Assembly (NCBI GenBank): GCA_020636475.1
Contig: JACJXU010000002.1
Location: 211,501-275,500, forward strand
Direction of reading: 5' to 3'
Length of the DNA stretch: 64,000 nucleotides
Source: Chitinophagales bacterium
Lineage (GTDB): Bacteria; Bacteroidota; Bacteroidia; Chitinophagales; UBA2359
Made by a program: the position numbers and the translations under genes. Shown here in pieces: positions 1-64,000 of the stretch. Position 1 is the stretch's first letter. Every line of letters starts with the position of its first letter. The notes beneath the pieces are model-generated. The model was given only the letters and a program-made list of their open reading frames with translations. It did no database searches and was not told the DNA's origin.

Positions 1-1
1 T

Positions 2-1732
2 TGTTTAGACCCTTCATCGCCCATTTCTATTCCAAGTGATGATGCTACGGGTATTACGGTAAATCTTCCGGTAAATATTCCCAATCTTACTCCCTGTCAT
101 CAAATTGCCGATGTGAATTTTTGGGTGTATGCTACGCATGACGAAGTAGGCGATTTATTAGGTTATTTAAAACATCCCGACAATACCAATCGCTTGTTGT
201 TTCAACATCCGGGTCCCAATGACACAAGTTGCGGGGAAGCAGACTTATATGCTATTTTCAACGACGAAGCAACTTTAACCTATGCGGATTTCGACAATAT
301 GTGTAATAGTACACCTCCGGCAATAAATGGAACATTCCAGCCACTTAATTCTTTGAGTATTTTCGATGGAAAAGCACCCAATGGTACTTGGAAATTTAAT
401 ATCATTGACGATGTTTGGTGGGATTGGGGCGAACTGCAAAATACTTGTATTTATGTTCGTGTGGAATCAACCTGTTCTATATATTATGCCGATGCGGACA
501 ATGATGGCTACGGCACCGCACAAAGTCTTTGCTTGTGCGCGCCTTCCGGAATTTATACCGCTACGCAAACAGGTGATTGTGATGATAACAATGCCAATAT
601 TCATCCTTACGCACCCGAACTGTGTGATGGCTTGGATAACAACTGTAATGGCTTGATTGATGATGGCATTGAGCAACTGTACTACTTAGATGCTGATGGT
701 GATGGATTTGGTAATCCTAAATTTGTGATAAGTACTTGTAATCCGCCAGCCAATTTTGTTTTGGTAGCGGGTGATTGCGATGATACGAATGCCAATGTTA
801 ATCCCAATATGCCCGAAGTTTGCAATGGTATTGATGATAATTGTAACCTTACTACGGACGAAGGATTGACTACGGTGTATTATAAAGATAAAGACGGCGA
901 TGGTTATGGCGACCCTAATAATGCTATTGTAGGTTGCACTGCTCCGCCCCAATATGTTGCCAACGGCAATGACTGTGATGACGAAAATCCGAATATTAAT
1001 CCTGCTGCTTCGGAAATATGCAACGGTAAAGACGATAACTGTAACCTATCTATTGACGAAGGTATGACCGACACCGACAATGACGGCATTTGCGATAGCT
1101 TAGACAACTGTCCTGCTACGGCAAACGGCACGCAAGAAGATATTGATAGCGATGGAATAGGCGATATGTGTGACACGGAAAACCTGATTAGTTGCGAAGA
1201 TGTGTACATAGTAACCCTCACTTACGCCAACGGCGATGTACTTACTTACAGAGCCGCCGACCATATTGTTGCTTATAATCAAATTCAAAGCGGAGCGCAA
1301 ATTGTGTATGATGCCGGCGAATATATTGACCTGATGAACGGATTTACTGCCAACGAAGGTGCTGATTTCACGGCATTGATTAGTGGTTGTGTAGGTGTTG
1401 CGAAAAATGAAGATAACACAGACAATACCGAAAATATTGTAGAAATCAATAAATTGGAAGAAGATAACAACATTAATTTTGTAGCCTATCCTAATCCAGC
1501 CGCCGACAAGTTGAATATTGCTTTTAAAGTAGATACAGACGTACGCACAAACATTAGTCTTTACAATATGCAAGGGCAGCAACTGCAACAAATTTTCAAC
1601 CAAAAAGTACCTGCCAATTCACCTCAGAACATTAGTTTGGAACTTGGCGAAATTCCTTCGGGCGTGTATATACTACAACTTAGCACCACCGATGGAGAAA
1701 GTAAGTACATAAAAGTTGCCGTGCAGCGATAA
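2..1732 (+). CDS. T9SS-secreted multidomain protein, 5' end outside window
   Basis: The reading frame is open from base 2, so the N-terminus lies outside the window; 576 residues are visible. In order: a proprotein-convertase P-type beta domain (about residues 20-155, ending in a GTWKFNIIDD-like stretch); three MopE-type putative metal-binding repeats (about 160-330, each D-x-D-x-DGYG followed later by GDCDD and NC); a thrombospondin-3-like Asp-rich motif (about 357-390, DTDNDGICDSLDNCP); a short '3-coathanger'-like segment (about 418-460); and a type A T9SS sorting domain (about 495-576, starting YPNPAADKLNI, ending in a basic tail). It should be exported by the Sec and type IX systems to the cell surface or outside. 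The Asp-rich repeats suggest calcium binding. Any catalytic domain, often a protease when a P domain is present, would lie upstream and cannot be seen. Confidence 0.85.
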   Translation, partial: CLDPSSPISIPSDDATGITVNLPVNIPNLTPCHQIADVNFWVYATHDEVGDLLGYLKHPDNTNRLLFQHPGPNDTSCGEADLYAIFNDEATLTYADFDNMCNSTPPAINGTFQPLNSLSIFDGKAPNGTWKFNIIDDVWWDWGELQNTCIYVRVESTCSIYYADADNDGYGTAQSLCLCAPSGIYTATQTGDCDDNNANIHPYAPELCDGLDNNCNGLIDDGIEQLYYLDADGDGFGNPKFVISTCNPPANFVLVAGDCDDTNANVNPNMPEVCNGIDDNCNLTTDEGLTTVYYKDKDGDGYGDPNNAIVGCTAPPQYVANGNDCDDENPNINPAASEICNGKDDNCNLSIDEGMTDTDNDGICDSLDNCPATANGTQEDIDSDGIGDMCDTENLISCEDVYIVTLTYANGDVLTYRAADHIVAYNQIQSGAQIVYDAGEYIDLMNGFTANEGADFTALISGCVGVAKNEDNTDNTENIVEINKLEEDNNINFVAYPNPAADKLNIAFKVDTDVRTNISLYNMQGQQLQQIFNQKVPANSPQNISLELGEIPSGVYILQLSTTDGESKYIKVAVQR

Positions 1733-1760
1733 GTAATTATTTTTCTACGGCTAAAAAAAT

Positions 1761-1805
1761 AAATTCCAGCAAGTGTTCAAATTTTTTCTGCTTGCGGGAA
1801 TTTTT
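1761..1805 (+). terminator. Rho-independent-like terminator after the T9SS cargo gene
   Basis: An imperfect hairpin has arms AAATTCC-AGCAAG (1761-1773) and CTTGC-GGGAATTT (1791-1803), and the right arm runs into a short T tract. It lies 28 nt after the stop codon at 1732. Confidence 0.55.
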
Positions 1806-1906
1806 AGGTTAAAAAAAAGTGAAAATCTTCATTTATATTGAACTTATTTGCGGCTTTTTGTTTTATTCTAGTAAACTGTTGTATCATATAAAAAAATTAT
1901 AAACTT

Positions 1907-2239
1907 ATGAAAGTTAAACATGCTGCATATTTGTTTTCTGGAATTATTTTAGGTGGCGTTACTGCTTTATTGTTGGCCCCTGAAAAAGGTTCTAAAACAC
2001 GCAAAAAATTAAAAAAACAAGCCTTAGACATTCAACAAGAACTTCAGCACCAAGCCGATAAAGGAATGGTGAAATTGAATGAAATGAAAGAAGTAGGCAT
2101 GAAAAACATCAACGAACTACGCGACAAAGGCATGAAAACCATTAACGAAATGAAAACCGCTGCCGAAGAATTGATGGAAAACACTGCCAAAAAGGTAAAT
2201 AACAAAACCAAAGAAGAAATAGAAGAATACGACTACTAA
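1907..2239 (+). CDS. YtxH domain-containing small membrane protein
   Basis: 110 residues. An N-terminal hydrophobic segment (about residues 8-25, rich in Gly, Ala and Leu, ending LLLAPEKGSKTR) is followed by a long Lys/Glu-rich helix with repeated 'NE(M/L)' heptad-like units. This is the usual form of YtxH/gas-vesicle-like proteins: one membrane anchor plus a cytoplasmic coiled coil. Members are often stress-related, but no biochemical role is established. It is a single-gene unit between two terminator hairpins. Confidence 0.8.
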   Translation: MKVKHAAYLFSGIILGGVTALLLAPEKGSKTRKKLKKQALDIQQELQHQADKGMVKLNEMKEVGMKNINELRDKGMKTINEMKTAAEELMENTAKKVNNKTKEEIEEYDY

Positions 2240-2281
2240 TTCTTAGTTTCGAGCCTTTTAGTATTAAGAAAAATAAAATGC

Positions 2282-2321
2282 AAGGAATACAAGTGCCGCA
2301 AGATGCTTGTGTTCCTTTTTT
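2282..2321 (+). terminator. Terminator after the YtxH gene
   Basis: The stem AAGGAATACAAG (2282-2293) pairs with CTTGTGTTCCTT (2306-2317) with one G-U pair. A T run follows to 2321. Confidence 0.6.
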
Positions 2322-2449
2322 GTAATTACACGATTTATAAAAATTGGGTGCATAACTGTAAAAATATCCCTTTTTCGAGCATTAATCCTAAAATTATAGA
2401 ATATTGCGTATTTTCGGGCAAGTAAAAAATACAACCAAAGGTATTTGCT

Positions 2450-3235
2450 ATGAACGAAGTAAAAATAAAAACAATGGCAGAAATGGCTGCCGAAGGTATT
2501 CAGCCCGAAGTAGTATTTTGGGTAGGCTGCGCCGGAAGTTTCGACCAGCGCGCCCAAGCCGTAACCAAAGCGATGGTGCGTATTCTCAACCGCCTAAACA
2601 TTAGTTTTGCCATTTTGGGCGAAGAAGAATCTTGTACCGGCGACCCTGCACGCCGCGCAGGCAACGAGTTTTTATTTCAAATGCAGGCTGCCATGAACAT
2701 TCAAACCCTCAACGCCTACGAGGTGAAAAAAATTATCACCGCCTGTCCGCACTGTTTCAATACGCTAAAAAACGAATATCCCGAATTGGGTGGCAAATAC
2801 GAAGTAATTCACCACAGCGTATATCTGCAACAACTCATCAATGCCGGAAAAATAAGCCTCAAAGGCGGCGGCACTTTCCAAGGCAAGCGCATTACCTATC
2901 ACGACAGTTGCTATCTCGGCAGAGCCAACGACATTTACGAAGCTCCGCGCCAAGTATTAGAAGCATTAGATGCTCAATTGGTAGAAATGAAACGCAGCCG
3001 CAGCAACGGTTTATGCTGTGGAGCCGGCGGGGCGCAGATGTTTAAAGAAGACGAAAAAGGCAACTTGCGCATTAACCAAGAACGCACCAAAGATATACTC
3101 GAAGCCGATGCCGAAATAGTCGCCGTAGCTTGCCCGTTTTGCAACACCATGCTCTCCGATGGCATAAAAGAACAAGAAAAGCAGGAGCAAATAAAAGTGT
3201 TGGATATTGCCGAATTGATAGAAAAGGCGCAATAA
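2450..3235 (+). CDS. (Fe-S)-binding CCG-domain protein (HdrB/LutA-like)
   Basis: 261 residues with two cysteine-rich CCG-type modules. The first has WVGCAGSF, ESCTGD and ACPHC; the second has HDSCYLGR, GLCCGAGG and VACPFC. Such modules bind iron-sulfur clusters in heterodisulfide reductase B, lactate-utilisation LutA and GlpC. In the first module the central CC is reduced to a single Cys, so one cluster may be non-canonical. Bacteroidota usually carry this protein beside a larger ferredoxin-type partner. No partner is visible here; the neighbour is coaE, whose ATG lies 15 nt downstream. It is probably a subunit of a cytoplasmic electron-transfer complex with unknown substrate. Confidence 0.8.
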   Translation: MNEVKIKTMAEMAAEGIQPEVVFWVGCAGSFDQRAQAVTKAMVRILNRLNISFAILGEEESCTGDPARRAGNEFLFQMQAAMNIQTLNAYEVKKIITACPHCFNTLKNEYPELGGKYEVIHHSVYLQQLINAGKISLKGGGTFQGKRITYHDSCYLGRANDIYEAPRQVLEALDAQLVEMKRSRSNGLCCGAGGAQMFKEDEKGNLRINQERTKDILEADAEIVAVACPFCNTMLSDGIKEQEKQEQIKVLDIAELIEKAQ

Positions 3236-3250
3236 TTTAGCTTGCGAAAA

Positions 3251-3841
3251 ATGCAAAAAATTGGTATCACCGGAGGTATAGGAAGCGGCAAAAGTATTGT
3301 TTGCAAGTTGTTTGCTTTGTTGGAAATTCCTATCTATTACGCCGATGCGCGGGCAAAATACTTGATGCAGGAAGATAAAACAGTAAAAAAACAGCTCATT
3401 GAAACATTTGGAAGAGAAATTTTTTCGCCCAATGATACCTTAAACCGACAACTCCTCGCCCAAAAAGTGTTTAACAACCCACTCGAACTCCAAAAACTCA
3501 ACAATATCGTTCACCCCGCCGTGAAGCGAGATTCCGAACAATGGTTTGCACATTTGCCTAAAAATACACCTTACGCACTAAAAGAAGCCGCTCTTATTTT
3601 TGAAGCCAAAATAGAAAATCAGTTCGATAAAATAATAGTTGTAACGGCACCGCAAAAGTTGCGCATTGCCCGCGTGCAACAGCGCGATAATCTTAGCATA
3701 GCGCAAATAAAAGCCCGTATGCGGCAGCAATTATCCGAAAAATACAAGATACAACAGGCAGATTTTGTAATTTACAACAACGAAAAAAAAGCCCTTATCC
3801 CGCAAGTAATGGCACTGCACCAAGAGTTGCTGGGATTTTAA
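3251..3841 (+). CDS. coaE: Dephospho-CoA kinase
   Basis: 196 residues. CoaE phosphorylates the 3'-OH of the ribose of dephospho-CoA, the last step of coenzyme A synthesis. The P-loop is at the extreme N-terminus (IGITGGIGSGKS), followed by the family's PIYYADARAK and NIVHPAV motifs. I chose the ATG at 3251 because the protein then starts two residues before the conserved IGITGGIG strand; a TTG at 3242 would add three residues. It sits 15 nt after the Fe-S gene and may be cotranscribed with it. Confidence 0.95.
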   Translation: MQKIGITGGIGSGKSIVCKLFALLEIPIYYADARAKYLMQEDKTVKKQLIETFGREIFSPNDTLNRQLLAQKVFNNPLELQKLNNIVHPAVKRDSEQWFAHLPKNTPYALKEAALIFEAKIENQFDKIIVVTAPQKLRIARVQQRDNLSIAQIKARMRQQLSEKYKIQQADFVIYNNEKKALIPQVMALHQELLGF

Positions 3842-3901
3842 AGATTATATGTATTTGTGTATAAAATGGTGTAAGAATAAAAGTTATGGGTGTTTTTTAG
3901 T

Positions 3902-3952
3902 TAAAAAATCCTTCTAAAAAATCCTTCTAAAAAATCCTTCTAAAAAATACTT
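3902..3952. repeat. 13-bp tandem repeat, about 3.9 copies
   Basis: The unit TAAAAAATCCTTC occurs at 3902-3914, 3915-3927 and 3928-3940, then as a diverged partial copy (TAAAAAATACTT) at 3941-3952. It is noncoding and marks the left edge of the accessory patch downstream of coaE. Confidence 0.9.
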
Positions 3953-4030
3953 GATACTGAGATAATTGGAGGAGATAAACTTACGGCTGGAAAGGATGAA
4001 ATTAATAAAAGAAAGATTAGAATTTTTTAA
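3950..4030 (+). pseudogene. Possible relic of a toxin C-terminus
   Basis: A short frame ending at 4030 reads IGGDKLTAGKDEINKRKIR and then FF-type residues. It starts directly after a stop in the tandem repeat and has no start codon. Its place, just upstream of putative immunity genes, and its Lys-rich end suggest the tail of a polymorphic toxin. This is weak: only about 26 codons are readable. Confidence 0.2.
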
Positions 4031-4053
4031 TAATGAATTAATTCGTTTAAATT

Positions 4054-4317
4054 ATGAAAGATAAAATAAAAGTATTGGATTATTTTCAAATAAATCCCAA
4101 TACTTTAATAATATTTATTGTTGAATTTATTGATAATATTTATTTAATAGACGATAAATTTGAATATGCAAAAGATAGTTTAATTTTTAGACTAAAAGGG
4201 ATAGGTTTAGAAAATGCTTACGAGAGTGAAACTAAAACAATTCTCGTTGAATTATTAACAGAAAATAGTAATATAAAAGACTATGTGGGAAAAATATTCT
4301 CTAAAGTAAGTGAATAA
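4054..4317 (+). CDS. Small hypothetical protein, possible immunity protein
   Basis: 87 residues, not recognised with certainty. The pattern is a run of short beta strands (KVLDYFQI, LIIFIVEF, IYLIDDKF, LIFRLKGIGLE, TILVELL). The order resembles an EF-Tu domain-2-like barrel, where a 'GD' turn precedes an 'IKGIE' strand. This is a visual resemblance only. The gene is very AT-rich and is followed 18 nt later by a SUKH-type immunity gene, so an immunity role is plausible. Confidence 0.5.
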   Translation: MKDKIKVLDYFQINPNTLIIFIVEFIDNIYLIDDKFEYAKDSLIFRLKGIGLENAYESETKTILVELLTENSNIKDYVGKIFSKVSE

Positions 4318-4335
4318 CAAAATTAGAGTAAAATT

Positions 4336-4845
4336 ATGACATTACAAGAAAAAATAGCGTATATAGGACAAGATAAATTTGTGAAATTTACCAATACAGA
4401 TGATTTTCCTCAATTATCTAAAAAGCTAAGAACATTTTTAAAAGAAGTTGGAATCTACAGTAACCGCAAGGGTTATCCATACTTAATATCTGATGGTAAA
4501 CTTATTGAATTTGATAAAAACTTAATACAATTTGGCAAAAGCCATATAATGGAAAATCCTTTTTGCATAGATATTTCAAAAAATGAACAAATTGTTGGAT
4601 ACGACTTAAAAGATAAATCAATAGATATAATAAACTCATCAATAGAAAATTATATTGAATGTTTATACATTACCTATTATTTTTCAAGAGAGTATGAAGG
4701 AAATGAAAAATACGGGCCTTATTATAAGAATCATAAAAAATATGCAAAAGAACTTTTGAAAATGTATAAAAAAATAGAACCTAACGCAATGGAATTACCC
4801 ACGTGGGGTGGATTAATTGAAGAAATGGAATCCGGTGTTCTTTAA
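4336..4845 (+). CDS. SUKH-4-like immunity protein
   Basis: 169 residues. The order of features fits SUKH superfamily immunity proteins, which neutralise toxins of polymorphic or contact-dependent systems: an N-terminal 'L..VGI' segment, a central FGKSHIM...FCIDIS region, an IINSSIENYIECLY stretch (the SUKH 'NSS...F' motif), and a C-terminal acidic helix ending GGLIEEMESGVL. No cognate toxin gene is in the window, so it may be an orphan immunity gene protecting against kin or competitor toxins. It is clearly more AT-rich than flanking coaE and the PorE-like gene. Confidence 0.65.
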   Translation: MTLQEKIAYIGQDKFVKFTNTDDFPQLSKKLRTFLKEVGIYSNRKGYPYLISDGKLIEFDKNLIQFGKSHIMENPFCIDISKNEQIVGYDLKDKSIDIINSSIENYIECLYITYYFSREYEGNEKYGPYYKNHKKYAKELLKMYKKIEPNAMELPTWGGLIEEMESGVL

Positions 4846-4859
4846 ATTGTTTAAAAGAA

Positions 4860-5081
4860 ATGAGAAAAGAACTTTTAAAACATAATTGGGACTTCATTTT
4901 ATATGAAGAAAATGGGATTAAGATATTTCGTGTAGTTTTTTATCAAAGTTTTACCGATACATCACGAGATTTCAAACTTCAAGGCGAAGAACTTGATTAT
5001 GGCTTTGAAGAACTAAAAGCTTTGGCGGAGGATATTCGCAAAAACTATGAAAATTACAAAGACCGAGAAATGAAATATTAA
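4860..5081 (+). CDS. Small hypothetical protein in immunity-gene patch
   Basis: 73 residues beginning 14 nt after the SUKH gene. It is predicted alpha/beta with a strongly acidic and aromatic centre (VVFYQSFTDTSRDF) and a C-terminal helix rich in Glu, Lys and Asn. I do not recognise a named family. Small size, spacing and AT-rich composition suggest one operon with the two preceding genes. Confidence 0.55.
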   Translation: MRKELLKHNWDFILYEENGIKIFRVVFYQSFTDTSRDFKLQGEELDYGFEELKALAEDIRKNYENYKDREMKY

Positions 5082-5100
5082 CCGATTCGGTAAAATCTAA

Positions 5101-5259
5101 ATGGCTGTAAACAAAAATAATATGGCATTAAGAATAATAGAAAAAGATTTAGAACTTGTAGGTATAGATAGTGGTCTTCCTTTCCCAATTTTTACCCTAA
5201 AAAAACCATTTAACAACTTATTACACGAAAACTATATAATATTTAAGGCTGTTTTATAG
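5101..5259 (+). CDS. Very short ORF, probable gene fragment
   Basis: 52 codons from an ATG at 5101, or from a second ATG at 5122. The product contains an IDSGLPFPIFTLKKPF stretch and ends abruptly in a hydrophobic tail. It may be a truncated member of the same immunity-like group. The -7 box for the next gene overlaps its stop codon. Confidence 0.3.
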   Translation: MAVNKNNMALRIIEKDLELVGIDSGLPFPIFTLKKPFNNLLHENYIIFKAVL

Positions 5260-5264
5260 TTTTG
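5257..5264 (+). promoter_or_regulatory. Bacteroidota -7 box for the PorE-like gene
   Basis: TAGTTTTG matches the Bacteroidota consensus TAnnTTTG exactly. It lies 23 nt before the start codon of the following gene; no clear upstream TTG is visible at the usual spacing. Confidence 0.5.
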
Positions 5265-5287
5265 CATAAAGTATTCGAAACAATTTT

Positions 5288-7357
5288 ATGAAGAAGTATC
5301 ACAAGTTTGTTGGTTTGGGTTGGATAGTAGGTAGCGTATTTTTACTTTTAAATATATCTGCTTGCAAATTACTCATGGAAAATGTAACCGCCGAGTCCGC
5401 ATTTGCTTCCAAACAATATACCGTAGCGGCGGGATTGCTGCAAACCGAATTTAATAAAGAAGAAGATGTAGTAAAAAAAGCAGCGATTGCCGAAAAAATA
5501 GGCGATGCCTATCGTTTTTCCAATACAATGGACAAAGCAGAAACTTGGTACGCGCTGGCAAAAGACCACAGTCAAAATCCCGAAATTTTGTACAAATACG
5601 GTTTAGCCCTCAAAGCCAATGGCAATTACCAGCAAGCCTACGAAATATTCAAAGAATACGCCCTTAACAATCCAATTGACCGTCCGCGCGCCAAAATTCA
5701 AATGATTTCGTGCAATGATGCCCAAACTTGGCTGCAAAATCCGCAAAACGTGGAACTCGTGCCTGTGAGTAGCCTAAACTCTTCCGCCTCCGACTACAGT
5801 GCCACCCCTTGGGGACAAAAGCAAATCGTTATCACTTCGGCGCGCAAAGAAGCTACGGGCGAAGCTATGTATGGCTGGACGGGCGAAAAACACACCGATT
5901 TGTTTGTAGCACAAGTCAATGAAAACGGTACTTTTGCTACGCCAATGCCTTTCGATGCAAATATCAATACGCCTTACAACGAAGGCACGGCGACATTTTC
6001 TGCCAACGGCAAAGAAATATATTTTACCCATTGTGGCGAAGCCGACCAGCAAGACGATTTTTGCCACATTTATTATGCGCGTCAAAACGCGGACGGAAAC
6101 TGGGAAACGCCCCAAATACTGCAACTTTTTGAAACAGACACCATTAATGCCGGACAAGCATTTTTAACCAATGATGGCAACTATTTGTACTTTGCCGCCG
6201 ATGCGCCCGACAGTTTTGGCGATAAAGATTTGTATCTAGCACAAAAGCAAAACGATGGCACTTGGTCTTATCCGCGCAATTTGGGTCCTGAAATAAATAC
6301 CGAAGCCTACGAAGGTTTTCCGTTTATAGATTTGGATGGCAACTTATATTTTGCTTCGGCGGGACACGCGGGAATGGGCGGTTTGGATATTTACAAAGCA
6401 AGTTTTGAGGGGAAAAAATTTACCAATGTAGAAAATTTGCAAGCTCCGCTAAATTCCGAAGCAGACGATTTTGCGTATATACAACTTCCGTACATTACGC
6501 CCAATCTCCTCGAAAAAAATGCCGAAGCAATGGGTTATTTTTCCTCCAGTCGCAATGGAGGTAAAGGCAATGACGATATTTACCAATTTGTGTGGTATCC
6601 GCCCGACACAACCAAAGTGGAAGTGCCGGATACTACTTTAGTTGTAGAAAATCCAAACGATTCTGTACCACTTTTGGCAAAAATTCCTTATTTGCAAATA
6701 CAAGTTCTATATAAAAAATACCAAAATCCCGATGATGCCAAAAGTGTTTACTTGGGCAATGTACCTTTAGAAGGTGCGGCAGTTTCTGTGTTGGGATTAA
6801 GTTTGGAAAGCAATATAAACAAGCGTTTGGTGAGCAATGCGCAAGGTTTGGTGCTGTTGGAAGTGGAGGCGAACAACGAATACCGTATTTTTGCCGAATC
6901 TCCCGGATTTTTCAATCAATCTATCATTACCAAAACCGCCGCCGCCGATACCACCAAAGTAAGTGTAGTATTAGAGCCGATTTTCAAACAACAGGAAATT
7001 GTTATTCCCAATATTTACTACGATTTAGACAAGTCGGATATTCGGGCGGATGCGCGTCCTATTTTGGATAATTTGGCGCAAATTCTTAGGGACAATCCGA
7101 ATGTAATTGTGGAATTTGGTTCGCACACCGACTCGCGTGGCACCGATGCCTACAATATGAAACTCTCGCAAGCGCGTGCGCAAGCAGTAGTAGATTATTT
7201 GGCGAAGAAAAATATTGACACACGCAGAATGCAGGCACGCGGCTACGGCGAAACAAAACTAATAAACGAATGTGCCAACAATGTGCCTTGCACCGAAGAG
7301 CAACACCAAGAAAACAGACGCACCACTTTTAAGGTGATTGGGGATAATTTTAAGTAA
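5288..7357 (+). CDS. PorE-like OmpA lipoprotein with TPR and PD40 propeller
   Basis: 689 residues. A signal peptide ends in a lipobox (NISAC, Cys26). TPR-like helices (about 30-140) are followed by a PD40/WD40-like propeller (about 160-430, with blade motifs such as IYFTHCG, LYFAADAPDSFGDKDLY and YFSSSRNGGKGNDDIY), a carboxypeptidase-regulatory-like beta domain (about 470-570), and a C-terminal OmpA domain (about 580-689) with the peptidoglycan-binding signature HTDSRGTDAYN...R. This layout is that of PorE, which links the T9SS to peptidoglycan. The window has several T9SS substrates, so that role is plausible, but similar proteins exist in multiple copies per genome. A second relative at 56953 has a different C-terminal anchor. 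Confidence 0.8.
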   Translation: MKKYHKFVGLGWIVGSVFLLLNISACKLLMENVTAESAFASKQYTVAAGLLQTEFNKEEDVVKKAAIAEKIGDAYRFSNTMDKAETWYALAKDHSQNPEILYKYGLALKANGNYQQAYEIFKEYALNNPIDRPRAKIQMISCNDAQTWLQNPQNVELVPVSSLNSSASDYSATPWGQKQIVITSARKEATGEAMYGWTGEKHTDLFVAQVNENGTFATPMPFDANINTPYNEGTATFSANGKEIYFTHCGEADQQDDFCHIYYARQNADGNWETPQILQLFETDTINAGQAFLTNDGNYLYFAADAPDSFGDKDLYLAQKQNDGTWSYPRNLGPEINTEAYEGFPFIDLDGNLYFASAGHAGMGGLDIYKASFEGKKFTNVENLQAPLNSEADDFAYIQLPYITPNLLEKNAEAMGYFSSSRNGGKGNDDIYQFVWYPPDTTKVEVPDTTLVVENPNDSVPLLAKIPYLQIQVLYKKYQNPDDAKSVYLGNVPLEGAAVSVLGLSLESNINKRLVSNAQGLVLLEVEANNEYRIFAESPGFFNQSIITKTAAADTTKVSVVLEPIFKQQEIVIPNIYYDLDKSDIRADARPILDNLAQILRDNPNVIVEFGSHTDSRGTDAYNMKLSQARAQAVVDYLAKKNIDTRRMQARGYGETKLINECANNVPCTEEQHQENRRTTFKVIGDNFK

Positions 7358-7379
7358 AAATGAGGCGTTTAGGTTTCGT

Positions 7380-7405
7380 TATTTATGCGCAATAATTCAG
7401 TAATT
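7380..7405. repeat. 26-bp direct repeat, left copy (3' end of a PIN gene)
   Basis: These 26 bases match 8450-8475 with one mismatch. On the minus strand they encode ITELLRINN. This copy continues through Glu-Thr to a stop codon at 7371-7369, which is the natural end of a DUF3368/PIN gene. Together the copies bracket the zincin gene. Confidence 0.85.
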
Positions 7406-7410
7406 TGAAA

Positions 7411-8175
7411 ATGAGAAATCCTACAAGAAGAAATAGAAATATAGGAACCAAGAAACAAGGATACGGACAGGATAATGAACTGACGATACCTGAACCCGTT
7501 ATTACATTGAAGTCTTTTTATGAACGTCATGGCAACTATAAAAAAGAAAAACGAATTATTAACGGACACGAATTCATATTAGTTACAGAGCAGACAAGAG
7601 AAACTTCAAAACATGCTTGCACAATTGATGATATTGAAAAGATGATAAGTAATATTCCGGTAAAAGATTATGGCAAACTAAAATTTATCATTCTTAGACA
7701 ACCAAAAAGGAAAGAAGAAAATCTTTCGTCGGTTTGGGGAAGATTAGTTTACTCTTACGAATTTGAAGATAATTATTTCCCTGCAATAATTATTGAAGCG
7801 AATGATTATTCAAAGTCTTTTAAATGGTCAAAAAAACTTTCACCAGATACGCAAGACGAGTTAGAAAGACTTCGGAAAGATGGACACAATATAATTGAAG
7901 AAAAACGCTATTTCACTGCTGAGTATAAAATTGAAAATGTAAGGCAAACTCAACTATATAGAACGCTACTTCACGAATTTGGACATTATGTTCACTACTT
8001 GGAGTTTGTTGAGCGACCAGGAACGGAAAATGAAGAATTTGAAGAATGGGAAAAAAGAAGAGATGACTACTTTAAATTATCAACAGCAGATAAGGAAAAA
8101 TTTGCTCACAAATATGCGGATAACTTAAAAAAGGAATTAACAGAAAAAGGAGTTATACCATTTGAAAAAATTTAA
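7411..8175 (+). CDS. Zincin-like putative metalloprotease
   Basis: 254 residues from the ATG at 7411. The key feature is HEFGH at residues 188-192 inside TLLHEFGHYVHYLEF, the HExxH zinc motif of gluzincin/metzincin-like peptidases, followed by acidic residues that could supply the third ligand. The N-terminus is basic and Arg/Asn-rich with no signal peptide, so the protein should be cytoplasmic. The family was not identified further. The gene lies between two 26-bp direct repeats derived from a PIN toxin gene, so it is probably inserted cargo. Its start region overlaps the left repeat flank. Confidence 0.65.
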   Translation: MRNPTRRNRNIGTKKQGYGQDNELTIPEPVITLKSFYERHGNYKKEKRIINGHEFILVTEQTRETSKHACTIDDIEKMISNIPVKDYGKLKFIILRQPKRKEENLSSVWGRLVYSYEFEDNYFPAIIIEANDYSKSFKWSKKLSPDTQDELERLRKDGHNIIEEKRYFTAEYKIENVRQTQLYRTLLHEFGHYVHYLEFVERPGTENEEFEEWEKRRDDYFKLSTADKEKFAHKYADNLKKELTEKGVIPFEKI

Positions 8176-8283
8176 AGCTAAAAACAATGTATGATAATTA
8201 TTACGTATGGTGAAAATTAAAAAACTAAAGTTAACTGTTTCCCAATTTTATAGCTTTAAGGTCATTATCGTGCAGTTTTAGTA

Positions 8284-8449
8284 TTAGCAAAAGGCTTGAA
8301 AAAAGTGTCGTTTCTTTTGCTTCGTTTTCTTTGGACAAGCAAAGAAAATGAAGAAGCCCTAAGTATATTTATGCCCCCAAAGTTGCGGAGAAGATACTTA
8401 CACTTAATAATACCTAAACCGATACACAATTTTCGTGCAATTTTGATAT
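8284..8449. repeat. Dispersed hairpin repeat, copy 1
   Basis: About 150 bp resembling 11201-11383. The shared core (about 8300-8365) holds a 14-bp stem, CTTCGTTTTCTTTG / CAAAGAAAATGAAG, with loop GACAAG, then GCCCTAAGTATA. A second shared block is TAATACCTAAACC near 8408-8420. The middle is diverged. The left end of this copy lacks the terminal inverted repeat seen in copy 2. Noncoding. Confidence 0.8.
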
Positions 8450-8682
8450 TATTTATGCGCAATATTTCAGTAATTATCTTTTCCGAAATTCTAAAATCAG
8501 TAGCTAAAATATTCAGAATTAGTGGTTTTATGGTGGAAATGAGTCCTATTTGCTTTGCTTTGTGCAATGGTGATTTCAGAAGTAGTTACCATTCCGCCAT
8601 ATATTTGACGAAGTAAGGATAATTGGTTTATGTTTTGAAATAAAATTAAAACGCTGGTGTCCGGAATAATAATGTCAGGCAT
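8448..8682 (-). pseudogene. DUF3368/PIN-domain toxin (VapC-like), decayed
   Basis: The N-terminal part begins at the ATG 8682 and reads PDIIIPDTSVLILFQNI...LLRQIYGGMVTTSEI, the first strand with its metal-binding Asp and the 'VTTPE' segment of DUF3368 PIN ribonucleases. The C-terminal part is in another frame (8567-8448) and reads AKQIGLISTIKPLI...FRISEKIITEILRINN, the usual family end. The roughly 75 residues between are missing, so this is an internal deletion plus frame change. The start codon overlaps the stop of the antitoxin relic (ATGCCTGA), the typical toxin-antitoxin arrangement. It must be inactive. Confidence 0.75.
8450..8475. repeat. 26-bp direct repeat, right copy
   Basis: One mismatch from 7380-7405. 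On the minus strand it encodes ITEILRINN in frame with the C-terminal half of the PIN relic, and then reads on into foreign sequence instead of stopping. Confidence 0.85.
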
Positions 8683-8859
8683 TTTTTATATCCGTTTGCA
8701 AATCTTCTACAGAAGAACTAAATAATGATACACCATACTTTCCCAATAATTCTATGAAAGTTCTTTTTGAATACCTAACATTTCAGCAGCTTGTCCAGAA
8801 GATAAAATGCCATATTCATATAATTTTGTTGCTATTCGTAACAGATAATAAAAGTGTCC
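8675..8859 (-). pseudogene. UPF0175 antitoxin, frameshifted and 5'-truncated
   Basis: The first frame reads LLRIATKLYEYGILSSGQA and AEMLGIQK, then hits TAG at 8754-8752. The next frame carries on with RTFIELLGKYGVSLFSSSVE and ends at 8675. Together these match the UPF0175 pattern (LYE.G.LS.GQAAE followed by F.ELLGKYGVS). Restoring one A in the A5 run near 8760 would rejoin the frames. The first 25 or so residues and the start codon are absent, and the recA terminator lies just beyond. Confidence 0.75.
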
Positions 8860-8878
8860 TTATAGCTACTTTTAGCAA

Positions 8879-8913
8879 AAAAAAGGTTGTAAGAAAACGC
8901 TCACAACCTTTTT
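8879..8913 (-). terminator. recA terminator
   Basis: On the minus strand the stem AAAAAGGTTGT pairs with ACAACCTTTTT around a 12-nt loop, then runs into T residues. It begins 26 nt after the recA stop. Confidence 0.75.
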
Positions 8914-8938
8914 CACTTATTATTAGTACACTAACGTT

Positions 8939-9967
8939 CTACCCTTCATCATCTCCTTCCGAAGATTTTAGCATATCGGGCAGCAGTTGTGTCTTAATTT
9001 TTTGTTCTATTTCGGCAGCTAATTCAGGATTGTCGCGGAAGAAGTTTTTCACGTTTTCGCGCCCTTGTCCTATTTTCGAGCCGCCGTAAGCATACCACGA
9101 GCCACTTTTTTCGATAATGTTCATATCGGTACCCAAATCCACAATTTCGCCTACTTTAGAAATACCTTCTCCAAAGGTAATATCAAATTCCGCTTGGCGG
9201 AAAGGCGGCGCAAGTTTGTTTTTTACAATTTTTACCCGCGTGCGATTTCCTACGGCTTCATCGCCTATTTTTATCGCCCCAATGCGGCGAATATCCAAGC
9301 GCATGGAGGCATAAAATTTTAGCGCATTTCCGCCCGTTGTGGTTTCGGGATTGCCAAACATTACACCTAATTTTTCGCGTAGCTGGTTAATAAAAATGCA
9401 ACAGCATTGTGTTTTGGAAATAGAACCCGTAAGTTTGCGCATAGCTTGGCTCATCAGGCGGGCTTGAAGTCCCATTTTAGAATCGCCCATTTCGCCTTCC
9501 AATTCGCCGCGCGGCACTAAAGCTGCTACCGAGTCAATCACAATTAAGTCTATGGCACTGGAGCGAATAAGTTGGTCGGCAATATCTAAGGCTTGCTCGC
9601 CGTGGTCGGGTTGCGCAACAATAAGATTGTCCACATCAATACCTAAGGATTCGGCATATTTTTTATCGAAAGCATGTTCGGCATCAATAAAAGCCGCAAT
9701 ACCGCCTTTTTTCTGTACTTCGGCGATGGCATGAAGGGTAAGCGTTGTTTTTCCGGAAGATTCCGGTCCGTAAATTTCAATAATTCTTCCGCGCGGATAA
9801 CCGCCTACGCCCAAGGCAATATCCAACGAAATAGAACCCGTAGGAATTACTTCGGCTGCTACAACAGGCGCATCGCCCAAACGCATCACGGTTCCTTTTC
9901 CATACGATTTATTGATTTTGTCTAAGGCTAAATCCAGCGATTTAATTTTATCTTTATCTGTACTCAT
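8939..9967 (-). CDS. recA: Recombinase RecA
   Basis: 342 residues from the ATG at 9967; two TTG codons just upstream are less likely starts. RecA forms ATP-dependent filaments on single-stranded DNA, promotes strand exchange and triggers SOS cleavage. Walker A is GPESSGKTT (about 67-75) and Walker B is [12 protein letters not shown]. The L2/DNA-binding [22 protein letters not shown] region is intact. The acidic C-terminal tail (SSEGDDEG) is typical. Single gene with its own terminator; no clear SOS operator was seen. Confidence 0.97.
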
Positions 9968-10047
9968 CAACAATGTTTTAAGTGAATATTAAAAACCTAA
10001 AAATACGAAATATTTATGGGAAAATAAACTGTTTGAAACAAAAAATG

Positions 10048-11118
10048 CTATATACCGCCTTCTTTAAGTTTTTCGGCATTTTCGGCAACTTTCAGCGCAT
10101 CTATCACTTCCTGAATATCGCCATTTACAAAAGCATCTAAGTTGTAGAGCGTAAGTCCAATCCGATGGTCGGTCATACGCCCTTGCGGAAAATTGTAGGT
10201 GCGAATTTTGGCAGAACGGTCGCCGGTAGAAACCAAAGTTTTGCGATGTTGGGCAATTTCAGCCATATGTTTGCTGTATTCGGCTTCATAAATACGCGTA
10301 CTCAACATTTTCATGGCAATTTCGCGGTTTTTGTGCTGATTGCGACTCTGCTGGCTTTCGGCAACAATACCCGTAGGTATGTGCGTAATACGAATGGCGG
10401 ACTCCGTTTTGTTCACGTGCTGCCCGCCCGCTCCACTTGCACGATAAGTATCAATGCGCAAATCGGCAGGATTTATCTGTACGTCCACTTCTTCGGCTTC
10501 GGGCAACACCGCTACGGTAGCTGCCGAAGTGTGTACACGTCCTTTGGCTTCGGTTTCGGGTACGCGCTGCACACGATGCACGCCCGACTCGTATTTGAGG
10601 TCGCCGTAAACGTTGTCGCCACTTACTTCAAAAGAAATTTCTTTGAAACCGCCGGCACTACTTTCGTTTTCCGACAGAATTTCCATTTGCCAGTTTTTGG
10701 TTTCGATGTAGCGTTTGTACATACGAAATAAGTCTCCGGCAAAAATAGCAGCTTCGTCGCCACCTGTTCCGGCACGTATTTCCACAATCGCATTTTTGCT
10801 GTCTTCGGGGTCTTTGGGAATAAGTAAAATTTTTAGTTCTTCTTCCAAGTTTTTTTTGCGCTCATCACTTTCTTCCAAATCAACTTTTACCATTTCGCGC
10901 AACTCATTGTCGGTTTCAGTTTTGAGTATCTGCTTGTTTTCCTCAATTTGCGCCAACAATGCTTTGTATTGCTCAATGGTTTTTACCAATGGGTCTAAGT
11001 CTTTGTACTCTTTGCTAAGTTGGGTAAAACGTTGTAAATCGGCAGTAAGCGCGGGGTCGGAAAGTTGTTGTTCAATATCTTTGTATCGTATAACGATAGC
11101 TTCTAATTTATCAAGCAT
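10048..11118 (-). CDS. prfA: Peptide chain release factor 1
   Basis: 356 residues, normal for RF1. It recognises UAA and UAG in the ribosomal A site and triggers peptide release. The codon-recognition tripeptide is PET at 187-189 within RVPETEAKGRVHTS (RF1 has PxT, RF2 has SPF), and the catalytic GGQ is at 231-233 in RASGAGGQHVNK. The coiled N-terminal domain is complete. No programmed frameshift is present, as expected for RF1. Confidence 0.97.
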   Translation of the reverse strand: MLDKLEAIVIRYKDIEQQLSDPALTADLQRFTQLSKEYKDLDPLVKTIEQYKALLAQIEENKQILKTETDNELREMVKVDLEESDERKKNLEEELKILLIPKDPEDSKNAIVEIRAGTGGDEAAIFAGDLFRMYKRYIETKNWQMEILSENESSAGGFKEISFEVSGDNVYGDLKYESGVHRVQRVPETEAKGRVHTSAATVAVLPEAEEVDVQINPADLRIDTYRASGAGGQHVNKTESAIRITHIPTGIVAESQQSRNQHKNREIAMKMLSTRIYEAEYSKHMAEIAQHRKTLVSTGDRSAKIRTYNFPQGRMTDHRIGLTLYNLDAFVNGDIQEVIDALKVAENAEKLKEGGI

Positions 11119-11144
11119 TTGGGGACAAAATTATTTTTAAGGCG

Positions 11145-11152
11145 CAAAAATA
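11145..11152 (-). promoter_or_regulatory. Bacteroidota -7 box for prfA
   Basis: The minus strand reads TATTTTTG, 26 nt before the prfA start. A second match, TAATTTTG, lies closer at 11133-11126, so the start site is ambiguous. No clear upstream TTG. Confidence 0.4.
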
Positions 11153-11200
11153 CACGCTTTTTACCGTAATTTAGTTTGTTTTCTGCGTATTTCAAAAAAT

Positions 11201-11383
11201 GATACCAAAATCGAATAGCTATTGCGTATTAAAAAAGTGTCCTTTCTTTTGCTTCGTTTTCTTTGGACAAGCAAAGAAAATGAAGAAGCCCTAAGTATAG
11301 TACTGTACCCAAACTTGCAGGGCAGATACTTATCCCTTAATAATACCTAAACCTATACGCAACTTTCATACGGTTTTGGTATG
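11201..11383. mobile_element. MITE-like dispersed repeat, copy 2, with terminal inverted repeats
   Basis: The ends are GATACCAAAATCG (11201-11213) and CGGTTTTGGTATG (11371-11383), inverted repeats matching at 11 of 13 positions. Inside lies the same 14-bp stem hairpin found at 8300-8365. It is about 183 bp, has no coding capacity and shows no obvious target duplication. It sits between the prfA promoter and the rplS terminator. Confidence 0.65.
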
Positions 11384-11416
11384 AAAAGTAAAATAGCAAT
11401 ACTATCCAACAAAGAA

Positions 11417-11442
11417 AAGCCGCTTCGATGTCGAAGCGGCTT
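11417..11442 (-). terminator. rplS terminator
   Basis: A perfect 12-bp stem, AAGCCGCTTCGA / TCGAAGCGGCTT, encloses a 2-nt spacer. On the minus strand it is followed by TTTTCTTTG. It is 34 nt past the rplS stop. Confidence 0.85.
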
Positions 11443-11475
11443 CCAATCTTTTATTTATTTATCACTCTTTAAAAA

Positions 11476-11841
11476 CTAAGAAGTTTTTGAAAAGAATTTT
11501 TTCTCTTTAATACGCGCTGCTTTACCTTTGGCTGCACGCAAGTAATAAAGTCTGGCACGTCTTACTTTACCTACTTTATTTACTTCGATTTTATCAATGT
11601 TAGGAGAATAAAGTGGGAAAATACGTTCTACGCCAATTCCTCCTGATATTTTTCTAACGGTAAAAGTACAAGTATGCGTTTTAGGGGTTCCTTTTATTTG
11701 AATAACGTCACCGCGGAAAACCTGAATACGTTCTTTACCACCTTCTATAATTTTATAGTGAACCGATACATTATCGCCGGCTTTGAAAGCAGGACGTTCG
11801 GTCATTGCTACCTGCTCGCGAATAAATTTTATAATTTCCAT
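11476..11841 (-). CDS. rplS: 50S ribosomal protein L19
   Basis: 121 residues. L19 sits at the interface between the 30S and 50S subunits. The family signatures [34 protein letters not shown] and the basic RRARLYYLR tail are all visible. It is a single gene with its own promoter box and terminator, and not in the trmD-rimM operon common in Proteobacteria. Confidence 0.97.
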
Positions 11842-11878
11842 AATTCTTCAATATACCTTAAAACTGAAAAAAGTGCTG

Positions 11879-11886
11879 CAAAGGTA
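11879..11886 (-). promoter_or_regulatory. Bacteroidota -7 box for rplS
   Basis: The minus strand reads TACCTTTG, an exact TAnnTTTG match, 37 nt upstream of the rplS ATG. Confidence 0.5.
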
Positions 11887-11976
11887 GTAGTATTATTTTA
11901 CTTATAAAAATAAACGAGCCCATTTTTTTGATATTTCACCAAAAAAGTGAGAAAATAAATTTCTTGTGCAAAATTA

Positions 11977-12546
11977 TTAGTCTCGAATAATGAAAATTTC
12001 GCCGTTTTCGTTTATTTTGATAATTCGCGAAGCTACACCCGCAGATGAACTATCGGCGTTTTTTTCGGGAACAATAAAGTCTATGCCTTGCTTGAGTGCA
12101 GGCGAAATAGCTGCAAAGTTTTGGGGGGAGGCTTCTCCACTAAAATTGGCAGAAGTTGAAACCAATGGGGCGTTCATTTTTTGCAGCAGTTTTTGGCAAA
12201 ATGTTTGTCGGCAAATGCGTATGCCCACCGAGCCGTCAGTTGCTTTGGCAAAAGCCGGAATATTTTGTGCGTGCGGGTAAATAACTGTAGTAGGACGCTG
12301 CGATTGTTCTAACATTGTCAGCATTTCTGGCGATGGGGTGTAGCCCAAAAACTTACTTAGCATTGGCACATCACGCACCAAAAGTATAAACGGATTGCTA
12401 CTGCTTCGCCCTTTGATGGCAAAAATCTTTGTAATAGCTTCTTCGTACATTGCGTGGCAACCTATGCCCCAAATAGTGTCGGTAGGGTAGAGAATTGTGC
12501 CTTTGGCTTCAATGATGGATAAGGCTTGTGCTACTACGTTTTTCAT
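11977..12546 (-). CDS. tsaC: L-threonylcarbamoyladenylate synthase (Sua5/YrdC family)
   Basis: 189 residues: a YrdC-fold domain only, without the C-terminal Sua5 extension. It makes threonylcarbamoyl-AMP from threonine, bicarbonate and ATP for the t6A37 modification of ANN-decoding tRNAs. The substrate-binding motif is visible as GTILYPTDTIWGIG, then IKGRSSSNPF, and VSTSANFSGE near residue 130. It lies 19 nt downstream of the barrel-protein gene on the same strand. Confidence 0.88.
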   Translation of the reverse strand: MKNVVAQALSIIEAKGTILYPTDTIWGIGCHAMYEEAITKIFAIKGRSSSNPFILLVRDVPMLSKFLGYTPSPEMLTMLEQSQRPTTVIYPHAQNIPAFAKATDGSVGIRICRQTFCQKLLQKMNAPLVSTSANFSGEASPQNFAAISPALKQGIDFIVPEKNADSSSAGVASRIIKINENGEIFIIRD

Positions 12547-12565
12547 TGCTTTCGAGGAAAAAACT

Positions 12566-13204
12566 TTAGAAGGCGATGCCTAAAGTTACTAAGGTAGTAT
12601 AGTCTAAATTTTTGATTTTTATTTCTTGAAATTGGTCTAAGTTTTGCCAAATATTTTGCTTGAAACTATCAAAAGTGGCATTAAACTCTACGCCCAAGCG
12701 CATTATTCTGAAAAAACGCAAGTTCGCACCCAACACCAAGCCTGCTCCGGTAAAAAATCCATCGTTGTTGATGGTGTCAATGGTGTTGTCGATATTGCTG
12801 GAAATACTTTCGTCTCCCATAAAAGTTGTCGGGAAAATAATGCCCGGATATAGGGTAAATGTTTCGGAAAGGATAAAATGCTTTTCTAAACCCAATATAC
12901 CTATAAAATCTTTTCGCTCTGCATCGTAGTCCGTAGCAAGTTCATTGTTTGTTACGCTATAATTCAGTTGATCTACGCCCGCACCCAAACGCAATGCCCA
13001 GTGATTTTTATTGAAAAAACGCAAGTTTCCGCTTATGGTGGCACTGCCGGTGTAGTCAATGTTATTAGCTTCCGGCAAGTCGGGTTGATTAATGCTAAAA
13101 GCACCAATATTAAGGGTTAAACTGACGTGGTCTTGCGCCGAAACAGAAAAGTTAATGCCTAAAATAGTTATAAGGCTAAGGTAAATTGGCGTTAAAAACT
13201 TCAT
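12566..13204 (-). CDS. Outer membrane beta-barrel protein, unknown function
   Basis: 212 residues. The signal peptide ends near NFSVSAQ. The rest is alternating hydrophobic and polar residues in eight or so strands (for example HVSLTLNIGAF, ALRLGAGVDQLNY, LRFFRIMRLGVEF) and a terminal strand ending in Phe (LVTLGIAF). This is the build of small Bacteroidota porin-family or OmpW/OmpX-like barrels. The ligand is unknown. Confidence 0.7.
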   Translation of the reverse strand: MKFLTPIYLSLITILGINFSVSAQDHVSLTLNIGAFSINQPDLPEANNIDYTGSATISGNLRFFNKNHWALRLGAGVDQLNYSVTNNELATDYDAERKDFIGILGLEKHFILSETFTLYPGIIFPTTFMGDESISSNIDNTIDTINNDGFFTGAGLVLGANLRFFRIMRLGVEFNATFDSFKQNIWQNLDQFQEIKIKNLDYTTLVTLGIAF

Positions 13205-13308
13205 ACGTATTAATTTTTTGAAAAGAAATGACTTGCCGATTTAGAATAAAGGAAAAATGATTTGGTTTAAAAAAATTATAGATTTTTGGGTATTAAAAAA
13301 TCTTAATT

Positions 13309-13339
13309 TTGAAGGCTAAATAATAAACCCGTTTCTTTG
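13309..13339 (+). promoter_or_regulatory. Bacteroidota promoter for thrB
   Basis: TTG (13309-13311) is followed 20 nt later by TTTCTTTG (13332-13339), one base off TAnnTTTG. The box ends 25 nt before the thrB ATG. Confidence 0.5.
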
Positions 13340-13364
13340 CATAAAAAATAACTATCTATCAGAA

Positions 13365-14306
13365 ATGAAACGCAAAGATAATTGGAAAAAAGCATTTGCT
13401 CCGGCTTCTATTGGAAATTTAACGGTCGGTTTTGACATAATTGGTATGGCAATAGAACAGCCGGGAGATATAGTACACGCTTGTTTTAACAACCAAAAGT
13501 GTGTTCGTGTTTTGTCGATAAGCGGCGATGGTGGAAAATTGCCATTGCCTGCGCATGAAAACACGGCTGGCGTAGCAGTGTTAAAACTCTTAGAAAAATT
13601 AAATACCGAGCAAGGTATAGATTTGAAAATAGAGAAAAAAATGCCTTTGGGCAGTGGTATGGGTTCGAGTGCTGCCAGTGCCGTAGCAGCAGTTGTAGCC
13701 GCCAACGCACTGTTTGAAAATCCCTTGCCCAAATCGGAACTGATAGATTGTACTTTGGCGGCGGAAGCTACTGCTGTAGGCACAGCGCATGGCGATAATG
13801 TTTTTCCTTCATTATTGGGAGGAATAGTGTTGATACATACGTATAATCCCTTAAGAATCATTCAGTTGCCTGTGCCGGAAAACTTACAGTATGTCTTGGT
13901 ACATCCGCATTTAGAACTCCTCACCGCCTATGCGCGTTCGGTAGTACCCAAGCAAGTGGATTTAGCAACAGCCATTGCTCAAAATGCGCACACAGCTACT
14001 TTTGTTCACGCACTCCACACCCAAGATTACAATTTGTTGCAACAAAGTATGTTCGACACTTTGGCGGAGCCGCACCGAAAACAATTTATACCCGGATACG
14101 AGCTTATACAAAAAGCAGCATTGGCAAAAGGAGCTATAAATTGTGGTATTTCTGGTGCCGGACCTTCTATGTACGCCTTGGGAAAACCCACTACCAATAT
14201 GCAAAAAATTGGCGAAGCAATTCAGGCTGTGTGGCAAAGAAAAGGTATTGGCAGTGAAATGTATTTGGGTAAGGTAAACACGCAAGGGGCGCATCTTTTG
14301 GATTAA
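13365..14306 (+). CDS. thrB: Homoserine kinase
   Basis: 313 residues, GHMP kinase superfamily. It phosphorylates L-homoserine with ATP, the step before threonine synthase. The ATP loop is PLGSGMGSSAAS at about 94-105. The N-terminal strand-turn FAPASIGNLTVGFDIIG and the C-terminal GISGAGPSMYAL motif fit the family. ThrA and ThrC genes often adjoin thrB in Bacteroidota; they do not here, and hemF follows 18 nt downstream, so the two may form an operon. Confidence 0.93.
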   Translation: MKRKDNWKKAFAPASIGNLTVGFDIIGMAIEQPGDIVHACFNNQKCVRVLSISGDGGKLPLPAHENTAGVAVLKLLEKLNTEQGIDLKIEKKMPLGSGMGSSAASAVAAVVAANALFENPLPKSELIDCTLAAEATAVGTAHGDNVFPSLLGGIVLIHTYNPLRIIQLPVPENLQYVLVHPHLELLTAYARSVVPKQVDLATAIAQNAHTATFVHALHTQDYNLLQQSMFDTLAEPHRKQFIPGYELIQKAALAKGAINCGISGAGPSMYALGKPTTNMQKIGEAIQAVWQRKGIGSEMYLGKVNTQGAHLLD

Positions 14307-14324
14307 AAAAATATAAATTTTAAT

Positions 14325-15236
14325 ATGAAAACGACAAAAAACGACATTCAACAATGGTTTCAGGCTTTGCAAGATGACATTTGTAGCGGATTGGAAAAAT
14401 TAGATGGAAAAGCGCAGTTTGAAGAAGACCTCTGGCAACGCGAAGGCGGCGGCGGTGGACGAACACGCATTATCCAAAATGGTGTCTTGCTCGAAAAGGG
14501 TGGGGTGAACTTTTCGGCGGTTTATGGCGAAACTCCAGCGGCAGTGCAACAAGCTATGAATTTGCCGCCTTCCAATTTTTTTGCCAGCGGCGTGTCTATT
14601 GTTATTCATCCGATAAGTCCGATGGTGCCTATTATTCATATGAATGTGCGCTATTTTGAAATAGATGACAATTTATGGTGGTTTGGCGGTGGTATTGACC
14701 TTACGCCGCATTATGTGATGCCCGAATTGGCGCAAGCATTTCACCGAGGACTCAAAAGCGTGTGCAATGAATATCAGCTAAATGCTTACAGTCGCTTTAA
14801 GGAATGGGCGGACGACTATTTTTATATAAAACATCGGCAGGAAACGCGCGGAATAGGCGGAATATTTTTTGATAATTTGAACGAAACTTCCGAAAAAACA
14901 GCTAAAAACAATATTTGGGAATTTGTGCAGGCTGTAGGCAATGCGTTTGTGCCTTTGTACCAAGAACAATGCGAAGCTACGCGTAATTTGCCGTATGGCG
15001 ATAAAGAAAAAAACTGGCAGGCGTTGCGGCGCGGGCGTTATGTAGAGTTTAATTTGGTGCTGGATAGAGGCACAAAATTTGGCTTGGACACCAATGGTCG
15101 CACCGAATCTATCTTAATGAGTTTGCCGGCAACTGCCGCTTGGCAATACAAATACACGCCACAAGCCGATTCGGCGGAGGCATTTACCCAACAATATTTG
15201 CGAAAAGGTATAGATTGGTTGGGTATCACTCCCTAA
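14325..15236 (+). CDS. hemF: Oxygen-dependent coproporphyrinogen III oxidase
   Basis: 303 residues. HemF converts coproporphyrinogen III to protoporphyrinogen IX with O2, a step of heme synthesis. Conserved stretches are visible: EDLWQREGGGGGRTRI, VIHPISPMVPIIHMNVRYFE, WWFGGGIDLTPHY, GIGGIFFDNLNE and RRGRYVEFNLVLDRGTKFGL. The enzyme requires oxygen, which agrees with the cytochrome oxidase accessory genes at 24.8-26.3 kb and implies an aerobic host. Confidence 0.96.
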   Translation: MKTTKNDIQQWFQALQDDICSGLEKLDGKAQFEEDLWQREGGGGGRTRIIQNGVLLEKGGVNFSAVYGETPAAVQQAMNLPPSNFFASGVSIVIHPISPMVPIIHMNVRYFEIDDNLWWFGGGIDLTPHYVMPELAQAFHRGLKSVCNEYQLNAYSRFKEWADDYFYIKHRQETRGIGGIFFDNLNETSEKTAKNNIWEFVQAVGNAFVPLYQEQCEATRNLPYGDKEKNWQALRRGRYVEFNLVLDRGTKFGLDTNGRTESILMSLPATAAWQYKYTPQADSAEAFTQQYLRKGIDWLGITP

Positions 15237-15251
15237 AATTGTGTATTTTTG
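15219..15251 (+). promoter_or_regulatory. Bacteroidota promoter for ftsX
   Basis: TTG at 15219-15221 and TATTTTTG at 15244-15251 (exact TAnnTTTG) are 22 nt apart and straddle the hemF stop codon. This supports the ATG at 15270 as the ftsX start. Confidence 0.55.
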
Positions 15252-15269
15252 TCACTTAAAAATGCCAAT

Positions 15270-16142
15270 ATGACGTATTTAGATGGCAAGTCTATTTCCA
15301 AAACGCGTACTTCTTACATTTACACTATTGTAAGTAAGACCTTAGTTTTGTTTATTTTGGGACTCATCGGCATCATCATAGCCAATGCGCAGCGTATTTC
15401 GCAATCCTTGCGCGAAAATTTGGAATTTACCTTAGTGTTGGCGGATAATCTAAGCGAAAAAGACTCGAAAGATCTGATAGCTCTCCTCAAAGAAAAACCA
15501 TATACCAGCTCGCTCGAATTTGTACCTAAAGAAGAAGCTGTTAAAGATTTTGAAAAAGAATTTGGCGAAGATTTTACCGTAGTGTTGGGCTACAATCCGC
15601 TGTTTCCTTCTATTAATCTTCATTTAAATGCGGCTTTTACAGGAAAAGAAAGACTAAAAGAAATAGAAACCGACTTGTTGAAAAACAGTGCTGTGAAGGA
15701 AATTTACTATCAGCAAAACTTGATGAACATCATCAATGCCAATATCCGAAAGTTGAGTATTATTTTGATAGTGCTTAGTTTGGTATTTTTGTTCATAACT
15801 ATTGCCGTTATTGACAGCACCATCAAATTGGCGATGTATTCGAGTCGGTTTTTGATAAAAAGCATGCAACTCGTAGGCGCAACCCGCAATTTTATTGTAC
15901 GTCCTTTTATTCAACGAAGCATTTTCAACGGTGTTCTTAGTGGCATTTTTGCCAATATTTTGCTTGTACTTTTTATGTTGTTTGTTCAACAAAGTTTGCC
16001 GCAATCCTCCATTCAATACAATTGGCTAAGTTATTTGTACACAGGCATAAGCATTATTGTAGTAGGTGTGCTTATATCTTACTGGAGTACGCAAGCAGCG
16101 GTGGTGAAATATTTGAAACTCAAATTAGACGAGTTGTATTAG
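15270..16142 (+). CDS. ftsX: Cell division permease FtsX
   Basis: 290 residues from the ATG at 15270; a TTG at 15249 lies inside the -7 box and is unlikely. FtsX is the membrane half of the FtsEX ABC system, which couples ATP hydrolysis to septal peptidoglycan hydrolase activation. One TM helix near the N-terminus (LVLFILGLIGIIIAN) is followed by an extracytoplasmic domain (LEFTLVLADNLSEKD to about residue 160) and three further TM helices. ftsE is not adjacent. The order ftsX-DUF3098-uppP-truB is commonly conserved in Bacteroidota. Confidence 0.9.
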   Translation: MTYLDGKSISKTRTSYIYTIVSKTLVLFILGLIGIIIANAQRISQSLRENLEFTLVLADNLSEKDSKDLIALLKEKPYTSSLEFVPKEEAVKDFEKEFGEDFTVVLGYNPLFPSINLHLNAAFTGKERLKEIETDLLKNSAVKEIYYQQNLMNIINANIRKLSIILIVLSLVFLFITIAVIDSTIKLAMYSSRFLIKSMQLVGATRNFIVRPFIQRSIFNGVLSGIFANILLVLFMLFVQQSLPQSSIQYNWLSYLYTGISIIVVGVLISYWSTQAAVVKYLKLKLDELY

Positions 16143-16189
16143 TTTGCAAGCCCGTACATCGCTAAATAAACTTAAATCTTTGCGCAAAT

Positions 16190-16220
16190 TTGCACTAAGC
16201 CACAAAAGCATGTACATTTG
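16190..16220 (+). promoter_or_regulatory. Bacteroidota promoter for the DUF3098 gene
   Basis: TTG at 16190-16192 and TACATTTG at 16213-16220 (exact TAnnTTTG) with 20 nt between. It lies 38 nt before the DUF3098 ATG and may also drive uppP. Confidence 0.6.
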
Positions 16221-16258
16221 TAGGGCAATGCTTCATTTAGCATAAAAAAATATCTTAT

Positions 16259-16513
16259 ATGAGTGATTACAAACATCATTTTTTATTTCATAAAAAAAAC
16301 TTTGTCATTGTACTGATAGGTTTGGCAGTTATGCTATTGGGATTTTTTGCTATGATGCTCGCTCCCAATACCGACCCTACTGTATATAACGAAAAAGAAT
16401 TGTATGGTTTTCGTACTACTGTATTAGCACCAGTGCTGGTATTGCTCGGTTTGGTAATTCAAGTAGTAGCCATTATGATGAAACCTAAAAATCTTCCCGA
16501 AAAAGAAGTTTAA
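16259..16513 (+). CDS. DUF3098 domain-containing membrane protein
   Basis: 84 residues with two TM helices (FVIVLIGLAVMLLGFFAMML and a second at about 53-72) joined by a loop containing NEKELYGFRTTVLAPV, the family's conserved segment. Function unknown. Its stop overlaps the uppP start by one base (TAATG), so translation is probably coupled. Confidence 0.9.
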   Translation: MSDYKHHFLFHKKNFVIVLIGLAVMLLGFFAMMLAPNTDPTVYNEKELYGFRTTVLAPVLVLLGLVIQVVAIMMKPKNLPEKEV

Positions 16514-17301
16514 TGTCGGTTTTAGAAGCAATTATTTTGGGTATTCTGCAAGGAATTACCGAGTTTTTACCGATTAGCAGTAGCGGACACTTGGAATTAG
16601 GCAAATATCTTCTGGGTATCAATATTCAAGACGATTTGCTTTTTACGCTCTTGCTTCATTTGGCTACGGTTATCAGTATTTTGCTGGTGTATAAAAAAGA
16701 TATAGCGCAACTGCTGAAAAGTCTGTTTCAAAAACCAATCAACGAAAACCAACGCTATATAGGTTTGTTGTTGCTTTCGGCAATACCTGTTGCTTTGCTC
16801 GGTTTTTTTGGAGAAGATAAAGTAGATGCACTTTTTGAGGGGAATATCCATTTGGTAGGCGCAATGTTGTTGCTTACGGGCGTATTGCTCATGTTGTCGC
16901 AATACATTACACCCAAAAAAACGCGCCCACTCAATACTGTTTCGGCATTTATCATTGGCATTGCCCAATCTATTGCCGTATTGCCCGGACTATCGCGCTC
17001 GGGTTCTACTATTACTACGGCACTTATGCTCGGCGTTTCGCGCGAAGAAGCCAGCAGATTTTCTTTTTTAATGCTCATCGTGCCTATTTTGGGTGCCAGT
17101 GCGGTGAAACTAAAGGAAGATTTACCGCACTTAAGTTCCGGCTCTTTTAGCAATATGGACAGTTTTGTTGCCGGATTTTTTGCAGCACTTATTGCCGGAT
17201 TTTTTGCTTGCAAACTCATGATAATGTTGGTGAATAAGCAAAAACTGAGCTACTTCGCTATTTATTGTTGGATAATTGGCTTGCTTGCCTTGTTGGCGTA
17301 G
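16513..17301 (+). CDS. uppP: Undecaprenyl-diphosphatase UppP/BacA
   Basis: 262 residues with about eight TM helices. The enzyme dephosphorylates undecaprenyl diphosphate to recycle the lipid carrier for cell-wall and glycan synthesis; activity is linked to bacitracin resistance. Both active-site motifs are present: GITEFLPISSSGHLELG near the N-terminus and LPGLSRSGSTITTAL at about residue 157. It is coupled to the DUF3098 gene and followed 36 nt later by truB. Confidence 0.96.
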   Translation: MSVLEAIILGILQGITEFLPISSSGHLELGKYLLGINIQDDLLFTLLLHLATVISILLVYKKDIAQLLKSLFQKPINENQRYIGLLLLSAIPVALLGFFGEDKVDALFEGNIHLVGAMLLLTGVLLMLSQYITPKKTRPLNTVSAFIIGIAQSIAVLPGLSRSGSTITTALMLGVSREEASRFSFLMLIVPILGASAVKLKEDLPHLSSGSFSNMDSFVAGFFAALIAGFFACKLMIMLVNKQKLSYFAIYCWIIGLLALLA

Positions 17302-17325
17302 TACAAAAAATTATACGCTTTTCGC

Positions 17326-17333
17326 TAATTTTG
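17326..17333 (+). promoter_or_regulatory. Bacteroidota -7 box just before truB
   Basis: TAATTTTG, an exact TAnnTTTG match, ends only 4 nt before the truB ATG. If used, the transcript would be leaderless or almost so. No TTG at the usual spacing. Confidence 0.4.
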
Positions 17334-17337
17334 CCCC

Positions 17338-18072
17338 ATGAATATATTGCACCGCCAACTTGCCGAAATAAACCAAACGAACTGGTTGGTTTTAGTAGAT
17401 AAACCTTTGGATTGGACTTCGTTTGATGTGGTAAACAAACTTCGATATAAGTTAAAACATCGCTTTGGCAAAAAAATAAAAATAGGACACGCCGGCACAC
17501 TCGACCCCAAAGCTACGGGATTGTTGCTGCTATGTACGGCTGCATACACCAAACAAATTGAAACTTTGCAGGGCTTAGACAAAACGTACACCGGAACGAT
17601 GACAATGGGTGCATCAACGCCTTCGTATGATACAGAAACAACGCCCGATGCCTTTTTTCCGATAGACACGCTTAATGCGGAAATCTTGCGGGAACAAACC
17701 CAACTTTTTACCGGAAAAATAAGCCAAAAACCGCCCATTTTCTCTGCAATTAAGCAAGATGGGAAAAAACTCTACGAATATGCCCGCAAAAATGAGTCGG
17801 TTGAGCTTAAAGCACGCGAACTAAGGATTCATCAATTTGAACTTACTGCCATAAATTTGCCGCAAGTAGCTTTTGAAGTAAGTTGTAGCAAAGGCACGTA
17901 CATTCGCTCGTTGGTACACGATTTTGGCGCATCGTTGCACAATGCGGCGTACTTGGAAAGTTTGCGCAGAACGCGCATCGGCGATTTCTCAGTGGCTTCG
18001 GCTTGGCAAATTCCCGAACTGATTGATTTTTTAGATAATATTCCCGTAGTACTGCCGCATGAAGGTAATTAG
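17338..18072 (+). CDS. truB: tRNA pseudouridine(55) synthase TruB
   Basis: 244 residues. It isomerises U55 in the T-loop of tRNAs. The catalytic motif HAGTLDPKATGLL holds the nucleophile Asp56. KPLDWTSFDVVNKLR at the N-terminus and CSKGTYIRSLVHDFG near residue 185 are the other family blocks. There is no PUA-type C-terminal extension beyond the short core, as is common in Bacteroidota. Its 3' end overlaps ribF by 14 nt. Confidence 0.96.
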   Translation: MNILHRQLAEINQTNWLVLVDKPLDWTSFDVVNKLRYKLKHRFGKKIKIGHAGTLDPKATGLLLLCTAAYTKQIETLQGLDKTYTGTMTMGASTPSYDTETTPDAFFPIDTLNAEILREQTQLFTGKISQKPPIFSAIKQDGKKLYEYARKNESVELKARELRIHQFELTAINLPQVAFEVSCSKGTYIRSLVHDFGASLHNAAYLESLRRTRIGDFSVASAWQIPELIDFLDNIPVVLPHEGN

Positions 18073-18988
18073 AAATATAGAAAACTTGCCCAATATCGTT
18101 GCGCCGATTATTACAATGGGTACTTTTGATGGTGTACACAAAGGGCATCAACAAATTTTAGAAGAACTCAATACCTTAAAAAAGCAGCTACAAGGCGAAA
18201 GTATCGTGCTTAGTTTTTATCCGCATCCGCGAAAACTTATTCAAGGTGCCAGCGTTCCTTTGCTCAATACTTTATCGGAAAAAATAGCACTTTTGGCGCA
18301 AGCGGAAGTAGATTATTTGGTACTCATTCCTTTCAATCGTCATTTTGCCGATATGTCGCCCGAAAACTATGTCGCCGATTTTTTAGTTGCCAATTTTCAT
18401 CCGCAGTGTATTGTTATCGGCTACGACCACCGTTTTGGCAAAAACCGCGAAGGCGATATTCATTTGCTAAAAAAATTAGCTCCACAATATCATTTTCAAG
18501 TAAAAGAAATTTCTGCCCAGACCGTAGCCGAAATCAGCGTAAGCTCTACCAAAATACGTCGGGCACTTTTGGCAGGGCAAATAGAAAAAGCAAACGATTT
18601 ACTGGGCTACAATTATGCTTTGACGGGAACCGTAGTTGCCGGCGAGCAGTTGGGCAGAACCTTAGGTTTTCCTACGGCAAATTTGGATTGGGAGGAATCG
18701 GAAAAACTTTTGCCCGCCAACGGTATTTACATTGCCCAAGCCGATGTTATGGAAAAAACGTATGCCGCTTTGGTAAATGTTGGTGTGCGTCCTACGGTAA
18801 GCGACTCGGGACAGCGCAGCGTAGAAGTATATTTGTTGGATTTTGACGGCGACCTGTACGGAAAGCAACTGAGGGTACACTTTTTGCAACGTATTCGTGA
18901 TGAAGTGAAATTTGATACTATTGTAGATATGCAAAAACAGATGCTGCACGACAAAGAAAAAGCCTATGCTTATTTTAATAAATCTTAA
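18059..18988 (+). CDS. ribF: Bifunctional riboflavin kinase/FAD synthetase
   Basis: 309 residues. The N-terminal FAD synthetase (nucleotidyltransferase) has TMGTFDGVHKGHQQIL (about 19-35) and a later VSSTKIRRAL segment; the C-terminal flavokinase has GRTLGFPTANL near 200. It makes FMN and FAD from riboflavin. It starts inside the end of truB, the common truB-ribF coupling. Confidence 0.96.
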   Translation: MKVIRNIENLPNIVAPIITMGTFDGVHKGHQQILEELNTLKKQLQGESIVLSFYPHPRKLIQGASVPLLNTLSEKIALLAQAEVDYLVLIPFNRHFADMSPENYVADFLVANFHPQCIVIGYDHRFGKNREGDIHLLKKLAPQYHFQVKEISAQTVAEISVSSTKIRRALLAGQIEKANDLLGYNYALTGTVVAGEQLGRTLGFPTANLDWEESEKLLPANGIYIAQADVMEKTYAALVNVGVRPTVSDSGQRSVEVYLLDFDGDLYGKQLRVHFLQRIRDEVKFDTIVDMQKQMLHDKEKAYAYFNKS

Positions 18989-19061
18989 AATTAGGCAATT
19001 TTGTAACTTTACCCGCTTATAGGCAGTTATTAAGAAAATAAAATTTAAAACAAACTTTTTA

Positions 19062-20252
19062 ATGAAAAATACAGATACGAATAAACAAAAAAAGCCTTAT
19101 AATTTCACCCAATTAATAAAAGATATTTTGTGGGTTACGGTGGTGGTTACTTTGGTGCAAACTTTTTTGCTGCAATCGTATGCCATTCCTTCTTCGTCAA
19201 TGGAAGGTACGATGCTTACAGGCGATAAACTTTTTGTATCAAAATTTACCTACGGTGCGCGCATACCCATTACGCCTATTGCTTTTCCGTTTGTGCACAA
19301 TACCATGCCAATTCTCGGCACAAAATCGTATGTAGAGTCGGTGAAACTGCCGTATATGCGTCTGCCGGGCTTGCGCAAAGTACGCAACGGCGATATTGTG
19401 GTTTTCAATTGGCCCGAAGGCGATACTGTTACTACCAAATACCAAAGTGCTGTTTCTTACTATGATTTGAAACGACAAATGGGCGAAAAGGAAGTAAATA
19501 AAAGGTTTGAAATTATTACGCGCCCCATTGACCGAAAAGAAAACTATGTAAAACGCTGTATTGCCATTGCGGGCGATACCTTAGAAATAAAAGAAGGGAC
19601 AATATTTATTAATGGCAAAGCTTTTCAAGAACCGCCGGGCGTGCAACATGCTTATATTGCACTGATAGATGCTTCGGGATTTAACTACGACCGCTTAAAA
19701 AAAATAGGTGTTACCGAACCTCCGCAAGAGCTTGGAACACAAAGATATGTGCTTCATCTGAATGCTGATACTTACGAAAAGGTAAAAGCTATGAGCATTG
19801 TAAAACAAATAGAGCAATACAAAGAACCTGCCGGGCAATATAATCCGCGTATTTTTCCTTACAACGATTCACTGGTTTGGAACAAAGACAATATTGGACC
19901 TTTGTACATTCCCAAAAAAGGGGAGAGTGTGCGCTTAGACAGCAAAGTGCAGTACGATTTGTACATGCGCGCCATTCGAGATTATGAAAACAATCCTACT
20001 TTGGTGTGGAAAGATGACAAAGCCTATTTAGACGGGAAAGTGTTGGAAACTTATACTTTTACCAAAAATTATTACTGGATGATGGGCGACAACCGCGACA
20101 ATTCGCAAGATGCCCGTTTTTGGGGTTTCACACCCGAAGACCATATTGTGGGAACGCCTATGTTTGTGTGGCTTTCTACCGACAATACGGAATCGCCCTT
20201 GGCATTTTGGAAATGGATTCGTTGGGGAAAATCATTCCGTATTCCGCGCTAA
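19062..20252 (+). CDS. lepB: Signal peptidase I
   Basis: 396 residues, much longer than the E. coli core because of a large insert between boxes D and E, as is normal in Bacteroidota. One TM helix (about 21-38) precedes the catalytic Ser46 in AIPSSSMEGTML; the general base is Lys164 in NYVKRCIAIAGD. The C-terminal box is MMGDNRDNSQDARFWGF. It cleaves Sec signal peptides at the periplasmic face and would process the many exported proteins encoded nearby. Its stop overlaps the convergent YbbR-like gene by 4 bp. Confidence 0.96.
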   Translation: MKNTDTNKQKKPYNFTQLIKDILWVTVVVTLVQTFLLQSYAIPSSSMEGTMLTGDKLFVSKFTYGARIPITPIAFPFVHNTMPILGTKSYVESVKLPYMRLPGLRKVRNGDIVVFNWPEGDTVTTKYQSAVSYYDLKRQMGEKEVNKRFEIITRPIDRKENYVKRCIAIAGDTLEIKEGTIFINGKAFQEPPGVQHAYIALIDASGFNYDRLKKIGVTEPPQELGTQRYVLHLNADTYEKVKAMSIVKQIEQYKEPAGQYNPRIFPYNDSLVWNKDNIGPLYIPKKGESVRLDSKVQYDLYMRAIRDYENNPTLVWKDDKAYLDGKVLETYTFTKNYYWMMGDNRDNSQDARFWGFTPEDHIVGTPMFVWLSTDNTESPLAFWKWIRWGKSFRIPR

Positions 20253-21226
20253 GGCACTATTTTTTTCTGTATTAAAAAGCTAACTTTAGCGGGCTTTAGC
20301 TGCAAATGTTTCACCATAGGCGGCACTTTGGTAATGTGAAGCGTAATAGTGCTGTCGGTAGCGAGGTTTACTTTTTTAAAATCTGCCATTACTTCAAACA
20401 TTTCTTGCGTTACGTCTTTGTAGTTGGATATGCCCAACTGAAAGGAGAGTTCTGTCTTGTCGGGAAACAAGAAAAAATCCACACTGTCGGGAACATTGCG
20501 CAGCGTGATAGGAATGAGAAAACTTTTTTCGGTAATTTCTTCTACCTCAAAACTATACGAAACCTGCGAAAGAGAAATCTGCGCCAAGCGTGTCGGCGGT
20601 TTTTTAAGGCTGATAGTACCTTTTTGGGTGGTGCGGATATTTTCTAACGACAAACTATAGGTAGGAATATAGGCGAGCGTATCAAGGTACGAAGCAGCAC
20701 CGGAAACGGTAACAGAGTCGGGCGAAAGTAATATCACATCTTTGAGGCTGTACTGCGGATAAAAGCGAATATCCGAAACCAACTTTACCGGAACTTTCTT
20801 TTCATCAATTTGTACAAAACTAAGCGGCACATTGTCGGGATGAATACTGATAATTTGTACTTCGGGTAATTGTTTTTGCAGCAAATTAAACAAATAATCT
20901 CCCTCAACGTGCGTGTTATCAGGGCTCAAGTCAATATCAAATCGCAAGCGTTCTGCTTTGTTGGCGAGATACAACTTGCTCAAAATATTACCATTTCCCC
21001 GTACTTTTACCCTAAACTGCTTCGGTAGCGGATTTTCAATGATCAATTTATCACTTTGGTACTCAAAAGTAACCGGAATTTCCATGTTGATGCTTAGGTC
21101 ATTGCGCGAAAGTTGGTCGATAAACCAAATAAAAGTACTCAGTAGCAGAAACAAAATAAAGACCTCCGGCTCATCCATAAAGGATAACAATTTTCGCCTT
21201 TGTGCTGTATTCGATGCTTTCGCCAC
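20249..21226 (-). CDS. YbbR-like (CdaR family) membrane-anchored protein
   Basis: 325 residues. One N-terminal TM helix (FILFLLLSTFIWFIDQLS) is followed by YbbR-type beta repeats: LIIENPLPKQFRVKVRGNG, LSPDSVTVSGAASYLDTL and similar. In Firmicutes CdaR regulates the diadenylate cyclase CdaA. In Bacteroidota the gene usually follows yajC, as here, 21 nt downstream, and its role is unproven. Confidence 0.85.
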   Translation of the reverse strand: MAKASNTAQRRKLLSFMDEPEVFILFLLLSTFIWFIDQLSRNDLSINMEIPVTFEYQSDKLIIENPLPKQFRVKVRGNGNILSKLYLANKAERLRFDIDLSPDNTHVEGDYLFNLLQKQLPEVQIISIHPDNVPLSFVQIDEKKVPVKLVSDIRFYPQYSLKDVILLSPDSVTVSGAASYLDTLAYIPTYSLSLENIRTTQKGTISLKKPPTRLAQISLSQVSYSFEVEEITEKSFLIPITLRNVPDSVDFFLFPDKTELSFQLGISNYKDVTQEMFEVMADFKKVNLATDSTITLHITKVPPMVKHLQLKPAKVSFLIQKKIVP

Positions 21227-21247
21227 TTGCTGTATTTTTTGAAAAAA

Positions 21248-21553
21248 TTACAAGGTTTTACTCATTTCTGCCGAAATACTTGATTTTTCTACCCGCAATG
21301 TCATTTGGTTTTCTACTTCTAATAGCACACTATTATCGTCTATGCGCGTTATTTTTCCGTGAATACCACCAATAGTAATAACCTTATCGCCTTTTTTTAA
21401 GCTGCCGACAAAAGTTTGCTGTTCTTTCGCTTTTTGCGTTTGCGGGCGAATCATAAAAAAATACAATACAACAAAAACCAGAATAAAAGGTAAAAAACTC
21501 AAAATAGAACCCATTCCCGAGCCATCGGCTTGGATAAAATTCAATAAAAACAT
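21248..21553 (-). CDS. yajC: Preprotein translocase subunit YajC
   Basis: 101 residues from the ATG at 21553. A possible start at 21604 is rejected because it lies upstream of the -7 box. One TM helix (ILSFLPFILVFVVLYFFMIRPQ) with the family's RPQ.KK-type exit, then the GDKVITIGGIHGKI motif. YajC associates with SecDF-YidC in the inner membrane. Confidence 0.94.
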   Translation of the reverse strand: MFLLNFIQADGSGMGSILSFLPFILVFVVLYFFMIRPQTQKAKEQQTFVGSLKKGDKVITIGGIHGKITRIDDNSVLLEVENQMTLRVEKSSISAEMSKTL

Positions 21554-21583
21554 GTTAAATAATTTTTGTGTTAAAATAAAAAC

Positions 21584-21591
21584 CAAAGATA
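21584..21591 (-). promoter_or_regulatory. Bacteroidota -7 box for yajC-ybbR
   Basis: The minus strand reads TATCTTTG (exact TAnnTTTG), 30 nt upstream of the yajC ATG at 21553. Confidence 0.45.
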
Positions 21592-21742
21592 GAACGATTA
21601 TCATAATTGATGAAATTTTAAATCGTTACCAACAACTGTGCGGCATTTTATCAACAAGATTTCGGCACTTATGTTTTATGCTGGTACGCCATTCGTTTTC
21701 GATGAAATAAAAAATAATAGGCGGCACAAACGAATAAAAAAC

Positions 21743-21750
21743 TATTTTTG
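21743..21750 (+). promoter_or_regulatory. Possible -7 box for mltG
   Basis: TATTTTTG, 61 nt before the mltG ATG, with no clear TTG partner. The rest of the roughly 200-nt gap holds nothing recognisable. Confidence 0.3.
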
Positions 21751-21811
21751 CCCCCTGATTTTTTTGGAAAAAATCCTAATATTTATTGTCCCAAAGAACA
21801 AAAATTAATAC

Positions 21812-22837
21812 ATGTCACGTAAACTAATTTTGGGTATTGTTGTGTTTTTGCTACTGCTCGCTACCGTATTGGGCGTTGGTGCATATCGTGTTGTGTATGG
21901 AATTAATACGCAAAATAATGCAGCCGTGTACGTGTACATACCCACAGCTGCTTCGTTTGCGCAAGTAGTGGATAGTTTAAAACAAAAGAATATTATACAA
22001 AACGAAACCACTTTTCGTTGGGTGGCAGATGCAATGAAATATCCTTCTTTGGTAAAAGCGGGAAAATATCGTATTGCGCCGCACATGAGCAACAGAGCCT
22101 TGTTGCAAAAACTGCGTTTGGGCGAGCAAGAACCAGTGTCGTTGGTTATCAACAACATTCGTTTTACCAAAGATTTTGTGCATATTGTAGATTCGCTGAC
22201 GGAAATACAAACGCCCGAATTAGATAGTCTTTTGCACGACAATACGTATTTGGCGCAGTTTGGTTTCGATAGCCTTACGGTAAAAGCCATGTTTTTGCCC
22301 GATACTTATCAAATATTTTGGAACACCACCGCCGATGCTTTTATGCAGCGTATGTACGGCGAGTATAAAAAGTTTTGGACTCCCGAAAATATTGCCTTAG
22401 CGGAAAAACAAAAACTCACACCTTACGAAGTGATTAGTTTGGCAGCGATTGTAGAAGAGGAAACCGTACACGATGATGAAATGCCGGAAGTAGCCGGTGT
22501 GTATATCAATCGCTTGAAAAAAAATCGCAAACTCGAAGCCGACCCTACGGTGAAATATGCGGTAGGCGATTTTGGTTTGCGCCGTATTTTACACAAGCAC
22601 CTCGAATACGATTCGCCCTACAATACGTATATGTACGAAGGTTTGCCGCCGGGACCTATTCGTTTTTCTTCCAAAAAAGCCATCAATAGTGTGTTGCATG
22701 CCAGCGACCACAATTATATGTATTTTTGCGCCCGCGATGATTTTTCGCAGTACCACAATTTTGCCGTAACCTACGAGCAGCATCAACTCAATGCACTTCG
22801 CTATCGCAAGGCACTCAATGCGCGGAATATTCGTTAG
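21812..22837 (+). CDS. mltG: Endolytic murein transglycosylase MltG
   Basis: 341 residues. An N-terminal TM helix (about 5-25) is followed by a LysM-like region and a YceG/MltG catalytic domain. The active-site segment is SLAAIVEEETVHDDEMPEVAGVYINRL (given here only by its centre, Glu at about 215-217), then LEADPTVKYA and YNTYMYEGLPPGPI. The enzyme cleaves nascent peptidoglycan glycan strands. The downstream neighbour is convergent. Confidence 0.94.
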   Translation: MSRKLILGIVVFLLLLATVLGVGAYRVVYGINTQNNAAVYVYIPTAASFAQVVDSLKQKNIIQNETTFRWVADAMKYPSLVKAGKYRIAPHMSNRALLQKLRLGEQEPVSLVINNIRFTKDFVHIVDSLTEIQTPELDSLLHDNTYLAQFGFDSLTVKAMFLPDTYQIFWNTTADAFMQRMYGEYKKFWTPENIALAEKQKLTPYEVISLAAIVEEETVHDDEMPEVAGVYINRLKKNRKLEADPTVKYAVGDFGLRRILHKHLEYDSPYNTYMYEGLPPGPIRFSSKKAINSVLHASDHNYMYFCARDDFSQYHNFAVTYEQHQLNALRYRKALNARNIR

Positions 22838-22849
22838 GTGTTGGTTATT

Positions 22850-23347
22850 TTATCTGACTACAATTTCTGCTTGTATGTCAAGTCTAAATCCTGTTTTGTC
22901 AAAGAAAGATTTTTTTTCAGATGCTTCAAGTGTGTGAAAACTTGGATGTTTTTTATTACAAGCGTATGCTTTTTTGTATCGAAAGTTTGAAAAATTATGG
23001 TTTTCCACAATTAACTTGATAGTGTTTTCTAATTGTTGTTTCGCATCAGGTATCCAATCTTTACGCTGAACTTTTAGTTCAACTAAAAAAAGGCTGTCAT
23101 TAAACGTTAGCATACCATCGCACGAACTTTCTTTATTCGTCGTTTTTTCTTTGTGAACAATGATACAATTATCTATGGCAGTAAAAGAAACAGCAATCTC
23201 TTTCTCATTGGTAACTTTTGCAATCCATTTTGTATTGTCAGTTATGTCGGTATATGCTTTTGCACCATCTTGGTCATCACAAATTCCGAACTGTTTATCG
23301 TTTCTTGAAGGTTCTTTACAATCAGTTTGAAAAAAATCCGCGCTCAT
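22850..23347 (-). CDS. Putative PD-(D/E)XK nuclease, partner of an AAA ATPase
   Basis: 165 residues. The core reads CDGMLTFNDSLFLVELKVQ: Asp77, then Glu90-x-Lys92, the D-(x)n-E-x-K arrangement of PD-(D/E)XK nucleases, followed by AKQQLENTI (Gln104/105), like the trailing Gln motif of that fold. No signal peptide or TM helix. The gene overlaps the end of the upstream ATPase gene by four bases (ATGA), so the two are translationally coupled. By analogy with ATPase-nuclease defence pairs such as Septu, I infer an anti-phage effector. The family is not one I can name. Confidence 0.6.
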   Translation of the reverse strand: MSADFFQTDCKEPSRNDKQFGICDDQDGAKAYTDITDNTKWIAKVTNEKEIAVSFTAIDNCIIVHKEKTTNKESSCDGMLTFNDSLFLVELKVQRKDWIPDAKQQLENTIKLIVENHNFSNFRYKKAYACNKKHPSFHTLEASEKKSFFDKTGFRLDIQAEIVVR

Positions 23348-24594
23348 AATAACTCTTGCTCAATTTCAAGTAAAGAATCAAAAAGCCAATTACTTTCTGC
23401 TAATGTTTCATTCAGGTAATTTTTGTCGGAAGGAATGCCGTCAATGGTTTCCAATTTAGTGATGCTGCCATCTTTTTCGCTTAGTTGATAAACAACTACA
23501 TTATTTGCTGAAACTAAAAATTCCTTTGGAATTAGATGGTACAATTTTGGCAGCAAGATATCTCTGTTTGAAGATTTTTTAATTTTACTTTCCAAATATT
23601 CGCCTTGAATCGCTATGCTTAAGTAGTTTATGATATATGGACTATGTGTAGTTATAATAAGCTTATTGCCTTTGTTCATTGAATTGAATTTCAATAAACT
23701 TTGCAGCATTTGCCATTGGGAAGTTGGAAAAAGATTTTGCTCTGGTTCTTCCACGATATTTATGAAAGCGGTCTTGTTAAATTTTGCCGAAAGAACAGAC
23801 AGGGCAACTCTTTTTTGTTCGTCTGTCAAGTTATTGTTGCTCCAAATGTCTTCAACGCCTTTTTTGAAACGCTGTATTTCCTCACTACTCATCGGCTCTT
23901 TGTTAGTTTCGCTTTGTTTTTTCACAGAATTAGCCAAATAACTCGAAACTAAGTATAATGGCACAAGCGATTGAAAGCCACTTGACGCTTCGGTAAGTTT
24001 TACTTTAAAGCCATCACCTCTCAAGTTTAGTGTATCATTCAGTTTGTCATATTCAACATCAACGTTATTTATAGGCAAACGTTCTACTCCTTTCATCTCA
24101 TTTTTTGCATTATCAAATTCGGTTAAAAATTCTTTTAACGATTCTGAAGAAAGCTTTAGTTCTTTGGGCGTTTTAACATAAGTGATGAAGTTTCTTTCCG
24201 CAGGTACGTACATTATTTGTGGAAGTGGGTATTCTCTGTTTTGTACTTCATTAATGGTCAATGAACCATTTTCATAGACAATAGAAAATGCGTCACCTTC
24301 GTATTCAATTACAGTTTCACCAATGCCATTGGCTTTAAAGTAGTTTTCAAGACGATGATAATTTAAAAATTGATTTTTGAGTTTGTTTTTTCGCTCAAAC
24401 CATTTTTTGTTGTAATCACCTCTAACAAGTGCTTTTTCAATCCACGTAAAAGTAGAAATTAACTTAGCCACAGTACTTTTGCCCGAGCCTTGATTTCCGA
24501 TAAATACAGTAACCTTTTTAATGTCAATCCAACCTTCATTAGTTGTAACGCCTTGTTTTATCGGTCCAAAATTCTTAATTCGAATTCTACTCAT
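23344..24594 (-). CDS. AAA family (AAA_15/AAA_21, OLD-like) ATPase
   Basis: 416 residues. SMC/ABC-like ATPase with Walker A GNQGSGKST (33-41), a YVPAERNF motif (129-136), signature-like TEASSGFQSLVPL (201-213), Walker B INIVEEPEQNLFP (278-290) and H-loop TTHSPYI (His317). The insert between Walker A and the signature is short and helical. There is no TOPRIM domain after the ATPase, so it is not a full OLD or Gabija GajA protein. It is the first gene of a two-gene operon, with the nuclease second. Such ATPases act as sensors or regulators in many phage-defence systems. Confidence 0.75.
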   Translation of the reverse strand: MSRIRIKNFGPIKQGVTTNEGWIDIKKVTVFIGNQGSGKSTVAKLISTFTWIEKALVRGDYNKKWFERKNKLKNQFLNYHRLENYFKANGIGETVIEYEGDAFSIVYENGSLTINEVQNREYPLPQIMYVPAERNFITYVKTPKELKLSSESLKEFLTEFDNAKNEMKGVERLPINNVDVEYDKLNDTLNLRGDGFKVKLTEASSGFQSLVPLYLVSSYLANSVKKQSETNKEPMSSEEIQRFKKGVEDIWSNNNLTDEQKRVALSVLSAKFNKTAFINIVEEPEQNLFPTSQWQMLQSLLKFNSMNKGNKLIITTHSPYIINYLSIAIQGEYLESKIKKSSNRDILLPKLYHLIPKEFLVSANNVVVYQLSEKDGSITKLETIDGIPSDKNYLNETLAESNWLFDSLLEIEQELL

Positions 24595-24771
24595 TTTTTA
24601 TATAAAATATTAGACAAATTTACAACTTTAGATTTAGTTACTGTTTTGTGAGAAGAAAAAGGGTAGCGCAAATTTTTGCTGGTGTTGGATTTGGTACACT
24701 TGCCATCAAGTATTCGGCAATTTGTGCATAGCCAAAAAGGAAACGAAAGTTTTCAGTTTTTCAACTCCCGT

Positions 24772-25023
24772 CTAATTACTTCCTTCCTGCGCTTTTTTAT
24801 AGCGTCTAAACCAGATAAAACCTAAAGTTCCTACCAATAAATATGGAACTGCCGCCAAGTACAAAATGCCCGCATTGAGTCCCAACGCGAAAGTACCACC
24901 TTCTTTCAGATTACTTTCCGCCGCCGCTCTACACATAGGACACTGCGCCCAAATATTACTTGTAGATAAAATAATGAAGCAACTGCTTACGCAAAATAGT
25001 AGGAAATAACGCCAATTTTTCAT
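24772..25023 (-). CDS. Small membrane protein with CPMC motif, cox-cluster associated
   Basis: 83 residues. A signal peptide or first TM helix ends near IWAQ, followed at once by CPMCRAAAESN, and a second TM helix (about 50-71). It lies 27 nt downstream of the DUF420 gene in an apparent SCO-DUF420 operon. The CxxC pair could bind metal or a thiol partner. No named function. Confidence 0.65.
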   Translation of the reverse strand: MKNWRYFLLFCVSSCFIILSTSNIWAQCPMCRAAAESNLKEGGTFALGLNAGILYLAAVPYLLVGTLGFIWFRRYKKAQEGSN

Positions 25024-25050
25024 GATAAAAATTTGTTTGAAAGTGCAAAG

Positions 25051-25602
25051 TTAATAATAAGGAGCCAACATTAGATACACAATAACGCCGGTAGCCGAAA
25101 CATATAACCACAAAGGCATTGTGTAGCGGGCTATTTTGCGGTGTGCGGCATAGTTTCCGGCAAAGGCACGCAAAAAAGTGAACAAAATCATCGGTAAAAT
25201 AATAGCCGCCAAGATAATATGTGTGAACAATAAGAGAAGATAAATAAACTTTACTACGCCTTCGCCGCCGTAGCGTGTGGGTTCTGTGAGGCTGTGATAC
25301 GTAACATACGACAGCAAAAATATTGCCGACAGCACTAAGGCAATAATATTACAAGTTTGGTGCGCCTTTATATTTTTTTGGCGGATAAAATACCAACTTG
25401 CCAACAGCAACACAAAAACACTTCCATTAAGCAAAGCGTGAAACTTTGGCAACACTTTTATTGAAAATGGCAAAGACAACTGACTCGGCGGCGATACATA
25501 AAAAAGAAGTCCTACCACAACAGGTATTGCTACACTTACCCACACGATAATTTTTGCCCACAAGCGTTCATTGCGGCGAAAAGTGTTGGAATTCTTGTTC
25601 AT
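25051..25602 (-). CDS. DUF420 membrane protein (cytochrome oxidase-linked)
   Basis: 183 residues with about five TM helices. DUF420 signatures are visible: LPKFHALLNGSVFVLLL, VTYHSLTEPTRYGG and HIILAAIILPMI. His residues in TM segments suggest heme or copper contact. Members lie beside cytochrome c oxidase and SCO genes, and here the SCO gene overlaps it by 4 bp. Confidence 0.85.
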   Translation of the reverse strand: MNKNSNTFRRNERLWAKIIVWVSVAIPVVVGLLFYVSPPSQLSLPFSIKVLPKFHALLNGSVFVLLLASWYFIRQKNIKAHQTCNIIALVLSAIFLLSYVTYHSLTEPTRYGGEGVVKFIYLLLLFTHIILAAIILPMILFTFLRAFAGNYAAHRKIARYTMPLWLYVSATGVIVYLMLAPYY

Positions 25603-26342
25603 TGTTGCGAATGTTTTTTTGAAGGATTGTATTCCAATTTATCTTCTTTTTTATTCTCAATTTGCAAAATAATCATATCGTGAATGAGCTTATTTACTGC
25701 CAGCGAATCGGTGCCATCATAATAGCCGCGCACTACACGCTCGGCATCGAACAACACTAATTTTTGGGTATGGTCGAAAATTTCGGCACTGCCTTCACTT
25801 CCGGGCATTGCGGTTACAAAATAGTTTTGGGTAACAAATGCATAAAAGGTTTTTTGGTCGTAGCCGGTAAGAAATTTCCAAATAGAAAAGTCGGCGTGGT
25901 ATGTTTCGCCATATTTTTTAAGCACTTCCGGTGTATCGAAAGCAGGATCTACGGTATGCGACAAAATCATAAAATCTACTTCACCCTTCAGGCGGTCTTG
26001 CACGCGCGACAGGCTTTTGCTTAGTTTAGGGCAAATGCCGCCACAACGGGTAAAGAAAAAATCGCAGACAACCATTTTTCCTGCAATGGTTTTCTCGGTA
26101 ACAATACTACTATCTTGGTCTATGAAGCTAAATGGCGCAATTTGGTGATACAATTTCCCATTTACTTCTACGGTATTCTCCGATTGAAAATCATCACTAA
26201 TAGGATAGTAGCGGCTCACTTTGGAGCGTTGCGGCGTACCCGCAGGATAATTATGCAGTTTGGGAAAAACGTAGTAAAAGAAAAAGGAAAACAATACACC
26301 GATGAACAGTATTACAAGACCAATTATTTTTGTTTTTTTCAT
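25599..26342 (-). CDS. SCO family protein (copper chaperone for cytochrome oxidase)
   Basis: 247 residues from the ATG at 26342 (a TTG at 26351 is less likely). An N-terminal TM anchor (about 7-26) is followed by a thioredoxin-like domain. Copper ligands are Cys100 and Cys104 in TRCGGICPKLSKS and His191 in FDHTQKLVLF. SCO proteins deliver copper to, or reduce, the CuA site of cytochrome oxidase subunit II. It overlaps the DUF420 gene downstream. Confidence 0.92.
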   Translation of the reverse strand: MKKTKIIGLVILFIGVLFSFFFYYVFPKLHNYPAGTPQRSKVSRYYPISDDFQSENTVEVNGKLYHQIAPFSFIDQDSSIVTEKTIAGKMVVCDFFFTRCGGICPKLSKSLSRVQDRLKGEVDFMILSHTVDPAFDTPEVLKKYGETYHADFSIWKFLTGYDQKTFYAFVTQNYFVTAMPGSEGSAEIFDHTQKLVLFDAERVVRGYYDGTDSLAVNKLIHDMIILQIENKKEDKLEYNPSKKHSQQ

Positions 26343-26428
26343 ACAAGCCAAACAAAACTTTAGGTGAAAAGATTAGAAACTTGAAGCAAAGGTCTTATTA
26401 ATTTTACAAAAAAGCTAATGAAGTGGGA

Positions 26429-26572
26429 TTATTGGTATGATAATTTTACATTTATTGGTATTGGTTCTTGCAAATCGGCTAAGGTCGTTTGGGCTTGTAG
26501 ATAATTACACCACATAAGCCAGCATAGTGCTGTGGCGAGAATAATTTTATATGGGTTGGGTTTATTTTTCAT
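26429..26572 (-). pseudogene. Duplicated 5' fragment of the adjacent secreted-protein gene
   Basis: A 47-codon frame repeats almost exactly the first 40 residues of the gene at 26589-27200 (same MKNKPNPYKI start, signal peptide and QTTLADLQEPIP) and then leaves it, ending in seven unrelated residues. The DNA match spans about 130 bp (26455-26587 against 27083-27215) including the upstream region. This is a partial tandem duplication; the peptide would be secreted but has no domain. Confidence 0.75.
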
Positions 26573-26588
26573 TGTGCATGAGTTTTTG

Positions 26589-27200
26589 CTATTCATCAAA
26601 TACGTTGTAGTTTTTAAAAATATATGCTACATTTTTTCTTTTTTCTCCTTCAAACTTATTGGGAAAGAACCTGTAATAATTCCCGCCGGATAAAAGCAGA
26701 CCTTGCACATAATCTAATTCTATTTCACTGCGTGTTTTGTCGAGGTAATTTGAATAGAAGATATAATTGGTGAAATTTTTAATATATATGGCATTTTCGG
26801 GTTTTAGAGATAACTTCTGAATATACAGCACATATCCTCTTAATACATCAGAAGCATTCATAAAGTAGTGGTGCTTGTAAATAGGGAAATACTTCAAAAC
26901 CACATCATACGCTTTAGCTTGTTGCAAAGCCCACGCAAACTCAGTAAATTTCCTAAATTCTATGCCCAATAGTAAACTGTCATCTTGTGCAAATAAACTA
27001 TCCATAGCTGCTATATAAGTGTTAGTTTTTGCTTGCAAAATTGTCAATTCGGTTAAAATGCTATCTGCCATTAGTGCATTTTGGGGTATTGGTTCTTGCA
27101 AATCGGCTAAGGTCGTTTGGGCTTGTAGGTAATTACACCACATAAGCCAGCACAGTGCTGTGGTGAGGATAATTTTATATGGGTTGGGTTTATTTTTCAT
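26589..27200 (-). CDS. Secreted hypothetical protein
   Basis: 203 residues. Signal peptide ending near NYLQAQ. The rest is mostly helical and rich in Tyr, Phe and Leu (LRGYVLYIQKLSLKP, IYIKNFTNYIFYSNYLD). No family recognised. Its start overlaps the end of the 227-residue gene by 11 nt, so the two are cotranscribed, and its 5' end has been copied downstream. Confidence 0.6.
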   Translation of the reverse strand: MKNKPNPYKIILTTALCWLMWCNYLQAQTTLADLQEPIPQNALMADSILTELTILQAKTNTYIAAMDSLFAQDDSLLLGIEFRKFTEFAWALQQAKAYDVVLKYFPIYKHHYFMNASDVLRGYVLYIQKLSLKPENAIYIKNFTNYIFYSNYLDKTRSEIELDYVQGLLLSGGNYYRFFPNKFEGEKRKNVAYIFKNYNVFDE

Positions 27201-27873
27201 TGGGCATGAGTTTTAACAACTTTCGTAAATTGGTATAAGCGCAGGAATCTGATTCTTCATCTAAGTACTCAAGCCTGTGGGCGATTTCTTTTTTGTAACC
27301 TCTTAAGAAATAAGCCATTGGAGCAATATTGAAATTGTTTAAGTTTAGTTTTTGAAGTAATTGTAATTCTTCTCCATATTGCTTATACTTTAGATGACTT
27401 ATGGGTAGAGGATAATCGAAAAAATTGCATTTTTCTAACACCTCACTTTGCAATAAATAATTAACCATCATTTTATGTAATATAGGATCTTCTACAAAAT
27501 ATTGCCAACCCACATCATCCATTTTTAATTTGTGTCTTGAATATAAAAAATAACGAAGGGAGTCGTTGGCAACTAAATGCTGCATGGTAGAATTGTGCAT
27601 TGTTTGTAAATTGTCGAGATATTTTTTTACACTTGGTATAGCCACTAAAGGATTGGGAGATATTGTATCGAATATAGTTAAAAACTCATTATTTATTTTG
27701 GCATATAACTGGTATAAGCTATCAAATTTTTCTAAAAAAATAGAATCTTGGCTACTTAAAACATAAGAAAATTTGTCTCCCATTGATCCTTCTTCAATTA
27801 CAAATTTTTCTTGTGCATTAATAAAGTTAATGATACACAAGATTAGACTCAATAATAAAAGTATTTTTTTCAT
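27190..27873 (-). CDS. Secreted hypothetical protein
   Basis: 227 residues. Signal peptide (MKKILLLLSLILCIINFINA), then a helical soluble domain with short Leu/Lys-rich stretches (LQLLQKLNLNNFNIAPM, YFLRGYKKEIAHRLEYL). Like its downstream neighbour it contains a 'LRGY' segment, so the two may be distant paralogs. Function unknown. Confidence 0.6.
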   Translation of the reverse strand: MKKILLLLSLILCIINFINAQEKFVIEEGSMGDKFSYVLSSQDSIFLEKFDSLYQLYAKINNEFLTIFDTISPNPLVAIPSVKKYLDNLQTMHNSTMQHLVANDSLRYFLYSRHKLKMDDVGWQYFVEDPILHKMMVNYLLQSEVLEKCNFFDYPLPISHLKYKQYGEELQLLQKLNLNNFNIAPMAYFLRGYKKEIAHRLEYLDEESDSCAYTNLRKLLKLMPNEK

Positions 27874-28156
27874 ATCAATTGCTATTTAAAGTGATTTTAT
27901 TAGTTCCGTACCAAATTTTGCTAAAGATACACTAAGGTTTTCTCTATTTTTATTACATTTTGGGGCATTTATCGGAAGTTGGTTCCTAAATTAAAATGTA
28001 TAAAAACCGTTTGCCAACAGGCTACTCTCTCCGCACACAAAAATATAGCCTGCACCATGCCAATTTGCCAGTAATTTCTACGCAAATAATCTCCGGCAGG
28101 TACACATCTTTTTTATTTGTAAGCCTAAATGCTTATTTTTACCCATAAAAATTCTA

Positions 28157-30964
28157 ATGAAAAAAATCCTCTTTAGTATTCTGTCCTTATGCTTTGTTTT
28201 TACGGCAAAGGCACAACTTGTTTATACCGAGCCGATTTTTCCAACAGTCGATGCACCCGTTACCATCTTTTTCGATGCTACGCAAGGTTCGGGAGGACTG
28301 GCGAATTGCAACTGCGATGTGTATTTGCACACGGGCGTTATTACTTCCGAAAGTACCGGAAACTCCGACTGGAAACACGTAGTAACTGCTTGGGGTGTGG
28401 CAAACGATACTTACAAAATGACACAACTAAGCGACAATTTGTATAGCTACACCATCAACGATATTCTCGATTTTTATAACATAAGCGAAGGTGAAGAGGT
28501 ACTCCGATTGGCTTTTGTGTTCAGAAATGCCAACGGTACTTTGGAAGGAAAAGACGTGGGCGGCACCGATATTTTTGTCGATTTGTATCCTGTCGGTTTG
28601 CATGTAAAGTTTGCCAATCCTACTGCCTATGAAAACTTTGAAGAACCCAACCAAAGTATTACTATCGCCGCCGAAGCTACGCAAGCCGCTACAATGAGCT
28701 TGTACCAAGATGGAGTGTTGCTGGCAACCGCCGAAAATGAAACACAACTAAGCTACAATATTACCACACCTGCATCGGGAAAATTGCGCCTTAAAATGAC
28801 GGCTGAAAATGCCAATGGCTTTGCCGAAGATTCTATTACGATTGTGGTAAAAAGTGCTACCCAAACCGCCGAACTACCCGAAAACATGGAAGATGGCATC
28901 AATTACCTTAGCGAGAGTAGTGTATTGTTGAGCCTGTACGCGCCGGGTAAGGATTTTATTTATGTGGTAGGCGATTTTTCTAATTGGGAAACCGAGCCCA
29001 ATCTGCAAATGAAACGCACCCCAGACGGAAACCGATTTTGGGTGCAAATAGATAACCTAACGCCTCAGCAAGAATACGCCTTTCAGTATTTTATTGATGG
29101 CTCCCTAAAAGTAACCGACCCGTACGTGGAATTAGTTCTCGACCCATCCAACGACAACTACATTACCGCCGATGTTTACCCGAATTTAAAACCATATCCT
29201 AACGGAAAAACAACAGGTATTGTCGGAGTTTTGCAAACGGCTGCACCCGAATACGTTTGGGAAACAACTAATTTTGAAGCCCCGCCCGCCGAGAATTTAG
29301 TTATTTACGAACTGCTCCTACGCGATTTTGTACACGCACACAACTACAATGCCCTCAAAGACACGCTCAATTATTTGCAAAGTCTGGGGGTAAATGCTAT
29401 TGAGTTGATGCCCATTATGGAGTTTGAAGGAAACATTAGCTGGGGATATAATCCTTCGTTTATGCTTGCGCCCGACAAATATTACGGCACCAAAAACATG
29501 CTCAAATCGTTTATAGACGAGTGTCATAGCAGAGGTATTGCCGTTATTTTGGATATTGTACTCAATCATCAGTTTGGTCAAAGTCCTTTGGCGCAGATGT
29601 ATTTCGAGGGCAGTGCGCCTTCGGCAAATAGTCCATGGTTCAATGTTACTGCCAAGCACGATTTTAATGTAGGCTACGACCTGAATCACGAAAGCCCTGC
29701 CACACAATATTTTGCGGAACGCGTAATGAAGCACTGGATAGAAGAATACAATATTGACGGCTACCGCTTCGATTTATCGAAAGGATTTACGCAAACCAAC
29801 ACATTAGGCAATACCAGTGCTTGGGGACAGTACGATGCTTCGCGCATTGCTATTTGGGAAAACTATGGCAATTACATGTGGTCGCTCAAACCCAATTTTC
29901 ATATTATTTTAGAGCACTTTGCCGTAAATACCGAAGAAAAAGAACTCGCAGACAATGGTTTTATGCTGTGGGGAAATGAAACCTACAAATTCGGTCAGGC
30001 AGGTATAGGCTTCGTAAATGGAACTAACTTCGACTATGCCTACTATAAAGTACGCAACTTTAATGAACCGCACTTAGTTGCCTATATGGAAAGCCACGAC
30101 GAAGAGCGATTGATGTACAAATGTACGTCCGATGGTTTGGCAGATGGTGGATATGATATAAAGCTCGAAGAAGTAGCCTTAGAGCGTATGAAATTGCTTG
30201 CCAATTTTTACTTTGCTATTCCGGGTCCCAAAATGATTTGGCAATTTGGTGAGTTGGGCTACGATTACTCCATCAACTACAACGGACGCACCGGACCCAA
30301 ACCTATTCGTTGGGATTACTTTACAGACGAACGCCGCCAAAAAGTATATCAAGTGTATAGTGCTATGAGTTTTTTGCGGGAAAACTATCCTACATTTACA
30401 GAAGGTACTGCCACATTAGCTACCGGAAGTAGCGTTAAAAAAATCACCTTATTACACGAAGCAATGGATGCTTTTGTAGTAGGCAATTTTTCTATTGCAA
30501 CCAAAGAAGAAACCATTAGCTTCCCACACGCAGGCACCTGGTACGAGTTTTATAGCGGCGACTCCTTAGAAATTGCCGATGTAGGGACTACTTTAGCCTT
30601 AAATCACGGCGAGTTTAGGCTCTACACCACCGAAAAATTGCCCACGCCGCCAGCCGGCTTACAAGACTTGACGGTATATAGCCCTACAATAACTGCCGAA
30701 GAAATTGGTTTTGCCTGTTATCCCAATCCGGTACAAAGCCAAATACAACTAAGTTGGACACAAGCGAGTACCACGCCCACACAAATTGTATTGTACAACG
30801 CACAAGGGCAGGAAATAGCCCTACTTTTAGTTGAAAATATGTCAGCAGGCAAACAAATACACGATTTTGACCTTAGCAAATACCATTTAGCGGCAGGCAA
30901 TTATTTCATTAAAATAGCCAACAAAGATTTTTATTTAGTGGAGAAAATAGTGGTGATGCCGTAG
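28157..30964 (+). CDS. Secreted GH13 alpha-amylase family protein with T9SS signal
   Basis: 935 residues: signal peptide (ends FTAKA); an N-terminal beta domain (about 22-150) typical of Bacteroidota amylases; an Ig-like segment (about 150-240); a CBM48/E-set-like domain (about 255-345, with VYVVGDFSNWETEP-type sequence); the GH13 barrel (about 375-720); and a type A T9SS sorting domain (about 855-935, CYPNPVQSQIQLSW). Catalytic residues are Asp539 (GYRFDLSKG), Glu586 (IILEHF) and Asp648 (MESHDEERL). It should hydrolyse or rearrange alpha-1,4/1,6-glucans outside the cell. No SusCD genes adjoin. Confidence 0.92.
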   Translation: MKKILFSILSLCFVFTAKAQLVYTEPIFPTVDAPVTIFFDATQGSGGLANCNCDVYLHTGVITSESTGNSDWKHVVTAWGVANDTYKMTQLSDNLYSYTINDILDFYNISEGEEVLRLAFVFRNANGTLEGKDVGGTDIFVDLYPVGLHVKFANPTAYENFEEPNQSITIAAEATQAATMSLYQDGVLLATAENETQLSYNITTPASGKLRLKMTAENANGFAEDSITIVVKSATQTAELPENMEDGINYLSESSVLLSLYAPGKDFIYVVGDFSNWETEPNLQMKRTPDGNRFWVQIDNLTPQQEYAFQYFIDGSLKVTDPYVELVLDPSNDNYITADVYPNLKPYPNGKTTGIVGVLQTAAPEYVWETTNFEAPPAENLVIYELLLRDFVHAHNYNALKDTLNYLQSLGVNAIELMPIMEFEGNISWGYNPSFMLAPDKYYGTKNMLKSFIDECHSRGIAVILDIVLNHQFGQSPLAQMYFEGSAPSANSPWFNVTAKHDFNVGYDLNHESPATQYFAERVMKHWIEEYNIDGYRFDLSKGFTQTNTLGNTSAWGQYDASRIAIWENYGNYMWSLKPNFHIILEHFAVNTEEKELADNGFMLWGNETYKFGQAGIGFVNGTNFDYAYYKVRNFNEPHLVAYMESHDEERLMYKCTSDGLADGGYDIKLEEVALERMKLLANFYFAIPGPKMIWQFGELGYDYSINYNGRTGPKPIRWDYFTDERRQKVYQVYSAMSFLRENYPTFTEGTATLATGSSVKKITLLHEAMDAFVVGNFSIATKEETISFPHAGTWYEFYSGDSLEIADVGTTLALNHGEFRLYTTEKLPTPPAGLQDLTVYSPTITAEEIGFACYPNPVQSQIQLSWTQASTTPTQIVLYNAQGQEIALLLVENMSAGKQIHDFDLSKYHLAAGNYFIKIANKDFYLVEKIVVMP

Positions 30965-30999
30965 AGGAGGTTTTGAACAATAAAAATATTACTGCATAA

Positions 31000-31037
31000 A
31001 AAAAATCCCGAAACAATAAACAGTTTCGGGATTTTTT
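31000..31037. terminator. Bidirectional terminator between amylase and tRNA genes
   Basis: A perfect 15-bp stem, AAAAAATCCCGAAAC / GTTTCGGGATTTTTT, around an 8-nt loop. A-rich on one side and T-rich on the other, so it can end transcripts from both the plus-strand amylase gene and the minus-strand tRNA. Confidence 0.85.
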
Positions 31038-31038
31038 G

Positions 31039-31112
31039 TGGTCCCACCAGGGCTTGAACCTGGGACCCCCTGATTATGAGTCAGGTGCTCTAACCAACTG
31101 AGCTATAGGACC
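31039..31112 (-). tRNA. tRNA with CAU anticodon (elongator Met or Ile2)
   Basis: A full cloverleaf of 74 nt on the minus strand: acceptor GGTCCTA pairing with TGGGACC plus discriminator A; D arm GCTC...GAGC; anticodon stem CCTGA/TCAGG with loop CTCATAA (anticodon CAT); T arm CCAGG TTCAAGC CCTGG. CCA is not encoded. CAU can be elongator tRNA-Met or the tRNA-Ile2 that TilS converts to lysidine-34. The stem sequences alone do not settle which one this is. Initiator tRNA is excluded because the anticodon stem lacks three G-C pairs. Confidence 0.93.
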
Positions 31113-31206
31113 GCTGCACCACAAAGCAACGGGTGCAATAATTTGGAGCGCAAATATAGTATTAATATCAAAAATAAAATACTCTTAGCCCAAATTTTTG
31201 TATTTT

Positions 31207-31557
31207 TTATTCTTCTTTCTTGCAGCAGTCCGGCAGGTTTTTATATACTTCAGCATTGGCGGGGCTGCCGTTGGCATCGTAGCCTAATTTGTTGATGGCA
31301 GCAATAATTTTATCCGCATTGGTTTTGCGTTTGTCGTAGCGAACTGTTAGTATTTGGGTATCCAAGTCTAAAGAAACAGCCCTTATGCCTTTTTCATAAA
31401 TAATATTATCTTCTAAGGTTTTTTGACACATACCACACTGGGCAGATGTTTTTATGCTTATTCCTTCTATATTTTTTTGCGATAAGGCTTTATTATTGCC
31501 ACAACTCATTAAACTACAAAATAAAACGAGTGGAATGATTAAAAATAACTTATGCAT
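31207..31557 (-). CDS. Heavy-metal-associated (HMA) domain lipoprotein
   Basis: 116 residues. Lipobox at Cys19 (SLMSC). HMA-fold sequence with metal site CGMC (41-44) in the ISIKTSAQCGMCQK segment, a GIRAVSLDLDTQILTVRYD core, and a C-terminal DCCKK that may add thiolate ligands. It lies 27 nt downstream of a TonB receptor gene and probably binds Cu(I) or a similar soft metal in the periplasm. Confidence 0.85.
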   Translation of the reverse strand: MHKLFLIIPLVLFCSLMSCGNNKALSQKNIEGISIKTSAQCGMCQKTLEDNIIYEKGIRAVSLDLDTQILTVRYDKRKTNADKIIAAINKLGYDANGSPANAEVYKNLPDCCKKEE

Positions 31558-31584
31558 AGGTTTAAAAATTTTATAATTAAAAAA

Positions 31585-33813
31585 TTATTTCAGCGTCCAT
31601 TTCACGCCAATGTACGTCATTCTGCCAAAAATAGGTCCCCACGTATTGCTTGCATCAAAATTAGCCGCAAAAGGAGTTTCCCAGTTTTGGATAGGATTTT
31701 CTTGTTTAAAATTAAATAAATTTTCGGCACCAAGATATATTTCACCACTTTTAAACACATAATTTACTTGCGCATTGTGCAAATTGTATGCCGGAGCTTT
31801 GGTAAGTTGGTTTTCGCCATTGTCGGCAGCAATCGCCAAGTTTTGTGTGCCTATCAGTTGCGAGGTCCAGTTTACTTGCCAGTGTTCGTTATGACTTTTG
31901 TAAGTGAGATTTATCAAGCCTTTGTGTTGTGGAATAAAAGGCACATTTACATTTTCTATGCCAAGATAAGAAGTAGTAAGGCTTTCGTATTTGTATGCCA
32001 AACGTACATCAAAATCATGCAGCAGTTTGTAGTCCAATTGTGCCTGAAAATAATTGGCGATGGACTTTGGTGCAGCAATAATCCAAATAGTGCTTGCATC
32101 GGAATACGTATCTACCAAAGTTTGGTTTTTCAATAAGGTCTGATACGCATCAATACTAAAACTCGCTTCGCGTTGCCATAGCGTAAAGTTTTGGGTGAAA
32201 TTAGTTCCATAGTTCCACGCAAATTCGGCGGGTAAGTTTAGGTTTTGAAAAACAAACGGACGATTGCTGAGGAGCAGATTGGTGTTTTCGGCAAAAGGAT
32301 TGGCGCGGCGGAAACCTCGTCCTGCAGAAATACGCCAAGCACTGCGTTGCCCCAATTTGTAGCGCACATGCAATCGCGGACTCAACTGTGTGCCGTACAA
32401 ATTGTGTGCATCAAGGCGCAAACCCACAATCATACTGAAACGCACATTGGGCGCGTAATTGTATTCGCCAAAAATTCCCGGTACGGATTCATCGCGAAGA
32501 AATGTTTGGGAAGAAGCAGCATTTTCGGCAAGTGCTTCGCGGTACTTATCAAGAATATAGCTGGCTCCTGCCGTAAATTTATGTTTGCCCAAACCTGTGT
32601 CGGTAGTGTAAATAAGGTTGGCGTAAAGGCTTTGCTGCTTGGCATCATAGTCGCGAATACCAAAAAAGGAATTTTGTTCGTGCCACTGCCACGACACTTG
32701 CAAACCTACGCTGGTATTAGGTTTGTCGAAAACATAGCCCGTTTTACTAAAAATCTCAAAGCGTTCGGTGTCAAAGCCGAAGCCGTAAGGGTTTTCGGTG
32801 TTGCGAATTTGGTTTCGGTCGAAATCTAACTCACCGCCTGTCCGTTGGTCGTTAATGTATTTCACGCCCCATTGTCCTTCTATGTGCTTGCTGCGGTAAT
32901 CCCAGCGATTGAACAGCATCACATTTTTGCGCAGCGGCATATCTACGAAGTTGTCGCCATTTTTGTCGTGTTTTGTAGTAAGCAAGTTCCCATGCGTCAT
33001 GAGCATTCCCGCCCAATGTTTATTTATTTTTTGGGCAAAATTGAGGTTCAGTTCCGTACGTCCTGCTTCGTTTACATACACATTGGCAAAGAATTTTGGC
33101 GCATCAAAAGGCTTTATATAGTCAATATTTATCTGTCCGCTAATGCTTTCATAACCATTTATCACCGAACCCGCGCCTTTGGTAAGTTGTATGGCATTCA
33201 TCCACGAGCCCGGAATATATTCCATACCATAAGTGGCAGACAATCCGCGCAATGCCGGAATATTTTCGCCCAAAATTTGGATATAAGCACCATCTAAACC
33301 CAGCATACGCAGTTCTTTGGCACCCGTTACGGCATCGGCAAAGTTCACATCAATAGAAGGATTGGTTTCAAAAGATTCACTGAGGTTGCAACAGGCGGCG
33401 CGGCGAAATTCCTTGCCCGTAATAGTTTCTACTTTGGCGGATTCCAGCATAGAGATATGGGTAGCGTTGTAGTCGGCGGTTATTTCTATTTCGTCCAGAT
33501 TACGCTGCGATTTCATTACAATTTTTATGGTTGTTTGATTGCTCGCAACTTTCAGCGTATCCGTTTTGTAGCCGATATAGCTTACAATAAGCGTATTGGT
33601 ATTTTTTATTTTACTTAAAGAAAAATTGCCCAAACTATCGCTAATTGTGCCGAGCGTAGTATTTTGCCAATAAACATTGGCTCCCCACAAGGGAACTTCG
33701 TGGGCCTGTTCATCTATTTCCACAATAGTACCTTCCAAGTTTTGGGCAAAAAGTGAAGGCAGAAATAAGAATGAACTGATTATGTTTAAACTTAAAAAAA
33801 ATCTCGTTTTCAT
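31585..33813 (-). CDS. TonB-dependent receptor, probably metal-related
   Basis: 742 residues. Signal peptide (ends LFAQ), a CarboxypepD_reg-like domain (about 27-105), plug (about 125-235, with a Cys pair in RRAACCNLSESF and a conserved KELRMLGLDGAYIQILGENIP run), then a 22-strand barrel ending in Trp-Thr-Leu-Lys. It imports a ligand across the outer membrane using TonB energy. The CC pair in the plug and the flanking HMA and HYC_CC_PP genes point to copper or another heavy metal. Confidence 0.88.
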   Translation of the reverse strand: MKTRFFLSLNIISSFLFLPSLFAQNLEGTIVEIDEQAHEVPLWGANVYWQNTTLGTISDSLGNFSLSKIKNTNTLIVSYIGYKTDTLKVASNQTTIKIVMKSQRNLDEIEITADYNATHISMLESAKVETITGKEFRRAACCNLSESFETNPSIDVNFADAVTGAKELRMLGLDGAYIQILGENIPALRGLSATYGMEYIPGSWMNAIQLTKGAGSVINGYESISGQINIDYIKPFDAPKFFANVYVNEAGRTELNLNFAQKINKHWAGMLMTHGNLLTTKHDKNGDNFVDMPLRKNVMLFNRWDYRSKHIEGQWGVKYINDQRTGGELDFDRNQIRNTENPYGFGFDTERFEIFSKTGYVFDKPNTSVGLQVSWQWHEQNSFFGIRDYDAKQQSLYANLIYTTDTGLGKHKFTAGASYILDKYREALAENAASSQTFLRDESVPGIFGEYNYAPNVRFSMIVGLRLDAHNLYGTQLSPRLHVRYKLGQRSAWRISAGRGFRRANPFAENTNLLLSNRPFVFQNLNLPAEFAWNYGTNFTQNFTLWQREASFSIDAYQTLLKNQTLVDTYSDASTIWIIAAPKSIANYFQAQLDYKLLHDFDVRLAYKYESLTTSYLGIENVNVPFIPQHKGLINLTYKSHNEHWQVNWTSQLIGTQNLAIAADNGENQLTKAPAYNLHNAQVNYVFKSGEIYLGAENLFNFKQENPIQNWETPFAANFDASNTWGPIFGRMTYIGVKWTLK

Positions 33814-33912
33814 GTTTGATTCAATTTAATAAAATTCGTTGGTCAGCAAGTTTACTATGTGTAAAATTGTGTCCTAAAAAGATTGGTCAAAAAATTAGAT
33901 TAAAAGGAATTG

Positions 33913-34413
33913 CTAACAGCGAAAACAAGCGTTGGAAATGCTAATGAGCTTACCGCTATGAAAGGGAAATAAGTGCAGATACCTGCTAAAAACAAGGCTA
34001 AAAGGTGTTTTTTCAAAGGAGAAAACTATCCCCAATACGCTAAAAACAACACTAAGCCACAACAGCAAAATCCATACTTGCCATTGCTGCGTCAGTTGTT
34101 TTACGGGGAGTTCGTTGGAAATGCTTCCCAATACAAATTGTGTGCTATAAGTACAGCAGTTATCGGAAGTATTTAGTTCTTTGGTAGTTGTATTGGCTGA
34201 TTTTTTACAGCATGTTTTTTCAGTAGAACAAGCTTGCTGTGAGGCGATTTTTTCGGCACATTTGGTAATGGGTAGCAAGGAAAAATCTTGTAATTGTGCT
34301 GCCCTACAATGGTGAGAATTGATAAATACTACTCCTGAACTAAACAGCAACCATACTGCCAACATTTTTAGCAGATAAGGGAAAAAACGCCATTTTTTGA
34401 GTGAAAGTAGCAT
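33913..34413 (-). CDS. HYC_CC_PP-type cysteine-rich protein
   Basis: 166 residues. A hydrophobic N-terminus ends with INSHHC (His34, His35, Cys36, in place of the usual HYC). Several further Cys follow, including CSTEKTCCKK and DNCCTYS, then a TM helix (about 111-130). This layout matches the Bacteroidota HYC_CC_PP family, found next to TonB receptors and HMA proteins. The His/Cys set suggests metal binding at the envelope. It is about 100 nt upstream of the receptor gene on the same strand. Confidence 0.6.
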   Translation of the reverse strand: MLLSLKKWRFFPYLLKMLAVWLLFSSGVVFINSHHCRAAQLQDFSLLPITKCAEKIASQQACSTEKTCCKKSANTTTKELNTSDNCCTYSTQFVLGSISNELPVKQLTQQWQVWILLLWLSVVFSVLGIVFSFEKTPFSLVFSRYLHLFPFHSGKLISISNACFRC

Positions 34414-34533
34414 ATTTGCAAAGATAAAGCAAAATGTTGTTGTTTGTCGTGCCGACCGTTATAAAAAAAGTTAAGAAGTGGGCGAATTAGGAATAAAAAT
34501 TAAAAAGTAGTAGCTTTGGGGAAAAGTGAATAT

Positions 34534-35049
34534 ATGATAAAGGCAAAACCATTTATAAAATGGGTAGGAGGTAAAAGTCAACTGTTGGAACAGTTTGAAA
34601 ATTATTATCCCAAAGAACTCAGAAAAGGTACAATTAAAAACTATGTCGAGCCTTTTTTGGGTGGAGGAGCTTTATTTTTTGCTCTTTCGCAACGCTACAA
34701 AATTGAAAACGCCTACTTATCAGACCTTAATAAGGATTTGGTTTTGACTTATCAGATAATTCAAGAACGTCCAAATGATTTGCTTGAATTTCTGGAACAA
34801 TACCAAAAGGACTATGACCAAACCGAGCAAGAAAAACGCAATGACTTATTTTTAGAAGTTCGCGAACAGTTCAATATACAACGCTTTGAAATAAATTATA
34901 AAAACTTATCTGATAATTGGGTTTCGCGAGCAGCGCAGTTTATATTTTTAAACAAAACCTGTTTTAATGGACTTTTTCGCCTGAACTCAAAAGGTGAGTT
35001 TAATGTGCCTTATGGGAAGTATAAAAAGGCGGCAAAAAAATGGAAGTAA
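34534..35049 (+). pseudogene. Dam-type DNA adenine methylase, C-terminally truncated
   Basis: 171 residues from the ATG at 34534. The N-terminal half of a D12-class N6-adenine methylase is clear: KPFIKWVGGKSQLL (AdoMet-binding motif), VEPFLGGGALFF, LSDLNKDLVLTYQII and KTCFNGLFRLNSKGEFNVPYG. After GKYK the frame turns to KAAKKWK and stops. The remaining 90-100 residues, including catalytic motif IV (DPPY), are missing, so methylation activity must be lost. The break coincides with the start of the next gene (ATG at 35040 inside the tail). Confidence 0.85.
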
Positions 35050-35837
35050 TCAAAAACCCTTGGAAAGAAAGATTAATGACACTTATCAAAGAGTCAGAAA
35101 AATCAATACAAATTACTTCTCCATTTGTTAAAGAAAATATTTGTCGGGAAATCTTTGAATTGAAAAATAAGGGCGTGTCTTTTGAGCTTATAACATCTTT
35201 CAATTTATCAAATGCGTATAATGGGGCATTAGATTTATCTGGACTAGACCTGATAATACAGAATAAAGGAATCATAAAAAATTATCCAAAATTACACTCT
35301 AAAATATATATTTTCGACTCAAAAAGGGCAATAATTACTTCTGGAAACTTGACGAATGGCGGACTACTAACAAATTATGAGTATGGTATTTTGTTTGATG
35401 AAGTAAGCGTTGTAAAGGAGGTAGAAAAAGATTTTGAAAATATTGCAAAAAATGAGATAACTGGTAGTGTAACCAATGAGCATATTAGACAGGCAAGTAT
35501 TATTTTATCTAAAATACCTAAAATTGAAAAAATTACTATGCCTACTATTGAAATAGAACATAAAGAAACAAGCCCTTTTGTTCTCGAAGATGTTAACGAA
35601 TCAATATCATCGACATTAAGGGGATGGAAATTAAGTGTATTTAAGTGTGTTGATGCTATTCAAAAACAAGAGTTTGTGTTGCAAGATATTTATTTATTTG
35701 AAAAAGAATTACAGAAAATATATCCTGAAAACAATAATGTAAGGGCTAAGATAAGACAACAGATACAATTCTTACGAGACTTAGGGTTGATAGAATTTCT
35801 ATCCAATGATGGTAAATATAGAAAATTATGGAAATAA
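35040..35837 (+). CDS. PLD-family nuclease with DpnI-like methyl-DNA winged helix
   Basis: 265 residues. The N-terminal phospholipase-D-like domain has one HKD motif: His86-x-Lys88-x4-Asp93 in LHSKIYIFD, followed by SGN (Asn103). A single motif implies a dimeric active site, as in BfiI. The C-terminus (about 194-265) closely resembles the winged-helix domain of DpnI (Dam-replacing HTH): RGWKLSVFKCVDAIQ, LQDIYLFEKELQ, KIRQQIQFLRD and a final GKYRKL. In DpnI that domain reads N6-methyladenine in GATC. I infer a methyl-directed restriction enzyme. It overlaps the truncated dam gene by 10 nt and the next ORF by 10 nt. Confidence 0.8.
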   Translation: MEVIKNPWKERLMTLIKESEKSIQITSPFVKENICREIFELKNKGVSFELITSFNLSNAYNGALDLSGLDLIIQNKGIIKNYPKLHSKIYIFDSKRAIITSGNLTNGGLLTNYEYGILFDEVSVVKEVEKDFENIAKNEITGSVTNEHIRQASIILSKIPKIEKITMPTIEIEHKETSPFVLEDVNESISSTLRGWKLSVFKCVDAIQKQEFVLQDIYLFEKELQKIYPENNNVRAKIRQQIQFLRDLGLIEFLSNDGKYRKLWK

Positions 35838-36213
35838 AACTCCAGCAACAATATGATTTGATTTACTCATTTTTCAAAACGACTACAGAACCTTTTGATT
35901 ATTTGGATTGGGACGGTAATTCTCTTTATGTCTTTTTCCAAAACGAAATAATAGAAGTTTACAATTATGAAGACTTATGTAGCATAATCGAAGGGCTATA
36001 AAGCTTACGAGATTAATAACACGATTTTTGTAGATAATAGCCATTACATTTAAAGTTCGTGGCAAATTCACACCAAAAAGAAGGTAAACATACTTTTCTT
36101 TGAAAAACGAAAAGATGCTTATTCCCTTTGGGAATTCGGTTTCTCAGACGAAAGCAATTATAATAGCATCGAACTTTTGAAAAGTGCTAAATTTGAAATA
36201 AAGGACAAATAGG
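35828..36213 (+). pseudogene. Decayed small gene after the PLD nuclease
   Basis: An ATG at 35828 inside the nuclease stop (ATGGAAATAA) opens a 57-codon frame rich in aromatic and acidic residues (FDYLDWDGNSLYVFF). Past its stop at 36001 the neighbouring frames continue similar sequence: KAYEINNTIFVDNSHYI and then KKVNILFFEKRKDAYSLWEF, ending at 36213. This is best read as one gene of about 125 codons broken by at least two frame changes. Alternatively only the 57-residue ORF is real. No family recognised. Confidence 0.45.
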
Positions 36214-36257
36214 AAATATCTGACTCTACATCAAGTTCCAAACGAGCAAACAAAAAT

Positions 36258-36291
36258 AAAACCGCTCCGAAAATTATCCCGAAGCGGTTTT
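36258..36291. terminator. Terminator between decayed gene and adhesin gene
   Basis: The stem AAAACCGCT / AGCGGTTTT spans a 16-nt loop. It is A-rich on the left and T-rich on the right, so it can serve the minus-strand adhesin gene, whose stop is 26 nt away. Confidence 0.6.
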
Positions 36292-36316
36292 CTATTAACC
36301 TACAAAATGAGTTTTT

Positions 36317-39300
36317 TTATTTGAGTACTTCTATGTAGCCGGCTCTGGTTTGTGCACCGTCAGGTGTATTGTATTGCAGCAAATAGAAGTAAGTACCATC
36401 GGGAACCGCTTCGCCGCTATTGTCCCAAGTACCGTCCCACGCATCGGCGGCAGTACCCATGTAGCCTGTTTTTTGGAACACAATATTTCCCCAGCGGTTG
36501 TAAATAATTAATTCCGCATCCGCATCTGGATAACAATCATTTAACCAAGGAATAACAAAAATATCGTTTATGCCGTCTCTGTTGGGCGTAATTCCTTGTG
36601 TAATGTTTGTTTCTTCACAAGGTACTTCACTTTCAACAACCGTAATAATTACCAAAGCTGTATCGCATACTTGCAAAGGATTGCAAATGATATAGCTGAA
36701 AGTATCAACGCCTGCAAAATCACTATTGGGCATATACACCAGCAAATCAGGATTGTTTTCAATAGTACTTACCGTACCGTTATTCGCTTGCGTAAAAGAA
36801 ATTACGTGAATATCAGAGCCTGTATCGTTGGTTAGTACATCAATGGTAATATCCGCAGCTTGTTGGGTAGTGCGAATATCATCAACCGCTATTACATCTT
36901 CTATCGGCAAATTGCCAATATTAATCTGAATATACGCTGTATCGCAAAGCGCAGGTTGTCCGTCATCGCACAGTACATAGGTCATATAATCAATACCTAA
37001 ATAATTTTCGTCCGGTATATATACAATACAACCATCTTCATCTAAAGTATAAGTACCGTTGGCAGGTTCTGAAGAAACTTGGTACGTAAGTACTTGGTTT
37101 TGGTCGGCATCACTGTCATTGTCTAAAGGACAAATTTGTACTTCGGTGTTGATAATTGTGGAAACGTTGTCGTTATTGGCTTGTGGATAATTATTGGAAA
37201 TAGGTGCATCAATATAAATGATAACACTCGCCTCGTCACACAATTCCGGCGACTGATTGTCGCAAATCGTATAGTTGAAAGTAATTTCTCCGGTGAAATC
37301 GGCATTGTCAGGAACAAAAATAGCCAGAGAGCCTTGGTTGGTAATAAATACCTCGCCTTCAGGTGAAGGAGTATCTACGAAAGAAATATAAATATTGTCT
37401 TGATTGGGGTCACTATCGTTTTGTAGTAAATCCATATTAACCGACTCGCCCGCGCTGGAGAAAAATACATCATTATCGGCATGTGGTGGCAAGTTTATAT
37501 CAGCCGGTACTACGGTAACACTTACCAAAGTAGAATCGCATTGGTTGTTGCCATCACAAATTGTATAGAAAAAGTAATCGACACCCGAAAAACCTACCGT
37601 AGGAACATAAGTTAAAGTCAGATTGTCATCATCGGGAAAAACAGAGCCATTTTCTCCTTGTTGGAATACGGTAATGCTAATATCATTTCCCGAGTCATTT
37701 TGGAGTACAAAAATCTCAATAGGCGTATCCATTGGTGTTTGTACTACATCGGGCTGTGCAATAACGAGTTCGCCTATGGTAATATACACAAAAGCCGTAT
37801 CGCACAAAACAGGAGAACCTAAATCGCAAATAATATATTGCAGCGTATCTAAGCCCGAAAAATCTTCGTCAGGGGTATAATAAATTTGTCCGGCAGTAAT
37901 TTCGGTGCTACCGTGCATAGCATCTACCAAAATTTGGTTCAAAATTACATCGCCACCTTCGGGATCATAGTCATTGCTAAGTACAGGAATGGCAACGGCT
38001 TCGTTTATTGGCGTTGCCGCAGAGTCGTCCACTGCAACCGGTGCTTGGTTTGTTAGTGTGCCTACCGTTACATATACGGTCGCATCGGAAGTGTTGCCGC
38101 TGCTATCCGAAATGGTGTAAATAAAGGTATCTACACCTTCAAAGCCAGGGGCTGGCGTGTAAATAATATTACCTTGTCCATTAATCGTTACTGTACCGTG
38201 CTGAGGCTGTAAATAAGAAATAATCACCGGATTGATGCCCAAGTCATTGTTTAAAACCTCAATTTCTACTTGTATATTTGGTAGTGTAGTAGCGGTATCC
38301 GATACGGCAAACAAAGTGTTTGGGTCAATAGGAACTATGTTTAAATATACCGTAGCTGTATCGCATAATACCGGTGTGCCATTGTCGCAAATATAGTAGC
38401 TAAAACTATCGCTGCCTTCGTAATTGGCTTCCGGTAAATAGTTTATTACATTATCATTAAGGCTGGTAGTTCCGTGTTGTGCAGGTGTAATAATTCCTCC
38501 CACTGCAATCGTTTGGTTGTCAGGGTCAGAGTCATTTAGCAATACCGAAATATTGGTATTGCCATTTACACTAACAATATCGTCTTGCGCAATAGGCGGC
38601 ATATTATCTGTTTGCGTGAAAACAGTAATGGTTACAATTGCGGTATCACAAATGTCTTCATTGCAAATGGTATATTCAAAAGTATCTGTGCCGCTGTAGC
38701 CGTCATTGGGCGTATATACCAGCACACCATTTGTTTCTTCTACCGAACCATATTGTGGCTGCGTAAAAGAATCAAGGCTAATATCAATACCGGTATCATT
38801 TTGCAGTGGGTCAATTATTAAGGAATTGTCTATCAATGTCTGATACGTATCATCTGCGGCATTTACGGCATCGCTTTGTCCACTTACCGTAATGGTTACA
38901 ATAGCTTCGTCGCACATAGGGTTGGTGCATATATTACATGCCTCGTAGGCAAAAATATCCGTTCCTGTGTAGCCATTGTTGGGCGTATAGGTAAAAGTAC
39001 CGTCTATATTTAGTACTACGGTTCCGTGTTGTGCTTGCGTAATAATATTTGTACTTAAAATATTGTTGCAAGGGTCGGTATCGTTGATAACTACATTTCC
39101 GTTCAAGTTAGTATTCATGGGCGTAGTGTAGTTGTCATCCATGGCTACTGGTTGCGTGCAACCTACTTGTATATACGCATAAAAAGTGTCTAATTGTCCT
39201 GTAGGAGATTGCCCTACAATAATTACAGAGTCCAAACCTTCAAATGCCGGCAATGCACGATATAAAATACATTCTTTGGTTTCTTGTTCTATACTACAGT

Positions 39301-41335
39301 TAAAAGTAGTAATTACTTTATCAATTGTATCCAATTGCGCGATGTTACAAAAAGTAGGGCAAATTTCAATCTGCTCTATAGGTTGCGCACAAAACTCCGC
39401 TACATTGCTACACTCTTCGGGCATTTCGGTAACAGTTATGCCAAGGGGTGTACTTATATCGGCACAAAGTCCTTGGTCAATAGCTGCCAAAATAGCTTCT
39501 ATCGATGGGTAGTTCTGGTTTACCAAAGTACCGTACAAGCCTTTATATGATATGCCAAAAATTTGATACGTACCGGTACCAAATTCTGTAAAATCGAAGT
39601 TGCCATCTAAGGTAATATCTATCAGATTGTACTGCACATTATCGTTGGGATTAGTGTCTTGGGTAAGGATATAAAAATAATGGTAGCCTGTACCTGCAAA
39701 TTGACCGCTTACTTGAGGTAATTCATAAGCATCATCCACCATAAACTCAGTCTGGCTCATAGTAATAGTGCCAGCTTCAGCCTGACAAGCTATTTGTACA
39801 CTAATATTTGCCCCGAAGCCGGAAGTATCAATACAAATACTACTTGCACCCGACGCTTGAATAACATCAATACTTTCAAAATTATACGCTTCGTATTCGG
39901 CGAGTGTTCCTTTAAAAGAAACGCCCCAAATACGATAATCGCCTACGGGAAGGTTGGCAAAATCGAAATTGCCATCGGTGTTATAAGCAACAATATTGTG
40001 CGAAATACCGTCACCGACATACAAATTTGCCGTTAGGACAAATAAGAATAAATAATCGCTTTGTGTATTTTGTCCGCTTACTTGCACACTCGGAATTTCA
40101 TCGCCCACATAGTACAAATTGGTACTGAGGCTTATGGTTCCCGCTTCAGCCGTACAAGTTTCAACATTGGTAACATTGAGCGAAACAAAATTGCTGAAAT
40201 CGGCGCAAATAGATTCGTTGTTTATCATGGCACTCAACTGCTGAATGTTTTGCGCATTTAAAGAAGTTAAATAAGTGTAATCTCCTTCAATAGAAATTCC
40301 CCATATTTTGTACGAACCTATACCAAAAGTATTGAATTGAAATACGCCGGAGGAGTTTATTTGTAAAATTTCGTTGTTGCTGTTGGTAAGAAGGTAAAAA
40401 TAATGCAATTCGCTGCTACTCGCTGCACCAGAAACACTCGGATTAGGAGAAGATTGGTTTACATTTATCGTATTAGGACTAAGGCTTAAACTACCTCCGT
40501 CTGCATTACACTCATTTACCACTTCAACAATGCTGAAATTGGCAGCTTGCGTTACATCCGCACAAAAATTATTTGCTTGTAAGCTAATAGCAGCCTGAAT
40601 AGCATCAATACTAAGGTAATTAAAATTCAGGAAATTGCTGTAAGTTCCTTTATAAGAAATTCCCCATATCTGATAATTTCCGACCGAAAAGTTATTGCTG
40701 TTAAAATTTCCTGCGGTATTGGTATCTATAATATTGTATAGCGTATTGTCATTGGGAAATAAATCTTGTGTGAGCACATAAATGTACGTATATTCTATGC
40801 CCGTACCGGCTCCCGTTACGGTAGGAATCGGAACATTGCCGCCTACGGTAATGGTATTGGTACTCAAAGAAATACTGCCCGCTTCGGCAGCACATACAGG
40901 TTCGCCACAACCTTCCGGTGATATCAGAATATTAAAAGTAAAATCGGAGCAACTTGTAGAGTCTGTTTGGCTACATACTGTAATAATTACTTCGTCAGTA
41001 CCCGTTTGGGCTGGTAGCGGCGAGTAGCGAAAGCAAGTGTCGTTTAGTACATAAATACCGCAACCAAATAAAGAATTGTGGCCGGAAATAAAAACGGCTT
41101 CGTCTTCGCAGCCGGGCACACAAAACACTTCTTGCGGCACATTGCCGGGCGTGTAGGCAGGAACGCAAAAATCGCCCAAGTCGGTGTCGCCGCCACAAGG
41201 CAACTGCTGTTGTGCTTGTATGGGCGCAAAGATGCCACTTGCCAGTAAAGCAATGGATAATAACCAAGACACAGAAAAGGCTCGGCTTAAAGTAAAAAAT
41301 GTAGTATTTTTTATATTGGTACGAATCTTATTCAT
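36317..41335 (-). CDS. Giant adhesin with CHU_C (T9SS type B) C-terminus
   Basis: 1672 residues from the ATG at 41335. A signal peptide ends near IQAQ (about 41). A Cys-rich leader (about 45-145) is followed by four related modules of about 120 residues (148-270, 275-392, 394-515, 517-637), each with 'AEAG(T/S)ISLS', a YFYILTQD-like strand, 'GNFDF', a 'G.Y.IWGISYKG' run and 'CADxS'. A bridge (about 640-735) leads to nine cadherin-like 'tandem-95' Ig repeats (about 738-1580), each starting with 'A.DD' and containing 'LxNDxD' calcium-type motifs. The final 95 or so residues are the gliding-motility-associated C-terminal domain (ITPNRDGINDIF, IYNRWGNIVF, AWDGTWDN). Probably a T9SS type B surface adhesin. 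A PorP/SprF gene precedes it by 52 nt. Confidence 0.9.
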   Translation of the reverse strand: MNKIRTNIKNTTFFTLSRAFSVSWLLSIALLASGIFAPIQAQQQLPCGGDTDLGDFCVPAYTPGNVPQEVFCVPGCEDEAVFISGHNSLFGCGIYVLNDTCFRYSPLPAQTGTDEVIITVCSQTDSTSCSDFTFNILISPEGCGEPVCAAEAGSISLSTNTITVGGNVPIPTVTGAGTGIEYTYIYVLTQDLFPNDNTLYNIIDTNTAGNFNSNNFSVGNYQIWGISYKGTYSNFLNFNYLSIDAIQAAISLQANNFCADVTQAANFSIVEVVNECNADGGSLSLSPNTINVNQSSPNPSVSGAASSSELHYFYLLTNSNNEILQINSSGVFQFNTFGIGSYKIWGISIEGDYTYLTSLNAQNIQQLSAMINNESICADFSNFVSLNVTNVETCTAEAGTISLSTNLYYVGDEIPSVQVSGQNTQSDYLFLFVLTANLYVGDGISHNIVAYNTDGNFDFANLPVGDYRIWGVSFKGTLAEYEAYNFESIDVIQASGASSICIDTSGFGANISVQIACQAEAGTITMSQTEFMVDDAYELPQVSGQFAGTGYHYFYILTQDTNPNDNVQYNLIDITLDGNFDFTEFGTGTYQIFGISYKGLYGTLVNQNYPSIEAILAAIDQGLCADISTPLGITVTEMPEECSNVAEFCAQPIEQIEICPTFCNIAQLDTIDKVITTFNCSIEQETKECILYRALPAFEGLDSVIIVGQSPTGQLDTFYAYIQVGCTQPVAMDDNYTTPMNTNLNGNVVINDTDPCNNILSTNIITQAQHGTVVLNIDGTFTYTPNNGYTGTDIFAYEACNICTNPMCDEAIVTITVSGQSDAVNAADDTYQTLIDNSLIIDPLQNDTGIDISLDSFTQPQYGSVEETNGVLVYTPNDGYSGTDTFEYTICNEDICDTAIVTITVFTQTDNMPPIAQDDIVSVNGNTNISVLLNDSDPDNQTIAVGGIITPAQHGTTSLNDNVINYLPEANYEGSDSFSYYICDNGTPVLCDTATVYLNIVPIDPNTLFAVSDTATTLPNIQVEIEVLNNDLGINPVIISYLQPQHGTVTINGQGNIIYTPAPGFEGVDTFIYTISDSSGNTSDATVYVTVGTLTNQAPVAVDDSAATPINEAVAIPVLSNDYDPEGGDVILNQILVDAMHGSTEITAGQIYYTPDEDFSGLDTLQYIICDLGSPVLCDTAFVYITIGELVIAQPDVVQTPMDTPIEIFVLQNDSGNDISITVFQQGENGSVFPDDDNLTLTYVPTVGFSGVDYFFYTICDGNNQCDSTLVSVTVVPADINLPPHADNDVFFSSAGESVNMDLLQNDSDPNQDNIYISFVDTPSPEGEVFITNQGSLAIFVPDNADFTGEITFNYTICDNQSPELCDEASVIIYIDAPISNNYPQANNDNVSTIINTEVQICPLDNDSDADQNQVLTYQVSSEPANGTYTLDEDGCIVYIPDENYLGIDYMTYVLCDDGQPALCDTAYIQINIGNLPIEDVIAVDDIRTTQQAADITIDVLTNDTGSDIHVISFTQANNGTVSTIENNPDLLVYMPNSDFAGVDTFSYIICNPLQVCDTALVIITVVESEVPCEETNITQGITPNRDGINDIFVIPWLNDCYPDADAELIIYNRWGNIVFQKTGYMGTAADAWDGTWDNSGEAVPDGTYFYLLQYNTPDGAQTRAGYIEVLK

Positions 41336-41387
41336 AAAATGCGTATTTTCAATGCTATATAAATTTTTAAAACAAAACACAAAACGA

Positions 41388-42350
41388 TTAAAAGTATCGC
41401 GGTGTCACAATTTTTTGATTTCCTTTATCAATATCCAAACCAATCATTACCTCGTGAGAACCCGTGTTCACATTTTGGAGCTTCGAAAGCGTATAATCGT
41501 ACGCATAGCCGATGCGCAATTGCGGTGTTGCCTGAATTTCAACCAAGAAATCTACTGAGTCGAAATTGCGATAAGAAGCACCGAGCCACAACACTTTTTT
41601 CAATAAAAAGCTCACATTAAAATCGGCGGAAAGCGGTGCTACCGAAGGTACATATTTTAGCAAAAACGAAGGTCGGAAATCTATTGACTCCGACAAAGCT
41701 AAAATCAAACCACCCGTAAGAAAATAATGACGATACTGATGTGCCAGTTTGTTGTTCAAGGTATCTGCACCGCCCGTTGAGTTGGGTTGTATTTCATTGT
41801 TGAGCAAATGCGGCACCGAAAGTCCAAGATAAAACTTGGTGTTGTACAAGTAAGCTCCGGCACCAAAATTGGGCAGTATTTTGTTGAAATCCTCACTCAA
41901 GCGAGGGTCATATACGGTCGTTTCTACTTTGGTGTACTCCGAATTGTACGATTGTATGCCTGCCTGAATACCCAATGCCAAGCGCAAGCCGCCATCAAAA
42001 TTTAGGGTATAGGCATAACTGCCAAAAACATCAATTTTGTTATGCGGACCTATTTCGTCTATTTGCCCCCACAAACCCAAGCCTACATGCTTGCCCACCG
42101 GACTGTGCACACTCAGTGAAGCCGTGCGAGGCGCGCCTTCAATTTGCTGCCCCACCCACTGCGTTCTGCCTATGGCAGTAGCACTCAGCGCATCGCGGCT
42201 TCCCGCATAGGCAGGATTTAGCACCAAGCCATTGAACATATACTGCGTATATTGCGCGTCTTGTTGCGCTTTGATGTCTTGAAAAAGTATCAGGCAAACA
42301 ATAAACGCAGGGAAAATAAATCGTGCATACGGTGTATTTAGTCGCTTCAT
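41388..42350 (-). CDS. PorP/SprF family T9SS outer membrane protein
   Basis: 320 residues. Signal peptide, then the family signature DAQYTQYMFNGLVLNPAYAGSRDA, followed by beta strands ending near the C-terminus with IGYAYDYTLSKLQNVNTGSHEVMIGLD. PorP/SprF proteins attach CHU_C-type substrates to the surface and pair one-to-one with them. Here the PorP/SprF gene is upstream of its adhesin, 52 nt away, so both are probably one transcript. Confidence 0.93.
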   Translation of the reverse strand: MKRLNTPYARFIFPAFIVCLILFQDIKAQQDAQYTQYMFNGLVLNPAYAGSRDALSATAIGRTQWVGQQIEGAPRTASLSVHSPVGKHVGLGLWGQIDEIGPHNKIDVFGSYAYTLNFDGGLRLALGIQAGIQSYNSEYTKVETTVYDPRLSEDFNKILPNFGAGAYLYNTKFYLGLSVPHLLNNEIQPNSTGGADTLNNKLAHQYRHYFLTGGLILALSESIDFRPSFLLKYVPSVAPLSADFNVSFLLKKVLWLGASYRNFDSVDFLVEIQATPQLRIGYAYDYTLSKLQNVNTGSHEVMIGLDIDKGNQKIVTPRYF

Positions 42351-42482
42351 ACGTTTAGTTTATAATTTATTATGTATTAAATTTAAAAATAAAAACCCGA
42401 ATAAATTTCAGAAATATAAGTAATTTTTTTTATATTTCTTTTACCAGTCTAAAATATTGCAGCAAAAAGCCAGCCAAAATAT

Positions 42483-42490
42483 TATTTTTG
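42483..42490 (+). promoter_or_regulatory. Possible -7 box for corA
   Basis: TATTTTTG, an exact TAnnTTTG match, 114 nt before the corA start; a TTG lies 23 nt upstream. The rest of this 250-nt gap holds nothing recognised. Confidence 0.3.
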
Positions 42491-42603
42491 GTAAAAATTG
42501 TACATTTTTTAGGCAATAAGGGCTTTATTCCCGATATTCGCGGTGACAAAGCATTATTTTTCAACCATGGACAAGCCTCCGCAGTGTCTAAAATTTATCC
42601 GAT

Positions 42604-43551
42604 TTGATTCAGTACCTCAAAAAAGTAGATGGTGTGCTGCTGCAACTGCCCGAGTTAGAGCCAGGGTGCTGGATAAATATTGTCGCGTCTAACGACAAAA
42701 AGCCCGTAGAGGACTTGAGTGAGGCATTGGATATTCCTTTGGACTTTTTTATTGACTCAATGGACGTGGACGAACGCTCGCGTTTTGAGCGCGATGATGA
42801 TGTGGATTTGATTGTATTGAACACGCCTATCAAAAATCAGCACCACTCTGAGTTCGATGCCGACTATATTACCGTTCCGGTAGGTATTATTTTGCTGAAA
42901 AAATACATTATTACCGTAAGTACTTCGCAAACGCCTGTGATTGACTATTTTATTAATCGGCATGTGAAGGATTTTGACCCGAGCAATTTTACGGATTTTA
43001 TTTTGCGTATTTTCAACCAGACGGTGTATTATTTTCAGCTCTACCTCAAGCGCATCAATCATCAACGCAATTTGTACGAAAAAGAGTTGTTCAATTCCAG
43101 CCGTAATACAGAGTTGGCGAAATTGATGAACCTGCAAAAAAGTTTGGTGTATTTTGTTACTTCGCTGCGCGATAACGAGCTTTTGATGAACAAAGTGCAC
43201 CGCGCCGACTTGCTGCGGATAAAACAAGACGAAGATGCCAGCGATTTTTTGGAAGGGGTAATTATTGACGCGAGCCAAGCGCGCGAAATGTCGGATATTT
43301 ACAACAACATCTTGAACGGTACGATGGACGCTTTTGCTTCTATTATATCGAACAACCTGAACCAAGTGATGAAACGACTCACCGCCGTGACCATTGTATT
43401 GATGGTGCCGACGCTTTTGGCGAGTTTTTATGGTATGAATGTACACTTGCCTTTTGAAGACCACAAGTTTGCGGCTTTGTATGTGTTGTTGGCTTCGGTG
43501 GTGATGGCAGTATTGGTGATGTACATATTTGTACGGAATAGGTTGTTTTAG
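42604..43551 (+). CDS. corA: CorA-type magnesium/divalent cation transporter
   Basis: 315 residues. A cytoplasmic alpha/beta and long-helix domain (about 1-250) is followed by two C-terminal TM helices. The pore signature YGMNV (Gly277-Met278-Asn279) ends TM1. It carries Mg2+ or related ions down the membrane potential as a pentamer. An in-frame TAA at 42589 and the lack of any ATG before residue 90 make TTG at 42604 the likely start. Confidence 0.93.
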   Translation: MIQYLKKVDGVLLQLPELEPGCWINIVASNDKKPVEDLSEALDIPLDFFIDSMDVDERSRFERDDDVDLIVLNTPIKNQHHSEFDADYITVPVGIILLKKYIITVSTSQTPVIDYFINRHVKDFDPSNFTDFILRIFNQTVYYFQLYLKRINHQRNLYEKELFNSSRNTELAKLMNLQKSLVYFVTSLRDNELLMNKVHRADLLRIKQDEDASDFLEGVIIDASQAREMSDIYNNILNGTMDAFASIISNNLNQVMKRLTAVTIVLMVPTLLASFYGMNVHLPFEDHKFAALYVLLASVVMAVLVMYIFVRNRLF

Positions 43552-43574
43552 TTTTCTTAAAACCGTAAGCAAGA

Positions 43575-44285
43575 CTATTCTTTTACCACCAAGCAGAAAT
43601 TGCTCATAAAAGGCGAAAGGTTTTGCAACTCCTCGCGCGCGTGGTTATTTTCAATTTTTTCTAAAAGATAATTGTTATTGTCGGAGCCATTATTTAGGTT
43701 GATAAAAAAGTAGGAAATATCCATTTCTCCTTCGTTAAAGTCGAGATTATTGTCAAAAAAGATAGCTTTAATGGGCAAAAGGATTAATCCGTAATTTCCG
43801 GGCTTTGTAAAAACACATTTATATTCTAAGGCTAAGGTGTTATTTTCCAATGTAAAAGCAATTATTGGCGCGTTTTTTATAAAAAATTTGAGTACTTGCG
43901 TGTAAGGGTCATCGTAATTGTAAACATTGTAGAAAGGAATATTATCAGGATTGGGTATATTTTCGTTGTCGGCATTGTACAGAAGAACACTTTGGTCGAA
44001 GGACAAAAAAGGATAGACTACTTCATCTAAATTGTAGATTATCAAAAAATAACTCGGACGAGGTGCAAATTCTTCAAGTGGCAAGGCTTCTTGGTACAAG
44101 GTGTCGTACAACTCACTAAACTTGGAGGATAGCACTAAAGTATCGTTTAGGGAAATGGTATCTTGGGTATAATTTGTTTCTAAAGGAAATAAAAAATGGT
44201 GGGAGAAACTTCTTGAATGTTCTTTTTCGCAACTATACATCGAAGCGAACAGCACAAGGAGAAAGAGTGTGATTATCTTTTTCAT
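43575..44285 (-). CDS. Hypothetical lipoprotein, paralog 1
   Basis: 236 residues. Lipobox with Cys19 (SMYSC). Shared with the next gene: an 'LNDTL.LS..FSELYDTL' stretch near residue 47-60, followed by 'LPLE(E/D)FA' and a 'YFL(I/V)I' strand. Family unknown. It lies 9 nt downstream of its paralog and is presumably an exposed or periplasmic lipoprotein. Confidence 0.65.
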   Translation of the reverse strand: MKKIITLFLLVLFASMYSCEKEHSRSFSHHFLFPLETNYTQDTISLNDTLVLSSKFSELYDTLYQEALPLEEFAPRPSYFLIIYNLDEVVYPFLSFDQSVLLYNADNENIPNPDNIPFYNVYNYDDPYTQVLKFFIKNAPIIAFTLENNTLALEYKCVFTKPGNYGLILLPIKAIFFDNNLDFNEGEMDISYFFINLNNGSDNNNYLLEKIENNHAREELQNLSPFMSNFCLVVKE

Positions 44286-44294
44286 AAAAAAGGA

Positions 44295-44987
44295 TTATTC
44301 GGTTACATTAATGCAAAAACCTCCATTTCTTTTAAAGTCGCTGATGAAGTATCCGCGCAGACTTTCGTTTTCTACGGAGTCGATGAGGTGAATATTATTT
44401 TTTTCGTAGTCTGCTTCATTCATTTGGAAATAAAAGTTTACCTGTTCATAGCAGTCGTTTTCAAAATCGAACAAGCCGCCATCGTATGGTGCAAATTCGT
44501 GTATAAATTCCTCTTCTGTAAAATACATGAAATAATTGCCCGGCTGGGAAAAAACAAGTTTCACGTCTAATTTTATACCATCGTTGTACAAGCCAAAAAA
44601 CACTTTATGTTGGGATATGGAGTCATTTTCGATGTCTGTGGCATACGAAATGGTTTGAATTTCGTTTGTAGTAGAAAAACAAGCCGCCGAGCCGTCGCTA
44701 TACAAATAAGCATCTTCTACTGTGTCGAGTTTTTTTATCACGAGAAAATAATAGGTTCGTGCAAAATCTTCTAACGGCAAGGGCTGCTGGTGTAGTGTGT
44801 CGTAAAGTTCGCTAAACGCCATCGAAAGGCTAAGTGTATCGTTCAGGCTAATGCTCTCTTGCAGGTAATTGCTGCGCAAGGGTACGATGTAATCGTAATA
44901 ATTGGAACAACAAGGACCAAAAAAACAAAAACACCCTCCCAAGGATACAAGCAGGAAGTAGAGCAATATTAGTTGTAATTTTTTCAT
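44295..44987 (-). CDS. Hypothetical lipoprotein, paralog 2
   Basis: 230 residues. Lipobox with Cys19 (SLGGC), then a Cys-rich start (FCFFGPCC). Its middle aligns with paralog 1 (SLNDTLSLSMAFSELYDTL), so the two genes arose by tandem duplication and have diverged strongly. Cotranscription is likely. Function unknown. Confidence 0.65.
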   Translation of the reverse strand: MKKLQLILLYFLLVSLGGCFCFFGPCCSNYYDYIVPLRSNYLQESISLNDTLSLSMAFSELYDTLHQQPLPLEDFARTYYFLVIKKLDTVEDAYLYSDGSAACFSTTNEIQTISYATDIENDSISQHKVFFGLYNDGIKLDVKLVFSQPGNYFMYFTEEEFIHEFAPYDGGLFDFENDCYEQVNFYFQMNEADYEKNNIHLIDSVENESLRGYFISDFKRNGGFCINVTE

Positions 44988-45094
44988 AGTTTAGGTGGTT
45001 TTGTATGTTGTTACAAAATTAATCATTTTGGGCGTACTGTTTTGTGCGGTAAAATTATGGACAATACAATGTTATGTCCAATGCTTTCTGTCTT

Positions 45095-46897
45095 CTATGC
45101 AAACAGTTCCATTTGCCCGCTTTCTATTGATGTCATTTCGTTTATGAAGTCGCCCCACAAGTCCAAAGTCAAATTGAAATTATAGGTTTCGTTTATGTAA
45201 TTCAGTTCTTTTTGTAATTCTAATTTGTCAATTATTTGTGATAACTCCAAAAGGTCAATACGCATCAAAACGTCTTTTGTAAAAGTCCGTTTTGCATCTG
45301 TAAAAGTTATGGATTGTAGAAGCTGCATTGTTGTTTGAGAATTTAACAATATGAACGAATAAACTGCAAATTCTAATTTGTCAAAGCCTAACAAATAGCA
45401 AGTGTCGTCAAGCATTACAGGCTTTTCGTTTTGCGGAAGAACAAGCGTAAAATGAAAGGTTTTGTAAAGTCCTGAAATAGCAACTTTGTATGGTTTGAAC
45501 GAATATTCGCCTATGCCAAAAATCGAAAAAGGCGGTTTGTTTTTATAAATACTTGATTTTCTCGTATTAAAAACCTCTTGATGTTCGCTTAAATATTGAA
45601 AGGTTTTCGGAAAATCGTGTTTGATGTAATTCGTTTCTTGCCCAACTTTTTTCTGTGTAACAATCGTGTATTTTCTCGTTTTTTTTACGACTATATTTTT
45701 CAAGTCTGAACTTTTTAAAATACCATAAACCAAATCATTTTCTAATTCAATGTCTTCTTTTAGTCTGTTTACAAAATGCCCGTTCACTTTATCCAATTCC
45801 ATAATAGACGAACAATCGTGTTTTAGACCTTGTCGCCATTCAAACGGACATTTTCCGTCGATTTGTTCAGCGTTGGAATAAGTGTCAAGATTAGAAACAA
45901 ATTTATCGGAAAGCCAACCAAAATTTAGTTTTGCATTTGAATTATTGTAAAAATCAAACTCTGCACAGTCGAAAGTCGGATTAGAATTTAATTTGCAATA
46001 AAATAAAGATGCTTCAACCGAAACATTAAACTCCCTTTTACTGTCAATGCAATGTTTTTCAATTTCAGAAACCCTATATTTTTTTGAAAATTGGTCAAAG
46101 ACGATATTTTTAATTACGGTATTTTTAACCAATAAGGCAATGTTCCCTTTTTGATGTTGAAAGGTTGCAATTATCATTAAAGTAATGTATTCTGCAATGT
46201 CAAAATTCCCCTTTCCGGTCATTGCATCTAAACCGTTATGATTTTTGAAATTCGTTTTTTTAGGCAAATTAGATGAATTTAAACTACCCAATTTTGAATT
46301 TGTTACCCAAGGCGGATTACCAATAATTAAAATTTCTTTTGTGTTGTTTTCTTTGGCAATAGGTTTAAAGTCAAAGTCAAAAACGCTACTGTGAATGATT
46401 GAAATTTCGGGTTTATTTTCAGTTGGATTATTCAAATAAAAATCAATAATATTGAATTTACTTTCCCAAACATAAGGTTTGTAAATTTCAATTCCGAAAA
46501 CTCTATCTATTCCTTTAAATTGCTTCAAAGAAGCAACAATAAAATTGCCTTTTCCGGAAGTTGGTTCAATAACAATTTCAGGCGAAATATTTTTTGTCGT
46601 CAAATGAAAAGCAACTTTGTTTGCTAAGTCCAAATTAGTTTGAAAGTCGCCATATTCGGCTCTGTCGGGTTCTGAAACGATATTTTCCGAAATTGAAATA
46701 CTTTCTTTAAGTATTTGCAACTCTTCCACGTTATCAAAAAAATGTATCAAACCGAAGGCTTCATACATTTTTTGATTAGCCTTTTCAACAGTCACAACAT
46801 TTTTCAGATTAACGTTTAAATAATCCGAAACTTGATGAGTAATATTTGCTTCAAATACTTTTTTCACGATATTTTTATTTTCTTTTATTGCGTTCAA
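45095..46897 (-). CDS. Type II N6-adenine DNA methyltransferase (Eco57I/TaqI-like)
   Basis: 600 residues. An AdoMet-dependent methylase of the gamma class: EYGDFQTNLDLANKVAFHL (81-99, motif X-like), EPTSGKGNFIV (111-121, motif I), and catalytic NPPW at 194-197 (motif IV). The C-terminal half (about 350-600) resembles a TaqI/Eco57I target-recognition region. There is no nuclease motif at its N-terminus, and the endonuclease is the separate gene 20 nt upstream. It would methylate adenine in an unknown sequence. Confidence 0.85.
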   Translation of the reverse strand: MNAIKENKNIVKKVFEANITHQVSDYLNVNLKNVVTVEKANQKMYEAFGLIHFFDNVEELQILKESISISENIVSEPDRAEYGDFQTNLDLANKVAFHLTTKNISPEIVIEPTSGKGNFIVASLKQFKGIDRVFGIEIYKPYVWESKFNIIDFYLNNPTENKPEISIIHSSVFDFDFKPIAKENNTKEILIIGNPPWVTNSKLGSLNSSNLPKKTNFKNHNGLDAMTGKGNFDIAEYITLMIIATFQHQKGNIALLVKNTVIKNIVFDQFSKKYRVSEIEKHCIDSKREFNVSVEASLFYCKLNSNPTFDCAEFDFYNNSNAKLNFGWLSDKFVSNLDTYSNAEQIDGKCPFEWRQGLKHDCSSIMELDKVNGHFVNRLKEDIELENDLVYGILKSSDLKNIVVKKTRKYTIVTQKKVGQETNYIKHDFPKTFQYLSEHQEVFNTRKSSIYKNKPPFSIFGIGEYSFKPYKVAISGLYKTFHFTLVLPQNEKPVMLDDTCYLLGFDKLEFAVYSFILLNSQTTMQLLQSITFTDAKRTFTKDVLMRIDLLELSQIIDKLELQKELNYINETYNFNLTLDLWGDFINEMTSIESGQMELFA

Positions 46898-46917
46898 GAT
46901 TCGCTTCGCTTAATTCA

Positions 46918-47590
46918 TCATTGCAGTTTATCGTAACTTACAATTTTTTCGATTCCTTGAATATCGTCAGTCAAAGCAACAATTCTTTGATATTGCAATC
47001 GCCATTGCAAAGCATTTGAAATGGTCAAATAACCTTGTTCGGGTGGTGTTTGTAAAATCTGTTCAGCAACTTTCGCTAACGTAATTTCGTCCGCAGGAAT
47101 GTTTTTATCTTGCAAATAAGCAATAATATCGGCTTCATTTGCACCGTCTTTCACCATTTCACGCAAACGGAAAGTTGTTGTATAATCCGCTGTACGGGCT
47201 TTGTGAACGAAAGAACAACTTACAAAATTTAAAATTGCTGTTTGAGTTGTCAAGTCATCTGTTTTGTCGTAAACGAAAACGAGAAGATTGTAGCCAAGTC
47301 CAAAAATCTTTTGTTTAGCGTCTTTGAAAGGGCAAGATGATTGCGGTTGTTTTATGGACGTTACTTTTATGTCTGTTTGAATGTCGTCCGAAGGCAAGTC
47401 TATTCCTCTCGCCGAAGAGCCTACCAAAACTTCGTATTTTTCGTTTAAATGTTTTTGGAATTTATGTTCAATGAGCGTTCCTACTGCTTTACCGTCCGAG
47501 TTCACTGTGTTGAATTTTTGATTGTTCAACACAGAATATTTGGGCTTCCTCAACAAGTCTTTTTATCGTCAGTTTTTTCTTTTTCTCCAT
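46918..47590 (-). pseudogene. Type II restriction endonuclease with 5' frameshift
   Basis: The main frame (46918-47556) begins only with TTG codons and holds the catalytic core: DGKAVGTLIEHKFQ, ARGIDLPSDDIQTDIKVTS (a PD-(D/E)XK-like site, Asp...Asp-x-Lys) and CPFKDAKQKIFGLGYNLLVF. Another frame, from a proper ATG at 47590, reads MEKKKKLTIKRLVEEAQIFC and continues to QHSELGR before a stop near 47490. That looks like the true N-terminus ahead of DGKAVGT. I infer one gene broken by an out-of-frame deletion near 47490, so the enzyme may be inactive; internal initiation at TTG is the alternative. Partner methylase directly downstream. Confidence 0.6.
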
Positions 47591-47681
47591 TCTGCGAAGT
47601 TACAAATTTTTATTTTTGCGTAAGGTCGTTCGTTGTCTGTTTTTGTCGGGTTGTTAATGTTATTACGGTCATTCGTGGCAT

Positions 47682-47769
47682 TGCGGCATAACGCAACTCA
47701 GCTTCACGAAGTTACGAAGCAGAAACGAAGTTTGCAAGTGCAGTAGTTTTAGCAAAAATCGGTGTTATA
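47682..47769. repeat. Imperfect inverted-repeat element
   Basis: An end-sequence GGCATAACGC (47684-47693) faces GTGTTATAG (47761-47769). Between them CGAAG recurs several times (CACGAAGTTACGAAGCAG, then CGAAG again). It lies in the 206-nt gap between the restriction gene and the next lipoprotein gene. The flanking TAAC/GTTA pair recalls recombination sites or cassette-type spacers of Bacteroidota, but the match is loose. Confidence 0.4.
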
Positions 47770-47796
47770 GTCCGTTTTCCCTTCTGTTGTTATTTT

Positions 47797-48387
47797 TTAC
47801 TCGTCGTGAAATTTAACGCTGTCCGGAGAAAATTTTGTCTTACACGCAGGATAAAAAAATACAGTTCCTTGCCCTGCGTTTACTGAATTGGATTTAAGCA
47901 TGAATTTACATTCATTTTTAGAAAGCCAATATCTCTCATTTATACTGTCGGTTAAACAATAATTAAAATCAAATGCTGGTCTGTGTTTATGAATGCCGCT
48001 TTTAATTTCCTTCTCTATCATTTTTTTGTCGGGTGTAAGAAAGTAAAAACGGTCACGGTTTATCGGCAAGTCAGTAGTTTTGAAAAATAACTTAGGGTCA
48101 TTGATTTTCTTGAATCGTCTGTCTTCCCAGTGAACTTCACTTGTCCGATTATTAATAACTTCTTCAATATCTTCTTTGAAATATGGTACACTTTCATTTC
48201 CACGAATTAAAATTACACTGTCCCATTCAAAGTCGGTAATAGTTGCAAGGTCAAAAGTGTCAGAGCCGTTTTTAATTGCGTTTAATTGTCCTTGGTCAAT
48301 TTTTTCGTAAAAACGTCTTTCAAAATTGTCGCAACCTGTCAAGATAGTTAATGCAATAAAAGTCAATATGTATGCTGTTGGTTTCAA
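47797..48387 (-). CDS. Hypothetical lipoprotein
   Basis: 196 residues. Lipobox at Cys19 (ILTGC), then a soluble alpha/beta domain with DFEWDSVILIRGNESVPYF, an 'RDRFYFLTPDKKM' stretch and a final GQGTVFFYPACK. Not a family I recognise. It stands alone between an inverted-repeat element and an Rpn-type gene in the accessory island. Confidence 0.6.
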   Translation of the reverse strand: MKPTAYILTFIALTILTGCDNFERRFYEKIDQGQLNAIKNGSDTFDLATITDFEWDSVILIRGNESVPYFKEDIEEVINNRTSEVHWEDRRFKKINDPKLFFKTTDLPINRDRFYFLTPDKKMIEKEIKSGIHKHRPAFDFNYCLTDSINERYWLSKNECKFMLKSNSVNAGQGTVFFYPACKTKFSPDSVKFHDE

Positions 48388-48434
48388 GTATTGTCGTCTT
48401 TTTGATATTTATGGCAGTTTTTCTCAAGTTCTTT

Positions 48435-49298
48435 CTATTTTTTCAATTTCTCTATTTCTTCTTGCGACAATCCTGTGAGTTCAGAAATGAGTGAAATATC
48501 TAATCCTTTTCCAAGTATATTTCGGGCGATTTCAATTGCTCTTTCTTCTTTTCCCTCTGCTTTTCCTTCAGCTTTTCCCTCCACAAAAGAAGTATCTACC
48601 ACATTTTTCAAATCTCTGTAATACTTCAAACTGTCCTCGTAATTCTCTCTTTCTTCAGGTGTGAAATTTGCGATTTCAGCAAGGCGGAAAAACTTCTCAA
48701 AAATTCGTTCTTGCAGTTTTCTTGGGCGGTTTTGTAAATATGGTAAGTGCTTAAAGACATAAAGCCATTTATCGTAATTCGATTCCAATTGCTCTTCGGT
48801 CTTATCGAATTTTGGCATTTCCAAGTAGATGAAAGTTAGCTTGTCGTAAAAAACTTCTCCTTTTGCATCTTTAAGTTTCACCACGGTTTTTACATTCTCG
48901 CTGCTTTGACCGTCTTGGAACTCGAAATCTAAGATGCCAACGGTATAAACGTGAGCCAATTTAAAATCCCAATCTCCTCTCTTAGCCTGCTCTTGAATGG
49001 GAAAAGTGGAGTAATATATACTTCTGTCCTTGAAAAAATTCTGCTTGGCTTTCTGGACTTCAACGATAAACTTGCTTCCGTCTTTGCCAGTACAGTACAA
49101 ATCAAAAATGGCTTTCCTGTCAAGCGGACTCCCTCCTAAGTGTTCACTTTTTGTATAGGTCAAATCCTCAATCCTATGATTTTCGGGCAGGAGCGTATTT
49201 AGGAAGTCAATAAGAAACTCCTTGTTTGGTTCGCTACCGAACAGTTTCTTAAAACCGAAATCCGTGAAAGGATTGACGTACCTGTCTTGAAGATTCAT
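48435..49298 (-). CDS. Rpn-family PD-(D/E)XK nuclease (transposase-like)
   Basis: 287 residues. The start YVNPFTDFGFKKLFG and the catalytic region FDLYCTGKDGSKFIVEVQKA (Asp, then E-V-Q-K) define the Rpn/PDDEXK_2 family, which promotes RecA-independent recombination and is sometimes tied to mobile DNA or defence. A low-complexity GKAEGKAEGKE hinge precedes a C-terminal helical SELTGLSQEEIEKLKK tail typical of the group. No terminal repeats are visible. Confidence 0.9.
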   Translation of the reverse strand: MNLQDRYVNPFTDFGFKKLFGSEPNKEFLIDFLNTLLPENHRIEDLTYTKSEHLGGSPLDRKAIFDLYCTGKDGSKFIVEVQKAKQNFFKDRSIYYSTFPIQEQAKRGDWDFKLAHVYTVGILDFEFQDGQSSENVKTVVKLKDAKGEVFYDKLTFIYLEMPKFDKTEEQLESNYDKWLYVFKHLPYLQNRPRKLQERIFEKFFRLAEIANFTPEERENYEDSLKYYRDLKNVVDTSFVEGKAEGKAEGKEERAIEIARNILGKGLDISLISELTGLSQEEIEKLKK

Positions 49299-49448
49299 TC
49301 TTGTTATTTTTCAAACAAAGATAATGAATTCATCTTACTTTTTGCCTCCGTGAGTTCTTTAATACTTTGGTTTGCGCTATCTATCAATTCTATTAAAGGG
49401 GCAAAAATTAGAGAACTACAAAATACAGAATGGCGACAATCATTATAA

Positions 49449-49703
49449 TACTGCCAAGTGTCAGCATTAAATCTCCAAAATTACAGAAGAATGTATCAAA
49501 AACTTAGTCAAAATGCAACTTATGCCAAGAAAATGTCGAGCGTGCGAAGCAAAACGGTGGAGTCAGTTATTGGCATGTTGATGAATTTTACCAATATGAA
49601 ACGGATGAACACCCGAGGGACAAATTTTGTAAAAACGACACTTTACAGCTTCAAAACCTTGTTTTTAAACCATCGAAATATTAGCATTTTGAACGCTCAC
49701 TAA
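49449..49703 (+). pseudogene. Transposase C-terminal relic (IS1182-like DDE)
   Basis: The frame from 49458 reads through KKMSSVRSKTVESVIGML and MKRMNTRG, matching the 'RS.TVEPVFG.L....+R...RG' block that carries the last catalytic Glu of DDE_Tnp_1_6/IS1182 transposases, followed by a degenerate LKTLF-type end. Only about 80 C-terminal residues remain. No inverted repeats were found. It marks past IS activity in the island. Confidence 0.6.
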
Positions 49704-49794
49704 AAACAAAGCTCGCTTTTTATGATTTTCAAAGATTATTGTTCAAAAAATGGTGTTGTGTAAGGGTTGTGTGTGTTGGCGGTAGTTTTTATTT

Positions 49795-50581
49795 TCATAA
49801 TATAAATTCTTGCTCAATCATTTTTTCAATCTTGGGTCCATTCTGTGGATATAAATCAAATCCGCTTATATGTCCAAAATTTACATTATTTCTCATTATA
49901 ACATTCTCAATCTTATTCTCAAAACTTAAAGTGTCGGTGTATTTTATATTTGTCAAATTCAAACCCTGTCTACCATTTGTAAAGAATAGCATCAAGTTAG
50001 TTTTCTCTTGAAAGTCTTTGTCGTAAAAAAAAGAAAACATCGATATTTTCCTCATTTACTACCTCTTTTATTTCATAAATAAATTTGTCTTTATATTTAA
50101 TTTCAAGGTTGCAGTCTAACCTTAACTTAGAGTTTTCCGCATTATGTTTTTTTAGTTCAGAACCGACAACTTGTAAAAACCCTTTTTTAGGATAAATTAA
50201 TTTATTTTTTGTCGCCTCTTTGCAAATTCTAGTAATCGTAGGATTATTGAAAATATCGTTTTTTATCAAAATAACCTTATGTCTTTTCAAAAGATTTTCA
50301 ATTTCATTTATAATTAAGAAATCATAATCAAAAAGTTGATGTCCACCAGTTCCGATTTTTATTTTGTTATTTTCTGTATATACGAAGAGAAATCCGTCAG
50401 AATAATTGTCTATTAAGATCTTTAAGTCGTCAATGATTTCTGATTGATTTTCTGATTCAAATGTTGCAACAAGTTCAGCTGGATTGTCAGCGTGTCCACC
50501 ATATCCTTTTCTGAACTCAAAGTAGTCAAACTTGTATAAGTCATTTGGAAAGTTAAAATGCCAATATGTTCCTAATATCAT
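49795..50581 (-). pseudogene. Hypothetical protein, frameshifted at a T8 run
   Basis: The 5' part (from the ATG at 50581) codes ILGTYWHFNFPNDLYKF... up to NEENIDVFFF, then leaves frame and stops at 49997. The next frame continues YDKDFQEKTNLMLFFTNG and ends at 49795. The join is a run of eight T on the minus strand near 50030. A one-base change would restore a protein of about 260 residues. No family recognised. The run may be a sequencing error, a real mutation or a phase-variation switch. Confidence 0.55.
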
Positions 50582-50615
50582 TCTTTGCGGTCTTTTTTAA
50601 AATGGCAGGTAACGC

Positions 50616-50710
50616 GGGGCGGATTTGCGAAGTAATTTAGCAAAATCAGTTGTTGAACGAAAGTAATCGCATAGCGACGGCGCAGTCCGACACCAGATGC
50701 AATCCGCCCC
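50616..50710. repeat. GC-rich inverted-repeat element in a 317-nt gap
   Basis: The left arm GGGGCGGATTTGC (50616-50628) pairs with GCAATCCGCCCC (50699-50710) with one bulge, around 70 nt. It is much more GC-rich than the surroundings. The gap 50582-50898 holds nothing else recognised. It may be a structured-RNA or recombination element. It does not show the GTTRRRY end needed for an integron attC site. Confidence 0.5.
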
Positions 50711-50898
50711 ACGTCCAAATATACAACATTCACTCATTTTATCTATATAAATTTTCTTTATCAAAATAAAATATTTCACCAATAAGTTCCCTATTGCTTC
50801 TGTTTCTATGAGCTTTTTTCTAAGATTAGTTGGCTAAAGAAAAATTCTAAAGCAATTCTCGTATTAAATACTCTTTTTCATACAACAAAACCCTTACC

Positions 50899-52416
50899 TC
50901 AAACCACCCTCACCGCCTCCAAAATAAGCCGATAGTACGCTTTCTTTTCCATCTTGGAAACCAACCACAACTTGTAATTGATGGCTTCGTTGGAGCCGGG
51001 CTCAAAAACGGGCGATTCTTCGATAAACGCACTTATTTTTTGCCGCAATTTTTTGCTTTTAAAGGCTTGGGGCGTAAAAACAATGTGTTGCAAAAGGTCG
51101 ATAAAATCCTTTTCGCGCGCATACTGTGTGGTCTTAAATTCACTCCGAAAGTTTCGCTTCAACTCCTTAATTTTCGACTCCAAATACAATAAATCTTCGT
51201 TTTCAATATGTAAGATTATCTCCACAATCGAAATGTTCAAAATAAGATTGCGCGACAACTTGCTATACACTTCGGGCATCAGCAACGGCAAAAGGTGCTT
51301 CATCGCTTGCGAAATTTTATTTTCATTAAAATAAGCAATAGAAAGATTTAGGTAAATAAGCACATCGTAAAAACTGTGTCCGTTCAGTTTGGGATTGTCT
51401 TTTATGTCCGTAAGCAACTCAATCACTTCTCGGTTGCGATTCAGAAACGAGTAGTTGAGTATCAGCGACTGATGATACACCCACAAGTATTTGTCGTAAA
51501 ACTTTCGGTTGTTTTTTTGCAATTCTTCGTGAAAAATTTCGGTATAACGCAGCGATTCGGCAAATTTCAGGTTTATCGCCTGCACATTGATAAGCCAGTT
51601 GAGGATAATAAATTTTTTTTCGTAATACTTGTCGGCAAAATATTTGAGTTTTTCAAACTTGTGCAAACTCTCGAGGAGGTAAGTTTCTAATTGTACAAAG
51701 TCCTTTTTTTGTAGCAAATTGGTGCGCAATGCTTCGTGAATTTGGAACTGCACCTGCTGCGAATCGGCAATGTGCGGATTGATGGACAAATTTTTGATGA
51801 GTTGGTCGAGTTTCTGGCTGATATTTTTTTCTTTAAAAGAAAAATTACTGCTCTTTAGCTGATAGTTAATGCTGGCAATCAAGTAAGTAGCTTGGGTAGC
51901 ATCAAGATTTTCTTCAATGTTTTTTTGTTTTTTTTGAATATAAATTTCTGGGTTTATCTGGTAATAATCGTTGGCGAGGCTTATAATTTCGTCGTACACC
52001 ACATTGAGCATATCCGAATATCCGGCAGAACTTCGGGCAACTTTTTCGGCTTTTTGCAAATAATAAAACGCCAATTCGTATTTCGATTTGTAGCGAAAAA
52101 TATTGCCCAATTCTATCAGTTTGTATATTTCAAATTTGATGTCTTTTTCGCGGTGAATGAGCAGCAAACTGTTTTCAATATCATTCATCAGGCGATTTTT
52201 TAGCCGATAAAAAGCATTTTTGTTTTCCGCAGCAAAAAAAGATTGTACCAATTCGTCCGAAAACTCGTCTTTATTTTGGTATTTTATTTCATCTAAAAGT
52301 TCAACAGTTTTGTTTGTTTTATGCTCGTGTTGCAAGCGCGCCGAGTAGAGTTTGAAATTCCGCAACTCCTCTTTATTCAAGGCTTGTACAAGTTGGGTGA
52401 GATGGTATTTTGGCAT
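50899..52416 (-). CDS. Large helical repeat (TPR-like) protein
   Basis: 505 residues from the ATG at 52416 (MPKYHLTQL); an upstream TTG-type start at 52518 would add 34 hydrophobic residues and is less likely. The protein is almost all alpha-helical with TPR-like pairs (YELAFYYLQKAEKVA, VIELLTDIKDNP, FYDVLIYLNLSIAYFNENK). No catalytic motif and no signal peptide. It resembles a family of paralogous cytoplasmic TPR-like proteins in Bacteroidota, whose function is unknown. Confidence 0.6.
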   Translation of the reverse strand: MPKYHLTQLVQALNKEELRNFKLYSARLQHEHKTNKTVELLDEIKYQNKDEFSDELVQSFFAAENKNAFYRLKNRLMNDIENSLLLIHREKDIKFEIYKLIELGNIFRYKSKYELAFYYLQKAEKVARSSAGYSDMLNVVYDEIISLANDYYQINPEIYIQKKQKNIEENLDATQATYLIASINYQLKSSNFSFKEKNISQKLDQLIKNLSINPHIADSQQVQFQIHEALRTNLLQKKDFVQLETYLLESLHKFEKLKYFADKYYEKKFIILNWLINVQAINLKFAESLRYTEIFHEELQKNNRKFYDKYLWVYHQSLILNYSFLNRNREVIELLTDIKDNPKLNGHSFYDVLIYLNLSIAYFNENKISQAMKHLLPLLMPEVYSKLSRNLILNISIVEIILHIENEDLLYLESKIKELKRNFRSEFKTTQYAREKDFIDLLQHIVFTPQAFKSKKLRQKISAFIEESPVFEPGSNEAINYKLWLVSKMEKKAYYRLILEAVRVV

Positions 52417-52560
52417 AATATTTTCCTTAAAAGAATAAAATTTAGGTAGTATCAATGACGACAAAATTACAAAAAATGTCGGTTTGAATACGTAAGAAAG
52501 TGAAAAAATAAGTTGCAATTTATATTAAGGTAAAGCGTTATTTTTACAAAAAAATTGAAA

Positions 52561-54177
52561 ATGAAATCTCTCTACGTAGTTATTTTTCCTTTGGTGATGG
52601 TATTCGGTATGATGCAAAAAGTGGCAGCACAACTCAATGTTATAGCAGATTTGTCTTTAGAGGCGATAAGTCTTGGCGATACTTTAACGCTTGGCTGCGA
52701 AGTCCCCATCAACTACACACTCAAAAATAACAGCGACATCACATTAGTGCTGCACGACTATTTTATTAATGTGAACATCAGCACCAACGATATTCCGGCG
52801 GATTTGAGTTTGGTAGATGAAATAACGTTTAGCAATAATCTTAGCGGGCAGGTATTATTGCCCAACGAAACCAAAACCATTTCGCGCAGTATGCCCATCA
52901 ATACCAATTTTTTTGCCTACGGCAGCAACGGTCTTGCACAGAAAAATGTGGTTATCACTTGGGGAACAGGTGCTTATTTGGAAGACCCGAATGAGGACAA
53001 TAACTATTTGGCAAAAGAAGTTTTTGTTTCTGCCGATACCTATTTCGAGTCCGACAGTGTAACGGTTACGTATCCTTTGGAAGAATCAGAAATTAGCGTA
53101 AGTGACTTGCCGGTAGAAGTTGTGTATGCTTTTGAAGATTTTGCGCCAACTGATGAAATAGACCTTGCATTTTTGAAGCAATACAACGATTTTTATGTTT
53201 TGGCATTACTCAGCAACGAAGGAATGTGGTATTTTTTTGATACCGATGGCATTTTTCTCTACCAAAATGAGAATGGTGAGGATGACGATTTTTTGATACC
53301 TCCCAATATTCTTGTATTTTTGAGTAACATTGGCGGCAATTTTTCACCTATGGCAAAACTCGTACTCACTACCGAAAATTATCCGCTTGTTGAAGTGCGT
53401 AAGAACGGTCCCGGTCCGCAAAATTATTTGTATTTCGACTTGTACGGCAATTTTATTAACATAAATGCAAATCAACAACCGATTTCTTATCAGGAATATG
53501 CCAATAGCATCTATTATACGCCGCCAATATTTCCTTATATACAAATTTTTGTTCAGGATATTTTTCCCGGCGCAAATATTGAAAATATTGAATGTAGCTG
53601 TGGATATGGTATAGAAAGTGTTAATGGTTTGGCAATATACTTGGATAACAACAAAATACTGCATATCTACAATGATGATTTTGAGGATAGTTATTATATC
53701 GAAGACCTTGAAGATAATATTCAAATTAACCAAACTCAAGCAAATGTTCCCCAAAATTTCATCAACGATTTGGTAATGGAAGGCTTTTCGGCAGAAGAGT
53801 TGACTTTTCTGCTCACCAACTACCTCAACTGTTCTTTGGAACTTACCGCCTATGTCGCCTCCGAAGTAGTTGCCACGTACGATTATACTGCTATGGAAAC
53901 CAATATTGTTGCTGCCCTCGACAATACGCAATTATCCATAAAAACATTGGAAATGTATCCCAATCCCGCGTTTGACAATGTATGTATAAAAAACAACGAT
54001 ACGCAAAAAATTAGCATTGAAATATTTAATGCACAAATGCAAAGTATAATCTGTCTGAATATTGCGCCAAACGACTTGTATAAATTAGATATAAATGCTT
54101 GGAAAACAGGTGTTTACTTTGTAAATATTCAACAAGAAAATAAAAAAGCCATATTGCGTAAAATAATAAAAATGTAA
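52561..54177 (+). CDS. T9SS-secreted protein with CARDB-like domain
   Basis: 538 residues from the ATG at 52561. Signal peptide (ends KVAAQ), an Ig/CARDB-like domain (about 25-145, with PINYTLKNNSDITL and NETKTISRSMPIN), a middle domain of unknown type with many Asn, Asp and Tyr, and a type A sorting domain (about 460-538, MYPNPAFDNVCIKN, VYFVNIQ). Surface or extracellular by inference. Function unknown. Confidence 0.75.
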   Translation: MKSLYVVIFPLVMVFGMMQKVAAQLNVIADLSLEAISLGDTLTLGCEVPINYTLKNNSDITLVLHDYFINVNISTNDIPADLSLVDEITFSNNLSGQVLLPNETKTISRSMPINTNFFAYGSNGLAQKNVVITWGTGAYLEDPNEDNNYLAKEVFVSADTYFESDSVTVTYPLEESEISVSDLPVEVVYAFEDFAPTDEIDLAFLKQYNDFYVLALLSNEGMWYFFDTDGIFLYQNENGEDDDFLIPPNILVFLSNIGGNFSPMAKLVLTTENYPLVEVRKNGPGPQNYLYFDLYGNFININANQQPISYQEYANSIYYTPPIFPYIQIFVQDIFPGANIENIECSCGYGIESVNGLAIYLDNNKILHIYNDDFEDSYYIEDLEDNIQINQTQANVPQNFINDLVMEGFSAEELTFLLTNYLNCSLELTAYVASEVVATYDYTAMETNIVAALDNTQLSIKTLEMYPNPAFDNVCIKNNDTQKISIEIFNAQMQSIICLNIAPNDLYKLDINAWKTGVYFVNIQQENKKAILRKIIKM

Positions 54178-54245
54178 TTTTGACTGCGTAAGAAAATGAA
54201 TTAATTGTTTCTTTTTTCTTTAATATTATGGCTACTTTTACACCA

Positions 54246-54430
54246 ATAAAAAATTAAATCAAAACAAAAAACTTATTGTTCACTAAAAAATTAAATCAAA
54301 ACAAAAAACTTATTGTTCACTAAAAAATTAAATCAAAACAAAAAACTTATTGTTCACTAAAAAATTAAATCAAAACAAAAAACTTATTGTTCACTAAAAA
54401 ATTAAATCAAAACAAAAAACTTATTGTTCA
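54246..54430. repeat. Five tandem 37-bp repeats upstream of the repeat protein
   Basis: A strictly periodic unit (for example AAAAAATTAAATCAAAAC then AAAAAACTTATTGTTCACT). TTCA ends at 54282, 54319, 54356, 54393 and 54430, exactly 37 nt apart. The copies are practically identical, which implies recent expansion. They end 16 nt before the start codon at 54447, so they form the 5' leader or promoter region. Confidence 0.95.
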
Positions 54431-54446
54431 CTAAAAAATTTTATGT

Positions 54447-56696
54447 ATGAAAAAGAAATTTATGGTACTGTTAGCATTGCTTTTTTCGGTGTGGCTAACA
54501 TCAACAAACAACGCAAATGCGCAAATAGACCCTTCAGTGTTTGCTTGTTTGGAGCAAATGCCGGAATTTGACAATCCACAAGACACTTATGATTGGATAG
54601 TAGCAAACTGTCCGGATGCGGCAGCTTATATTGACTTTCCGGGCAACGGCAATGGTTGGGGACCCGGCGGCAATCCGAATGGCGGTTGGGACGATGACGA
54701 TTGGGGCGATGATTGGGAAGAACCAACGGTAGATGAAGTGTTAGCGCAATTAGCAGATTCACCGTTTGCAGACTGTTTGACGGATGCACCGGAATTTTTA
54801 AGTATAGAAGAAATATTCGCTTATTTGGAAGCAAATTGTGATGCGTTTGTAGATTTTCCTGGCAATGGTTGGGGACCCGGCGGTAATCCAAATGGTGGTT
54901 GGGACGATGACGATTGGGGCGATGATTTGGATAGCTTAACGGTAGAGCAAGTATTAGCAGAATTAGCAGATTCACCATTTGCGGATTGCTTGACCGATGC
55001 ACCGGAATTTGCCAGCGTAGAAGAAATATTCATGTACTTAGAAGCAAACTGTGATATGGTTGTAGATTTTCCTGGTAATGGTTGGGGACCCGGCGGTAAT
55101 CCAGGCGGTTGGGGAAATGATTCCGATAGCTTAACGGTAGAGCAAGTATTAGCAGAATTAGCAGATTCACCATTTGCGGATTGCTTGACCGATGCACCGG
55201 AATTTGCCAGCGTAGAAGAAATATTCATGTACTTAGAAGCAAACTGTGATGCATTTGGCGGCGGTTGGGAAGAACCAACGGTAGAAGAAGTGTTAGCGCA
55301 ATTAGCAGATTCACCGTTTGCAGACTGCTTGACCGATGCACCGGAATTTTTAAGTGTAGAAGAAATTTTCATGTACTTAGAAGCGAACTGTGATGCATTT
55401 GGCGGCGGTTGGGAAGAACCAACGGTAGATGAAGTGTTAGCGCAATTAGCAGATTCACCGTTTGCAGACTGTTTGACGGATGCGCCGGAATTTGCCAGCG
55501 TAGAAGAAATATTCATGTACTTAGAAGCGAACTGTGATGCATTTGGCGGCGGTTGGGAAGAACCAACGGTAGAAGAAGTGTTAGCGCAATTAGCAGATTC
55601 ACCATTTGCGGATTGCTTGACGGATGCACCGGAATTTTTAAGTATAGAAGAAATATTCGCTTATTTAGAAGCAAACTGTGATATGTTTGTAGATTTTCCT
55701 GGTAACGGTAATGGTTGGGGACCCGGCGGTAATCCAAATGGTGGTTGGGACGATGACGATTGGGGCGATGATTTGGATAGCTTAACGGTAGAGCAAGTAT
55801 TAGCAGAATTAGCAAATTCACCATTTGCAGATTGCTTGACCGATGCACCGGAATTTTTAAGTGTAGAAGAAATTTTCATGTACTTAGAAGCGAATTGCGA
55901 TATGTTTGTAGATTTTCCCGGTAATGGTGGTGGTCCAGGCAATAACGGAAATGGACCTGGTAACGGTGGTGGTCCCGGTAATAACGGAAATGGTCCCGGC
56001 AATAACAATGGCGGCGGTCCTGACAACTGGAATAACTGGGGCGTAGAAGATGAGTTGGAATGGTTGGGTCAATACTTTGACGAGTGTTTGACCGATGCAC
56101 CGGATTTTTCAACGATTGAAGAAATTTATGCATATTTGGAAGCAAATTGCGAAGCATTCAACAACGATTATGAAATCGAAATTCCCGAATGTTTAACAGA
56201 TTTGACAGAGGAACTTAGTTTGCAAGAGTTTTTGAATTATTTATCCGCAAATTGTGCAGATGAATTGGGCTTTACCATTCCTGAATGTTTGGTTGATGCT
56301 CCTACATTTGACAACGACGAGGACTTCCTCAACTGGCTTGCAGAGAATTGTTCCGATGACGGCGGAATTATCGAAGGTTTAGAAACAGGCGATGTGGCGA
56401 TTGCAAGATGGTACAACCAAAGCAGTACTACAGACGTGTCAACGGGTATTTCTTCGTTTGAGACTATCAACTTTAGCGTTAGCCCTAATCCTGCAACAAG
56501 TAACGTACTGTTGCAAGCCGATGAGGCGTTTGTAAATGTAGCCGTATTAGATATAAGTGGCAGAGCTATTTTGCAGCAAAACTGTAATACCAACAACTTA
56601 CAACTTGATATAGAAGGACTTAGCAGCGGATTGTACCTTGTACGTGCGCAAATGGAAAACGGAAAATTATTGAGTGAAAAATTATTTGTGAAATAA
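54447..56696 (+). CDS. Secreted Cys-pair repeat protein with T9SS signal
   Basis: 749 residues. Signal peptide (ends NNANAQ), then eleven copies of a unit in which two Cys are always 20 residues apart (for example CLTDAPEF...YLEANC). Copies 2-8 (about 91-490) are almost identical; the shortest period is 48 residues (144 bp). Copies 1 and 9-11 are diverged but keep C-x20-C. Linkers are rich in Gly, Asn, Trp and Asp (GWGPGGNPNGGWDDDDWGDD). The type A sorting domain is at about 665-749 (FSVSPNPATSNVLL). Each unit is predicted as two helices (TVEEVLAQLA and SVEEIFMYLEANC) tied by a disulfide. The protein is strongly acidic. Family unknown to me. Confidence 0.85.
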   Translation: MKKKFMVLLALLFSVWLTSTNNANAQIDPSVFACLEQMPEFDNPQDTYDWIVANCPDAAAYIDFPGNGNGWGPGGNPNGGWDDDDWGDDWEEPTVDEVLAQLADSPFADCLTDAPEFLSIEEIFAYLEANCDAFVDFPGNGWGPGGNPNGGWDDDDWGDDLDSLTVEQVLAELADSPFADCLTDAPEFASVEEIFMYLEANCDMVVDFPGNGWGPGGNPGGWGNDSDSLTVEQVLAELADSPFADCLTDAPEFASVEEIFMYLEANCDAFGGGWEEPTVEEVLAQLADSPFADCLTDAPEFLSVEEIFMYLEANCDAFGGGWEEPTVDEVLAQLADSPFADCLTDAPEFASVEEIFMYLEANCDAFGGGWEEPTVEEVLAQLADSPFADCLTDAPEFLSIEEIFAYLEANCDMFVDFPGNGNGWGPGGNPNGGWDDDDWGDDLDSLTVEQVLAELANSPFADCLTDAPEFLSVEEIFMYLEANCDMFVDFPGNGGGPGNNGNGPGNGGGPGNNGNGPGNNNGGGPDNWNNWGVEDELEWLGQYFDECLTDAPDFSTIEEIYAYLEANCEAFNNDYEIEIPECLTDLTEELSLQEFLNYLSANCADELGFTIPECLVDAPTFDNDEDFLNWLAENCSDDGGIIEGLETGDVAIARWYNQSSTTDVSTGISSFETINFSVSPNPATSNVLLQADEAFVNVAVLDISGRAILQQNCNTNNLQLDIEGLSSGLYLVRAQMENGKLLSEKLFVK

Positions 56697-56723
56697 CATA
56701 CACTTCATATTTCATTCTTTTGG

Positions 56724-56755
56724 GAGGCTGGCAAGATTGTCAGCCTCTTTTTTTT
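56724..56755 (+). terminator. Terminator after the repeat protein
   Basis: GAGGCTG (56724-56730) pairs with CAGCCTC (56741-56747) around a 10-nt loop, then T8. The following gap to 56952 shows nothing else I can recognise. Confidence 0.75.
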
Positions 56756-56952
56756 GTAAAAAATATATCACGAAAAAGTGTAATGAAATGTCTGATTTTT
56801 TATGAAAAAAATTAAAAAATAACTTATTCAGACAAACTATGTCTGACCAAATCATAAGTCCGTTGTCCAAATAAAGGTAGTATTAAAGTAACCAGTAATA
56901 AAAAATTGGCTTAATATTTGATTTAAGTATAAAGTGTATAAAACGCCAAATT

Positions 56953-59061
56953 ATGAGAAATTTAGTTTATAGTTTAATTATTGCGAGTATTTCATTACTC
57001 TCAAATCCGGCTTTTGCACAAAAATCGGTGTTAAAAGCAGCAGATGCAGCCTACGAGCAAATGAATTACAGCGACGCTATTGATTTGTACAAAACCTATT
57101 TGAAGAAGAAGAAAAAAGATGGTGACGCTATCGAAAAATTGGCAGACTGCTATCGCAAAACGAGCAATTATACACAGGCGGAGATTTGGTATAGAAAAGC
57201 CATTAGAACTAATAAGAAAAACGACGAATTAAAACTTTATTATGCCCAAAGCCTGATGAGCAATCGCAAATATGGTGAAGCGAAAGAAGTGCTGGAAGAA
57301 TACATACAAGACAATCCGCAAGATACGCGCGCATTCAAAGCATTAGATTGGTGCAATAATGTAAACACGTACATGCAAGACTCGTCAAAATATCAATTAA
57401 ACAAACTCTCTTTCAATTCGGTGGAGTCGGATTTTGGTCCTGCTTTCTACAAAAACGGCTTGGTATTTTGCTCCGCCCGCACCAGCGGTATTTTCGATAA
57501 AAAAGATGGCTGGACAGGCGAGTCGTACTTGGACATTTATTTCACCGAACCTGTAAACGATATAAAATGGACGGAGCCACATTCGCTGAAAGGTTGGGAA
57601 GGAACACAATATCACGAAGGTCCCGCAACATTGAGCGTTGATGGCAATACAATGTATTTTACGCGCAACGAAAAAACCAAAAAACTGAAAGATGGAAAAA
57701 TTGCTTTGTTGAATATTTACGAAGTAAAAAAACAAAATGGCAAATGGTCTGAGCCGCAAGCGGTGAGTTTTAGCAGCAAAGACGGCAGTTATTCCATTGG
57801 ACACCCAAGTCTCTCTTACGACGAACGCTATATATACTTTACTTCCGATATGCCCGGCGGTTATGGCGGAAAAGATTTATATGTAGTAGAGCGCAAAGGA
57901 AATAAATGGTCGCAGCCGCGCAATTTGGGACCTAATGTAAATTCTGCCGGAGACGAAATGTTCCCCTACATTCACCCTGACGGAACTTTGTATTTTGCTT
58001 CCGATGGTTGGGGTGGTTTTGGTGGATTAGATATTTTTTATACCAAACCCGATGCCGCAGGAAAATGGCAAGAATCCAAAAACATTGGCTATCCTATTAA
58101 CGATTCCAAAGATGATTTCGGACTTATTTTAAGTGCCGACAAACAACTCGGCTATTTTGCTTCCAATCGCTCTCTAAACAGTGGCGACGATATTTACCAA
58201 GTATTTATTGAAAGCGAAAAAGCAACAAAAATGCTCAATTTACCCGAAAATATTTTGGCAAAAACAGAAACCGTTGCGCCACAGTTGCCTATGCCTTCGG
58301 AGAAAGTGGACTACAAGCTAAGTGCCGCTTTGGAAACGCCGCAGCCGAATAGTACGCAAAAAATATATTTGATAGGAATGCTCGTGGACGAAAATACCCT
58401 TAGTCCGCTCAAAAATATTTTGGTAGAACTAATGGACAGTAAAACGCAGACAAAATTTACCTACACTACGCAAATAGACGGCAATTTCTATTTTGAATTA
58501 GAAACGGGCAAAGAATACAGGCTAAGTTGTTTGCGGGGCAATATGGTAGAAGCCAGTCAAAAAGTTTCTACCGTTGGAAAAACCAATGCAGAAATAATTC
58601 AGGTAATGTTGAAATTGCCTACTACTAAAATTGTTGCCAACAAAACAGAACTAAAAGATACCTTCTATACGCATCCGCAAAATTTTGCTTCGAACTACAC
58701 CAGCACTACCAGCAGTAGTGTTAAATCCTCCGACTATATGCCTACGCAACCTATTGCATCGAACCAATACGCTGCGTACAATTTAGAAAATATTGCGTTT
58801 AAAGTACAAGTAGGTGCATTTTCCAATCCGATAGGTTTGAGTTCTTCGTATTTGAGCAAAGTGCGCGACAATGTAATGGAAGAAATTGACGGTGGCATTT
58901 ACAAGTACGTAGTAGGATATTTTACCGACTACAACAAAGCCGACAATTACCGCGAGTACATTCGCAGTATGGGTTATCCCAATGCGTTTTTGGTAGCATA
59001 CAAAAACGGCACGCGCTTACATACGCCTATCAATGAGTTGATGGGCAATACTATTCGCTAA
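56953..59061 (+). CDS. TPR/PD40-propeller protein with SPOR-like C-terminus
   Basis: 702 residues. Signal peptide (ends PAFAQ), TPR-like helices (about 25-145, YEQMNYSDAIDLYKTYLK), a PD40 propeller (about 150-415, with IYFTSDMPGGYGGKDLYV and GYFASNRSLNSGDDIY), a carboxypeptidase-regulatory-like domain (about 470-560) and a C-terminal SPOR-like region (about 615-690: FKVQVGAFSNPIG and YKYVVGYFTDYNKADNY). It parallels the PorE-like lipoprotein at 5288, but has a SPOR-like domain instead of OmpA and no lipobox. SPOR domains bind glycan strands lacking stem peptides, so it may anchor envelope machinery. T9SS role inferred. Confidence 0.75.
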   Translation: MRNLVYSLIIASISLLSNPAFAQKSVLKAADAAYEQMNYSDAIDLYKTYLKKKKKDGDAIEKLADCYRKTSNYTQAEIWYRKAIRTNKKNDELKLYYAQSLMSNRKYGEAKEVLEEYIQDNPQDTRAFKALDWCNNVNTYMQDSSKYQLNKLSFNSVESDFGPAFYKNGLVFCSARTSGIFDKKDGWTGESYLDIYFTEPVNDIKWTEPHSLKGWEGTQYHEGPATLSVDGNTMYFTRNEKTKKLKDGKIALLNIYEVKKQNGKWSEPQAVSFSSKDGSYSIGHPSLSYDERYIYFTSDMPGGYGGKDLYVVERKGNKWSQPRNLGPNVNSAGDEMFPYIHPDGTLYFASDGWGGFGGLDIFYTKPDAAGKWQESKNIGYPINDSKDDFGLILSADKQLGYFASNRSLNSGDDIYQVFIESEKATKMLNLPENILAKTETVAPQLPMPSEKVDYKLSAALETPQPNSTQKIYLIGMLVDENTLSPLKNILVELMDSKTQTKFTYTTQIDGNFYFELETGKEYRLSCLRGNMVEASQKVSTVGKTNAEIIQVMLKLPTTKIVANKTELKDTFYTHPQNFASNYTSTTSSSVKSSDYMPTQPIASNQYAAYNLENIAFKVQVGAFSNPIGLSSSYLSKVRDNVMEEIDGGIYKYVVGYFTDYNKADNYREYIRSMGYPNAFLVAYKNGTRLHTPINELMGNTIR

Positions 59062-60416
59062 ATGAATTCGGTGGGTGCGATATTTTCGCTAAAAGAAATA
59101 CCGTACTCGGCTAATTCTGCCAAAACAGGTTTATACACTTCCGCGCTTACAGGCGCGTGAACGCCGCGCAAACTTATTTCGTTATTTGCCAATAATTTTA
59201 CAAAAATACCACAAGGCAAACCTACCGTTTTGGCAATAGCAGTATGTTCGCTGTCTTCGCCGATACAGTTCATGCTCGATTGCAGCAGATATTTTCCTTC
59301 CTCTGTTTCGTAAATAATTTCGTGGAGCATCAGAATAAAATCTTTGTCATTGGGCTGCAAAACCCATTTTTCCGACAAAATAGCGCACAAAATTTCCGCA
59401 GGACTTGCAGTAGCATGCGTAGTAGGAATTTTATCATCAGAAAAAAGTCCTAACCATTTCAATTGGTAAATAACTTTATGCGAAAGTGGTAATCCCAGAA
59501 AATCGGCAACTGCCAAATCCAAATGAACATCTTCCTGCAAAAACTCAGTAGGCACATACGATTTCACCCAATCGCCGATGCGCAAATCGGTACAATCTAT
59601 TTTGTAAGAATTGTCGGTAAGTCCCAGCGTTACCAAAGCCTGCCACGCTTCGCAATAATCTGCCCAGCGGATAGTGCCCCGCAGCAGCGAATCCACACCT
59701 TCCAAGCTATACAATTTTATATATGCAAGCGAGTTGCGGTTGGCATAAATTTCAATATCGCCGACACCTTCAACATTTCGGTGTAAGCAGGAGTCAAACA
59801 AACGTTGGTAAGGAATACGTTTTAGCGTATTGTTATCCAAATATTGACTCACACCTTGTCCGGCAGTAACTACATTCATCGGTGCCCACGAAAACTTGTA
59901 ATGCCACGGATTTGTATCACATTCGGGCGCAATGAGCGCGCCTGTGTGCGAGTGTACGGAGCGTATTTTATAGTTTTTTTCGCGCAAGCGGTCCAAAATT
60001 TCCATAATTGCCAAATGGTCGATGCCCGGGTCTAAGCCAATTTCGCCCATAAAAAGCAAGTTTTTAGCTTTAAACGCTGCATCAAGCGCGCGGGTTTCGT
60101 CGGTAAGATACGAGGCAGTAACCAAGTGCGCATTGGCATCTAAACACGCTTGCGCTACTAAAATATGAAAAGGCGGCGGCAGAAGCGAAACTACAATATC
60201 GGCAGTATCAATGTTTTCTTGGCGGTCTTTTTCGCGGTAAATGTCAAAACGAATAGCAGTACCGCAAGGGTGATTATTTATTTTTTTTTCCGCTTGGCGC
60301 AAATCCAAATCGCCTACGGTAATATGCCATTGATTTTGTTCCGCCTGAGAAAGGAGATAGTTTATAAGATAAAAAGATGATTTCCCTGCACCGAGAATGA
60401 GAATATTTTTCAACAT
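59058..60416 (-). CDS. Saccharopine dehydrogenase family protein
   Basis: 452 residues. Rossmann start ILILGAGKSSFYLINYLL, then VTASYLTDE, and MGEIGLDPGIDHLAIMEI (the SDH signature), followed by the reductase-like C-terminal domain. Members are NAD(P)-dependent enzymes of lysine/saccharopine or carboxynorspermidine metabolism. The exact substrate is open. It is convergent with the PD40-SPOR gene, with a 4-bp overlap of the ends. Confidence 0.85.
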   Translation of the reverse strand: MLKNILILGAGKSSFYLINYLLSQAEQNQWHITVGDLDLRQAEKKINNHPCGTAIRFDIYREKDRQENIDTADIVVSLLPPPFHILVAQACLDANAHLVTASYLTDETRALDAAFKAKNLLFMGEIGLDPGIDHLAIMEILDRLREKNYKIRSVHSHTGALIAPECDTNPWHYKFSWAPMNVVTAGQGVSQYLDNNTLKRIPYQRLFDSCLHRNVEGVGDIEIYANRNSLAYIKLYSLEGVDSLLRGTIRWADYCEAWQALVTLGLTDNSYKIDCTDLRIGDWVKSYVPTEFLQEDVHLDLAVADFLGLPLSHKVIYQLKWLGLFSDDKIPTTHATASPAEILCAILSEKWVLQPNDKDFILMLHEIIYETEEGKYLLQSSMNCIGEDSEHTAIAKTVGLPCGIFVKLLANNEISLRGVHAPVSAEVYKPVLAELAEYGISFSENIAPTEFI

Positions 60417-60504
60417 AAAAACAAATTAAATGGTGGAGTATAAAACAAAATCCCAAAGATAATTTATTCGGATAGGAAATGGGGAAGAAATTTTTTTGGG
60501 GGAA

Positions 60505-60603
60505 GCAAAATGGAATGTAAGCAAGCAGCCAAGCGGCATCTATTTTTACGAACTCTTATCCGCAGGGGAGCGCGTAAGTGTAGGAAAAATAGTGGTAAAC
60601 TAA
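60505..60603 (+). pseudogene. Relic of a T9SS sorting domain
   Basis: A frame ending at TAA 60601-60603 reads KQPSGIYFYELLSAGERVSV and then GKIVVN, the last strand pair of a type A sorting domain. No open frame of useful length precedes it, so the rest of the cargo gene is gone. Confidence 0.6.
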
Positions 60604-60613
60604 TAAGTGGTTA

Positions 60614-61759
60614 CTACGCTTTGTTTAAAGCTTTTTCATAAAAACGAAGCAATTTTTCTATCATTTTCTCCGAAGAAAACACTGTGGTGAGCCGATGATA
60701 AGCATTGTCGGTAATGGTTTTCATTTCCGTTTTGTTTTGCAGCACATAAACAATTTTCTCTGTCAACTTATCAATATCGTAGGGCGGAATCAAAAATCCT
60801 GAATGCCCATCTTCTATAAGCTCGTTACAAGCGGGTACATCAAAAGCGATTACGGGTGTTTTTGATACAAAAGCTTCAACAGTAACTATGCCAAAACCCT
60901 CAGAAATAGAAGGAACAATTACTACATCGGACTGCGACATGTAAGCTAACGCATTTCTTTTGAATCCTTCAAATATCACATAATTATTCAAATAGAGAGA
61001 GTTTACCAAATTTTTTAAATAAGATTCGTGTTCACCACTGCCCACAATAATCAATTTTACATCTGCAAGGTGTTTTATAACAGAAGGTAGTGCGCGTATC
61101 ACAAATTCGTGTCCTTTCCAATCAATAAGTCTGCCCACTATACAAATTTGCTTGTTGCCAAAACGAACGTCAGATGAAACAGGCTGTTTTTCAATAGACT
61201 GTAATTGGAATCCATAATGTATTACTTCTGTTTTGGTAGGACTACAAATTCCCAAATCAATCCATAATTTGTAAACGCCTTCGGATATAGTACTACTTCG
61301 TGTGATATTTTTTTCCGAAAAAAGGGAAATGAAATAATATAAGTTGTAAATTCTATGTCCCGGATACAATCCAAATTTATTGGCATAGGCATTGTCGTAT
61401 CCATGTTTGGTGGACACAAGTGTAATGTTTTTTACATAAAGTCGTTTTACCATTGATGCCCAGAAGTCGGCGTGAATCATGTTGGAGTGGACTACATCGA
61501 AGTTTCCCGCTTTGATAATTGCGGCTAAATCTTTTATAACTTTAAATGAAAAAGCATTTTTTATTTGTATATAATGTATCGGAATTTTTTCTGTATCAAT
61601 AAGGCAAGTTACATCTTGGTAGTTTAGCCCATCGCTTTCTAAATGAATGCAAGTCAAGGCTACTTCGAACCCTTTTTCCTTTAGTTGAGAAAGTACTTCT
61701 GCAACAAATTTTTCTGCCCCAGCAAAACCACGAATATATATTACAAATAAGATTTTCAT
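60614..61759 (-). CDS. GT4 family glycosyltransferase
   Basis: 381 residues, GT-B fold. N-terminal domain starts ILFVIYIRGFAGAEKFVAE (the 'GGAE'-type acceptor loop). The C-terminal nucleotide-sugar domain has ICIVGRLIDWKGHEFVIRAL and the E-x7-E motif in SEGFGIVTVEAF. Retaining sugar transfer from a nucleotide sugar is inferred. It lies 10 nt downstream of a second GT4 gene. Confidence 0.9.
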   Translation of the reverse strand: MKILFVIYIRGFAGAEKFVAEVLSQLKEKGFEVALTCIHLESDGLNYQDVTCLIDTEKIPIHYIQIKNAFSFKVIKDLAAIIKAGNFDVVHSNMIHADFWASMVKRLYVKNITLVSTKHGYDNAYANKFGLYPGHRIYNLYYFISLFSEKNITRSSTISEGVYKLWIDLGICSPTKTEVIHYGFQLQSIEKQPVSSDVRFGNKQICIVGRLIDWKGHEFVIRALPSVIKHLADVKLIIVGSGEHESYLKNLVNSLYLNNYVIFEGFKRNALAYMSQSDVVIVPSISEGFGIVTVEAFVSKTPVIAFDVPACNELIEDGHSGFLIPPYDIDKLTEKIVYVLQNKTEMKTITDNAYHRLTTVFSSEKMIEKLLRFYEKALNKA

Positions 61760-61769
61760 AAGGAGAAAG

Positions 61770-62852
61770 TTAGCTTAAAATTTGCAAGTATTTTTCAAAC
61801 ATACTATCAAGTGAATATTTTTGAAGTGCTTCTTCTCTTGTTTGTTGGCACAAGGTATTATTTAAATTTTTGTCAGACAATACCCTGTTTATTTTATGGG
61901 CAAGTTCTTCAGCATTTTCAAGGGTAAAAAGCAGTCCGGTTTTTTCAGGCACTATTTGTTCTTTAATTCCTTTTACATTCGAGGCAATAATAGGCAAACC
62001 CACTGCCATAGCCTGCATAATAGCCGTACTAAGGGTTTCGCCATACGATGAATGAAGGTATATACTCAATGATTGAAGTAATTTTGCCACTTCGCGCTCA
62101 CGCAACATACCCACAAAACGCACTTTCGATCGTAAGTTCAATAAGTTGGTTTCATTTTCCCACTGTTGCCTTAGTGGTCCGTCACCTGCAATAAGGAGTT
62201 CTATTTGTGAAAAAAAAGACGTATCGCGTAGCAAATTCATTGCCCGCAGTAGGGTAGAGATGTCTTTGGTTTCTACAAGACGCGCCACCATACCGAAGCG
62301 TATTTTTTCCGTAGTATTATTTTCGGCAGGAGAAAACAAATTGGTATCAATGCCGCTGGGAATAATGTGTGTGTTTTTTGGCGGATTTTTAAATATTGTC
62401 GCGCGGTATTCGTGCGAAAGATAAATTACTTGATTGCTTATTTTAGGCAGTATTTTCGATAACAATTTATCAATACGGCGTTTCAGATGGTTGGCGTGAT
62501 GTTCCATCACAATGAGCGTATAGCCACACTTTTGCCGGAAAAAACTAAGCATCGGCACGATAGGCGGAAGATGACAAAGCACATATTTTGGTTTTGTGCG
62601 ACAAATGTATTCTAGAATGTTTTTTTGCTCTTTAATGCCAAGGCCTCCTGCCATTTCTTTTTTTACAAAAATGTATTCGATACTTAGCTCGTTGCACGCA
62701 TCTAGGTATTGTGTAGGCACTTCTTCTATGCCATAAAATAAAATACTCCACGAAAATTGCCGCAGGGCATCACTTTTTACGAGATTAAAAGCAACCGTAG
62801 TCTGTCCGCCTAAACCACTATATATAATTTGCAATACTTTTGGGTGATGCAT
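61770..62852 (-). CDS. GT4 family glycosyltransferase
   Basis: 360 residues. N-terminal VLQIIYSGLGGQTTVAFNLV, C-terminal MVARLVETKDISTLLRAM and SSYGETLSTAIMQAMAVGLPII. The usual second Glu of E-x7-E is Gln here. Six nucleotides separate it from the upstream sulfotransferase gene. It probably acts on the same surface glycan as its neighbour. Confidence 0.88.
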   Translation of the reverse strand: MHHPKVLQIIYSGLGGQTTVAFNLVKSDALRQFSWSILFYGIEEVPTQYLDACNELSIEYIFVKKEMAGGLGIKEQKNILEYICRTKPKYVLCHLPPIVPMLSFFRQKCGYTLIVMEHHANHLKRRIDKLLSKILPKISNQVIYLSHEYRATIFKNPPKNTHIIPSGIDTNLFSPAENNTTEKIRFGMVARLVETKDISTLLRAMNLLRDTSFFSQIELLIAGDGPLRQQWENETNLLNLRSKVRFVGMLREREVAKLLQSLSIYLHSSYGETLSTAIMQAMAVGLPIIASNVKGIKEQIVPEKTGLLFTLENAEELAHKINRVLSDKNLNNTLCQQTREEALQKYSLDSMFEKYLQILS

Positions 62853-62858
62853 AATGTT

Positions 62859-63806
62859 TTACAAATTACTATTGTTGTAGCACATCCAAGCGTATGGAGT
62901 GTTTGCCAAGGTGTTTTCCACTTCCGAAAAATTACTTATCACTTCCGACAAGGGTTTTGTATTGATTTGCTGTAGTTTTGCCGTAGTTTTGCTGGGAATT
63001 ACATCAAAAAACTGACAAACTTTATTATAAGCTATCGCAGGATCGTTCAAAATATCATTTTCATAAATGAGGTGTAAAAATGGTGTCTGAGATAAATAGT
63101 CAAAACATTCGTTTCTTTGATTATCGAAAAAAGGAATCATTTCTAACAATGGTTTTTCCATAAAATCTACGGCTACTTTTTGCGGGTTTATGTAAATTTT
63201 AGTGTTGGGAATATTTTCACCTTTATTGTAATGCCATTGGTAATTCTTGTAGGCAATAAGGTGAGATACAATCATTTTTAAAATATTTTTTCGCTCCAAA
63301 TATATAAATTTTACATGGTCTAAAGAAGCTATCAAATCAAGGAAAGAGTGTATGCTCCAAGCAAGCGATTGCGGGTCGTAGGTTTTAATTTCAAAGCCAA
63401 AGTTAGTTTTGAAATGTCCCTTGCGGTATTCGTTGATGCGGCGTAAAACTTTTTGGGGGTTGGTGTAATCTAAGGATTTGTTTTGGTAGCGAATTTTGTA
63501 CAACTGTGGAATAAATATTTCACCGCCCCATCGGATATTGGGATGTTTGTCGAGCATATTGCCAAGAACCGTACTTCCAGACCTTCCTTGATGCAACATT
63601 GCTACCGTTTTGTCAAGTTTTCCGGTAAGAGGGAACAGACTTTGTTTGATAAGCCGCTCCAACTTGTTTTTGACTATTTTAGGCGAATACACAGTTATAA
63701 AAATAGCGTTAATTTGTCTTGCAAAATACGCAATTTTCTTATATTTGTTTTGTGAAATGTGTAGTTTGTCCAAAACAAGTAATTTATTTTTTGAAAAAAG
63801 AGCCAT
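62859..63806 (-). CDS. Sulfotransferase family protein
   Basis: 315 residues. The PAPS-binding loop is visible as LHQGRSGSTVLGNMLDKHP (about 71-89), followed by GGEIF and, later, FIYLERKNILKMIVSHL (the 3'-phosphate-binding region). It would transfer sulfate from PAPS to a sugar or lipid hydroxyl. As the first gene of a sulfotransferase-GT4-GT4 operon, it suggests a sulfated exopolysaccharide or glycolipid. Confidence 0.8.
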   Translation of the reverse strand: MALFSKNKLLVLDKLHISQNKYKKIAYFARQINAIFITVYSPKIVKNKLERLIKQSLFPLTGKLDKTVAMLHQGRSGSTVLGNMLDKHPNIRWGGEIFIPQLYKIRYQNKSLDYTNPQKVLRRINEYRKGHFKTNFGFEIKTYDPQSLAWSIHSFLDLIASLDHVKFIYLERKNILKMIVSHLIAYKNYQWHYNKGENIPNTKIYINPQKVAVDFMEKPLLEMIPFFDNQRNECFDYLSQTPFLHLIYENDILNDPAIAYNKVCQFFDVIPSKTTAKLQQINTKPLSEVISNFSEVENTLANTPYAWMCYNNSNL

Positions 63807-63853
63807 TACACTTTTTTACTGCGAAAATTTTTTGAACCCCATTTTGTGAAACT

Positions 63854-64000
63854 ATGCCTCAACCCGCCCGTTCAATTATCACATCAGCACCAAAAGCGTA
63901 CAGCAGCATTTTGGCGATTATGTTTTTGGTAATAATATTCGTTTTTTGTAATATGGATTACGGACATAATTGGTGGTGCGATTTTGCTTTGTACATTCTT
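63854..64000 (+). CDS. Membrane protein, N-terminus only (possible GT39-like)
   Basis: 49 codons from an ATG at 63854 are open to the window edge. A TM helix (SILAIMFLVIIFVFCNM) is followed by DYGHNWWCDFALYIL, which resembles the first loop of dolichyl-phosphate-mannose-type (GT39/ArnT) glycosyltransferases, with its acidic catalytic residues. It is divergent from the sulfotransferase operon, 47 nt away. Confidence 0.5.
   Translation, partial: MPQPARSIITSAPKAYSSILAIMFLVIIFVFCNMDYGHNWWCDFALYIL

Follow-up and report, generated by a model that had tools for sequence, protein, structure and literature searches.

In a 64,000-nucleotide stretch of the genome of a Chitinophagales bacterium (contig JACJXU010000002.1, positions 211,501 to 275,500; hereafter the window) we have found a gene whose product joins a PLD-like nuclease domain to a C-terminal winged helix of the DpnI type (PLD-wH), and which begins where a dam-like adenine methylase gene has lost its catalytic half. 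The active site of this nuclease is conserved, junctions of the same kind recur in other bacteria, and the place that some of its relatives occupy is one also taken by DpnI. We consider it probable that the gene encodes a methyl-directed GATC restriction enzyme, type IV or IIM-like, belonging to a family that has repeatedly replaced GATC methylase loci and reversed their polarity.

A PLD nuclease fused to a DpnI-type winged helix

The product of the window gene matched the Pfam profile PLDc_2 at residues 13-135 (E=3.9e-17), with an additional match to RE_NgoFVII, and DpnI_C (PF17726) at residues 194-262 (E=4.8e-28), while PF06044, the PD-(D/E)XK domain, was not found in it by Pfam, PLDc_2 standing in that role. 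It is the same fusion of a PLD nuclease with a C-terminal DpnI_C domain that characterizes the PLD-wH type IV endonucleases. Between the two solved structures matched by sequence, DpnI 4esj scored better (E=3.2e-18, residues 189-263), in line with the reading of the C-terminus as a DpnI-like winged helix given by the first-pass annotation, a model's note made from the letters alone. The AF2 model, built from 86 sequences, reached a mean pLDDT of 91.2, and its Foldseek matches were NucT (6ehi), SauUSI (7clg), BfiI (2c1l) and DpnI (4kyw/4esj). DpnI was therefore recovered by the structural comparison which that annotation had proposed, but only locally (query TM 0.26, rmsd 17 Å across both domains), so the likeness of the reader domain rests mainly on sequence.

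Residues H86, K88, D93, S101, N103 and E114 were invariant in alignments of both 36 and 86 sequences, and the HKD residues were kept in all PLD-wH locus rows covering them, the window protein having an intact active site. The presumed DNA-contact residues of the winged helix would be K237 and R239, whose pairing with K229 and R231 of DpnI supposes that the numbering of the 257-residue 4esj chain is shifted by three from that of the 254-residue DpnI; their equivalents were kept in the locus rows except L011 (Q/R), L044 and L047. The substitutions K229A and R231A are reported to impair DpnI (PMC4117772).

Homologues of the window PLD-wH protein numbered 438, and PF17726 was present in all among the 120 matches listed. 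Genome stretches were confirmed in 124 cases, of which we retained 80, comprising 54 PLD-wH loci and 26 PLD-only relatives; the winged helix was seen in 51 of the 54, the other three (L050, L053, L054) being close PLD matches without it. According to their record titles, the 54 loci span Bacteroidota, Bacillota, Acidobacteriota, Spirochaetota, Pseudomonadota and a number of further phyla; cultured hosts among them are Runella zeae (L021) and Flavobacterium piscinae (L004). For five pairs of PLD-wH genes dN/dS was 0.04-0.20, one pair having dS >1.5. Some PLD-wH genes appeared interrupted by a stop or a gap (L035, L041, L022, L054). A virus search returned 41 pattern stretches with zero true relatives, and plasmids (66 records) and phages (3 records) gave zero matches covering 80% of the query.

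The same annotation knew of no described enzyme with this pairing, a claim overtaken by a 2024 account of winged-helix fusion endonucleases, in which 27 predicted PLD-wH members are proposed as 6mA-dependent type IV enzymes (PMC11037411). Plasmids with the PLD-wH enzymes Aba4572I and CbaI showed lower uninduced toxicity in Dam-minus E. coli, and on induction Aba4572I proved toxic in Dam-minus cells, an effect that the authors call "not well understood"; the Aba4572I gene adjoins a methylase predicted for CGATCG (PMC11037411). In that paper the evidence on PLD-wH enzymes is toxicity, with zero PLD-wH proteins purified there; the methylases that we found placed near PLD-wH genes belong to type I (17 cases), and we saw frameshifted ones mentioned beside PD-(D/E)XK-wH enzymes only. 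We found no mention in it of dam truncation by PLD-wH genes or of PF27350 and PF05869 neighbours, some of which its supplements may list. As for the earlier proposal of a methyl-directed enzyme with a PLD core, the core and the DpnI-type reader are both present and a restriction role is probable, but the published indication of methyl-dependence is toxicity, and Aba4572I was toxic without Dam when induced.

A dam gene cut at the start of the nuclease gene

The gene fragment upstream of the nuclease (Table 1) covered positions 1-141 of 253 of the MethyltransfD12 profile (PF02086, E=7.6e-34) and only positions 2-140 of 267 of TIGR00571, and a complete Dam fold with DPPY was not encountered. Solved Dam and DpnII methylases align with the fragment as far as the GKYK region. 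Its closest relative, P0121, is 85-87% identical (alignment or BLASTP), and nine of the 14 aligned relatives (P0121-P0126, P0128, P0130, P0132) continue from GKYK to DPPY, the window fragment departing from those nine at GKYKKA and ending five codons further on. The ATG of the PLD gene lies at 35040 and the stop of the dam fragment at 35047-35049, which gives an overlap of 10 bp. Both the alignment with the 14 relatives and this overlap confirm what had been noticed at first sight, namely that the dam-like gene is cut after GKYK, without DPPY, right at the PLD start. The window gene sits, like a dam-replacing gene, at dam with the catalytic half removed.

Queries with the two methylases of DpnII-type loci, M1 (dam) and M2 (PF01555), and with the DpnII restriction endonuclease (REase) retrieved only the dam fragment from window positions 29001-42000, and a PF05869 query gave zero matches in the window. 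By the M1, M2 and PF05869 queries, the nuclease gene therefore stands alone, with no protecting intact methylase adjoining it. A gene on the minus strand (36317-41380) encodes a protein of 1687 aa that contains repeated segments and ends in a tail which we take to be typical of secreted Bacteroidota proteins.

Table 1. Features at the dam/PLD-wH locus of the window
Feature	Positions	Strand	Remarks
Dam-family (D12) adenine methyltransferase, 5' fragment, 171 aa	34534..35049	+	Catalytic DPPY half gone
Junction of dam and PLD gene	35029..35049	+	Dam homology stops at GKYKKA; five further codons; stop inside PLD gene
PLD-wH endonuclease (predicted), 265 aa	35040..35837	+	Domain and structure matches
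PLD-like nuclease domain, residues 13-135	35076..35444	+	Pfam, Foldseek
HKD motif, H86-x-K88-x4-D93	35295..35318	+	Invariant in alignments
Linker, residues 166-177 of low confidence	35445..35618	+	AF2 model
DpnI-type winged helix, residues 194-262	35619..35825	+	K237, R239 align with presumed DpnI K229, R231
57-aa ORF, 10-bp overlap with PLD-wH stop	35828..36001	+	Related ORF in same place in L003

Recurrent truncation of dam beside PLD-wH genes

A survey for truncated dam genes beside fusions of PLD and DpnI_C, as proposed in the first-pass annotation, returned the same kind of junction as in the window at nine of the 54 loci (L002, L003, L007, L010, L011, L016, L046, L053, L054), where the Dam profile and an N-terminal motif revealed the 5' end of dam directly upstream of the nuclease; a dam remnant was absent at the other 45. 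The motif occurred nine times in the 558,580 bp of the 54 PLD-wH loci, each time on the nuclease strand and less than 1 kb upstream of the nuclease (48,741 bp), and was absent from the 26 PLD-only loci (251,578 bp). The pattern had been widened once L054 was known, and it misses distant D12 genes such as those of L034 and L032. If placements were independent, the probability that all nine matches fall on one strand and within 8.7% of the sequence would be about 6e-13; independence is incomplete, L046 and L054 being sisters.

All adjacent remnants keep the start of dam and lose its end directly before the nuclease, at widely varying points: on the 302 positions of the Dam profile they end at 20 (L053), 22 (L046), 59 (L003), 60 (L054), 153 (L002), 166 (window), 276 (L011), 287 (L007) and 289 (L010), while the remnant of L016 consists of some ten residues, found by the motif only. 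The dams of L007 and L010, as well as those beside DpnI in L184 and L187, are short by only about 10-15 residues, and their inactivity is no more than likely. In none of the 54 loci does PLD-wH adjoin a complete dam; a complete D12-type gene lies about 1.6 kb upstream in L034, and D12 pieces about 5 kb upstream in L032. The nuclease frame was full-length in eight of the ten dam-junction cases, window included, the exceptions being L053, where it runs off the contig end, and L054, where it stops early, about 100 bp before the contig end. When the presence of dam was mapped on a tree of 55 rows, at least eight changes were needed, at least five of them forced by starred branches; label shuffles were as low in 65 of 500 cases, which indicates no clustering, and the tree is blind to gain versus loss.

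In L046 (5629-6711), a Zoogloeaceae MAG, an HTH-like stretch that stays under the Pfam thresholds is joined in frame to a scrap of the dam N-terminus and to PLD-wH. A palindrome-like intergenic stretch, recognized by eye, separates the dam remnant from PLD-wH in L007 (1100-1198) and L010 (5350-5449), and also precedes PLD-wH in L006 and L012; it may represent a recombination point.

A place shared with DpnII and DpnI

An intact locus of the DpnII type was found in genome G111 (L188, the same as L119), where dam (301 aa) is followed by a DpnII REase of 279 aa (PF04556, E=2e-95), an 88-aa ORF and M2. No other intact one was found: five dam loci were retrieved in longer form, L189-L192 showing neither REase nor M2 in a single-sequence search; among 30 dam loci of about 4 kb each (L118-L147), M2 was found only in L119, and a longer fetch revealed it in L120 (the same as L184). 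In L007, L010 and L011 a dam of the same subfamily has its end replaced, PLD-wH lies at the place of the REase, and M2 follows. M2 retains both catalytic motifs in L007 (with an uncertain start), L017 and L019, and it is broken in L010 and L011; L005, L016, L017 and L019 have M2 or pieces of it downstream and L012 has them upstream, with weaker PF01555-like matches in L028 and L029. The PF01555-like methylase frame of L029, from an Armatimonadota MAG, lies directly behind PLD-wH (6935-7846). The DpnII REase query gave nothing else in the 54 loci, window positions 29001-42000 and the DpnI loci.

DpnI itself appeared in the same position. In L184 a dam without its last residues is followed by DpnI, a RhuM-like ORF (our own reading) and an intact M2, and in L187 DpnI follows a dam without its end; likewise, the DpnI cassettes of L172 and L313 adjoin a 5'-truncated M2, DpnI being split in L172. 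Among 395 Bacteroidota genomes, nine carried PF17726, seven of them DpnI-type. PF06044 was run with Pfam on L184 and L187 only, the other DpnI-type loci being judged by sequence.

Candidate accessory genes

Close to the PLD-wH stop, 18 of the 54 loci have the start of a gene for a small protein of about 69 aa. Its relatives numbered 1215 and were marked PF27350 among the 120 listed, while the Pfam run assigned no family; 18 strong matches in 50 PLD-wH genomes were located at the PLD-wH locus by their coordinates. A convergent PF05869 adenine methylase follows PLD-wH in 10 of the 54 loci, two assigned by Pfam and the others by similarity. The order DpnI, PF27350 and convergent PF05869 was met in six of 11 DpnI-type loci (L171, L172, L173, L313, L315, L316), and this common order indicates that the two nucleases, DpnI and PLD-wH, share one accessory set. 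In L011 (1858-2406, minus strand) the PF05869 methylase has TPPY in place of NPPY. In L174 (4254-5262) a PF27350-like partner lies behind a 244-aa protein without Pfam match, an arrangement unique among five Bacteroidota genomes.

PF27350 and PF05869 are thus candidate accessory genes for methyl-directed enzymes, and they may help to explain why PLD-wH genes taken by themselves are poorly expressed. Should PF05869 act on double-strand GATC, the model would be contradicted for DpnI as well.

Dam genes and GATC content in the host genomes

Beyond the junction remnants, an over-cutoff TIGR00571 match was present in 12 of 50 PLD-wH genomes (16 of 50 with the remnants), the hosts of L035, L041, L048 and L050 being left out of this count; a Bacteroidota comparison sample, not matched to it by phylum, gave 49 of 296. 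Genome-wide absence of Dam was accordingly rejected as proof, in view of this lack of depletion. Six of the 50 genomes (G016, G030, G039, G042, G043, G046) have a Dam match of at least 200 bits elsewhere, five of them falling outside the clade of the window in the 55-row tree. The contig that bears the strongest match of G016 has six in-frame TGA and may belong to a recoded phage, and in G042 the PLD-wH protein (L044) has lost the reader residues; for the other four, all outside the clade of the window, no explanation was found. The claim that loss of dam is a requirement and not decay is therefore sustained in part: the cuts vary among separate lineages and the nuclease is mostly kept full-length, but the ban on Dam in the host is not absolute.

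The window holds 10 GATC sites against 127 expected (ratio 0.08), and ratios of 0.08 and 0.12 were obtained in G003 and G002, whose loci L003 (11.3 kb) and L002 (12.8 kb) contain none. CTAG (6 of 105 expected) and GGCC (6 of 152 expected) are depleted in the window (1-64000) like GATC. Sites remain in G010 (61 in 60 kb) and G011 (147 in 100 kb). Hosts of PLD-wH or DpnI, window included, had a median ratio of 0.36 (27 of 29 samples kept) and Bacteroidota with neither enzyme nor Dam 0.88 (17 of 20 kept; G051 not checked for Dam), a difference with a Mann-Whitney p of 2.2e-7 that ignores kinship; dam-plus genomes spread widely around a median of 0.71 (23 of 24 kept), with values near zero in G214, G378, G342 and G390. 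Samples with an expected count <8 were dropped, and many were taken from the start of a single contig, spanning at most 20 kb. Among the control words, GTAC and CATG were equal between groups, and TCGA, GGCC and AGCT differed somewhat. In Runella, five genomes with the winged helix gave 0.26, 0.19, 0.90, 0.20 and 0.29, and the six sampled of the eight without it 0.44, 0.32, 0.48, 0.32, 0.79 and 0.39; since ratios are low with or without the enzyme, GATC depletion appears to be largely a lineage trait, and we kept it only partly as a signature of the enzyme. G111, with the intact DpnII-type locus, showed no depletion (690 GATC versus 650 expected). Avoidance of GATC has been described as surprising in 38 of 42 genomes with DpnI-like enzymes, with GATC-specific ordinary systems noted in sister strains or genera (PMC4687349).

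Discussion

In the mechanism that we favour, the C-terminal winged helix would read adenine-methylated GATC, and two PLD domains, contributing one HKD motif each, would pair to form a metal-independent active site cutting near the GATC site through a covalent histidine intermediate; DNA from Dam-plus sources would thereby be destroyed. The PLD-wH gene would have replaced the 3' part of dam and may be expressed from the dam start region, while some relatives, and DpnI, would have taken the place of the REase in a DpnII-type M1-R-M2 locus, with a switch of polarity from 'cut unmethylated GATC' to 'cut methylated GATC'. Recurrent breakage of dam would be expected because a GATC-methylating cell would be killed, the survivors being those in which the acquisition itself broke dam.

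Several sets of data speak against this mechanism. Depletion of GATC in the hosts does so because a purely methyl-directed enzyme should not require it, and M2 genes with intact motifs adjoin the nuclease in L007, L017 and L019, and DpnI in L184. To these are added the toxicity of induced Aba4572I in Dam-minus cells and the CGATCG methylase predicted beside its gene, the Dam matches elsewhere in host genomes, the D12 genes upstream in L034 and L032, the PF01555-like frame of L029, the convergent PF05869 methylases, the 45 loci without a remnant, the dams short of only a few residues and the lack of clustering in the label shuffles. The DpnII-type M2, DpnA, is reported to methylate single-stranded DNA (PMC3573125), so an M2 beside the nuclease need not conflict with methyl-directed cleavage. 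Depletion and persisting methylases would also fit an ordinary enzyme that cuts GATC, or a related site, when unmethylated and that lost its partner dam to decay once the loss of GATC made a methylase dispensable: the very low ratios of the window, G002 and G003, the methylases of the M2 or PF05869 families persisting beside some members and the R-M role presumed for NgoFVII-type PLD enzymes all lean that way. We nevertheless judge it improbable for the family, as methylation-requiring DpnI occupies the same place in L184, not one complete dam abuts PLD-wH among the 54 loci, and G010 and G011 keep GATC sites with M1 and M2 both broken and without a further TIGR00571 match in their draft assemblies; an enzyme attacking unmethylated GATC should kill these hosts, barring protection by a methylase that escaped detection. 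This argument from surviving sites is inapplicable to the window, L002 and L003, nearly free of GATC, for which the ordinary enzyme may still hold.

It is also unlikely, if slightly less so, that the dam remnants are hitchhikers, left where the nuclease lands in defence hot spots rich in dam and DpnII without any selection against dam. The type I methylases reported near PLD-wH genes in 17 cases (PMC11037411), an Mrr-like gene near L002 and the 45 loci devoid of a remnant would agree with such landings, which would not by themselves account for remnants that invariably keep the start and lose the end of dam before the nuclease, nor for the REase place taken by the nuclease in three loci. An erroneous joining of dam fragment and PLD-wH in metagenome data, to which the prevalence of MAGs among the relatives might point, is extremely improbable, given the same kind of junction in nine other assemblies and the presence of the window protein on three contigs, the longest of 347,731 bp (a record of the protein, not of the junction).

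Beyond the replacement of methylase loci by a methyl-directed enzyme, we tentatively consider a wider possibility, which we hold to be somewhat doubtful: PLD-wH and DpnI could be interchangeable nucleases of one mobile cassette, together with PF27350 and the convergent PF05869, which flips GATC polarity in place, overwriting the REase and crippling M1 and M2 many times independently, GATC avoidance being the footprint of lineages cycling between polarities. It is weakened because the search yielded a single intact DpnII-type locus, in a genome (G111) that does not avoid GATC. Converted loci would nonetheless offer a genetic link between the two polarities and a testable history for the puzzle of GATC avoidance, and they suggest how a single recombination step, in place and with either of two unrelated nuclease folds, could turn methylation from a mark of self into a mark of foreign DNA.

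Among known systems, BfiI and NgoFVII share the PLD core with the window protein, as indicated by the fold match with 2c1l and the RE_NgoFVII profile, whereas their DNA-binding domain differs and their partners are those of ordinary R-M systems; NgoFVII-type PLD enzymes themselves we take to be ordinary R-M nucleases. Aba4572I and CbaI combine, like the window protein, a PLD nuclease and a DpnI-type winged helix in a single chain. DpnI (PF06044 plus PF17726), which forms a pair with DpnII in pneumococcus and for which the requirement for methylation is established, has the same reader domain as PLD-wH and the same place between dam and M2 in L184, but its core is PD-(D/E)XK instead of PLD, and PLD-wH probably cuts outside GATC rather than inside. 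No published account of a takeover of dam or DpnII-type loci by PLD-wH was found, the supplements of PMC11037411 possibly listing some of the neighbourhoods; as far as literature searches show, this takeover is the new part, parallel to those by DpnI and by Neisseria drg. The latter (NmeBII) has inserted at dam and is a methyl-directed nuclease for GATC; across 84 isolates, dam and drg exclude each other (PMC516771). While drg encodes a DpnI-type nuclease in one genus, PLD-wH brings a PLD nuclease to the same kind of locus in several phyla and with variable cut points.
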